Of a stretch of DNA of 42,883 nt, positions 1-42,883 are shown piece after piece. Location: positions 1 to 42,883 of IMG/VR virus record IMGVR_UViG_3300025102_000074; one strand, given 5' to 3'. Positions within the stretch are counted from its first letter, which is position 1. Every line of letters begins with the position of its first letter. Below the pieces are notes generated by a model. The model saw only the letters and a list, made by a program, of their open reading frames with translations, searched no databases and was not told the origin of the DNA. The stretch is from a virus. The position numbers and the translations under genes were made by a program.

Positions 1-96
1 GCAGCATGCGGAGCCAACCCCATGGAGGGTGAGAGGACATGCGGACTCGGTAACCACCCCATCGAGGGGTGCAATGATTACAGGCCGGTGCAATAG
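1..96 (+). CDS. 3' end of an unidentified virion-module gene (partial)
   Basis: Frame 1 is open from the window edge to a TAG at 94-96 and encodes about 31 residues. They contain two similar short units, CGANPMEG and CGLGNHPIEG, followed by CNDYRPVQ, so the tail is cysteine-rich with a repeated C-G-x(1-2)-N-(x)-P-x-E-G pattern. The next gene begins 10 bases after the stop, and its ribosome binding site (GGTGG, 96-100) follows this stop directly, which supports a real gene end in an operon. By HK97-type gene order this could be the C-terminus of the portal or of another head gene, but nothing in 31 residues identifies it. The possibility that the frame is open by chance cannot be excluded. Confidence 0.45.
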   Translation, partial: AACGANPMEGERTCGLGNHPIEGCNDYRPVQ

Positions 97-106
97 GTGG
101 TAGCGT

Positions 107-3100
107 GTGTATGAAGATGCTGCTGACTTATTTGTGAGAGCACGTGACGCTCTCATCGATTCAGTCAAGGACGACATAGACATAGAGTCCTCGATATCCG
201 ACTACATACTGGCCAAGGCCAATTTGGAGGCGCACGACTTCACGCCCGGACACACTTGGCGTGAGATACTCTGCGACACTCTAGTCAAGAACGAAAAAGA
301 TGGCTATGGCTACATCCGACCGGGCAAGTTCGAGGCTGAGATGAGAGCCATAAGGAGGAGGAGGCATCCGGGTCACCTCCCCACGGGGCACAATCACTGG
401 TCAGGCAGAGTCATCAACAGCAGACAAGACCTCCCCATAGGCGTGACTCACGGCCTGCCAATCGACGTTGAGGCGAGATTCGAGAGATACCACGGCAGAG
501 CGGACGAGCATATCTTCTCACCCGTATTCGACCCCCTTGAGAAGAAGTCGATGACGAATGGCAACCCTAGGAAGATTGAACTGCTCGCAAGGAGATTCCT
601 CCCTGACGAGGACGGGAACTCCCGCGCCAAGCAGGTGAAAGATGCCGAGAGGCTCATCGAGGACTGGATGAAGAAGACCAACAGTCCCCATGTCAGGGAG
701 AACAAGCAGGGTTCCTACTCATACCCCTTACTCGGTCCCCTCGGCGACTCAGTGGACCAGTCCATACTCAGCCACGAGCACGACCTCTATGAGAGGGACT
801 TCAGGAGATGGAGCGAGGAGAATGAGCAGGGCGAGGACAACAGGGAAATCAGGAAGAAGCACTTCAGCGCGAGAGCACGGGACTGGATGGACAGGGACAA
901 CAAGGCCACCTTGGAAGAAGGTAACACCGACACTGAAAATATGCTTGCCGAATATTACTCAGAAACCCCGGAGGGTAAGAAGGTAGCAGAGAAGGAGAAG
1001 TCAATCTCCAACCACCCATCATACCTCAACCACCTCTCATTCATGATGGGCCTAGAGTGGCTCTCGCCGGAGGAGCGCACCAAGGTCATAGAGCACATAT
1101 CACCCGACAGTCACGGTAGCGACTCCAAGGAGCAGCATGTGAAGTTCGACGACGGTACGCGCCTCCCTATGGGTCGCCTCAAGAGGAATATGAGAATGAG
1201 AGGGGCCAACGCCCTCAGTCACGTCAGGCGTGGACCAAAGGCAGGGCCCCATAACGTCGCACCGGTGTGGTCGCAGAACCTACCATCCGACCCGCCAGAC
1301 AAGAGGGCACTCTTCTCAGCACTGGAATCAGCCTATCTCGTTCCAGCACAGGATAAGAATGATGAGGATAAAATCACATTTGACAGTAAAGAGGCGGAGA
1401 AGGCTGATATGGCCAAGAAAGACAAGTACTGCATCGAGACCTTCGGCAGGAAGTACTCCAATTGCACAACAGAGCAGCAGAAACAAACCGACAGTGAAGT
1501 CATAGGTCACAGCAGACTCATGGATGTGGCGATGAGAAACCTGCATGAGGCCTTCGGGGTGAAGATAGACAACCCGAAGGACGAGATATTCATGCACCTG
1601 CCAAATATAGACTCACGTGGTCTATCCAGATTCAATCAGGACGAGATGATGGATGAGATGAAGATTCTGACAGAATCCAAGAAGAAGGGCAACGTCGTTC
1701 CCAGAGACAACCTGCTGCACGCTCTGGGCTTCAACTCGAAGGGCGAGGAGATACCCGCAGGGGAGCATGGGTATCCAGAGCACTCAGGTCCCCTCATCAC
1801 AAACTCCCAACTGCAGTCCCTGCTCAGGAAGGAGAATGAGAACATCTCGTTGAGAGACAGGCAGAGGGAGGTTCAGGACATCCTGTCCATGTTCAGCACC
1901 AACGTCGGCTTCAAGGACACTGACGCCATACCGGAGGAGATTCAGAAGGCTATGGATATACTCGGTGGGAAGCACCTCGCCCATGACTTCGCCGCACCCT
2001 ATATGGAGGGAGGGCACGCAATCGACCAGCACATATACGCCACCAAGTTGCATGACCACCATCAGATGGATGATGAGAGCCTCATCGCCTCAGTCAATCG
2101 TCATAAGGAAAGCATCGTTCCCCAATCAATCAACATGGGCCTATTCGGACATCTGATTAGACCCGAGGCAGAGGCTCCTCTAGGACCTCATTACATGCAG
2201 CACATGTCCAACTTCCTCGGTGGAGACACCGGCAACCACGCTCTCTCGTCAGTCACCTCACCGGGGATAGCAGCACTCATCCATGGATTAAGACAATCAG
2301 AAGTGAATAGCAAGTTTGGCAGGAAGATGGGCATAGACCAGATGAATAACATGTTTGTGGATGCAGCCAACGAGGGTACTAGGAAGAACATACCATACGG
2401 CAAGTCGCTCGATATGCTGGCTCCCAAGGAGATAGACAGCGAGAAACTCGATGTGGGTGAAGATAGCATCTCGGAAATCGACCTATTCGCAGGCGGCGGT
2501 TCTGTCAAGAGAGAACAAGAGCCTGTGATACACACCTCCGGCGAGCAGAGAAGGAACAAGGTAGAGGCGATGAGGGTGGCCATGCTGCTGAGTTCGAGCG
2601 AGCGATTCCCAACCTCGGCTTCTACCCATGACTTCCCAGACTCCTCCATGCTCGACTACAACAAGAGATACGGCAATCTGGATGAGGAGGGAAGGGTGCT
2701 CACGGGCCGGAACAGACCAAAGAAATCCTTGTTCATCGACCAGTTGAACCTGAAGCATCAATACGACATACAGTCAATCAACGACGCCGCCAAGCATCTG
2801 GCGACCCTGCTGCCGGAGGAGGCGCTCGACCCCAGCAACCCGTCATTCGATGCCAACGTGCGAAGGCTGTTCCACGATGCCGAGCGTGCCATCCACACCT
2901 TGCCGAGCGAATACTGGGAGGGTGTGGGAGTGAGGCCCCTGACAGCGGACTACATGGTGGAGAATCAAACACAGACAGCGGAGCCGGTCTACCCATCACT
3001 GAGAGAGCGTCTCACCACCGGCGGAGGGGTGCCAATCACCAGACTCTCAGACGCATCCGAGATAGCGGAGCAACTCGGCTTCCCCTCCGACGAGGCGCAT

Positions 3101-5833
3101 ACGAGTCACATCCAATCCTACCTAGACACGATACCCGATGATGACGTCCACTTCATACAGTCGAATCACAATCTCATCAAGGAGCATGGCGACGTCATGG
3201 GAATAGACTCATCAATGTACGACTCGCATCTCGACGACCATCTCAAGGAGCAGCACGGCCATGGTGCCGGTGCGGGAGACGCTCCCCTTCAGGCGGAGAT
3301 GAGGAATCTCAAGAGCATGAGGAGCAGAATGGAGAAGGATATACGTGAGTGGGACTTAACCTCCGGTAAGCGGTTAGTAGAGATATACGAGAGATTAGAG
3401 GAATTAGAGCCACTTGTCGAGAAAGAAAACGACATAAGAGGTTTTGACGCTCTCCATAGCAGAGCAGCGCGGCACCTCGAGGAGAACAGGGCAGACAGGG
3501 CGAGCATGGTGCTCGAGAGGCTGGCCAGAAAAGTCGGGGTCGATGTGGACGCGTCCAACCCCAAGCAGGCACTGGAGGCAATCGGCGACAGCATATCCGA
3601 GATGCGCGGCGACTTGGGGTACGGCAGACAACTGCACGGTCACAGCGAGGCCGTCCAAGGAATCTTCAACAAAGACAGGAAGGAGCAGCATGCAGCCTTC
3701 GGCCTCAGCAGGATTCAAGCGCCGGTGGACCGAGAGACGAAAAACACATCTTTCATGAGAACCGGTCAGAAGCAATTGTACAGGAAGGGCCAGATGACAA
3801 ACAAGCACAACCAGACCCTCCACAACCTGCGTGACTTGGTGGTGTATGACCCGAGCAATGACACCGGCGCTGACGAGAGCACGAAGTTCGACACCCAGAG
3901 AATTTCATTCAACGCTCAACCGGCAATGCCCTTCGGCGCAGGCGGGGCGAGTATGATGCATTACTTCACAAGCGCCTCCAACAACATGCTGTTCGGTCAC
4001 CCTGTGCGTCCCACGCACGGCTTCGAGTTCGGGGACAACACGCCGGAGGTCGGGACCGAGACATTCGACCAGCGGCTCTCATCCGTGCCCCAGCACATGA
4101 TATCAGCGGCTCTAGGACCAGATGTCGCTGACTCCTATATCAGAAACGGTATGGACGACGTCTATCCGATTCCCGAGTTCGAGCCACCTGCACTCAGAGG
4201 TGGAGCCACCGGTGTTCCAATGACTCAGGACCCGAACGTCGGCAAGAGCATAGAGGACGCTGGACTGTACGCCACATACCTGCTAAACCCCGACCTCATC
4301 GTCAAGGCCGACTCATCACCGGAGTGGATTCCACCCATCCGCCCCATGCATCGCATCTTCAGGCTCAGGGACTTGGATGAACTCAGGGGCTTCACAGGCA
4401 GTTGGGTCGTCTCCAAGTGGTACGAAGGCGACAGGATAGTCCTGACCAAGAAGAAGAACAGGGTGAAGGCGTTCGACGAGGACGGCGGTCAGAGGGCCAT
4501 ACCCGACTGGGCCAAGAGCGGCGTCAAGAATCTCGGCGAGAAGGACTGCACCTTGGACGGCATCCTCGGCAAGGACACACTCCATATCATAGACATACTG
4601 CACTATGACGGCACCGACATCATGGATATGAACGTCAGAGAGAGGTTCAAGGTTCTCAGAGGCCAGTACGACAGCCATGAGCAGGTGCTGCTATCAGGCC
4701 CCCATGACACCCGCTTCACCGACGAGGAGGGTCTGGAGGATGCAGTCAAGACATTGCAGTCCGAGCACAGGACCCTCCTTCTCAGAGACGGCAAGAGCAC
4801 ATACATGCGCGGTGAGAGGAGACATCCCAAGTGGGTGGTGCTGAGACCCAACAGGGACATCAACCTCATCGTGCTTGACAGGAGGGGCAATGGTCCCTAC
4901 ACATACAGGCTCGGCGCAGGTCCGCTGCTGGATGGGGACGGTCTCGATGACAGAGCGGTCGACCACGACGGCAAGGTGTATCTCGACGCTGGCACGGTAT
5001 CCAGCCCCAAGCCCTTCGAGGAGGGTGACATAGTACGCGTGAGGTTCTCAGGCATCAAGAGGGAGAAGAAGGGGGGTCGTGACATATTCACAATCAACCC
5101 GTCGAAGTTGGTCGGCGAGGGAGAGGGCGAGTCCAGCGTGTCGATGGAGACTCTGTCACTGCTCGCCAAGAGTTTCCCACCAGTCCACCTCGCACACGGT
5201 ATAGACATAGAGGACAGAGCGATAGTCGTCACCCTCCCCACGGAGAGCCAAGTCACCTACACACTCGAGAAGAGCAGCCTAGGCCATTGGGTCCACTCAC
5301 CGACAACTCCGCTCTCTGACATGGGCATGGATACTTACAGCATAGAACTATCCGAGAGCCTCAAGCCCTTCTGGGGAGAGGTTGCCAGCATGATGCTGAA
5401 GGGTAAGATTGAGCGCCAGAAAGAAACTGAGAGCGAAGTAACCCCATCAGAGGAGCAGCAGGAGCACCACAGGCGCAAGGTGGAGGGTGAGAGCGCAGGT
5501 ATAATCAAGCCCGGAGACAAGAACATCCTACTCAAACCCAAGATGAAGAAGGCGCTGGAGGTCCTCGAAAGGGCTCTCGACGTGCTCGAGAAGGAGCAGA
5601 TGTTCAACACCACAGGAGCCAAGGGTCTTGGTATCGACTTGGGCGGAGGGACAGAGAGCCCTAGGGGCCCAACGAGACTGACCTCGGAGATGTCGCTCCC
5701 CGACTGGGACATGAAGGAGAGACCGGAGGAGGACCCGGAAGAGGAGTATCCGAAGGCGAGAGAACTCAGGAGAAGGAAGAAAGGCTCTAAGTCAAGCGAT
5801 TCTGAACATAAAACTAATCCAGAGCAGGAATAA
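107..5833 (+). CDS. 1,908-residue head-module protein with degenerate DNA-ligase-like domain
   Basis: GTG start at 107; an in-frame TAG at 101-103 rules out an earlier one, and GGTGG at 96-100 is a well-placed ribosome binding site. Residues 1-1400 match no family I recognise; they are hydrophilic and His/Asp/Glu-rich, with a long helical, coiled-coil-prone stretch near 1060-1160. Residues about 1410-1670 follow the order of an ATP-dependent DNA ligase: motif-I-like KWYEGDR (K1437-R1443), motif-III-like TLDGI (D1484), an IIIa-like IIDILHYDGTD run, motif-IV-like TLLLRD (1556-1561), motif-V-like WVVLR (W1576), then an OB-fold-like segment (about 1637-1671). Key residues deviate: the lysine is one position too far from E-G-x-R, DGE is DGI, the motif IV glutamate is missing, and the motif V lysines are V and R. 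The C-terminal 100 residues are highly charged. Position just before the prohead protease suggests an internal or head-associated virion protein; an active ligase is unlikely but not excluded. Confidence 0.75.
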   Translation: MYEDAADLFVRARDALIDSVKDDIDIESSISDYILAKANLEAHDFTPGHTWREILCDTLVKNEKDGYGYIRPGKFEAEMRAIRRRRHPGHLPTGHNHWSGRVINSRQDLPIGVTHGLPIDVEARFERYHGRADEHIFSPVFDPLEKKSMTNGNPRKIELLARRFLPDEDGNSRAKQVKDAERLIEDWMKKTNSPHVRENKQGSYSYPLLGPLGDSVDQSILSHEHDLYERDFRRWSEENEQGEDNREIRKKHFSARARDWMDRDNKATLEEGNTDTENMLAEYYSETPEGKKVAEKEKSISNHPSYLNHLSFMMGLEWLSPEERTKVIEHISPDSHGSDSKEQHVKFDDGTRLPMGRLKRNMRMRGANALSHVRRGPKAGPHNVAPVWSQNLPSDPPDKRALFSALESAYLVPAQDKNDEDKITFDSKEAEKADMAKKDKYCIETFGRKYSNCTTEQQKQTDSEVIGHSRLMDVAMRNLHEAFGVKIDNPKDEIFMHLPNIDSRGLSRFNQDEMMDEMKILTESKKKGNVVPRDNLLHALGFNSKGEEIPAGEHGYPEHSGPLITNSQLQSLLRKENENISLRDRQREVQDILSMFSTNVGFKDTDAIPEEIQKAMDILGGKHLAHDFAAPYMEGGHAIDQHIYATKLHDHHQMDDESLIASVNRHKESIVPQSINMGLFGHLIRPEAEAPLGPHYMQHMSNFLGGDTGNHALSSVTSPGIAALIHGLRQSEVNSKFGRKMGIDQMNNMFVDAANEGTRKNIPYGKSLDMLAPKEIDSEKLDVGEDSISEIDLFAGGGSVKREQEPVIHTSGEQRRNKVEAMRVAMLLSSSERFPTSASTHDFPDSSMLDYNKRYGNLDEEGRVLTGRNRPKKSLFIDQLNLKHQYDIQSINDAAKHLATLLPEEALDPSNPSFDANVRRLFHDAERAIHTLPSEYWEGVGVRPLTADYMVENQTQTAEPVYPSLRERLTTGGGVPITRLSDASEIAEQLGFPSDEAHTSHIQSYLDTIPDDDVHFIQSNHNLIKEHGDVMGIDSSMYDSHLDDHLKEQHGHGAGAGDAPLQAEMRNLKSMRSRMEKDIREWDLTSGKRLVEIYERLEELEPLVEKENDIRGFDALHSRAARHLEENRADRASMVLERLARKVGVDVDASNPKQALEAIGDSISEMRGDLGYGRQLHGHSEAVQGIFNKDRKEQHAAFGLSRIQAPVDRETKNTSFMRTGQKQLYRKGQMTNKHNQTLHNLRDLVVYDPSNDTGADESTKFDTQRISFNAQPAMPFGAGGASMMHYFTSASNNMLFGHPVRPTHGFEFGDNTPEVGTETFDQRLSSVPQHMISAALGPDVADSYIRNGMDDVYPIPEFEPPALRGGATGVPMTQDPNVGKSIEDAGLYATYLLNPDLIVKADSSPEWIPPIRPMHRIFRLRDLDELRGFTGSWVVSKWYEGDRIVLTKKKNRVKAFDEDGGQRAIPDWAKSGVKNLGEKDCTLDGILGKDTLHIIDILHYDGTDIMDMNVRERFKVLRGQYDSHEQVLLSGPHDTRFTDEEGLEDAVKTLQSEHRTLLLRDGKSTYMRGERRHPKWVVLRPNRDINLIVLDRRGNGPYTYRLGAGPLLDGDGLDDRAVDHDGKVYLDAGTVSSPKPFEEGDIVRVRFSGIKREKKGGRDIFTINPSKLVGEGEGESSVSMETLSLLAKSFPPVHLAHGIDIEDRAIVVTLPTESQVTYTLEKSSLGHWVHSPTTPLSDMGMDTYSIELSESLKPFWGEVASMMLKGKIERQKETESEVTPSEEQQEHHRRKVEGESAGIIKPGDKNILLKPKMKKALEVLERALDVLEKEQMFNTTGAKGLGIDLGGGTESPRGPTRLTSEMSLPDWDMKERPEEDPEEEYPKARELRRRKKGSKSSDSEHKTNPEQE

Positions 5834-5843
5834 TACATTGCCG

Positions 5844-5854
5844 CTTCATATATG
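5844..5854 (+). promoter_or_regulatory. Possible archaeal TATA element before the prohead protease gene
   Basis: The 47-base gap between the 1,908-residue protein and the protease gene holds CTTCATATATG. This is the most TATA-like stretch at a gene boundary here, and it is centred about 30 bases before the GTG at 5881. Archaeal TATA boxes sit roughly 25-30 bases before the transcription start, so a near-leaderless transcript for the head genes is possible. No convincing purine-rich BRE precedes it. This is a sequence resemblance only. Confidence 0.3.
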
Positions 5855-5880
5855 TAGTATGACAAGACCAAGTGTGATAT

Positions 5881-7254
5881 GTGTTGTCACAACCACTACG
5901 TGCAACAGGGGAGTCAAATCTTCGGTTGCTCAAGGGTGGTGACCTCGTCGTCGCTGGATATGCCAGCGTCGAAGTGGTAGACAAACAAGGCGACAAAATA
6001 ACCAAGCAAGCACTCAAAGACGCATTCAAGAAATACATGGAGGACCCGAAGTTCAGAAACGTGCAACTAGCGCATTCAAACATACAAGTCGGGGAAGTAA
6101 TACCATCATACACTGATAACGAAGGGAGGTTCTGGAAAAGCGAGGTTGACGATGTCGGGATGTTCGTGGTAGTATCACTGCGAGACGACATCGAGAAAGC
6201 AAAGGAAGTCGCTGCGGAAATCAGGAAGGGAGCCCTTCGTGGATTCAGCATCGGTGGTCAGGCATTCAAAAGAGTGAGGAAGTCGGACCCCGAGCATGGA
6301 GACTACCAAGAAATCAGCAAGTTAGAACTACATGAGATTACAATCTGCGAACGAGGCATCAATCCAGAAGCGACGTTCAAGATTCTTAAAGAAGATAAAA
6401 AACAAAATAAGGTGACAAAAATGACAGAAGACAACGACGTAATGACGCAAATGACAGACGTTCTTTCACGTCTAGAAGGTCGTCTAGATGCATTTGAGAA
6501 AGGCATGCCTGCTGGACTCAAAGAGCACATGGAAGACAAGAAGGACGACAAGAAAGAAGAGAAAGATGACAAGAAGAAAACCGAGGACGTTGAAAAGTCC
6601 GAAGAGTACTCTGATGTCATCTCCTCAGAATATCTCGATTGGATGGAGAACACCCTCAAGTCCGCTGGTGTGGACATAACAGGTGCTCGAACCCACTTCG
6701 ACGATGTGGCAAAAGGCAACCTAGGCTCAGACCCCAAAGTTATCGGAGACGGTGGCTCCTACTTCGGTGGGCAAGCACCCGGTAGAGAAACTGAAGACGG
6801 CAAGCCAGAAGTCCCCAAGGCCGAGTTCGGCGCTGGTGGCAAGGGCAAGAAGTCCAGCAAAGTCGCAAAATCCGACTACCTGACCCCAGACGCTGTTTCC
6901 TCCGCTGACGTGGAAGCCGCATACGAGGTATACAAGGCCGCTATGCTCGAGGCAGAGTTGAAGAAATCCCTAGAAGGGGAGTTCTCACACCGCTACGAGT
7001 CAGAGCGCAGTGCTGAAATCACCAAGGCTGCGGCCCTAGAGTTCGACGCACGCGGTCCACTTGACGAGATACAGAAGTCCATCGCCTCTCTAGCAGAGCG
7101 CGTCGAGGCTATCAGTGCTCCAGCAGAATCCGGTGAGACAATCACCAAGTCCGCTGCTGTTCCATCCGTAGATGTTCCCTCCACTGCTGACCTAGCGTCA
7201 ATGTCGTGGGACGAGGTGCACAACCTCGCAACAAAGGCCTTCAGGGGGGCCTGA
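5881..7254 (+). CDS. Prohead maturation protease with fused scaffold region (HK97/U35-type)
   Basis: Residues about 15-165 form an HK97-type prohead protease, the serine peptidase that trims scaffold and capsid precursors inside the procapsid. The family landmarks are visible: LAHSN with H65, GFSIGG with S123, and LHEITICERGINPEA with E152. Residues 181-457 look like a scaffold: a Lys/Glu/Asp-rich helical segment (about 215-240), a Gly-rich linker, and helical segments to the end. A protease-scaffold fusion of this kind is well known (lambda C is an analogue). GTG at 5881 is the first start after an in-frame TGA at 5875-5877. Its ribosome binding site is poor (GTGAT almost touching the start), so a leaderless start or TTG 5884 remain possible. 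The major capsid gene follows after 23 bases, which fixes the context. Confidence 0.88.
   Translation: MLSQPLRATGESNLRLLKGGDLVVAGYASVEVVDKQGDKITKQALKDAFKKYMEDPKFRNVQLAHSNIQVGEVIPSYTDNEGRFWKSEVDDVGMFVVVSLRDDIEKAKEVAAEIRKGALRGFSIGGQAFKRVRKSDPEHGDYQEISKLELHEITICERGINPEATFKILKEDKKQNKVTKMTEDNDVMTQMTDVLSRLEGRLDAFEKGMPAGLKEHMEDKKDDKKEEKDDKKKTEDVEKSEEYSDVISSEYLDWMENTLKSAGVDITGARTHFDDVAKGNLGSDPKVIGDGGSYFGGQAPGRETEDGKPEVPKAEFGAGGKGKKSSKVAKSDYLTPDAVSSADVEAAYEVYKAAMLEAELKKSLEGEFSHRYESERSAEITKAAALEFDARGPLDEIQKSIASLAERVEAISAPAESGETITKSAAVPSVDVPSTADLASMSWDEVHNLATKAFRGA
6411..6415 (+). promoter_or_regulatory. Internal ribosome binding site for scaffold start
   Basis: GGTGA lies five bases before an in-frame ATG at 6421, at exactly the point where the protease domain ends and the scaffold-like region begins. 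This is a better start signal than that of the full-length gene. Confidence 0.5.
6421..7254 (+). CDS. Free scaffold protein from an in-frame internal start (nested)
   Basis: An internal ATG (residue 181 of the protease-scaffold protein) has its own GGTGA at spacing 5 and would yield a 277-residue product beginning MTEDND. It contains only the charged, helical, Gly-linked scaffold portion and no protease residues. Lambda uses the same arrangement, in which Nu3 scaffold is made from an internal start within gene C to give many scaffold copies per protease. The start-site geometry is seen in the sequence; the function is inferred from position and composition. Without the internal start, scaffold and protease would be made one to one. 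Confidence 0.5.
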   Translation: MTEDNDVMTQMTDVLSRLEGRLDAFEKGMPAGLKEHMEDKKDDKKEEKDDKKKTEDVEKSEEYSDVISSEYLDWMENTLKSAGVDITGARTHFDDVAKGNLGSDPKVIGDGGSYFGGQAPGRETEDGKPEVPKAEFGAGGKGKKSSKVAKSDYLTPDAVSSADVEAAYEVYKAAMLEAELKKSLEGEFSHRYESERSAEITKAAALEFDARGPLDEIQKSIASLAERVEAISAPAESGETITKSAAVPSVDVPSTADLASMSWDEVHNLATKAFRGA

Positions 7255-7277
7255 ATAAGCAACAGAGGTGATTATGA

Positions 7278-8408
7278 ATGGCACGAGATTACGTACGAAC
7301 GATAACAGACATGGAGCGCTACTACTATGGCGCTGGAAACGCAATGGGATACTCCTACTCAGGCAGTGAACTATTGAAAGCGGATGCACCAATGCTGTCC
7401 ACGACTGCTGGTACATACCAAGCAATCTACGGGCGCAAGGTCTGGTCGCAGTTGAACCAAGAGTTCAACGCTTTCAGCATCCTACCAAAGAGGCCTTGGG
7501 ACAGGTCGGGATGGAGAGTCATCACCGGTAAGCCCAACGGCGGAGCACTCCACGGCGGCGTAGCAGAGAACGGCACTCTTCCTGAAACAGTGAAGCCTGT
7601 CTTCCAGCACGTTGCTGCAAAGCCCAAGACGATTGCACACACCTTCGACATGTCGGAGACCGCAATCTTCCTCGCCGACAAGGACGACGGCCTCGGAGAC
7701 ATCCGAGCAGTCATGAAGGAAGAGATGGGTAAGCACCACGCTGAGATGGTCAACAAGATGCTCCTCACGGACGTCACGACCGCTGCTGGAAACAACTTCG
7801 AGTCTCTGGACCGAGTTACGACTGGTAACACGAACATGGTGTCTGGTACTCACTATGACGCTGCTGACGAGGACATCTACTCCATCGACAGAAGCGCTAA
7901 CACATGGTCCTTCGCTGAGGACAACGCTGACTCAAGCAGCGCTAACAGAACACTCAGCCTCGACCATCTTGACACGCTATTCCAGCAAATCTGGGAGCGC
8001 GGTGGAAACCCGAAAGTCATCCTAACCGGATATGACACTCTGATGAGACTACAGCAACTGCTACAGTCCCAGCAGAGGTTCATGGAGGAGAAGAGAGTGA
8101 CCCCAACCTACAACGGCGTCAAGGGTGTTCCCGGTATGGAAGCCGGATTCATCGTCGCTACGTACAACGGTGTCCCAATCATCCCGACCAAGGACATGCC
8201 TAAAGACGGTATCAGCAGGATGTACTTCCTCGACACAGACTACCTATACTTCAGCACTGCAATACCAACGCAGTACTACGAGAGTGGAATTGAGACAGGC
8301 GACCCATTCGCCATCAACAGGCTCGGTCAGGAAGGACTGTACCGAACCATGGGTGAGATGTGGACGACTTTCTTCGGCGCACAGGGGAGTGTGAGAGACC
8401 TCCAGTGA
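7278..8408 (+). CDS. Major capsid protein (HK97 fold)
   Basis: A 376-residue product that directly follows the protease/scaffold gene, as in most HK97-type viruses. The usual landmarks are present: a helical N-terminal part, an E-loop/P-domain region around 75-130 (a glycine-rich GGALHGGVAENGTLPE stretch, then a long KPKTIAHTFDMSETA strand), a spine-helix-like segment near 140-165 (AVMKEEMGKHHAEMVNKML), and a C-terminal A-domain with a nucleus of GLYRTMGEMWT. The start ATG at 7278 is fixed by a strong GAGGTGAT at 7265-7272 with spacing 5; the out-of-frame ATG at 7274 is not used. Length fits the family. No N-terminal delta domain is evident, as expected if scaffold is supplied by the upstream gene. 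Confidence 0.88.
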   Translation: MARDYVRTITDMERYYYGAGNAMGYSYSGSELLKADAPMLSTTAGTYQAIYGRKVWSQLNQEFNAFSILPKRPWDRSGWRVITGKPNGGALHGGVAENGTLPETVKPVFQHVAAKPKTIAHTFDMSETAIFLADKDDGLGDIRAVMKEEMGKHHAEMVNKMLLTDVTTAAGNNFESLDRVTTGNTNMVSGTHYDAADEDIYSIDRSANTWSFAEDNADSSSANRTLSLDHLDTLFQQIWERGGNPKVILTGYDTLMRLQQLLQSQQRFMEEKRVTPTYNGVKGVPGMEAGFIVATYNGVPIIPTKDMPKDGISRMYFLDTDYLYFSTAIPTQYYESGIETGDPFAINRLGQEGLYRTMGEMWTTFFGAQGSVRDLQ

Positions 8409-8414
8409 GGTCTC
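8395..8414 (+). terminator. Perfect hairpin across the major capsid stop codon
   Basis: GAGACCTC (8395-8402) and GAGGTCTC (8407-8414) are exact reverse complements, giving an 8-bp stem with a CAGT loop. The capsid TGA (8406-8408) lies partly in the loop and partly in the 3' arm. No T-run follows, so it is not a classical intrinsic terminator. It could stop 3' decay, set an mRNA processing point or reduce read-through into the downstream genes, which would favour high capsid expression. Confidence 0.5.
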
Positions 8415-8446
8415 AGGTAGGAGATAAATAGGTAAGGTGAAGAAAC

Positions 8447-8851
8447 ATGGCAGACGAACTAACACTAAGCGGAACAGCAACAGCAACCCTAGTAGGGGCA
8501 TGGGAACTCAGAGCGGGTTCACATGACACGACAGAGCATCTAGCAAGAGGGAGCACATATCCGGGTAACTTGGATGCTTTCAAAGCCCTAAACGGCGATG
8601 ACAGCGCTTCTGGAGATGCAGCAAACGGATACGACCCAGCACCTAAGATGGCACTAATCAACGTGACAGGCGGCGCAGATGGTGAGACAATCATCCTCGG
8701 CGGCGGAGCATCAGCGATTTTGAGCGTTATGTGCACCGATGCCGGTGCAGCAGCAGTAGCAGTTGGAGCATCCTTTACAGGACTAACAGCAACCTTGCAG
8801 TACCTAAGCGGGTCTTCCAACGCGACCACAGTGATGATACTGTACAACTGA
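8447..8851 (+). CDS. Small capsid-associated protein, probable decoration protein
   Basis: A 134-residue protein rich in Ala, Gly, Ser and Thr with alternating strand-like segments and no charged clusters or membrane segment. The ATG at 8447 has GGTGAAG upstream (about 8434-8440). Its position directly after the capsid gene and its small beta-rich character fit a head decoration or minor capsid protein, but there is no diagnostic motif. The repeated GTATATL / GATLQYL-like strand pattern at both ends suggests a compact beta sandwich. Function is inferred from place only. Confidence 0.7.
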   Translation: MADELTLSGTATATLVGAWELRAGSHDTTEHLARGSTYPGNLDAFKALNGDDSASGDAANGYDPAPKMALINVTGGADGETIILGGGASAILSVMCTDAGAAAVAVGASFTGLTATLQYLSGSSNATTVMILYN

Positions 8852-8852
8852 G

Positions 8853-9275
8853 GTGATTGAACTGCCCTCAGTACGCTACCACGGACCGTCTTTCTACAGA
8901 CGGAGTCCTGATGCGTATATGCCCGATTTCACTCGGGGAGAGGTCAGGGATGTCTCACAGGAATGGGTCGACCAATGGCGTCGACTCCTTGTGACACCCT
9001 ACTTCTCCCTAGAGGGAGACGAGGCACCAACAGCAGACGAAGGTGAAGACGGCATACCTGACGAGTCGTGGCGACGTGGGGACATCTCCGCGTGGCTTAA
9101 CTCTCAGGGTGTCGAATTCGCCGCATCGTCATACAGGACTAAAACGAAATTGCTACAACTCGTCGACCAGCATCTGAACCCACCAGCCCCGGAACCGGAG
9201 CCAGTGGCAGAAGATGAGGTAGAGGCAGTCGTAGAGCAACAACTTGAAAAAGAAACAACAGGAGATGAACAATAA
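8853..9275 (+). CDS. Head/neck protein with HeH (SAP-like) domain
   Basis: Frame open from GTG 8853, one base after the capsid-associated gene's stop. The GAGGTGAT at 8850-8857 overlaps that GTG, so translation may really begin at CTG 8862 (spacing 4), giving 137 residues; the start is undecided. The N-terminal part (VRYHGPSFYRR...GEVRDVSQEWVDQW) resembles short proteins found after capsid genes in many tailed phages. Residues about 70-108 (SWRRGDISAWLNSQGVEF...TKTKLLQLVDQHL) fit a helix-extended-loop-helix fold, a SAP-related DNA-binding motif. The C-terminus is Pro/Glu-rich and acidic. A role in contacting packaged DNA at the portal vertex or inside the head is plausible but inferred. Confidence 0.7.
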   Translation: MIELPSVRYHGPSFYRRSPDAYMPDFTRGEVRDVSQEWVDQWRRLLVTPYFSLEGDEAPTADEGEDGIPDESWRRGDISAWLNSQGVEFAASSYRTKTKLLQLVDQHLNPPAPEPEPVAEDEVEAVVEQQLEKETTGDEQ

Positions 9276-9553
9276 TGGCATTTAGTAGTACACAAGACAG
9301 CAGAACACACGTATTAGGAGACCTTTTGATGGTCTCTGGGGATTGGAACGCAGCAAGCGTAACCACAGGCTCGATAGTCACAGGTCTTTCAGAGATACTG
9401 GCTTGCGGAGTCATGGGTGACACATACGGAGATGTCACTGGTGGTGGAGTCGACGGAGCATTCGCAATCGTCGCAGACGCAGCACCCGGTACACTCGTAG
9501 TGGATTGTGTCAGTGGTAACACTGGTTCTTGGTGGGCATTAGGGAAGCGCTGA
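9275..9553 (+). CDS. Small Gly/Val-rich protein, possible head fibre or decoration protein
   Basis: A 92-residue product. Its ATG overlaps the previous TAA (TAATG at 9273-9277), so translation is coupled; GGAGATGA lies just upstream. The sequence is rich in Gly, Ala, Val, Ser and Thr, with a GSIVTGLSEILACGVMGD segment typical of small beta-structured virion proteins. It ends TGSWWALGKR. No family is recognised with confidence. It sits with other small genes between capsid and neck, where decoration and head-fibre proteins are common. Confidence 0.65.
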   Translation: MAFSSTQDSRTHVLGDLLMVSGDWNAASVTTGSIVTGLSEILACGVMGDTYGDVTGGGVDGAFAIVADAAPGTLVVDCVSGNTGSWWALGKR

Positions 9554-9570
9554 TTGAGGCGGTGACCTAG

Positions 9571-9789
9571 ATGGCACAGGCAGTAACGGTTCTCGGACCC
9601 TATCCACCTAAGCAGTTTAACAAGGCCGGCACGGCCTACGTCGGTGGAGCGGATAACTCGAGCGCGACTCTGAACGCGAGGATGAGCGCTGATGTGGCTG
9701 CTCTTAGCGGCACACCAGCGAACATAATCTCAGTTGAACCAATCTCAGTCTTAGGCAACGTCTATCTCGTGGTTTATCAGAAGGCGTGA
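9571..9789 (+). CDS. Small hypothetical virion-module protein
   Basis: A 72-residue protein with ATG 9571 preceded by GGTGAC at 9560-9565. The middle is Ala/Ser/Asn-rich and the end strand-like (ISVEPISVLGNVYLVVYQKA). I recognise no family. Two consecutive in-frame stops (TGA TAA) close the gene. After them, in the same frame, comes a diverged copy of its last 14 codons (9799-9840), also closed by two stops. This 3' duplication is described separately. Confidence 0.6.
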   Translation: MAQAVTVLGPYPPKQFNKAGTAYVGGADNSSATLNARMSADVAALSGTPANIISVEPISVLGNVYLVVYQKA

Positions 9790-9798
9790 TAACGCTTG

Positions 9799-9840
9799 TT
9801 GGGTAACATCTATCTTGTAGTCGGGTCCTTCTCGTGATGA
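9799..9840 (+). pseudogene. Duplicated 3' end of the 9571-9789 gene (remnant)
   Basis: The bases translate as LGNIYLVVGSFS followed by TGA TGA. They align without gaps to the end of the preceding gene (LGNVYLVVYQKA, TGA TAA; 9751-9792) at an offset of exactly 48 bases. Over the first 24 bases the six differences are five synonymous and one Val-to-Ile change. It is in frame with the intact gene but separated from it by two stops. It looks like the tail of a former paralogue or of a replaced allele. Confidence 0.5.
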
Positions 9841-9849
9841 GGGGAGACT

Positions 9850-10149
9850 ATGGGGTTCGAGTTACGCACGCTTGACATCGACGACCTGTCAGTCGCCCAG
9901 AAGACCAATGTCCGATACGCAGCAAGCATCGGGGAGGGTAATGTTCTCTCAGAGGACAAGCCCCTCGCCGGTGTGACATCAGAGCAGCGCACACGTAACA
10001 AGAACGTAGGCGACGTGCTCAACATAGGCGCTGGCACGCGCTGCAAGCACTGTGGATTCCTACACTTCATGTGGAGGGAGACATGCGGTGCATGCGAAAA
10101 GCCGATGGAGTACAACATGGCACACAGAGACGAGGAGGCGAGGCTGTGA
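9850..10149 (+). CDS. Zinc-ribbon protein
   Basis: A 99-residue protein whose C-terminal half holds CKHCGFLHFMWRETCGAC, two C-x2-C pairs about 11 residues apart, a clear zinc ribbon. The N-terminal half is charged with no known domain. ATG 9850 follows GGGGAG at about 9841-9846. Small zinc ribbons occur in head-tail regions of archaeal tailed viruses, but a specific role (structural zinc, DNA or protein contact) cannot be read from the sequence. Its last codons (EEARL) are formed by the ribosome binding site of the next gene, with which it overlaps in a GTGA quartet. Confidence 0.75.
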   Translation: MGFELRTLDIDDLSVAQKTNVRYAASIGEGNVLSEDKPLAGVTSEQRTRNKNVGDVLNIGAGTRCKHCGFLHFMWRETCGACEKPMEYNMAHRDEEARL

Positions 10150-10451
10150 GCGCATTCAACGAGGCTTGGTCATTCTTGAAAGCCGAGAACGAGGAGAACA
10201 AATGGGTGGAAGGAGTTGGCTGGACACAAAGTGTACCCTTCGATGAGTTGTTAAATAGGTATACTGAATCCTATCCTTACTTCAATCACCCTGAAAATGA
10301 AACTTACAAGGAATTGATGCAATATCAACAAGAAATAGAAAATCAGAAAACACCGTTAACCATGGACCAAGATGAAGATAGGCGCTTCTTGGCACAATTA
10401 GCGATAGATGAAGGAGACCACATTCACGAATTGGAGGAGGCGAGACTCTAG
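10146..10451 (+). CDS. Small hypothetical head-tail-region protein
   Basis: I place the start at GTG 10146, which overlaps the zinc-ribbon stop in GTGA and has GGAGGCGAGG just before it. The frame extends back to ATG 10071, but that would overlap the previous gene by 79 bases without a better signal. The product is 101 residues (MSAFNEAWSFLKAEN...EEARL), acidic and helical. Short proteins beginning with an AFNxAWxxLK-like segment are common in marine virus structural regions, with no known function. The region 10240-10440 is visibly more AT-rich than its neighbours (about 19 G/C in the 60 bases from 10321). Confidence 0.65.
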   Translation: MSAFNEAWSFLKAENEENKWVEGVGWTQSVPFDELLNRYTESYPYFNHPENETYKELMQYQQEIENQKTPLTMDQDEDRRFLAQLAIDEGDHIHELEEARL

Positions 10452-12017
10452 ATGCCACAGGTATTCAGCCCCGGTGAGCCTGAGACAAGGCCCCTCGACC
10501 CCGATGCCATTGTCTACACCACGCCGCAGAAGGTGGCCGACCTCCTCGAGATAGGACCACAGGACGCTGTGGCAGTGAGCGCAGATTCAGAGAGCACTGG
10601 GGTTTTCGTGTCTGGTGCCAATTATCGCAGCATCGGGTTCGCTGTGGGAGACACGCTACTCATCTACAGCGATGCAGACCCACTCGGCCTAGAGCGGACC
10701 ATCACGGCCATCACATCGACAATCAACGGCGTTAAACTTGGCTTCTCATCATCCATAACAGCAGCGGACTTTCAGAGCGCTGACAACACCTTCGTCCAGA
10801 ACACAGCGTCCTTCACCAACGGCAGGACGAGGGGCGTCACACATGACAAGGTGAAGCAACTCATCCTTCGTTCGCAGGACAGGATAGACAACATGACTCA
10901 CAACTCGTGGAGGCCCAATCTGGTCGCTGCCGAGTACATCAACTTCGACACGTACAAGCCGTACAGGCGTCGATACTACACCGACTATGTCGGCACCACG
11001 CCGCTCCTATTCCGCAACGTGCAGCAGATGCTACGCATCGAGTTGTGGCAGGGCGACGACTACAGGGAGATTGGCGCCTCCGAGGCTCGACTCAAGATTC
11101 CAGACAGCGTACGTTCCCTCTCAGGCTCAATTGTCATGTCTCCCGGCAATGGGAGCGCCGCTACACTCACAATAGGAACGTCAAGCACACAATGGAGGGC
11201 TGACTTCGACAAGATAACCACCGCACAGAACCTTGTTGACCTCATTAACAAGGAGGACAGGGTAAGCAAGGGAACTGTGGAGTTCTCACCCGCATTCACC
11301 CTTGAGGGTAGTACTTCCAACGTGGGAGTACATAACGAGTTCCTAGCAACGGCCAATGCGGACTATGGTAGCGGTCATGTCAAGATTTCCAGCATGAGGT
11401 CCACACAGGCTGGTGAGGTGTGCAGCATAGTCACTACCGACACCAACATAGAGATATCACAGACTCAGATAAACAAGGCCACCTTCAGCAGCATCAACAG
11501 CACGACCATAACAGTGGACGACACAAATGGCTTCGCAGACGCTGGTGTCGTTGTTGACGCCAGTGGTGACGTCTTCAGTTACACCGGCAAGACAGCCACA
11601 ACCTTCACTGGTTGCACAATCGTGGTTGGCTCTGCGCTCTCTGATATAGCAGGCGCACTCACTCAACACCTCATGCAGGTCGACCTACAGGGCGGGAGTT
11701 CCAGCGGTGACAGAGGTAGGCTTCGTGATTACTGGTTGGACCACGAGATGGGAATAGTCTACTTCAACAACTCATACCCGTTCTTCGAGTGGAACGCCGT
11801 CAAGGTCGCATACATCTACGGTGAGAGATACGTCGAGAAGGCCATCGAGGACATCTGCACCAAGATGGTGGCCATCGAGTTGCTGCTCAGCGATGACAGG
11901 AGCGTCCTCATACCAGAGGGCTCGCAGAACGTGGACCTCGCATCCAAGATTCAACTCTACCGTCAGGACATCGACAGGATGCTACCACGTTACATCGAGG
12001 TGATTGCCTTTGAGTAG
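10452..12017 (+). CDS. Large head-tail adaptor/connector candidate
   Basis: A 521-residue protein, ATG 10452 with GGAGG in the preceding gene end. The N-terminal part (TTPQKVADLLEI...) and C-terminal part (about 445-520; VKVAYIYGERYVEKAIEDICTKMVAIELL) resemble the helical core of connector proteins that dock on the portal. Such adaptors are usually 100-200 residues. Here the core is split by long beta-rich insertions, including one at about 345-395 with the pattern TTITVDD...YTGKTATTFTGCT, which recurs in the giant tail protein. A DYWLDHEMGIVYF segment before the C-terminal helices is also typical of neck proteins. The connector role is inferred from position (first large gene after the head) and these resemblances. 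Confidence 0.6.
   Translation: MPQVFSPGEPETRPLDPDAIVYTTPQKVADLLEIGPQDAVAVSADSESTGVFVSGANYRSIGFAVGDTLLIYSDADPLGLERTITAITSTINGVKLGFSSSITAADFQSADNTFVQNTASFTNGRTRGVTHDKVKQLILRSQDRIDNMTHNSWRPNLVAAEYINFDTYKPYRRRYYTDYVGTTPLLFRNVQQMLRIELWQGDDYREIGASEARLKIPDSVRSLSGSIVMSPGNGSAATLTIGTSSTQWRADFDKITTAQNLVDLINKEDRVSKGTVEFSPAFTLEGSTSNVGVHNEFLATANADYGSGHVKISSMRSTQAGEVCSIVTTDTNIEISQTQINKATFSSINSTTITVDDTNGFADAGVVVDASGDVFSYTGKTATTFTGCTIVVGSALSDIAGALTQHLMQVDLQGGSSSGDRGRLRDYWLDHEMGIVYFNNSYPFFEWNAVKVAYIYGERYVEKAIEDICTKMVAIELLLSDDRSVLIPEGSQNVDLASKIQLYRQDIDRMLPRYIEVIAFE
11997..12012 (+). promoter_or_regulatory. Ribosome binding site deciding a TTG start
   Basis: GAGGTGAT at 11997-12004 lies five bases before TTG 12010, so the next gene starts at 12010 and not at TTG 12004, which overlaps the site. 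Spacing 5 matches the capsid gene. Confidence 0.6.
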
Positions 12018-12384
12018 GCCGTCGTTCGAGACGAAACTGCTGCTCAAGCAAGTTACTGACCACTTCAAGACCAACGACGAATTGCAGAAGCAACTACATG
12101 ATGCCTTCTCACAAAGCCCTCAGCCTCAGAGGGAGAGGATAGAGCAGGAGGAGCGCTCGCTCTCCGATATACCGGATGGTAGAGAAGCAGATAAGGGTAC
12201 TATCATGAGGATAGAATCCAGAATGGTCACCGAGAACTCCAGTTACAACAATTACAATCTAGACTTCAAGGGAGGAGCGATAGTGCCAGACACGCAGTCG
12301 TACCTCAGAAAGGTGGAGGACAACAGCGCCATACGCGCATTTGAGAGAAAGGTGGTGAGGAAACGTGGTCGCAACATACAGTGA
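12010..12384 (+). CDS. Small neck protein, unidentified
   Basis: A 124-residue product (MSRPSFETKLLLKQV...) starting at TTG 12010 and overlapping the adaptor gene's end by 8 bases. It is charged and mostly helical at the start, with a short aromatic/Asn stretch (SSYNNYNLDFKGG) in the middle and a strongly basic end (FERKVVRKRGRNIQ). In tailed viruses this slot, between adaptor and tail terminator, usually holds a stopper or head-completion protein, but I see no diagnostic motif. It overlaps the following gene by 20 bases. Confidence 0.55.
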   Translation: MSRPSFETKLLLKQVTDHFKTNDELQKQLHDAFSQSPQPQRERIEQEERSLSDIPDGREADKGTIMRIESRMVTENSSYNNYNLDFKGGAIVPDTQSYLRKVEDNSAIRAFERKVVRKRGRNIQ

Positions 12385-12814
12385 GGGAATAAATCTCGTC
12401 ATCGATACCCTCATCGATAACTGGAACAGGGGCAACACCGACGGCTTCAAGCCAGTCATCATCGACGTGGCCGATGTCAGCCCCGAGACCGGCAAGCGAC
12501 TCGACATGCGAAACAGGGACTACGTCATCGTATTCGAGACGGCGCACAACGAGGAGACACCGGAACTCCTCTATGACTTCGTCACCACTAGGATAAACAT
12601 CACACTCGATGCGAGGACCATGAGGAGTCGTCGACATCAGCAGTTGATGGAGAACGAGATTCGCAGAATCATCCACACCAAGAGGAAGGGAGACGGTGCC
12701 AACATGGACAGGCTCGTGTACAAGACCCGTACTGACTTGTCCGACAGAACCAAAATACTCTTCAGAACCACGTTCCAAGTAGAAGTTGTTATCTTCTCCG
12801 AACTCATCCCATAG
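12365..12814 (+). CDS. Tail terminator/completion protein candidate
   Basis: A 149-residue protein from GTG 12365, with a strong GGTGGTGAGG at about 12350-12359. It has an alpha/beta character: an N-terminal helix (INLVIDTLIDNWNRG), strands, then an ITLDARTMRSRRHQQLMENEIRRII helix and a final strand-rich end. Length, fold pattern and location just before the tube gene match tail terminators (gpU/gp17-like), which cap the tube and join it to the neck. The RTxxSRxxxxxLxxEIRRI pattern is shared by such proteins. The assignment is inference from pattern and synteny. Confidence 0.55.
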   Translation: MVATYSEGINLVIDTLIDNWNRGNTDGFKPVIIDVADVSPETGKRLDMRNRDYVIVFETAHNEETPELLYDFVTTRINITLDARTMRSRRHQQLMENEIRRIIHTKRKGDGANMDRLVYKTRTDLSDRTKILFRTTFQVEVVIFSELIP

Positions 12815-12822
12815 GTGTAGAC

Positions 12823-14883
12823 ATGCCATCGACAGTGTACAAGGGAGATTTGACCGAAGTCACATTCGGTCACGAGACGGGTGTGGTTCTCCCACATGAC
12901 TACGCAGGCTCATTCAAGTTCATCGCCAAGGCAGGGAGCCGCGACCTCGTCAAGGACACCAGCGTCATCACCTTCAGCGGTGGTGCGGCATCCACCCCCG
13001 TCACTGACTCTCTTACTGTGGGTGGAAGCCTCACTACTGGTCATTCGGTGCTCCAGTTCCCAGTCGGTATGCTCGTAGGCTCAAAGGTCGTCTTCAGCAT
13101 CAAGAATGGTAGTCCTGAGTTTGACAATCAAGATGACTTCTCCGTCTCTGGTCGTTCCTACACTATCATCAAGCACAACGTGGTGGTACTCAGTGGCTCA
13201 GGTGATAGTACCAAGTACGGCACTGAACTCACCATCACACCTGCTTTGAAAACTGACCACAGCAGCGCAAAGGACTCAAAGGCGGATGACGTCATGGAGA
13301 TTCTACCCTTCGCAACGCCTTCCATGGACGTATCAATGACCTACAGCGCCACAGCCTCGGGCAGCGCTGAGCGTGTGCTCACCGACCAGTTCGTGGGTCT
13401 CGTCAACACGATATCACTACCGGAGACGAGAGTCGACCTCAAGAGGTACCACGTCGTCGGTCTAGGACGTGACGTGGCTGTTCAGGTTCCGGGTAGGTTC
13501 CTGAACACGGGTGGTAGTTTCGAGTCCAACATGCACAATGCCAGATGGATGTACTACTGCCTCGGACACGAGGCGACCTCCGCCACTGGTGGAACACTTC
13601 AGACGGGAGGGGCTGCGTTCCTGACCGACGGTGTGATTTCACAGGGCGACTCCTCATTCAAGTATAACGGAGGGTCATCCGCCCCTACGATAAGCGGTGC
13701 AAGCCCAGCACCAGTCGGTGCTGGTGATTACGTCATAATCGTTGACACCAACAACACCGACATCAAGACCTACAGGGAGACCGCGAGTGATGGCACATGG
13801 CCCACCAATGGAGCCAACTCTATACTGAGCAAGGCCCAGAAGCAGGAGATAAGGAGAATCGTGGCTATATCGGACTCCTCTGGGTCAGGTAGGATATGGG
13901 TTGATGACCCTCTGAATTTCTCCCATGCTGATGACACCAGCATCAAGTTCCTGAAGTACGAGGCTGACAGCACGAGGGGCAGTCCTCACATGACCACCAC
14001 GAACACCAACTACGGGCTGATAACGAACCCAGTCGAGCGCATACTATTCTCACGCACGAACATCCCATCATTCGCCATGGAGGTCAGCATCAGGAGGCGT
14101 GACACGGACAGCAACGAGGGGACGACCGATGGGTCGAACAGCGACTCCAAGCAACTCACACGAGTCTTCCGTGGGTGCAAGGTGACCAGTTTCAACCTCA
14201 CAGCGGACACCGACGCAGCACTGAGGCTGACCGTCGACTTCGACTCAGCACTAGTCTACACGGACACTGGGAGAATCGAAACGGGCACCAAGGGTGACAG
14301 GTACGACACTCACAGGCTCTTCGAGGACACCGCCAACACCGAGGTGAAGCGCAAGGAGTCTGGTATCGCCAAGAGGACTCAGAAGCCCTTCATGTTCTAC
14401 AATGGGATTATTACAGTGGCAGGAGTACAGGTCGGTCAAGTCGTCAGTTTCAATCTGAACGGTACCACTGGCGTCCAGCAGTACTACACCATCAGCGGCG
14501 CGAACGTCGCCGACTCTAAGGAGGACCAAGTCCCCTTCGCTGGGACACGCAACCCATCCCTCGCGGTGGAGGGCAAGACGGAGTACGACTTGGAGATGGA
14601 GATTATCGTTGACGACCCTGTCTTCTACCACAAGATGAGGAGAGCAGTAGACCACTACGACGACGACACCAGCGATACCACTGACGCCGATATGATACGA
14701 CTGTCATTCACCAAGCAAGGAGCAGGTGCAACGAGAGAGTCAATCGACATCGTCATGGACGACTACTTCATCGTAGAGGCCCCATTGCCGATACCCGAGG
14801 ACAAGGGCCCTCTACGCTCCACACTGAAGATACTCCCCAAGACGGTTCACGTCATAGCCAAGGACACGTTGATGCACAGTTGA
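12823..14883 (+). CDS. Major tail tube protein, oversized
   Basis: A 686-residue beta-rich protein, ATG 12823, 9 bases after the terminator candidate. Segments typical of tail tube subunits are seen: an ERILFSRTNIPSFAMEVSIR strand followed by LTRVFRGCKVTSFNLT, the tube-family pattern where a conserved 'GCKV' element precedes a strand, and a C-terminal LRSTLKILPK strand. Most tube proteins of non-contractile tails have 150-350 residues, so this one carries extra domains, probably surface-exposed, in the N-terminal half (about 40-160 and 240-400). A contractile sheath is an alternative for a protein this long, but sheath motifs are not evident and no second tube gene follows. Confidence 0.6.
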   Translation: MPSTVYKGDLTEVTFGHETGVVLPHDYAGSFKFIAKAGSRDLVKDTSVITFSGGAASTPVTDSLTVGGSLTTGHSVLQFPVGMLVGSKVVFSIKNGSPEFDNQDDFSVSGRSYTIIKHNVVVLSGSGDSTKYGTELTITPALKTDHSSAKDSKADDVMEILPFATPSMDVSMTYSATASGSAERVLTDQFVGLVNTISLPETRVDLKRYHVVGLGRDVAVQVPGRFLNTGGSFESNMHNARWMYYCLGHEATSATGGTLQTGGAAFLTDGVISQGDSSFKYNGGSSAPTISGASPAPVGAGDYVIIVDTNNTDIKTYRETASDGTWPTNGANSILSKAQKQEIRRIVAISDSSGSGRIWVDDPLNFSHADDTSIKFLKYEADSTRGSPHMTTTNTNYGLITNPVERILFSRTNIPSFAMEVSIRRRDTDSNEGTTDGSNSDSKQLTRVFRGCKVTSFNLTADTDAALRLTVDFDSALVYTDTGRIETGTKGDRYDTHRLFEDTANTEVKRKESGIAKRTQKPFMFYNGIITVAGVQVGQVVSFNLNGTTGVQQYYTISGANVADSKEDQVPFAGTRNPSLAVEGKTEYDLEMEIIVDDPVFYHKMRRAVDHYDDDTSDTTDADMIRLSFTKQGAGATRESIDIVMDDYFIVEAPLPIPEDKGPLRSTLKILPKTVHVIAKDTLMHS

Positions 14884-14892
14884 GGGATTAAG

Positions 14893-15600
<708 letters not shown>

Positions 15601-15915
15601 GAAACGACATGAGATACAAGTGGACCCCGACGACCCAGAGGTCGTGATGGAAGTGTGGGTGCGCGACATGACGTTCTTCGACGTGCAGAGAGCAGCACAG
15701 AAGATGTTCATCGTTGAGAAGGGCAACATATCATTCGACCTCGATGCATACTGGCGTTACGCCTTCGACAACTTCGTCACACGAACGAACCCACACCTAT
15801 CCTCGGATGAGATGCTGAACCTCTCTGCCTACATAGGCGAGCAAATCAGTGCTCATCTCCCAAAGCCGACTGAGTTGGCGGAGGCGATACAGGGGGATTT
15901 TACCAAGGCGAACAG

Positions 15916-16197
15916 ATGAGGGTGCAGAGGTTTCTGTCGAGCGGCAAGGTCGAGACGACAGAGGACATCTCACTGCAAACTCAACTGTTCGCCTACATAG
16001 TGGCCAAGCACTATGGTGTATCGCTGACAGAGGTATTGAATATGGAGAGGGACGTGTTCAAACAATCGCTCGTCTGGGCCATGGCGGTCGATGACGAGCA
16101 GGGCAAGGAGAGGAAACGCGTGAACATGCAAGAGAGGACAGGGAACGAGACGATAACACTCGACTACTCATTCCTACAGATGGAGGATGGATTCTGA
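15916..16197 (+). CDS. Tail assembly chaperone 2 (gpT-like)
   Basis: A 93-residue helical protein (MRVQRFLSSGKVETTEDISLQTQLFAYIVAKHYG...) starting in an ATGA overlap with chaperone 1, in the -1 frame relative to it. Pairs of overlapping small genes directly before a tape measure are the hallmark of the gpG/gpGT chaperones. Here the second part has its own ATG, so termination-reinitiation is the simplest route. A low-level -1 fusion of the two is possible. It ends in a TGATG overlap with the tape-measure gene. Confidence 0.6.
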   Translation: MRVQRFLSSGKVETTEDISLQTQLFAYIVAKHYGVSLTEVLNMERDVFKQSLVWAMAVDDEQGKERKRVNMQERTGNETITLDYSFLQMEDGF

Positions 16198-16769
16198 TGG
16201 TGCTGCCGATAATCAACGCCATGCAGTCCCTTCAGGGCCTACTCACCAGCCTCTCTGGTGGTCTATCGAGCATCACCGGTGCAATCAGCGGGATAGGCAG
16301 TGCCTTCTCAAGCGTGTTCAGTGGCCTCGGTGAGATGGCCTCCAATGCCTTCGGTGAGATAACCGACACCATTGGGGGTGTGAAGGACGAGGTGGAGGAC
16401 AAACTAGGTTCGGCATTTGGCTTCCTCAAGGGGAAGTTCGATGGCATCTTCGACAAGAAGAAGGTCGAGGAGGCGATGGCCCCGGTGTCCCAATTCACAA
16501 CTGCTCAGCAGGTGTCCGATGCTGGCTACGCAGATGCCATAATCAGGGGCAAGATACAGCAGGAGCAACTCGCCGCGAGTGCATCGTCCAAGCAACAGGC
16601 GGCTGACGTCGCTGCTATCCAGAGCAAGGGCACGGTCAACGTCACCGTGAACGCGGGTGGTATAACTGATAGGTCGGACAAGAAGCAGATGGCACTCGAG
16701 ATAGGCAATGAGATTCAGAGGGAACTGGCTAGGTACAACGCCGGTCTGACGAGGGCACCGAGGTTATAG
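16197..16769 (+). CDS. Very short tail tape measure protein candidate
   Basis: A 190-residue protein, ATG 16197 overlapping the previous TGA, with GGAGG at 16182-16186. The N-terminal part is Gly/Ser/Ala-rich and amphipathic (LLTSLSGGLSSITGAISGIG...), as in the hydrophobic central part of tape measures. The C-terminus (VNVTVNAGGITDRSDKKQM followed by ALEIGNEIQRELAR) closely resembles tape-measure ends: a strand with Asn, 'D..D.K..A..I...I.REL'. Position right after the two chaperones supports the call. Tape measures of long tails have 700-2000 residues and length scales with the tail at about 0.15 nm per residue, so this one would specify a tail of only about 30 nm. Confidence 0.6.
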   Translation: MVLPIINAMQSLQGLLTSLSGGLSSITGAISGIGSAFSSVFSGLGEMASNAFGEITDTIGGVKDEVEDKLGSAFGFLKGKFDGIFDKKKVEEAMAPVSQFTTAQQVSDAGYADAIIRGKIQQEQLAASASSKQQAADVAAIQSKGTVNVTVNAGGITDRSDKKQMALEIGNEIQRELARYNAGLTRAPRL

Positions 16770-16771
16770 AC

Positions 16772-17971
16772 ATGGCAGCAGCGAACGGAACACCAATCAG
16801 ACTCGTGCAGGACAATGGCAACCTCATCGAACTCAATGCCACCAACATCGCCTTAACGGTTGACAGGGGCGTGACCCCTCACTCACTACCTGCCCTTGGT
16901 GGTAGAAGGTTCAGCATAGACCTCAACAAGAACAAGTCCCTCATCGTCGTGGAGGGTGTGTTCACCGACGACAATCAGGAGAGTGGTGCTAGGAGTGCAT
17001 CTGGCCTCATCGACTTCTCGGTATCACAGAGAGGCGCTAACGAAGGTGACTTCAATCACGTCTTCAACACCAGCAACAACATCGACAACCTCCTACTCAA
17101 CAGCGACAACAGAGTCAGGCTGAGGAACTCCGCTGGTGATTTCTTCAACCTCTACTTCGAGCATACAGCGGGGACGCCGGGGTACAACACGGTGACCGAC
17201 AAACTGCGCATCAAGAGCACTGATGGTACTAGAATCACCGCAGTTCAGTTCACGCAAGGAGTCGCTGACTGGATAAACAACGACGTGACGGACATCTCAG
17301 CGACCGTGGTGAACAGCCTACTCAACCAGAACTCGCTTGGTATCAACAGCGCTTTGAAGATAACACAAGACTCCACTGGCACTGCTGGTAATTACTCCTC
17401 CTACCCTGATTTCCTATTCCTGAACAGTGGCTCCTACGAAGGGAGGAAGAGGGTACCATACGTGGAGGGTTTCAGCGGTGGTGTCAATTCCACTGCCAAG
17501 AGCGCCGGTGACAAGGTCATGGACCTCTACGGCATCATGAACAACTCAAGTAGGAATATTCCTGCAGTATCAATAGGAGGTGGCGCTTCTATGGTTACTG
17601 CAGCAGGAGCAACTCTTGCTACGGGAGGTCTGTCGTTATTCGCTGCTATCGCTTTTGGAGGTCTAGCAGTCAACTCATTGGCAGGTGACCATGACTACAT
17701 CATCGGCATCCAGATACCCTACAACTCCAAGATACAGGCTGGTGGTGACACCTACGTCGCCCGGAACTTCTTCATGCCCACTGGGAACAAACTGAAGGCT
17801 GAGGATAAGGGGAGTGAGGGAAACACCCTACCTGCCAGTACGACCTTCGACACTGGTGACAACTTCACTGGTATACAGGGTACTGTCACCAAGATGGACA
17901 CCTTCTACGACGCTGGTGAGAGTGTGTATGGGTTCAGGATGGACTTCTCACCTATCGACAACATGATTTGA
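16772..17971 (+). CDS. Distal tail protein with long uncharged Gly/Ala segment
   Basis: A 399-residue protein, ATG 16772 with GAGGT at 16760-16764. The N-terminal 80 residues are beta-rich (IRLVQDNGNLIELNATNIALTV...LPALGGRRFSIDLNK) and look like a tail-tip ring domain (Dit-like position, between tape measure and tip protein). Residues about 265-305 hold 40 residues without a charge, dominated by Gly, Ala, Val and Leu, long enough for one or two membrane passes. The C-terminal 90 residues are beta-rich and end FSPIDNMI. Codons in the Gly/Ala segment shift towards A/T-ending forms. A Dit-like or membrane-penetrating role is inference. Confidence 0.6.
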   Translation: MAAANGTPIRLVQDNGNLIELNATNIALTVDRGVTPHSLPALGGRRFSIDLNKNKSLIVVEGVFTDDNQESGARSASGLIDFSVSQRGANEGDFNHVFNTSNNIDNLLLNSDNRVRLRNSAGDFFNLYFEHTAGTPGYNTVTDKLRIKSTDGTRITAVQFTQGVADWINNDVTDISATVVNSLLNQNSLGINSALKITQDSTGTAGNYSSYPDFLFLNSGSYEGRKRVPYVEGFSGGVNSTAKSAGDKVMDLYGIMNNSSRNIPAVSIGGGASMVTAAGATLATGGLSLFAAIAFGGLAVNSLAGDHDYIIGIQIPYNSKIQAGGDTYVARNFFMPTGNKLKAEDKGSEGNTLPASTTFDTGDNFTGIQGTVTKMDTFYDAGESVYGFRMDFSPIDNMI

Positions 17972-17973
17972 AC

Positions 17974-17985
17974 GGTGAAGAGATG
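17974..17985 (+). promoter_or_regulatory. Ribosome binding site deciding the giant gene's start
   Basis: GGTGA at 17974-17978 is four bases before ATG 17983. The frame is open back to TTG 17968, but that codon lies before this site, so ATG 17983 is preferred. Confidence 0.6.
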
Positions 17986-20900
17986 GCTGTGCTGGGGAGA
18001 ACGAATCACGCATTCTTCTTCGATGGCGTCAGCGACAGCATCATCATACCACAGGGCAGGCACACCAAACTCGGTGACCTCACACCTGACGGCAAGACCA
18101 TGTCAACTCTGCTCTCGAGCAACCCTAGCGGCTCCCAGACTACCACCTTGACGAGCGGGCTGTTCGGCAACCAGTTCTGCATAGAGGCTTGGGTGCAACC
18201 GGACTGCGGTGGTGTCATTGTCCAGAAGCAGGACCAGTTCTCACTAAGCATAGGCAACGTAGACACCCCCGGACCAGCGGTCTTCACCGTCACGCTCGAC
18301 AGACCCACGGGTATCGAGGTCGTCAGACTAAGCACAGCCGTCGAGGAGACCAACGGGTATGACGGAACCGTCTACCCACCCTCCACCTTCGGCGGACCGC
18401 ACGATTCCTACAATCGCTTCAACTCTTCATACGACGACGCGACCTCACTCAACATCAATCACAGGCCACTCATACACGTCGTCGCTGCCCTACGTAGTAA
18501 AGACGTGGTCCTTTACATCAATGGTGAGTTGATGGTCAAGAAAGCGCTCAGGGACAGCGGTTTCACACTTAACAAGAGCGACCATCATATCTTCGTCGGT
18601 GGTAAGGGAGGCCAGTTCAGGGGAGTCATGGAGGGTCTGCACCTCTCCAACAGGTTCACAGACTCGTTAATCAACAGGAACGCACCACTCGTCGATGAGA
18701 ACACCCTCGTGCTCTACAGGTTCGAGGAGCCAATCGCGCCCGTTCAGGGACTGTTCGAGATTAACCCCTCCTTCAGCACCGTCGGTGGTCTCACCAAGAT
18801 ACTGTTCGCCACAGCCTCCGATGCCTCTTCACTGGCAAGCACACTCACTGGTAATACGGTCACTTCGGGAACCGTCGACTTCACGGCATCACCGTACTCG
18901 ATGGGCAACTACAAGGTCTTCGACGCACACACCACACCGGGGACAACGACGACCAGAAGCGTCGCGCATGTTCCCTACAACCTACTCATCAATGCTGGTT
19001 CTATCAACCCGAAGACGAAGAAGCCCAACCAGAAGCCGCCAGAGAGGGTAAGGCTACACTCAATCAACGACATAGACAGCACTCCCTACATGCTCGTCTC
19101 GAGCATACACATAGACTTCGTCAACGGTGATGCCAATGGTCTGAGGACAGCATTGCACACGAGGACGAACGACGTCGACGACTTCTTCGTGGTAGTGGGC
19201 TCTGACCTGCTGATAGACAGCGGTACTGGTAGCCCGTACCAACCACTCCACTACTCCACTCAGATGATAGACAGGACCGGTCAGATGATTATCGACGAGT
19301 GTCGATACGACAATCACGGCATAGTGTACTCAAGCAGGATGTCCACGACCGACGTCGACACCGACAACCCGTTCGCAGTAGCGTGGGACACGACAGTGGT
19401 CGATGAGAAGTTCAAGATTGGACACAGCGGTAGGCACTCGCTCAATCACGTCGACGGTCATCCATTCCTACGCATGCTCCCAGACCCCAGCGAGGAAATC
19501 ATCAACCAGACGATAGACGCTGGAGTCGACACAATAGACGTGTATTATGATGCTGCCTTAAAAGGAGTAGAGAACCAGATAGGAATAAACGCCAGAGTGG
19601 ACATTCTCCAGAACACCGGTGACTTCACTATCAATAATATTACTAGCACCAGCGAAGTAAATACGATAGTGGGGAACGGACTGCCTACTGGCAGTAAAGA
19701 GGTCATTGCCATAGGTGGTACAGCACTCGACATCCTACCTTTCATGCTCAGGGGACCGGTTCCCACTGAACTTCCCTCAGTGGCTGCTGACATAGACAGC
19801 GAGACGAGGAGGTACCATCTCAGGCCCAGCAGGAACTCGAGAGTGGCCATACTCCACGTCCCCAGCCTGTCAACTTCCAATCTCGCACCCTTCGTCGAGG
19901 TCCACTACAACGCCATCGACATCACCGGTAAGTCGATGGAGGCCACTGGTGACTCTGGAACAGCGACTCCCTACCTCATGGTCGAGAAGACCGTGCCCGC
20001 TGGCGTCACCCCGGTCGGGGGAGGCAGCACCGTGTACGACGTCATCAACACGGCCATCGGCAATGGCAATCTCACTCTACACGCGCCCGGTGGGTACATC
20101 GAAGTCACCATGAGCAACTCGGATTTCAACAGCGTCATCTCCAAGCCCAACTCCCTCGTCGGTGACACGAGCGAGGGGTACGAGTCGGATGACGAGTTGG
20201 ACGAGAGGTTCACGCCTTTCTCCGATGGCTCAACCAACTACACACCGAGGAGCGACTCCTCCGCTCAACCGAACACCCCTCCCAAAATCGTCACGGCGAG
20301 TCACACCACCAGTGACACTCACGAGAGCGTCTTCCACCGAATGCTCATTAACACCGTGTCAAACAGCAAGCAGAAGACGCTGACTGACAAGACCATCTAC
20401 TCGAGGAGAGAGCCATCGACGGTGGTCTCAAGTCCATCGAACGGTGAGTTCGACAGCGGCAGCACGTCCAGCAACACACATATCCACGAGTTCTTCGATG
20501 TGATTGACAATCACCCGATTACCGATAGCAATACTTCCAACATGAGAATATACCTTCAACCCAGTGACCGCAGAAGAGTCAACCAGATGACTCATCTAAG
20601 GAGCACGCTGGATGATGTTACCGAGCCCAATATCACGACCCTACTCTACCACATGAGCAGGGCGAGGGTGCGGTCCGTGGAGGAGAAGGAGAGCAATGGT
20701 GTCAAGAGCACAGTGATTCAGTGTCGTGGTCTCAGCGAGGCAGCAGTCAGCAGGACCGTCTCCAAGACCGGCGCAGGTAGCCCCGACTCCCATATCGTGA
20801 AAGAGATAGAGCCCAATGCACCAGTGGTCACCGTCACGCTCGGTGGCCCCGGTCAAGGTGCATCAGACATCAAACCCACATACGACCCCAGTCCGCTATC

Positions 20901-23900
20901 CCGCCTTCCCTTCTCCACGCAGAGAGGATACCACGTCAGAACCGAGAGCGTGGCGTACAGCACAGCCAAGGTGGCCACGCTCAACGTCAAGCCGATGAAC
21001 AACGAGTCTCCCAACATGGCGAGTTGGGGAACCTACGGTTTTGCGAAGAAGGGACGCTTGTACCTCGATGACGGTGCAAGTGCCCTCTATGACGCCAAGA
21101 ACGGAACGGCTTTCACTTTCACCGATAAGGCATCTAAGACTGCCACCGTCAATGGCGGCACCGGTGTCATCGACAACATAGTGGGTGGTACATCCGACCT
21201 CGTTGTTGGCATGCTAATAGACCATAGTCTGTTTGGTGGTGAGGCTAGAATACTCAGAATAGACTCCTCGACTCAAGTGACCTCTGTCTCTCCTGCCGCT
21301 GGCGGAGGTACTAGCAATAATCAAACTGTAGGTTTTATCCATTCGGTCAACTCCAGTTCCCAGACGCAGCGCTACTTGGATGCCAACGGAACCAACTACG
21401 GCACGTTCGACAATTGGCTCAAGGCAACGGGCAAGGCATCCAACGTCACATTGGGAGCGACTGCCGACCCAATCACAGTCGTCCTGTCATCGGAGCCTGA
21501 CTTCGGCACCGAGTCACTCAGCGAGGATGGTAGTACCGTGAACGACCGCATGTTCCAAGGGGGCGGCAAGGACGTCAACCATGACTATCAACTCGGCACC
21601 CAGTACGCGAGCACCAGAGCACTCGTGGAGATACCCATATTCACGAACCAAGTCTTCGACGACGACATCGCAGGTGTGTTCCCCGGACCTGACAACTCCC
21701 TGAGACTCAGCGTAGACGCCACTTACACCGCGCACACGTGGAACCCCACGCCAGTGGGCAGGCGTCCGGGCTCGCCGTTCAACAGCGACAGGGCCAAGCA
21801 CTCGGCCTACGCCCTCGCAGTCAGCAAGAGGAACGCAGGTAGGAGGGCATTCATCAGCAAGAACATAGTGGTGGATGGAAGCAACCTGCAACTCCACGTC
21901 AGTGACATCACCATCTTCCCATCCTCATCCGCCATATCAGGCGCCTACACCGAGAAGTATCAGGGGATAGACAACAGACCTAGGTTCAGAAGGGTGTTCT
22001 TGGAGAGCGGCGCTTGGGCCCTCTACACGGAGGCGAATGCAGGTGGCTACCTCGTCATACCCGACAAGGAATGGGCAATGACCAAGCAGTTCAGGAGAGA
22101 GTACAGGGTGGGGATGCCGGTCTTCCTCAGTGGTGGAGTCCCGAGCGAGTCGCTCACACCTATCGGAGACGAGCCGTACACCCCCAGCGTCGCATATGAG
22201 AATCGCTCCGAGCACTACCACGACACTGCCAGTGTGAAGACGCAGGGCGGCAATGTCGACTACGGGCTTAGGCAATACGTCAGTGCAGTCGAGTTCAAGG
22301 CCGGTCCTGAGAGCAACCCCCACGCTGCTCGCATCGTCCCCAAGAGGGCGACTGGTGTGATAGCCACAGTCAGGGGCTTCGTCGATGACGGTGGGCCCGG
22401 TGGTATGGGGATAGCAATCGTGTCACTCTCATCCGACGAGGACTTCTCCACATTCCCAGACTTCGGCTTCGACAGCCAGACCTCCCTCGACTTCAGCGTG
22501 GGTGACTTCCTCTATGAGGTGGAATTGGACGACGCCGGGACGACGAGGAGGCTGCACTACTACGGTAGGATAAGGACCGCTGACAGCCATGACGTGCCTG
22601 CCAACTCCATCGCGCTCGGCTTCTACAACCCAAGTGCTGGGTCCGTACCTTCGTATCTGACAGAGGGGAACCGCATCACCCTCAGCAGGAGGAGCAGGGC
22701 CATCCTCAACTTCGACAGGTCGAACATAAACGCCGTCAACAACGCATCAATCTTGGACGAGGAGTATGACGCATACTGCATAGAGGCTACTGGGTGGACC
22801 CTCACAGCCAGTTCCACCAGCAGCGCATCAGTCAGCCTCTTCTCAGTCGGTACCAGTCCGTTGACGTCAAACACACTGGGACCGAATCTCAGGAAGGGGG
22901 ACCACCTGTTCGTTAAGGCAAGCGGGAAGTTGACTCCAATCGGAACCGTATCCAAGATGACGACGAGGGACCTATCGGGTGGTACTGACTACACGGTCAC
23001 CCTCACCGCCAATGCAGCGACGACGGTAACTACCCAACCCCTCTTCATCTCATTCAGCAACGCCTTCGTGGAGGACCCCGACGCCATACTAAACAGGACA
23101 TGGGTCTACCCATACGCCTCTGGCGGCTTCAGGAACGGAGACACCGTATGGTCGAACATGACGCTCAACAACCCACACGCTATGGAGGGACTCTTCGCCA
23201 AGAGCAGGGGGGTCCTGAACGAGGCGAGGGTATGGAAGGGATTCACAGGCGGCGCTGCCACGCTCAGCGACGAGCCCCGCAGCAGCGTGCCACTGGAGAA
23301 CTTCCTCATCGGCAAGACATGCATAGAGACTGCCCAGAACTACGCGCAGCACGTGAACAAGACCATCGAGGAGAACTACAAGGCGCTGGGCCTCAATGCC
23401 TCCGACGCACCCACGGTGGCATACGTCGACCCATACCTCGCTGATGACGACCACACCCGAGTGCTTCTCTATGACGTGGCCCATGACAGGGAGTTCATCG
23501 CCTTCCAAGACATCTTCATGCAGGTGCAGACAAGTGCCAAGAACGTCGAGATAGGGTGGCCGAGGAAATTCATCAAGGACGGCTCCCTGATTGACTTGGC
23601 AGAGTACGTCGCCACCAACACAGGGGGAGGACCATCTTGGGCCACCACTCAGATAGACGTCGCTAACGGGTTCCCCTCGCAGAATCCCTACCTCCGTTCC
23701 ACCCAGCAGTCCAAGTTCATCGAGTCAGCCTACGCCCATGACGTCGCCAACAGGATAGGTACAGACGTGCTGACTCCCCTGTCAGGCAGTTTGCCTTCGA
23801 GCATGGCAGCATCGTCAACCAGCGCGACCTCCCCATCGATATACGGCAAGGCGCATGGACACCACTCCCACACGGGCTACTCACTGTCAGGTGGCCTCTC

Positions 23901-26900
23901 AGACTACGCGCTTGGTGACAGTTCGCAGATGAGGACGTCGGATGAGACGGTGCTGCCTCTCTTCGCCACAATCAAGCACGAGTTCTCCAGAGTCAGGTCT
24001 TTCGGTGACCTCTTCGTCACTGAACTCAAGAAACTCAGGAAGGGCACATCCAATGCTTCTCTGAGAGAGCCGAGCACATTCCACGACACTCCAGACGGCA
24101 CACGGGTCATCCCCGCATTCCTCGCTCTCAAGGGCATTAGAGCCAACACCCTCGACCTCACCTCCCATGAGGAGAGCAGGTTGCAGCACCTACCGCAATG
24201 GAAGCAGATGGAGTTCATCAGGAGACTGGACATAGACGTCGGCTCCCTGTCCCTCGCAGAGGATGTCACAGACATAGAGAGCGCAGCCCATGAGATGGTT
24301 CGTATCATCAATCAGGCTGGTGCGACCAAGGCAAAGCGGGTCTTCGATGCCAACACCACCGGCAGTGCACACGACCCCGCCCCTTGGTGGGACGCTGGCG
24401 ACGCATTCGAGTCGAGTGACAGGGGCACTCACATGGGCTACCTCAGAGCGCACATAGGGAGGCAGGTTCAGGATTTGGACGGTAACCCCGGATACACCGT
24501 CGTTATTCACAGCACTGTTCCCGGTGCGAGCGGTAGGAACTTCTGCGTATGGCTCGACAACAGCAAGGGTCAGTCGTCCTACAAGCCCCAGTTCATCGTG
24601 GGTCACGGTGGCAGGTGGAGGAACTTCTGGGGCATGCCAGACGAGATAGAGAACGAGAACATGCACCCAGCACCATTACCACTCAACAAGCACGGTAGGC
24701 CGTTCGCGCCAATCACCACGCTCCATCAGTTGATAGACGCTGAGTTGACGGGAATGGACTCGATGCCATCGCTCGATTTCTCATCACGTGACAACAACAC
24801 GGAGTCGCCTGTCCTCAGAGCGATATCCAACGCGGTGGGTGGCTCTGGTAGCAACACGGTCGCCGCTGACTCCTTCGAGCCCAAGTCCACTGACAAGAGC
24901 CTAGTAGAGGGACTCAGAACCGGCACCAACGCTGTCGGCAGGGTCAACTTCGGTGGCTTGGTCAAGGCAGGAGTCCCCGGCTGGTCGCCAGTCGCAGGAC
25001 AGTGGGGCATGGGCCCGAAGGGCGACGACTCCTTCGCAAGGCGATACGGCAACAACACTATCACCACGTACGGGGACTATGTACCGGCAGCCGACATCAA
25101 GGAGGAGAAGTTCGGCACATCCCCCGTCTACGGCATAAAAATGACCGACCACAGGGGGAAGAACCACACCGTCCGTCTCATCTACAGGCAGATGGGGCAG
25201 CCCTTCGCAAATGAGAACACCATCCTACCGAGCACGATAGAAGATGAGGTCTGCATCTTCTTCGATGACAGGACCAACTCACAGGGAGGCTTCACCATAG
25301 GTGGGCACATGGTCGGTCAAGGTGACGCCACAGGTGGGATGACCGGCTTCTCCGGTGACACGGAGAAGGCCTTCTACGGTGGCAAGTGGAATCCCGTCGC
25401 CGCCCGTGACGTGGCCATCAAGTGTAACGTCACATACCTCCATGTGTCGAAGAGCCTCAAGGTCATCTTTGAAGACCCATACGACGACACGAGCACACTC
25501 ACACACCCTGACATGCTAGGTTACCTCGGGTTTCCCAAGAAGGACGGTAGGGTGCAAATCACAGACTCAGCGGGGAACGGGAACACAGGGCTCACTCTCT
25601 CGTACACGTCGAGGAGCACGAACGATGCCTCTGGTGAGCACCGCTTCCAAGGGATAGAGAGCGAGTTCACGTCTGACCAGTCTCTGACTGCGAGACTGAT
25701 ATCACCCACGATGAACTGGACCACCCTCATCACCGACGAACTGATGGCGGTAGCGACAGCAGCGGCCATCAACAACCACGGTATAAACAACCCAGAGGGA
25801 GTAGTGTTCGACTGCAGGGACATGTATGCAACCAACGGTCAGACCTTCGGGGAGATGGGCGTCAGAGCAGATGCCATCAGAATCAGGGCCTACAACCCTG
25901 ACAGATTCGTCAAGCCGATAGCCCAGTTCTTCACAGCGAGCATACACCCCGACTTCGGCATCAAGGCCGCCCACCTCGAGTACGGCGAGGTCGAGAAGGC
26001 GGACGCCGGCTCTGATGGTGTCTGGTCGTTCGGCACCTCGAGGGCGAACACGGACGGCAACATAGACGCGGGTAGGGACATAGACTGCGGATACGTTCCC
26101 AACACCCTGCTCCAAGTGACGAGCAAGGCGAACGGTCCCAACACGAACACGAGGACGCCCCTGCTCATCGACTCATTCAACGAGGAGGTCAACGGGACGC
26201 TGATAGAGAACTGGTCGAGGAATCTGAGAGGTAGTCAGTTCACCGACCACAGCGGTGACCATATACTGCCCTGCGTCAACAACCCGATGCTGCGATACAC
26301 CAGCGTCACCACTGCTTCTCAAAGAATATTCATCGACACCAACACTGCACAAGACGAATTATGGGGCTTCCTCGCTCCTGCCACCCTAGCGAACGGAACA
26401 GTCCCCTCGTTCGGTGAGAGGAAGAAAATCTACCTGTTCCCAGAGGCCAGTGCAGTCGTCGAAGGTCACTCAGGCGATGACCAAGGCGATGTGAGAAACT
26501 TGAAGACGCTGATTTGGGACAACGACACTGCCACCTCTGAATGGGTCACAGCATTCGCCGGTGATGGGACATCAGGAGACACCACGGACACCGCCTATCA
26601 CACTGGTGTGATATCTCACTATGGCAATCTCAGGAGTACCGAGGTATGCGGCCTCCGCTCGCTCGGCAGCGTGGACTCGAGTCCCATACACCACTTCCGT
26701 GGTGGGAGGAGCAGCGTCGACAACAACGTGCCCGTGTTCTTCGGCGGCGGCTTCAGCGGCGTGGTGCTCGATGTCAACGACGGTACCATGAACGACTACT
26801 CGGAGTTCTACACCCATCCCTACGCTGCTGGCCCAACTGGTGTGTCAGGCATACAGAACGCCAACGAGATTGTCACCAGCCATGCCATCCTCGATGCCAA

Positions 26901-29900
26901 TGCCATGCTCTCATTCTTCCCCGGCACCGCCCTGCTCAACCAGCACCGTGGCAGCATCATACCACCCGCCCACAACAGGGACAACGTCCTCTCACCTGAC
27001 TTGGACGACTCCAATGGCGCAATCAACAGCGGTCACCCCAACAGCGCACCATACACCGCAGGGGTGGTCGTGCAGAAGCCAAGCCCACTGGTCCTGCGCT
27101 TCGCCCATCCCACGGCTAGGTACGACGACCACATAACCAGCACCGAGAACAAGACGACCTACATCGTCTTCGGACCCGGTCAGGCATTCCCATTCACGCA
27201 GGAGGTGGCAGACAGCAGCAACATGACGGGGGCTGACTCAGTGCACCCGCACACAGGCGCTGTCCTGACCGTGGGCAACACTTGGTCGAAGGTGCCCGGA
27301 AACATAGTCCCCAACCCGATAGAGAACCAAGACGGGAACTACATGCCGGAGGACGCTGATTATCACAGCGCCTACCACGCCTTCCACTGGCGCACCCCAC
27401 TCAACTGGGAGCCAGCCACCGGCAAGCCACTCTCCCTCTACTCGAAAATAAAACAGCGACCGGAAAACGGCAGGATGTACGGGCAGTACTTTAATGACGA
27501 TAGTATCAGTGCTAGTTTCAGTGCCTCGGACCTGACCATAAGGAGGGGCATGCCCTTGAGACACAATCCCCTCATCGGCTTCGGCATAGCCACTGGCGCC
27601 GACATGGTGTGGCACATGGACGGTGGGTACCACCCCGGTGGGCACTGGATGGACAACCAGATTGCAGTCAACCCCAGCCACCCCGATGGGGACACCACCC
27701 TGTCCGTGTGGGGACCGACGACCCAAGTGCATCCCACGGCCTTCCGTGTCGCTGGTATGCTCACCACGAAGGTGCTCGGCTACACAGCAAGCGAGGGGCA
27801 ACTAGTCGCTGCTGACGTCGACAGCGAGTACATCATAGTCGATGCGACACGCTGTCAGAACGGCGAGGAGTTGGCAACCGTGGTCGGTGCTGCCATCAAC
27901 ACCTTCCCCGGCAAGGGCGCTCTCAAGGCAATGGGAGGGACTCACATGCCCTCGATGGGCAACGCCATGAGACAGGACAGATACGGCTGGGTCGAACTCG
28001 AGACATTCAGCGCGTATCAGGTATCAACCGACCCCTACTATGTGGAGTACTCCAGCAGCACCCACACCACACAGAACGAGTTGGAGCAGATACCGGCATG
28101 CGGGTGGATAAAGGCCAGTACCAGCGGCGGTGCTGACGTACCTGCTTGGGGATGCTACCACTCGAGGGAGGTCTTCGATGATGGTGGTACTTGGAAGGTC
28201 AGGTTCTACCTCGCGCCAAACAGGATAACCAACAGCGAGAAGTTCGAGTCCTACGTCACGCTCAACGACGGTTCCACCGCTGTCAGCAGCCTCGCTGGGT
28301 CCATCTACGTATGGAGCAAGGCTGGTGTCCATCGCTTCAACAACGTCGCAAGCACCACACGCGACCACATGTGCCAAGCCCACTTCTCAGGGCTCGTCGA
28401 TGCGGTCGACAGGACGAGGCCCATAGGCTCAGTGGGCTGGCATGGTGAGCGGTACTCCTACCTCAACAGCCTACGCGTCGACACCGAGGGCTACGGTGCT
28501 GGTCTCGGTGCTTGGCACAGCGAACTCGGCTTCTCCCCATACGGCAGCGCATCCAGCGTACTGAGCGGCTTTGGCGGCATACCCACCACAGCACCTCTTC
28601 CACGCTCACCCGAGAGCACACCACCCGTGGACGGTCTCGGGAGCGCATTGATGACCTACATCAACAACCCATACTCCTCGTACACGTACACTACGAACAG
28701 CCTCTCCTACTCCCGCAAGGACACCGATGACAATGCTCCCCATACCCTCCATGCCAAGCCATCCCACTACGACATAGACACCACCTTCCCAGAGGAACTC
28801 GTTCACCCACAGGGACTGTTCAGCAAGGCGTTCATCGTAATCGCATGCGAGTCGGAGTTCGCCCTGATAGCGAAGAAGGACAGGGACTCATCCACCTGCG
28901 TCGGTGACATGCTCATGGTCAAGGGTCAGGGGTCCCCATCGCTACGCTACGCTGGTACCACGAGGTGGGACGAGAGGTTCCACGCCCAAGACCGCTTCAT
29001 CGCACCAGCACACGCAGGTCCCAACGTCGAGGCTCTGATTGTGAATGACACTGCTCTAGAGACCGACTCCACCGACACGGGTGTCTATACGTTCCACACG
29101 GGCAACGTGACGGACCTCCGCCTTGAGAACGCCACACCAGACAGGGCGAAGACAGGCGACTTGGTGACGGACCTCGACTTCTCCCTCGGCTCGAAGAACT
29201 TGGAGACCGGCATCACCGCAGAGCGAAACGTCGTGCCGGAGTTCTATACCAGCGGTTCGTACACGTCTGATGGGGACTTCCCCACTGACTTCTGGAAGGG
29301 AGACATACTCGCATACGACCTGTACAAGAGGTCATCAGCCCTGAACTTCTCCACCGAGCACATCGTCTGGAAGAGGATGGACGGCGGTAATCTCTCACTG
29401 CCCGCTCTCAACGCTAGGGGGCTCGGTGCGGTGCCTTGGACCACGAGGGTCGCCAGCAGCACGGCTCATACGAGCGGTGAGAAGTTGTATGGCAACGTCC
29501 GCTTCTCCTTCGAGACCACCAACAGCGCCATGATGCCGGTGCTGCAGGCGCAGGAACTCTCACACCCGCAACTCGCTGAGAAGCATGATGAGACCATTGG
29601 TGGTATCCTCACTATCCCCAACGAGGAGATGCAGTTCGACGAGGCGGTCGTCGTCGATGACTCGGGCCAAGAGCATACCCTGCAGGGTGGAAGCCCGCTC
29701 GGTACCGTGATACGCTCGTTCATGGTGCTCAAGGACAGGGGAGTGGAGGGCAACGCCCCAGCCTTGGCCAACAGCGGCAACACTCCCTCCATGATGGTGC
29801 AGTTGCCAGACCCCGACACCATACCCGGAAATATCGTGGTCCGCTCCGGCTTCGACCCGGTGCAGGCGTATCAGACTGAGTCATTCGGCAGCGGTGGAAT

Positions 29901-32900
29901 GCTGCACGCCGACCTCTCGAATACCCATACAGGGCACTTGTTCGACTCCTCCGTCTCCTCCCCTAGGAAGGGGCCGACCTACGAGGACCACAACTGGGAG
30001 CATATAGACAGCATCAACAACGTCAGCAGGACAACCGGGTGGGAGAGGGCCACTGGTAACAACCCGCTCAAACTGTCATACGAACTCCACGATAGGTCAC
30101 TGTTCTTCCACGTCACGAAGATGGGACACAGCCACACGCACCGCTATCCCACCACCTACACCCATGCGAACGGCGTGGAGAATCAGGCGCTCAACGTCTC
30201 ATCTTGGGACGCCTCGACCAGCGTGCTGACCGTTGATGCCACAATCAACGCCAGAATATACGACGCATCCTTCGGAACCAAGGAGGTCAAGGACGACAGG
30301 CGCTTCATACGCATCTTCAACCCGACGACAGAGGAGAGTGTCGTAGCATCCTACACCGGGATATCCGGTACTACTTTCACCGGCATAGTAGGTGATGTGG
30401 ACTTCACTGCTTTCATAGCGGCGCAGACTGTCGCCAATCTAGATGTGGTACCATCCTACTACGTTCCCGCAGGAAGCGCCCGCTTCTTCGCAGCACAGAG
30501 GCTCAGAGACCACGCAGAGGTGAGTGGCGCCTCACCCGACATGGCTCATACCCACTACATGGACGGTGACGCGAACACGCTTGCTCACACCCGATACACC
30601 AAGCCGCAACTCACCCCGATGCCGTTCCCGAGGATGGGTCATCACTACGTGACACCGACCATGCCCATGCTACCGGGACACTGGGCCCACCCAGCCTACC
30701 AGTCCATATTCAAGAGGCACTTGGCAGAGAGAGCATCCACGAGGGGCTACAGGGACAGGGACCTCTTCGACAAGGAGAAGACGACCACTTCGGTCAGTTC
30801 GGACATCTCTACCGACGTCACAGACTACATGAGCCCACTCGAGCCCGAGTTGTTCTTCAGCGGCGTGTCGGCGCCCGTGGCACCAAGCGACATCCATGGT
30901 GGTGCATTCACATTGATGTTCGAGACCAAGGTCAAGTGGGATGGGTATGGAGTCCTTGGCAGCAGGGGCCATGCAGGCATCATAAACAAGGCAGGAGGAC
31001 ACACCATCGTCCTCGAGGCAGCCAACAATTACACCCTACAGGCCCACTTCCCAGACCCGAAGGAGGTAGGAGCCTACCAGATAGTCATACAACCCAACGT
31101 GCTCAACACACAGTTGGTGGGATACCACTTCTACTCATCCGCGCAGAAACTAACGGGACAGCAGGTCAATACCGTAATCGGCACCGAATACGTGGCTGGG
31201 GTAGGAGCACTCGTACTCTACCTATCCGATGCAACCCAAGCAGACGTCAGGGGATGCGAGATATTCATCAACGAGGTAATACTGGACCATGACGCTGACT
31301 TCGGCAAGCATTTCACCAACATACCACCATTGTCGCTGTACAACGCTTTTGGCATAGAATTGACCGAGAGTCCATCATTCACACGCAGGGCTTTCCCATA
31401 TACAACCATGATGAGCAAAGCCACACCCGGATATACATTGAACATACCTTGGTGGAGTATATTGCATAGTGTGGCACCTGATGATGGTAATTCAAGTGGT
31501 TTCAGACATATATCTCAATATACCCCATATAATTACTACGAGTTCTCAAGAAGTACACTAGGTAGTATAGGTAATCAATTGACAATTGCAGGATATCCAT
31601 CGATATACCCTGACATATATTCGCATATATTACAAAATACATCCCTAAGTCCAACATGTACCGTGATAAATACATCAGGTAGTAGTCCTAATATCACAAT
31701 AACCGTTGATGATGCCTCACTGTTCCCAGAGACGCCATACTACAACCACAAACTAGAGTACACCGATTCCAATGGAAAGAGGCAGGTAGCCACCTATACA
31801 AGGCGCAGCGGGCTGCAGAGCGGTGCTGTGAACGAACCCAAGACATTCACCGGAGTAACTACCACCGGTACAATAGCAACAGGTATGGAATTGAGACTAA
31901 CTACGGCATATGACAATCTACCTGCCAAGGATATATTCACAGATACGAATAGAAGTATAATTACAAAGATACTACCACAGTTGAAAAAAGGTACCAAGGA
32001 TACTGTTGGATTACATGTACCAGATGCATTCCTATGCATGTGGCATCCAAATCTAGGTAGACCGTATACATTCTACTCTGATTCGAGCAGGACATGGGGT
32101 GGAACCACCACCGATAGGGCGGTTGACGCAGCCCAGTACAACATAATGCCCGACCACTTCCAGACCATCCACTACCACGATGTCGTCTATTCGATGAGCC
32201 ACGGTCCATTCGACCTGCGAGTCAAGACCCCAGACGTCGACAAGGTCGGCTCTGTGGCGGCTGCTGACTCGGACCACAATCAGGCAGGTGTGAATCAGGC
32301 GAGCACCAACATCATGCTCAACAGGTTCTGGCCCTGTGGTACCAGAGGAGGACCCCAATCAAGCCGCCCTGATGCGTTTATGCAGGCCTCTGCCAGTTGG
32401 ATTGTACCTAGGGCATACGCATCGGACGACCTGTATCGATGGAAGGACAACAGCACCATAGACGCCTCATACTCCAGAGGAGAGGGCATCGTCAAGGAGA
32501 AACTCGCCACAGCCAGTACCCACAGATTACCGTATGGCTACCGTATCGCTGTACGTCAAGCCTGCAACAGACCCCGTTGGGGGCTGATACCAACCCGCGC
32601 CATCCTCGAGGACGCGATGACCGGAGTCTCAGCGACCACCGTTGGGTACAGGTCCGGGCCCCTAGTCCAGTTGGAGACGAGGGCGTGGACGTACGCAGGT
32701 GGGGACACCGATTCAAACTCCACCTTCCCCAACACCTACGTTGGCGTGATGGAGAGGCTCACCAACTTCTCAGCCATGCTCGGGATGGACAAGTACGAGT
32801 TCCAAGTGAGGCACAGCGACGGTAGGAGGATGACTCGTCCATTCGGCTCACCAGTCAGAACGCTGAGGAACAGCAACAAGGTAGAGAGGGACTGGTGGGG

Positions 32901-34521
32901 TGATACCGAAGGAAAGGCCATTACGAGGCTCTCAGAGGCCGCGCAGTACTATCTGGTGGATTGGTGGGGCAACACCCGTGGAGAGGACGTAAGGCGTGCT
33001 CCAGTGCGTGGATTCGGCATTAGACCCGCATGGGACTGCGGAGACGCCTATGAGTACGACAGAACCAATGGCAGGACTCCCTTCCAGAGAGTCTACAACA
33101 ACGGCAACCCAATCTTCAACCTCAAGAACGTCGTGAACTCAAGCGGTCAGGTCAGCGTCACCAGCAACTTCACGATACCGAGGTTCGGCGGGCGCCTCAA
33201 CTCGGATAACACCAACGTAGGCACCGTCCTCGTCGACGTCTTCGCCCCGACCAACGCTCTGAGGGTTGGCGACATGGGGAACGGCAGGGGAGTCAGGTAC
33301 CCTACCATGTTCAACGAGGATGTTCTCACCGACCTTTCCACCCCCGTCCACACCACTGGTCTCGTTCTCAGCCACAATACAGCGGAGCCCCTGTTCGGTG
33401 ATGGCTTGATACGCCCCCGTAACGACGTACTGCAAGCCGATGAAGTCAAGCGTGGGATAAGCGCGAGGCTGGGTGTGGCCGAGGATGGGCTGCTCAAGCC
33501 CGAGGCTGTTGTGAGCGACAGGGTGGAGCAGGTCGTGGGAGACTCACCTCACAAGGACGTCATATCTAGGAACTCACCGAGGATAGGAGTGGACGCTGAG
33601 AACTTCGAGGAGTTGGAGAAGTCCCACATCATCATCAACACAGAGGCGCACAGCCTTCACACGGACCGCAACGTAGGACAGAGGACAGTGCTGCAAGGCG
33701 CCCACATGCCCGGAAACCAGAGCCTAGTCGACGCGAACTACAACTCACTCCTCTTCAGCGACACGAACGGTACCACGAACTCCGTGCTGAAGTTCAGTCA
33801 TACGTCGAACATGCGCCCTATGGGCGGGGACTACATACTCGAGGCCAGAGCGTTCGCGGGTCTCTTCGACGACACCGGATGGGGAGTGAACTCACTCACC
33901 GGGGCGAATAAGACCTCCAATCCGTATCAGGACGTATCGACGTACAGCACCGACGGGGTTCGCAACAACGACACCGACTCCACTGTGAGGTTCCTTCTGC
34001 GCCCCAACAGGGTCCTCGACCGATTCCACGTCGAGATGTACAGGCCGAAGACCACCGCCGTCAAGCAGTCGGATGGTGATTACTTCCAAGCCACGGCAGG
34101 TGGTAAGTACGGCATCTTCACCTACGAGGCGACTGGTAGGACACCCTCCAACAACTTCCCTGACACACGCTCGACCCCGGACACCAAGGGACCATACGTA
34201 CCCATAGTCTACATGGACACCAGCAGCGGCGGCTCCGCTGACCAGATACCGACCTCCCACGGTCCCAACTTGGGAGGGGTGGCAGTGACGAACTTCGATA
34301 CCTCGTTGACGAGCACCGTATGCAGGCTCATCACCTCAGAGAACACGCTGCAGCACCACAGGAGCGACGCACCAAGGAGGAGGACAGCAGCCCAGACCGA
34401 TGACCCGGTGAAGCGCAAGGACTTCTCCATCAAGCCAAGATACAGCCAGACTCTGCACCCCAAGGGCCACAAGGGTGATGTGACGTTCGGCACCTCCGAC
34501 CACAGTGGTGATGCTGCATGA
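17983..34521 (+). CDS. Giant tail-tip/adhesion protein (5,512 residues) with N-terminal LamG-like domain
   Basis: A single uninterrupted frame of 16.5 kb. Residues about 5-250 fit a LamG/concanavalin A-like fold: FFFDGVSDSIIIP, FCIEAWVQPDCGGVIVQKQ, HVVAALRSKDVVLYINGEL and FRGVMEGLHLSNRF are its typical strands. Such folds bind glycans or proteins. The rest is beta-rich, with many Asp, Asn, Thr, His and Tyr, little helix and no membrane segment. A second LamG-like run may lie at about 4305-4360 (GGAFTLMFETKVKWDGYG). Modules with the pattern VDD...YTG...TFTG recur near 4080-4140 and 4570-4620. The gene lies between a Dit-like protein and a hub-like protein, with ATGA overlap to the latter, so it is probably part of the tail tip or receptor-binding apparatus. 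The region 31330-32090 is markedly AT-rich. No enzymatic motif is recognised. Confidence 0.75.
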   Translation: MAVLGRTNHAFFFDGVSDSIIIPQGRHTKLGDLTPDGKTMSTLLSSNPSGSQTTTLTSGLFGNQFCIEAWVQPDCGGVIVQKQDQFSLSIGNVDTPGPAVFTVTLDRPTGIEVVRLSTAVEETNGYDGTVYPPSTFGGPHDSYNRFNSSYDDATSLNINHRPLIHVVAALRSKDVVLYINGELMVKKALRDSGFTLNKSDHHIFVGGKGGQFRGVMEGLHLSNRFTDSLINRNAPLVDENTLVLYRFEEPIAPVQGLFEINPSFSTVGGLTKILFATASDASSLASTLTGNTVTSGTVDFTASPYSMGNYKVFDAHTTPGTTTTRSVAHVPYNLLINAGSINPKTKKPNQKPPERVRLHSINDIDSTPYMLVSSIHIDFVNGDANGLRTALHTRTNDVDDFFVVVGSDLLIDSGTGSPYQPLHYSTQMIDRTGQMIIDECRYDNHGIVYSSRMSTTDVDTDNPFAVAWDTTVVDEKFKIGHSGRHSLNHVDGHPFLRMLPDPSEEIINQTIDAGVDTIDVYYDAALKGVENQIGINARVDILQNTGDFTINNITSTSEVNTIVGNGLPTGSKEVIAIGGTALDILPFMLRGPVPTELPSVAADIDSETRRYHLRPSRNSRVAILHVPSLSTSNLAPFVEVHYNAIDITGKSMEATGDSGTATPYLMVEKTVPAGVTPVGGGSTVYDVINTAIGNGNLTLHAPGGYIEVTMSNSDFNSVISKPNSLVGDTSEGYESDDELDERFTPFSDGSTNYTPRSDSSAQPNTPPKIVTASHTTSDTHESVFHRMLINTVSNSKQKTLTDKTIYSRREPSTVVSSPSNGEFDSGSTSSNTHIHEFFDVIDNHPITDSNTSNMRIYLQPSDRRRVNQMTHLRSTLDDVTEPNITTLLYHMSRARVRSVEEKESNGVKSTVIQCRGLSEAAVSRTVSKTGAGSPDSHIVKEIEPNAPVVTVTLGGPGQGASDIKPTYDPSPLSRLPFSTQRGYHVRTESVAYSTAKVATLNVKPMNNESPNMASWGTYGFAKKGRLYLDDGASALYDAKNGTAFTFTDKASKTATVNGGTGVIDNIVGGTSDLVVGMLIDHSLFGGEARILRIDSSTQVTSVSPAAGGGTSNNQTVGFIHSVNSSSQTQRYLDANGTNYGTFDNWLKATGKASNVTLGATADPITVVLSSEPDFGTESLSEDGSTVNDRMFQGGGKDVNHDYQLGTQYASTRALVEIPIFTNQVFDDDIAGVFPGPDNSLRLSVDATYTAHTWNPTPVGRRPGSPFNSDRAKHSAYALAVSKRNAGRRAFISKNIVVDGSNLQLHVSDITIFPSSSAISGAYTEKYQGIDNRPRFRRVFLESGAWALYTEANAGGYLVIPDKEWAMTKQFRREYRVGMPVFLSGGVPSESLTPIGDEPYTPSVAYENRSEHYHDTASVKTQGGNVDYGLRQYVSAVEFKAGPESNPHAARIVPKRATGVIATVRGFVDDGGPGGMGIAIVSLSSDEDFSTFPDFGFDSQTSLDFSVGDFLYEVELDDAGTTRRLHYYGRIRTADSHDVPANSIALGFYNPSAGSVPSYLTEGNRITLSRRSRAILNFDRSNINAVNNASILDEEYDAYCIEATGWTLTASSTSSASVSLFSVGTSPLTSNTLGPNLRKGDHLFVKASGKLTPIGTVSKMTTRDLSGGTDYTVTLTANAATTVTTQPLFISFSNAFVEDPDAILNRTWVYPYASGGFRNGDTVWSNMTLNNPHAMEGLFAKSRGVLNEARVWKGFTGGAATLSDEPRSSVPLENFLIGKTCIETAQNYAQHVNKTIEENYKALGLNASDAPTVAYVDPYLADDDHTRVLLYDVAHDREFIAFQDIFMQVQTSAKNVEIGWPRKFIKDGSLIDLAEYVATNTGGGPSWATTQIDVANGFPSQNPYLRSTQQSKFIESAYAHDVANRIGTDVLTPLSGSLPSSMAASSTSATSPSIYGKAHGHHSHTGYSLSGGLSDYALGDSSQMRTSDETVLPLFATIKHEFSRVRSFGDLFVTELKKLRKGTSNASLREPSTFHDTPDGTRVIPAFLALKGIRANTLDLTSHEESRLQHLPQWKQMEFIRRLDIDVGSLSLAEDVTDIESAAHEMVRIINQAGATKAKRVFDANTTGSAHDPAPWWDAGDAFESSDRGTHMGYLRAHIGRQVQDLDGNPGYTVVIHSTVPGASGRNFCVWLDNSKGQSSYKPQFIVGHGGRWRNFWGMPDEIENENMHPAPLPLNKHGRPFAPITTLHQLIDAELTGMDSMPSLDFSSRDNNTESPVLRAISNAVGGSGSNTVAADSFEPKSTDKSLVEGLRTGTNAVGRVNFGGLVKAGVPGWSPVAGQWGMGPKGDDSFARRYGNNTITTYGDYVPAADIKEEKFGTSPVYGIKMTDHRGKNHTVRLIYRQMGQPFANENTILPSTIEDEVCIFFDDRTNSQGGFTIGGHMVGQGDATGGMTGFSGDTEKAFYGGKWNPVAARDVAIKCNVTYLHVSKSLKVIFEDPYDDTSTLTHPDMLGYLGFPKKDGRVQITDSAGNGNTGLTLSYTSRSTNDASGEHRFQGIESEFTSDQSLTARLISPTMNWTTLITDELMAVATAAAINNHGINNPEGVVFDCRDMYATNGQTFGEMGVRADAIRIRAYNPDRFVKPIAQFFTASIHPDFGIKAAHLEYGEVEKADAGSDGVWSFGTSRANTDGNIDAGRDIDCGYVPNTLLQVTSKANGPNTNTRTPLLIDSFNEEVNGTLIENWSRNLRGSQFTDHSGDHILPCVNNPMLRYTSVTTASQRIFIDTNTAQDELWGFLAPATLANGTVPSFGERKKIYLFPEASAVVEGHSGDDQGDVRNLKTLIWDNDTATSEWVTAFAGDGTSGDTTDTAYHTGVISHYGNLRSTEVCGLRSLGSVDSSPIHHFRGGRSSVDNNVPVFFGGGFSGVVLDVNDGTMNDYSEFYTHPYAAGPTGVSGIQNANEIVTSHAILDANAMLSFFPGTALLNQHRGSIIPPAHNRDNVLSPDLDDSNGAINSGHPNSAPYTAGVVVQKPSPLVLRFAHPTARYDDHITSTENKTTYIVFGPGQAFPFTQEVADSSNMTGADSVHPHTGAVLTVGNTWSKVPGNIVPNPIENQDGNYMPEDADYHSAYHAFHWRTPLNWEPATGKPLSLYSKIKQRPENGRMYGQYFNDDSISASFSASDLTIRRGMPLRHNPLIGFGIATGADMVWHMDGGYHPGGHWMDNQIAVNPSHPDGDTTLSVWGPTTQVHPTAFRVAGMLTTKVLGYTASEGQLVAADVDSEYIIVDATRCQNGEELATVVGAAINTFPGKGALKAMGGTHMPSMGNAMRQDRYGWVELETFSAYQVSTDPYYVEYSSSTHTTQNELEQIPACGWIKASTSGGADVPAWGCYHSREVFDDGGTWKVRFYLAPNRITNSEKFESYVTLNDGSTAVSSLAGSIYVWSKAGVHRFNNVASTTRDHMCQAHFSGLVDAVDRTRPIGSVGWHGERYSYLNSLRVDTEGYGAGLGAWHSELGFSPYGSASSVLSGFGGIPTTAPLPRSPESTPPVDGLGSALMTYINNPYSSYTYTTNSLSYSRKDTDDNAPHTLHAKPSHYDIDTTFPEELVHPQGLFSKAFIVIACESEFALIAKKDRDSSTCVGDMLMVKGQGSPSLRYAGTTRWDERFHAQDRFIAPAHAGPNVEALIVNDTALETDSTDTGVYTFHTGNVTDLRLENATPDRAKTGDLVTDLDFSLGSKNLETGITAERNVVPEFYTSGSYTSDGDFPTDFWKGDILAYDLYKRSSALNFSTEHIVWKRMDGGNLSLPALNARGLGAVPWTTRVASSTAHTSGEKLYGNVRFSFETTNSAMMPVLQAQELSHPQLAEKHDETIGGILTIPNEEMQFDEAVVVDDSGQEHTLQGGSPLGTVIRSFMVLKDRGVEGNAPALANSGNTPSMMVQLPDPDTIPGNIVVRSGFDPVQAYQTESFGSGGMLHADLSNTHTGHLFDSSVSSPRKGPTYEDHNWEHIDSINNVSRTTGWERATGNNPLKLSYELHDRSLFFHVTKMGHSHTHRYPTTYTHANGVENQALNVSSWDASTSVLTVDATINARIYDASFGTKEVKDDRRFIRIFNPTTEESVVASYTGISGTTFTGIVGDVDFTAFIAAQTVANLDVVPSYYVPAGSARFFAAQRLRDHAEVSGASPDMAHTHYMDGDANTLAHTRYTKPQLTPMPFPRMGHHYVTPTMPMLPGHWAHPAYQSIFKRHLAERASTRGYRDRDLFDKEKTTTSVSSDISTDVTDYMSPLEPELFFSGVSAPVAPSDIHGGAFTLMFETKVKWDGYGVLGSRGHAGIINKAGGHTIVLEAANNYTLQAHFPDPKEVGAYQIVIQPNVLNTQLVGYHFYSSAQKLTGQQVNTVIGTEYVAGVGALVLYLSDATQADVRGCEIFINEVILDHDADFGKHFTNIPPLSLYNAFGIELTESPSFTRRAFPYTTMMSKATPGYTLNIPWWSILHSVAPDDGNSSGFRHISQYTPYNYYEFSRSTLGSIGNQLTIAGYPSIYPDIYSHILQNTSLSPTCTVINTSGSSPNITITVDDASLFPETPYYNHKLEYTDSNGKRQVATYTRRSGLQSGAVNEPKTFTGVTTTGTIATGMELRLTTAYDNLPAKDIFTDTNRSIITKILPQLKKGTKDTVGLHVPDAFLCMWHPNLGRPYTFYSDSSRTWGGTTTDRAVDAAQYNIMPDHFQTIHYHDVVYSMSHGPFDLRVKTPDVDKVGSVAAADSDHNQAGVNQASTNIMLNRFWPCGTRGGPQSSRPDAFMQASASWIVPRAYASDDLYRWKDNSTIDASYSRGEGIVKEKLATASTHRLPYGYRIAVRQACNRPRWGLIPTRAILEDAMTGVSATTVGYRSGPLVQLETRAWTYAGGDTDSNSTFPNTYVGVMERLTNFSAMLGMDKYEFQVRHSDGRRMTRPFGSPVRTLRNSNKVERDWWGDTEGKAITRLSEAAQYYLVDWWGNTRGEDVRRAPVRGFGIRPAWDCGDAYEYDRTNGRTPFQRVYNNGNPIFNLKNVVNSSGQVSVTSNFTIPRFGGRLNSDNTNVGTVLVDVFAPTNALRVGDMGNGRGVRYPTMFNEDVLTDLSTPVHTTGLVLSHNTAEPLFGDGLIRPRNDVLQADEVKRGISARLGVAEDGLLKPEAVVSDRVEQVVGDSPHKDVISRNSPRIGVDAENFEELEKSHIIINTEAHSLHTDRNVGQRTVLQGAHMPGNQSLVDANYNSLLFSDTNGTTNSVLKFSHTSNMRPMGGDYILEARAFAGLFDDTGWGVNSLTGANKTSNPYQDVSTYSTDGVRNNDTDSTVRFLLRPNRVLDRFHVEMYRPKTTAVKQSDGDYFQATAGGKYGIFTYEATGRTPSNNFPDTRSTPDTKGPYVPIVYMDTSSGGSADQIPTSHGPNLGGVAVTNFDTSLTSTVCRLITSENTLQHHRSDAPRRRTAAQTDDPVKRKDFSIKPRYSQTLHPKGHKGDVTFGTSDHSGDAA

Positions 34522-35948
34522 CCTTGGTTGATGACGACGCTGGTCAGTTCAATGTCAGCCTAGATACTACCATGAACGAAGTAAGGAAGCCAGTGTTCGT
34601 GGACAATGCGTTCCACCACGCCCTCCTGTCCTCCCAGACAAGCAGCAAGAACAAGGTTACCATAGAGAACCGCAACAACGCCACGTACACGGTAGCATCA
34701 TCGAACAGGTACACCTTGGCAGAGGGCAACAGTACAGTTCAGATGACCCACACCAGCCGTCCGGGTCACAATTACGAAGGAGCCCCATTCTTCTCAGGCG
34801 AGAGGATATCGACCACCACCAAACCGTCGATGCTGCTCTATAACTCAAACCAACCCAAGCAGCAGAGGCTCAAGGGCTCCTCCTTCGTCACCAGCGACAA
34901 GGGCATCACACTCAACCTACCCAACATGCAAGGCCTATCATTGAACGACATAGGCTATACCGGGGGTGATGTTCACTTAGGCCAGTCAATCGACGTCGGT
35001 CTCAGAACCACCGACCTAGCGATGCAACTCGGTAGGAGACTGACTGGTACACTGACGTCGGTCAATCTGTCCCTACCGAGAAAGGTAACGTCCACGAATA
35101 CCGATAGGAGGAAGCACAGTCTCAAGTTCTTCGCTCAGGACTTCAACCAGATACCGATTCTCCAAGCCATGAAATTCATCTCAAGACAGGACGGCAGGGT
35201 AACCTACTTCGATAGGTTCGGCAACTTACTCTTCGTTCCCTTCAACCTGTCAGAGGCCGGTAGGGCGCTAGATGAGAACTTCAGGCTAGGCGGGCAGCAC
35301 ACCAACCCAGTCGACAACATGGAGAACAGGGTCACTGTACAAGGGTCGCCGTTGGCCCTCAACCTCAAGGCCGAGGTCACCGTGGACGACAGGGCGAGGC
35401 AGCAGGGCTCCTTCGACTTCGACATACAGCAGGCGAACCAACCGGTGTTCGATACCAGTATCAAGACGGAGGCGGCGGCTAGGAGGCTTGCTAGGATGAT
35501 ACTCAGAGCCAACAACATATCCTCCGGTGCCATTACCACCGAGGGTCATCCCAACTCTTGGGACTTGAGACCCGGTGTGATGGTGGTCTTCAAAGGCAAG
35601 AGGCACGTCATCATGGAGGCCGTTCACAGATTCTCCGAGAAGGAGTCGGACTTCGTCTTCCTGTCACTAGACACGGGCATAGAGGGAGTGCTGCAGGGGA
35701 TAGCGGATGGTGGCATCAGTGCCGCCTATACTCAAGCGTACGACGAATCGGAGCAGGTGACGAGAGAGGAGATAAGCCTCTTCGACGGCTTAGAAATAGT
35801 GATAACCCCGATAACAGTGACAAGGACAGTGTCGCCAAGCGGTTTCATCATCGGTAAGAACATGACGAGAAGCACGATTGGTCTAGGGAACGAGTCCATA
35901 GGAACCAAAAAGTCACACTCATTTACCATGAGGAGTGATGACGTATGA
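34518..35948 (+). CDS. Baseplate/tail-tip hub protein (gp27/gpD-like)
   Basis: A 476-residue protein, ATG 34518 in ATGA overlap with the giant gene, with GGTGAT at 34507-34512 (spacing 5). The middle part matches hub proteins: LKFFAQDFNQIPILQAMKF, then GRVTYFDRFGNLLFVPFNL, then MENRVTVQGSPLALNL and a C-terminal LRPGVMVVFKGKRHVIMEAVHRFS. This resembles the two beta-barrel domains of the gp27/protein D fold, which ring the tail tube at the tip. The last 90 residues (ISLFDGLEIVITPITVTRTV...) are an added strand-rich end. The hub is normally the docking site for tip or fibre proteins, consistent with its neighbours on both sides. Confidence 0.6.
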   Translation: MTLVDDDAGQFNVSLDTTMNEVRKPVFVDNAFHHALLSSQTSSKNKVTIENRNNATYTVASSNRYTLAEGNSTVQMTHTSRPGHNYEGAPFFSGERISTTTKPSMLLYNSNQPKQQRLKGSSFVTSDKGITLNLPNMQGLSLNDIGYTGGDVHLGQSIDVGLRTTDLAMQLGRRLTGTLTSVNLSLPRKVTSTNTDRRKHSLKFFAQDFNQIPILQAMKFISRQDGRVTYFDRFGNLLFVPFNLSEAGRALDENFRLGGQHTNPVDNMENRVTVQGSPLALNLKAEVTVDDRARQQGSFDFDIQQANQPVFDTSIKTEAAARRLARMILRANNISSGAITTEGHPNSWDLRPGVMVVFKGKRHVIMEAVHRFSEKESDFVFLSLDTGIEGVLQGIADGGISAAYTQAYDESEQVTREEISLFDGLEIVITPITVTRTVSPSGFIIGKNMTRSTIGLGNESIGTKKSHSFTMRSDDV

Positions 35949-36292
35949 CGGCCAGTGACACGTTGAAGAGGCTCATGATAGACACCATAGCCAGCAACAT
36001 CAACGAGGTCGTGCTCGGCTTCGACGGTACTCCATCCACCTCGAGCGACGGCTCTGCTGGGAGACCAGCCATCACCCTGACACCCACCGTGACGGTCATC
36101 GACGACGCCACTCTCCTTATCGAGGCTGATATTCCCACCAGCGAATCATTCGATGACTCCTTGAAGGAGATACACGTTCAACTACGTGATACCAATGGCA
36201 ACTTCACCCCTATCACCCGCCACACCATACGACCTATCAGCAAGACCTCGACGAACGAGGTCAAGATACAAATGCTAATCGAGGTGCGATAA
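35945..36292 (+). CDS. Small baseplate/fibre-attachment protein candidate
   Basis: A 115-residue protein, ATG 35945 in ATGA overlap with the hub gene, with a GGAGTGAT site just upstream (about 35932-35939). After an N-terminal helix (TLKRLMIDTIASNINEVVLG) it is strand-rich and ends VKIQMLIEVR. The SFDDSLKEIHVQLRDTNGNFTPITR segment has the look of small baseplate proteins that carry fibres. I recognise no named family. Position between the hub and the first fibre gene supports an adaptor role. Confidence 0.55.
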   Translation: MTASDTLKRLMIDTIASNINEVVLGFDGTPSTSSDGSAGRPAITLTPTVTVIDDATLLIEADIPTSESFDDSLKEIHVQLRDTNGNFTPITRHTIRPISKTSTNEVKIQMLIEVR

Positions 36293-36293
36293 A

Positions 36294-38675
36294 ATGGCGA
36301 ACTCACTGTCTGGACACACTGCTGGAACGAACGACTCACTGAAAGACGGGAGCCACATCCTGAGCCCGAGCCTGACCAACATCTACGAGGGTCTCAGGGG
36401 CAACGGCATCATGCTCCTGCAGGACGGCATAGCCGACAACAGCGACAGGAACACACCCGGCAGTCTCCCCGGCGCCATAGTCGTCAAAGGCGGCACCTCC
36501 CACGTTGTAACAGTCACTGGTGGGCATGTTGTCATCGACAACGTCGTCTACTCGTTCGCCGGTGGGCCGGGAGGCACTCAGGATGTGACAATCAACAAGG
36601 CGTCGAGCAACGTGCACAAGAACGGCGCGTTCACGGCCCTCACCAGTGGGAAGGAGTGCCTGTTCGTCGTCTACCTCTGCACGGACGGGGACGCGCAGCA
36701 CATTCACTTCGAGCAGGGAGATGCCGTGCTGGCATCGTCGGCCTACCCCACCACGCCCTCCGACTTCCTGTCTGACCCGGACTCATCGCTCACCGTCAAG
36801 CAGAGTATCGTGCTCGCCACGCTCAGGGCCACGTTCAACGGGTCTGCGTCTGGTACCAACACAGGGACAGACGGTCTTGATATTACCATCAGCCAAGTAA
36901 ATGACAAGAGGCATTTCCTACGACCAAGCCCCCTCTACCTCGTGCCCATGACCGGTGACTCTAGCGCAAGCGTGGACTCGAACGTGGACCTTGACAACTT
37001 CCACAGTAGTTCCTCCATCGAGCAGGGAGACTTCTCCGGCTCCGACTTGGGAGCCCTCTGGATGAGCAGGGGCCCTGATGACACTGGGGATACGGAGACC
37101 AACGACGTGCTCTACTTCTCAGGCTATCAGGACGGTGCTAGGAGGACGTTCAGGCTCGGACCCGACAAGTTGGTCACCGTGGCTTCAGGTGGGGGCACCA
37201 AGACCTTCACCTTCGACGGTGGCACCGTCTTCAGGTTCAACACGAACACGGCGACCAATCTCAACCCATCTGGGACTTTCCCTTCCGGGCACATGGTCAT
37301 CATCTCCAACGCAAATTCAACGGGACAGGCCAACCTCACCTTTGACACCACTGGACTCAACGACACCATCACACCCACCGAGTCGAGTATCTACGTCTAC
37401 TCGGGAAGCAGTTGGGTCAGGGTCTTCGAGGGCTCGAGCGCTGGGTCTGGCTCCAACGGCGCATCGGGCAGGGTGCAACTCAGCGATGGCTCCGGCGCGT
37501 TCACCAGCGCAGCCAACCTGTCATTCAACACGAGCAGTAACGAACTCACCGTGGATGGCAAACTCACGGTCACAGGGCTCATCGACCCCACCGGCCTAGA
37601 ACTCACACCTCAGTCGAGCAACCCCGTTACCGGTGCGACGGCTGGCAACACCATGTGGCTCGACAGCGGGAACTCGAACGCGCTCATGCAGGGGTCGACG
37701 AAGGTCCTCGTGCAAGGGGATGCCGACAACAGCGACTTCTCGCTCGTCGGCCTCAATGACACACCTGCTAACTTCACATCGGCGGCTGGCAAGTTACTCA
37801 ACGTCAACTCAGGGGCCAACGCCGTCGAGTTCTCCACCCTCTCATCGCTCCTCAACACCGACATGGGAGGCAACTTCACCATAGGCAACCAGTCGAGTGA
37901 CACGGCCACGTTCTCCGGCAACCTGACCGTATCGGGCAACCTCACCGTGAGTGGCACGACGACGACCATCAACACAGACCAACTACACGTGGCAGACAAC
38001 GTAGTCGTGCTCAACAGCGATGCGACTGGTTCGGCAAGCGCAAACGCTGGAATCGAAATCGAGCGTGGCGACGATACGAACATCTTCTTCCAGTGGAACG
38101 AGACCGACGACAGGTGGCAGTTCGACAACCCGCTGTACGTCAACACCACTCTGAACATCACCGGGACGACAACCGTGGCAGGGCTCGTCGGCACTGGCGA
38201 CCTCCAGATAGACACAGACACCTTCTTCGTCGACGTCAGCGCAGACAAGGTGGGCATCAACCAAGCCACCCCACTCGCACCACTCCACATAGGCAACACA
38301 GCCACGACCGTCGGGACTGGCTTCGGCAACGGACGGGCAACCACATCGAATAGCAACACCGGCACCTCAATCGACATCCCGCTCTTCAACCGAGACAATT
38401 TCAGGGCGGCTAAGTTGCTGGTGGAAGTAGAGAACCAGACCGACGACATCAACGAGACGGCGGAGATGGTCCTCACTCACAACGGCACGGACTCGTCATC
38501 AGCGACGGGAGCCGTTCTGACCACCTTCGGTGTGGTGCAGTCGGACGTGAACCAAACCGTCCAAGCATCGTATGATGCTGCTATAAGTGGTAGCAACGTT
38601 CAATTGGAAGTCACCCCTACGGCCAACAGTAAGGTAATCGTGGTCAAGGTGGCGTGGCAGGCTTTAACAAGGTGA
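36294..38675 (+). CDS. Tail fibre protein 1
   Basis: A 793-residue protein, ATG 36294 one base after the previous stop, with GAGGTG at 36281-36286. The N-terminal 200 residues probably attach to the baseplate (GLRGNGIMLLQDGIADNSDR; TVTGGHVVIDNVVYSFAGG). Residues about 540-590 contain NLTVSGNLTVSGTTTTIN, followed by LHVADNVVVLNSDATGSASANAG and FQWNETDDRWQFDNPLYV, a module common in cyanophage and other marine virus structural proteins. Near residue 652 is DKVGINQATPLAPLHIG, one copy of the 'GIGTxxPxxxLxV' fibre repeat. The C-terminal 130 residues form a beta-rich tip. Fibres of this type trimerise and contact the host surface. Confidence 0.75.
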   Translation: MANSLSGHTAGTNDSLKDGSHILSPSLTNIYEGLRGNGIMLLQDGIADNSDRNTPGSLPGAIVVKGGTSHVVTVTGGHVVIDNVVYSFAGGPGGTQDVTINKASSNVHKNGAFTALTSGKECLFVVYLCTDGDAQHIHFEQGDAVLASSAYPTTPSDFLSDPDSSLTVKQSIVLATLRATFNGSASGTNTGTDGLDITISQVNDKRHFLRPSPLYLVPMTGDSSASVDSNVDLDNFHSSSSIEQGDFSGSDLGALWMSRGPDDTGDTETNDVLYFSGYQDGARRTFRLGPDKLVTVASGGGTKTFTFDGGTVFRFNTNTATNLNPSGTFPSGHMVIISNANSTGQANLTFDTTGLNDTITPTESSIYVYSGSSWVRVFEGSSAGSGSNGASGRVQLSDGSGAFTSAANLSFNTSSNELTVDGKLTVTGLIDPTGLELTPQSSNPVTGATAGNTMWLDSGNSNALMQGSTKVLVQGDADNSDFSLVGLNDTPANFTSAAGKLLNVNSGANAVEFSTLSSLLNTDMGGNFTIGNQSSDTATFSGNLTVSGNLTVSGTTTTINTDQLHVADNVVVLNSDATGSASANAGIEIERGDDTNIFFQWNETDDRWQFDNPLYVNTTLNITGTTTVAGLVGTGDLQIDTDTFFVDVSADKVGINQATPLAPLHIGNTATTVGTGFGNGRATTSNSNTGTSIDIPLFNRDNFRAAKLLVEVENQTDDINETAEMVLTHNGTDSSSATGAVLTTFGVVQSDVNQTVQASYDAAISGSNVQLEVTPTANSKVIVVKVAWQALTR

Positions 38676-38679
38676 TAAC

Positions 38680-41490
38680 ATGGGTACAGAGCGCGATTTC
38701 AAGGTAAAGAAAGGACTGAAGGTAGAAGGCGGGGACATAACTGTCGCCTCCGGTAATAGCGTATTCGCGCCGACGTTCGACACGAACGTGACAACAGCGG
38801 GCGTCACGCTGTCAGGCACGACGCTGGCCGCTGATGGCTCGGATAGTGCCATCAACATCAGCCTCACGCCCAAGGGCAGCGGTTCAGTCGTCATCTCCAA
38901 GGTCGACATCGACGCTGGTACGATTGACGGTGCTACCATCGCCACGTCTGACATAGACATGCATGGTAAGACACTCGATTTGAGGGATGCTACCGCTGTT
39001 CATTTTGACGATGACCAAATCAGCGGTGACAAAATCCACGGAGGGACGATTGGCTCAGTCACCATCACCACCCCCACCATCACCAACGTCCCCTCGAACA
39101 TCCAAGCGCAGGACAACATACTCGATGACCTCTCGGGACTCATCCAAGCCGCTGACAAACTACCGTACTTCTCCAGTGCATCGGCTGCCTCCACCACGTC
39201 ATTCACCTCACAGGCCCGTCAACTCCTCGACGACACCAGTTTCTCCGACATGAGGGCAACATTGAGTGCTCAAGAGCAGAACGACATACTCGATGACATC
39301 GCTGCCCTCACTCAACAGCAGAACAGGATTATCTACTTCAACACGGATACAAACGCCGCTACCGCTGTCCTATCCGCCTTCGCTCGAACCGACCTCCTAG
39401 CCGCTGCCGATGCAGCAGCGGTGAGGAGCAATCTCAACCTAGGGACCGCAGCCACATCAGCATCAAGCGCCTTCCAAGCGGCGGATGCCGACCTCACTGC
39501 CATCGCTGGGCTCACCAGCGCAGCCGACAAGGGCATACAGTTCACAGGGAGCGGCAGCGCCGCCACCTTCGACCTCACCACCGCAGGCAAGGCACTGCTC
39601 GACGACGCCGACGCTGCTGCGCAACGAACAACGTTGGGATTGGGCACCATAGCCACGCAGGCCGCTAACAACGTGAACATCGACGGTGGTACAATCGATG
39701 ACGTGGCAATAACCGCCGATGGACTCACTGTGAAGGACAGCACAAGCACCTCAAATCCCGGTACTGTGAGAATGCTCGACGGTGACGGTAACGCCTCGGT
39801 ATCTATCTCAAGCCCGGCCACTGTGAGCACCACCTACAGGATGACAATGCCAGCGGCTCCGGGGGTAGCAGGTAAATTGCTCAGAATAGCCAGCGTGAGT
39901 AATGACGTGGTACAGTTAGATTTCGGCAATGCGGTTAGTGCGGCGCTGACGATAGCAGCGGACTCGGGCTCGAACGACACCGTCACCGTGGGCACTGACA
40001 CACTCACCTTCGCCGGTACCACCAACGAGGTCGATACCACGGTGTCCAACAACCAGATACAGATAGGGCTGCCCAGCAACGTCACCATAGGGAACAACCT
40101 CACAGTCAGTGGGAACCTGACCGTCAGTGGTACGACCACGACGATAAACAGCACCACGATAGCGACTCAAGAGGCCATGCTCTCGTTGGGGACTGGTCAG
40201 ACCGCCACTGACGCTGATGCTCTTGACTTCGGATTCTACGGTACCTATGACGTGAGTGACACCCAGAAGTTCAGGGGTCTGTTCGCAGACGTTGACGATG
40301 GCAAGTTCAAGTTCTTCAAGGACTTGACTGCTGAGCCGGGCACCACCGTCAACACATCAGGCGGTGGATACACTGCTGCCACAGTGGTGGCAGGCACGTT
40401 CGAGGGGAACCTGACGGGGAATATCACAGGCAATGTCACAGGCAATGTCACAGGCAATGTCACAGGCAATGTCACAGGCAATGTCACAGGTAATGTCACA
40501 GGAGATTTGACAGGAGATGTTACAGGAGATGTCACAGGAAACGCAGACACAGCAACTTCGGCTACCACTGCGACTACAGCGACAAACGTGACTGTGGCTG
40601 ATGAGTCGTCAGATACCTCATGCAACGTGCTGTTCACAACCGCAGCAACGGGGAACCTTCCACCGAAGACAGGGACTAACCTCACATTCAACTCAAGCAC
40701 GGGCAGGTTGACAGCGACACAACTCGCAGGTACACTGCAGACCGCAGCCCAACCGAACATCACCTCACTTGGGACGCTATCTTCCCTCATAATTGATGAC
40801 ATAAACTTCAACGAAGACAAAATCGGTCTTACTACCGACCCGGACCTCATCCATCTAATTTCTAATAATAATGTGCTTATCAATGGGAACCTAGCAACGA
40901 CAGGGGGCTTAACATGCACCTCGCTTACTGTAAACTCAGTAGCAGTCACGGCCACTGCTGCTGAACTCAACTACAGCGACACGGGCCAGTCCGTAGGCAC
41001 AGTCGTAGCCAGTAAGGTTGTGACTGTTGATGCGGACAAGGACGTATCGAGTTTCCGCAACCTCACGGCCACTGGGACGTTGAAGTCAGATGGGATGCAA
41101 CTCACAGGCGGTGCAAACTCAATCGCCGACTCAGGCACCGTCGTCGCCGAGTTAGACGTATCCGAGGCATCCGTGAGCATGACCGGTGCGACCACGATAG
41201 CGAGTTATGCGTATGGCACGTACAGGACCGCCAAGTTCGTCGTGCAGATTAGTGATGGCACCGACTTCGACACCACAGAGATACTCGTGACGTACACAGG
41301 CGAATCGTCCCCAAGCGCCTCGAGCGACATATACATGACGACATACGCATACATAGCGACCGGGTCGTCCGACCTAGGCACCTTCGATGCCGTGAAGAAC
41401 GGCAGCAGCAACACAGTTGACCTGCAGTTCACACCAGCATCTAACGGCACATACAACTACAGAGTGGTAAAATCACTCCTAATCAAATGA
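38680..41490 (+). CDS. Tail fibre protein 2 with TGNV tetrapeptide array
   Basis: A 936-residue protein, ATG 38680 with GGTGAT at 38671-38676, which contains the previous stop codon. The N-terminus (MGTERDFKVKKGLKVEGGDITV) resembles that of the third fibre. Two fibre repeats of the pattern AAAxRxxLxLGTxAT are visible near 247 and 312, with a less regular one earlier. The NLTVSGNLTVSGTTTTIN module recurs at about 470, then QKFRGLFADVDDGKFKFFKD. Residues about 575-622 are twelve four-residue units, mostly T-G-N-V, likely a triple-beta-helix shaft. The last 120 residues (about 815-936; ISDGTDFDTTEILVTYTG...YNYRVVKSLLIK) form a beta-rich tip. It is a trimeric adhesion fibre by analogy. Confidence 0.78.
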   Translation: MGTERDFKVKKGLKVEGGDITVASGNSVFAPTFDTNVTTAGVTLSGTTLAADGSDSAINISLTPKGSGSVVISKVDIDAGTIDGATIATSDIDMHGKTLDLRDATAVHFDDDQISGDKIHGGTIGSVTITTPTITNVPSNIQAQDNILDDLSGLIQAADKLPYFSSASAASTTSFTSQARQLLDDTSFSDMRATLSAQEQNDILDDIAALTQQQNRIIYFNTDTNAATAVLSAFARTDLLAAADAAAVRSNLNLGTAATSASSAFQAADADLTAIAGLTSAADKGIQFTGSGSAATFDLTTAGKALLDDADAAAQRTTLGLGTIATQAANNVNIDGGTIDDVAITADGLTVKDSTSTSNPGTVRMLDGDGNASVSISSPATVSTTYRMTMPAAPGVAGKLLRIASVSNDVVQLDFGNAVSAALTIAADSGSNDTVTVGTDTLTFAGTTNEVDTTVSNNQIQIGLPSNVTIGNNLTVSGNLTVSGTTTTINSTTIATQEAMLSLGTGQTATDADALDFGFYGTYDVSDTQKFRGLFADVDDGKFKFFKDLTAEPGTTVNTSGGGYTAATVVAGTFEGNLTGNITGNVTGNVTGNVTGNVTGNVTGNVTGDLTGDVTGDVTGNADTATSATTATTATNVTVADESSDTSCNVLFTTAATGNLPPKTGTNLTFNSSTGRLTATQLAGTLQTAAQPNITSLGTLSSLIIDDINFNEDKIGLTTDPDLIHLISNNNVLINGNLATTGGLTCTSLTVNSVAVTATAAELNYSDTGQSVGTVVASKVVTVDADKDVSSFRNLTATGTLKSDGMQLTGGANSIADSGTVVAELDVSEASVSMTGATTIASYAYGTYRTAKFVVQISDGTDFDTTEILVTYTGESSPSASSDIYMTTYAYIATGSSDLGTFDAVKNGSSNTVDLQFTPASNGTYNYRVVKSLLIK
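40402..40545 (+). repeat. 12-base tandem array (about 12 units) in fibre 2
   Basis: Consecutive in-frame 12-base units. Units at 40426-40485 are five perfect copies of ACAGGCAATGTC; the sixth (40486-40497) differs by one base. Outer units are diverged (GAGGGGAACCTG, ACGGGGAATATC before; ACAGGAGATTTG, ACAGGAGATGTT and others after). They encode T-G-N-V-like tetrapeptides. The perfect core flanked by worn units is typical of ongoing slippage or unequal exchange. Confidence 0.92.
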
Positions 41491-41515
41491 TGGACAGTGA
41501 AATCATGGTGATACA

Positions 41516-42883
41516 ATGGCAACGAAAAAAGACTTCAGAGTAAAAGACGGGAACATAATCTTGGATGAAAACAAGAAAATATTCTTCGATTCAACAGACA
41601 CCTACATCTATGCAGATACAGATTCATCCGAGGATTTGCATATAGGCTCAGATGGACATATAGAATTAGAGCCTGATAATGATTTAATCGTAAAGGTAGG
41701 CAGCACTGAATACGTCAGATTCGATGGTAGCGCACAAAGAGTCGGAATAGGCACTGCAACTCCGGGTCATCTGTTAGATGTTGCTGGTGATGCTAGGTTC
41801 GGGACAACGGGTGTTGCAGGTAAGATATATCTCAGTGCTGATTCTGCTGGTTCTTTCATTAATTGGAATGCTGCTGGAAACGATGTGACATTAGCGGCTG
41901 ATGACGACTTGGTTCTCCATGCTGATGACGATATGCTTTTCCAAGCAGGTGGAGCAACAAAGATGACCTTGCTTGACAGTGGTAATCTCGGAATAGGTAT
42001 TACAAGTCCATCAACACCTCTTCATGTGAGAAGCACCACTACTTCCCTAGACAATCTTCTATTGTTGGAGAACGACGGAGGAAGTGGAACGCCCGGTGTA
42101 GGCATCAAGATGTTCTCCAATGTGGGAACGGCAAACTACCTTGAGATTCTTCATGATGCTTTTGGTGAAACCAACTTCAAGGCGGTAAATGGGTCTGATA
42201 CATACGACAAGCAAGTGTTTCTGCATGGCGATGGAAATGTCTCTTTTGAAGCGGGTAAGGTCGCAATAGGACACCATACTCCTACTGACACATTATCAGT
42301 AGATGGTGGAATCGCCATTGGCAGGTTCGTTGATTTCCCAAGCAACAACACAGGAACAGGTGCTGGCGACCCACAGTTGCGCATAGCAGGTAGGGGTGAT
42401 AGCGACGACCAACCCGGAATCATACAGTTGGCTCAGTTCGATGGTAACAACTTCTTCGGTGGAACAGATGCTAGGACGTTGGGTAAAATACAATTCGCCT
42501 TGAATGAGGACAGCAATGATGTTACCACAGTTGCTGAGATTCAGGGTATTACCAGTGACCCCGCAACAGCAGGTGATTTCGATGGTGCGCTCAAGTTCTT
42601 CACATCTCAAGGAGATGGTTCAGGTGCTAATCTCACTGAGAAGATGATATTGAATTCTGATGGTAAATTAGGCATAGGAACTTCAAGTCCTGATGAATTA
42701 TTGGAGATAATGAATGGTACTTTGAAGATAACGAGGGAGGAAACTGAAGACTCAGTAGTGACTGAGGACACTGTTACTCTTAATATCGCAGGTGGATTGA
42801 AGTGGACTTTCTCAAAGTCCTTCGATGACCCGAACCCAGTCCCAATCGGAACAACCACTGATAACGATATTAGGATAATGAGA
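41516..42883 (+). CDS. Tail fibre protein 3, cut by the window end
   Basis: The frame from ATG 41516 stays open for all 456 codons to the window edge, so the 3' end is missing. GGTGAT at 41507-41512 precedes the start. The N-terminus MATKKDFRVKDGNIIL parallels fibre 2, pointing to a shared attachment segment. Four copies of the fibre repeat are visible: RVGIGTATPGHLLDVAG (near 75), NLGIGITSPSTPLHVRS (157), KVAIGHHTPTDTLSVDG (248) and KLGIGTSSPDELLEIMNG (384). Fibres with this repeat often end in an intramolecular chaperone (peptidase S74 type), which would lie beyond the window. The gene is clearly more AT-rich than the two fibres before it, with A/T-ending codons, suggesting a separate origin. 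Confidence 0.82.
   Translation, partial: MATKKDFRVKDGNIILDENKKIFFDSTDTYIYADTDSSEDLHIGSDGHIELEPDNDLIVKVGSTEYVRFDGSAQRVGIGTATPGHLLDVAGDARFGTTGVAGKIYLSADSAGSFINWNAAGNDVTLAADDDLVLHADDDMLFQAGGATKMTLLDSGNLGIGITSPSTPLHVRSTTTSLDNLLLLENDGGSGTPGVGIKMFSNVGTANYLEILHDAFGETNFKAVNGSDTYDKQVFLHGDGNVSFEAGKVAIGHHTPTDTLSVDGGIAIGRFVDFPSNNTGTGAGDPQLRIAGRGDSDDQPGIIQLAQFDGNNFFGGTDARTLGKIQFALNEDSNDVTTVAEIQGITSDPATAGDFDGALKFFTSQGDGSGANLTEKMILNSDGKLGIGTSSPDELLEIMNGTLKITREETEDSVVTEDTVTLNIAGGLKWTFSKSFDDPNPVPIGTTTDNDIRIMR

Follow-up and report, generated by a model that had tools for sequence, protein, structure and literature searches.

T4 RNA ligase 1 (gp63) doubles as a tail-fibre attachment factor and thereby provides a precedent for ligases that additionally take part in virion assembly. 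A further precedent is the cap-binding domain of snurportin-1, which belongs to the covalent nucleotidyltransferase superfamily, is catalytically dead, and has been kept for binding. Within the haloviruses of the Druskaviridae (HVTV-1 gp115, HCTV-1, HCTV-5), the interval between portal and prohead protease hosts large multi-domain proteins with an enzyme-derived domain, e.g., HVTV-1 gp115, which sits before the prohead protease and contains zeta-toxin and ADP-ribosyltransferase domains. Each of these three systems differs from the protein described here: gp63 is neither fused nor degenerate and retains its ligase activity, snurportin is a cellular protein of capping enzyme descent with an RNA cap as ligand, and the zeta P-loop of the Druskaviridae proteins seems to be intact.

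The virus analyzed here is related to the magroviruses, which are among the most abundant viruses of the ocean. They infect the abundant marine group II archaea, with clade 1 carrying thermosome genes (PMC5332604), and their genomes span 90-110 kb (PMC12999244). A kinship of their capsid and portal proteins to those of the Druskaviridae was previously reported (PMC8651126), and no aoguangvirid or magrovirus is available in culture (PMC10768690). Magroviruses have been described as having a nearly complete replisome, and an ATP-dependent DNA ligase is counted in this replication gene set (PMC10160649, PMC10768690, PMC12999244). For a group A magrovirus, an "ATP-dependent DNA ligase" and a prohead protease were reported on one short matched stretch (PMC7318539).

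The window, i.e., the whole stretch of DNA analyzed here, is a virus record of 42,883 bases. One of its open reading frames, with a GTG start, encodes a protein of 1,908 amino acids (aa) among the head genes (Table 1); the portal gene lies past the left edge of the window and is known from relatives. By ancestry, residues ~1395-1690 of this protein are an ATP-dependent DNA ligase core of archaeal origin.

Table 1. Features of the pseudo-ligase locus; positions are those of the window.
Feature	Position	Strand	Remark
Pseudo-ligase-carrying 1,908-aa protein	107..5833	+	between portal and prohead protease
N-terminal ~1,394 aa	107..4288	+	fast-evolving, without sequence or fold relative
Degenerate nucleotidyltransferase domain (aa ~1395-1583)	4289..4855	+	profile, sequence, and fold matches
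Motif I remnant S-K-W-Y-E-G-D-R (aa 1436-1443)	4412..4435	+	W1438 in the column of the catalytic Lys
Motif III remnant T-L-D-G-I-L-G (aa 1482-1488)	4550..4570	+	D-G-I at 1484-1486
Motif IIIa region HIIDILHYDGTDIMDMNVRERF (aa 1493-1514)	4583..4648	+	ligase segment matching best
Motif IV-V region RTLLLRDGKSTYMRGERRHPKWVVLRP (aa 1555-1581)	4769..4849	+	contains the hyperconserved loop
OB-like domain (aa ~1584-1693)	4856..5185	+	missing from one well-supported clade
Conserved C-terminal peptide LGIDLGGGTESPRGPTRLTSEMSLPDWDM	5627..5713	+	low-confidence prediction
Prohead (head maturation) protease	5881..7254	+	next downstream gene; PHROGs 1.1e-14; synteny
Major capsid protein, HK97 type	7278..8408	+	PHROGs 2e-61

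Searches with the single sequence of the window protein returned an NCBIfam DNA ligase match (E 3.8e-8) and, among the PDB sequences, the archaeal ligase 4eq5 of Thermococcus sibiricus (E 3.4e-5). The Pfam profile PF01068 matched the window sequence alone with an E-value of 6.9e-4 and 19.8 bits versus a curated cut-off of 26.2. This cut-off was exceeded in 12 of 20, 11 of 14, and 6 of 12 homologous records of three record sets, and the profile matched all 38 of the 38 aligned homologues (best E 2.3e-7). The preliminary description of this DNA had proposed a ligase fold, which was checked with an AlphaFold2 model of aa 1375-1885 (mean pLDDT of 61.5, with values of mostly 70-87 across the nucleotidyltransferase and OB regions). 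A Foldseek search with this model supported the proposal, with only ATP-dependent DNA ligases among the PDB matches listed (50 of 50, best E 2.6e-11). The TM-scores toward ligases were low (0.2-0.3), presumably because the model has disordered ends and its two lobes can sit differently; the fold argument is therefore carried by the E-value and not by the TM-score. A merely accidental resemblance to ligases could appeal to the Pfam score of the window sequence, which stays under the curated cut-off, and to the only moderate confidence of the predicted model. However, independent profile, sequence, and fold searches converge on one family, and we rejected this explanation as exceedingly improbable. 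The ligase module, formerly placed at positions 4330-5130, is thus real, with its extent being slightly larger (about 4289-5185).

The best sequence and fold matches are provided by archaeal/eukaryotic ATP-dependent DNA ligases of the LigA type (4eq5, 6wbo, 2cfm), with which the module shares the nucleotidyltransferase and OB folds as well as the order and spacing of the motifs. In contrast to these enzymes, the magrovirus protein is devoid of the catalytic Lys, the Glu residues of motifs III and IV, and the first Lys of motif V; its domain is fused to ~1,394 unrelated residues, and the OB domain is absent in one clade. The N-terminal DNA-binding domain of ligases (PF04675), as found in archaeal LigA, had no match in 13 large records.

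IMG/VR was searched for relatives both with the domain (80 of 177 kept) and with the capsid protein, giving a set of 106 distinct C-terminal sequences. The motif residues that had been read from the window, i.e., K1437 within SKWYEGDR, DGI, motifs IIIa and IV/V, and the OB-like strands, were all found in place. Profile alignment to 4eq5 put W1438, and not K1437, on the position of the catalytic lysine, in agreement with the early observation that K1437 is one position off the motif I register. Within the 106 sequences, this column is occupied by W (66), F (13), Y (12), M (7), H (4), and Q (4), and never by K. The Glu position of motif III carries I/V, rarely T/A/L, and that of motif IV only L/I/V/M, with Glu being found in 0 of 106 sequences at either position. 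The motif IV-V residues of the window protein (aa 1555-1580) read R-T-L-L-L-R-D-G-K-S-T-Y-M-R-G-E-R-R-H-P-K-W-V-V-L-R; the position of the first motif V Lys is hydrophobic (L/M/V/I) in 106 of 106 sequences, and the second is Arg in 89. The Gly and Arg of motif I are invariant, and the Asp of motif III is retained in 105 sequences. As motif I is intact in none of the 106 homologues, the alignment supports the pseudo-enzyme that had been proposed from the window. Catalytic residues are lacking family-wide, and the domain is hence predicted to be inactive as judged from its sequence.

One clade (L157, L159, L163, L169, L178, L183, L185, and L198; tree support 100/100) deviates further by a deletion of the OB domain (about aa 1583-1693), whereas its inactive nucleotidyltransferase core is retained along with the segment downstream of the deletion. 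A still-active ligase using the shifted K1437 or another nucleophile would be in line with the presence of this lysine in 67 of the 106 sequences, including that of the window, and with the retention of part of the motif residues. However, 39 sequences have A, V, I, T, S, L, or H in the K1437 column, and the shifted lysine therefore cannot be essential. On a tree of the homologues, the state of this column switches between K and not-K at least two times, with the gene being kept throughout. The glutamates of motifs III and IV and the first lysine of motif V are missing from all sequences, one clade is without OB domain, and the ligase DNA-binding domain was not detected. Based on the 106 sequences, we discarded the idea of ligase activity through a shifted lysine and regard a still-active ligase as very improbable.

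The loss of these residues does not represent decay, since purifying selection acts strongly on the domain. Its dN/dS values range from 0.035 to 0.084, compared with 0.12-0.29 for the N-terminal part (pairs with unsaturated synonymous sites). Conservation peaks within the motif IV-V loop S-x-Y-M-x-G-E-x-[RK]-H-P-K-W, showing an entropy of 0.19 bits versus a domain mean of 1.11. The mean net charge of the domain is approximately neutral to slightly negative.

The preliminary description had further recognized the fusion to a long N-terminal part and the encoding among head genes, and both observations hold. The ~1,394 N-terminal residues are without fold match: an AlphaFold2 model of aa 1-1060, mostly helical and of moderate confidence (pLDDT 70, pTM 0.61), yielded no PDB or viral fold match, and the profiles of three N-terminal pieces gave matches to the PDB at chance level only. 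The gene order portal, 118-aa protein, 113-aa protein, Cys-rich protein, 1,908-aa protein, protease, and capsid was found in every homologous locus whose contig includes both neighbours, placing the gene in the portal-protease interval wherever these genes are visible. Among the loci retrieved through the capsid protein, all 67 with enough upstream sequence carry the gene. In a wider capsid scan, it was detected in contigs of ≥73% capsid identity that extend sufficiently far upstream, but not in haloviruses and other archaeal viruses at 33-50% capsid identity. Neither a pattern scan of 84,980 prokaryote species (one genome per species) nor the deposited phage genomes contained a relative of the protein. 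Homology to the Druskaviridae zeta-toxin/ADP-ribosyltransferase proteins of the same interval was not detected either (hhalign, E 0.59 and 0.081, probability <1%).

A relative of 95,224 bases (G001), whose domain is 99% identical, encompasses TerL, portal, PolB, clamp loader, thermosome, ERCC4 nuclease, and PD-(D/E)XK nuclease genes, combining archaeal-type replisome genes with an HK97 head module at a genome length within ~90-110 kb. The capsid and portal proteins share 33% and 28% identity, respectively, with those of Druskaviridae haloviruses. The gene content of the relative and this kinship fit the assignment of the virus as a magrovirus relative (Poseidoniales).

In the reading that we favour, with a probability of roughly 0.6, the pseudo-ligase serves as a binding module within a large head-module protein and is non-catalytic. 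A magrovirus ancestor would have captured the nucleotidyltransferase and OB core from an archaeal ATP-dependent DNA ligase; after the loss of its adenylation and sealing chemistry, the core would have been retained as such a module. The position of the gene suggests a structural role. The fixed site beside portal and protease suggests that the protein may contribute to head assembly or genome packaging, or may be a component of the virion interior; it could be made beside the portal and then be processed or enclosed during maturation. The surface surrounding the former active site has been retained, which suggests a bound partner. The least certain step of this proposal is that this face, with the hyperconserved S-T-Y-M-x-G-E-R-R-H-P-K-W loop at its centre, might bind a conserved partner. 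Putative candidates are DNA, as a duplex or as an end located at the portal, and, about as likely, a conserved viral head protein. DNA is the natural guess from the ligase ancestry. Against general DNA binding stand the loss of the OB domain, the DNA clamp in ligases, in one clade and the neutral to slightly negative charge, thus making protein partners as likely as DNA.

The same two properties, OB loss and missing net positive charge, would also fit a ligase fold used purely for protein-protein docking, with portal, protease, scaffold, or capsid as partner and with neither nucleic acid nor nucleotide being bound. Portal and protease, between whose genes the protein is encoded, are conserved partners, and the conserved C-terminal peptide resembles a docking motif, which is a possible function of this peptide. 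However, conservation peaks at the motif IV-V strand-loop by the former active site, where a nucleotide or DNA ligand would be placed, and the invariant Gly and Arg of motif I and the nearly invariant Asp of motif III likewise argue against pure docking, which we see as possible but rather unlikely. Still more tentative is a specific form of DNA binding, in which the domain would be a putative DNA-end or nick sensor of the virion, situated by the portal and prohead protease, gripping the end of the packaged genome or nicks left by the terminase and acting as a plug or checkpoint, with ligation being left to the host. The preliminary description had likewise raised nick or end binding and packaging in the virion, both of which are hypotheses. 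A non-covalent domain for nucleotides or modified ends, comparable to snurportin-1 as a dead relative of capping enzymes, appears doubtful. Ten of the 38 members match the Pfam family Snurportin1 m3G cap-binding below the cut-off (best E 0.0063), and the window sequence reaches 13.9 bits with PF21974 versus a cut-off of 27. These scores are weak, the fold search led to DNA ligases and not to capping enzymes among the matches listed, and archaea are without a known cap-like target.

The binding module reading also bears on the ligase of the published magrovirus replisome. A PF01068 search of 46 records identified the pseudo-ligase as the sole ligase-like frame in 45 of them; the remaining record, in which none was found, starts just ~1.5 kb before its capsid gene. 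The searched records are contigs, 12 of which span 85-109 kb. NAD-type ligase (PF01653) and RNA ligase (PF09414) gave no match in 13 large records. Within these contigs and at Pfam sensitivity, near-genome-length relatives thus have no second recognized ligase. The "ATP-dependent DNA ligase" reported for group A adjoins the prohead protease as in the virus investigated here (PMC7318539) and is very probably the pseudo-ligase gene; the ligase of magrovirus replisomes is therefore probably non-catalytic. We infer that the gene counted in the other studies (PMC10160649, PMC10768690, PMC12999244) is the same, and that the published magrovirus ligase is the dead domain in at least group A, a statement we do not extend to every group. 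While the gene was called a replication enzyme, the sequences analyzed here show that the ligase is dead and that it is encoded with the head genes.

The literature could still be right in context and not in chemistry, if the protein were a replication or repair factor merely sited in the head module. DNA ligases are its sole recognized relatives, and the magrovirus lists group the ligase with replication genes (PMC10160649, PMC10768690, PMC12999244). In contrast, the gene invariably shares the strand of the head genes and lies in the portal-protease interval, and in G001 the genes for PolB, clamp loader, ERCC4, and nuclease form a separate block on the strand opposite to the head genes, leaving such a role improbable. 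If the sole ligase-like gene of magroviruses encodes a dead head-module domain, the published replisome statement needs correcting and these viruses would need the ligase of their host. As far as we found, a DNA ligase core as pseudoenzyme within a viral head-module protein has no earlier description in the literature, and it raises the question of what an abandoned ligase active site binds during virus assembly. Automated annotation would, if this holds true, have hidden an unusual structural-module protein.

The interval between the portal and prohead protease genes, which holds the pseudo-ligase gene in magrovirus relatives, seems to be a site that accommodates passengers derived from enzymes. 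In Druskaviridae haloviruses (L126, i.e., HVTV-1, as well as L129, L130, and L131), proteins of ~1,200-1,300 aa upstream of the prohead protease contain a zeta-toxin domain, the P-loop of which appears intact. Among these proteins, the one of HVTV-1 (gp115) bears an ADP-ribosyltransferase domain at its C-terminus, and the neighboring gp113 harbors an HExxH metalloprotease-like motif. An ATP-grasp enzyme gene was found in locus L291, a distant capsid relative (41.5% identity in the capsid protein).

Coordinates of features in the window and in compared loci
Feature	Location	Remark
ORF of 5,517 aa, TTG start	window 17968-34521	weak LamG-like match near its start
Phosphoribosylamine-glycine ligase (GARS, ATP-grasp) gene	L291 5726-7012	between portal and capsid genes
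HVTV-1 gp115	L126 10623-14564	zeta-toxin and C-terminal ADP-ribosyltransferase domains
192-aa protein	G001 21208-21786	directly before the gene of the 1,869-aa pseudo-ligase homologue
Peptide G-L-G-I-D...E-S-P-R-G-P-T...L-P-D-[WY]-D-M	window 5627-5713 and homologues	near C-terminus of pseudo-ligase protein

The C-terminal peptide of the pseudo-ligase protein is nearly invariant across homologues, yet structure prediction assigned it low confidence; a docking or protease-processing signal is possible. The 192-aa protein of G001, a relative of the window, contains three tandem copies of a zinc-ribbon-like repeat (CPSCGGKMEKGSCVKS) and is poorly conserved among relatives.

The 5,517-aa ORF, whose sole match is the weak LamG-like one, probably encodes a giant tail or adhesion protein. 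The G+C content amounts to 54-57% in the window's own lineage (window and L002-L009) and spans ~35 to 55% in other related magroviruses sharing its gene order.
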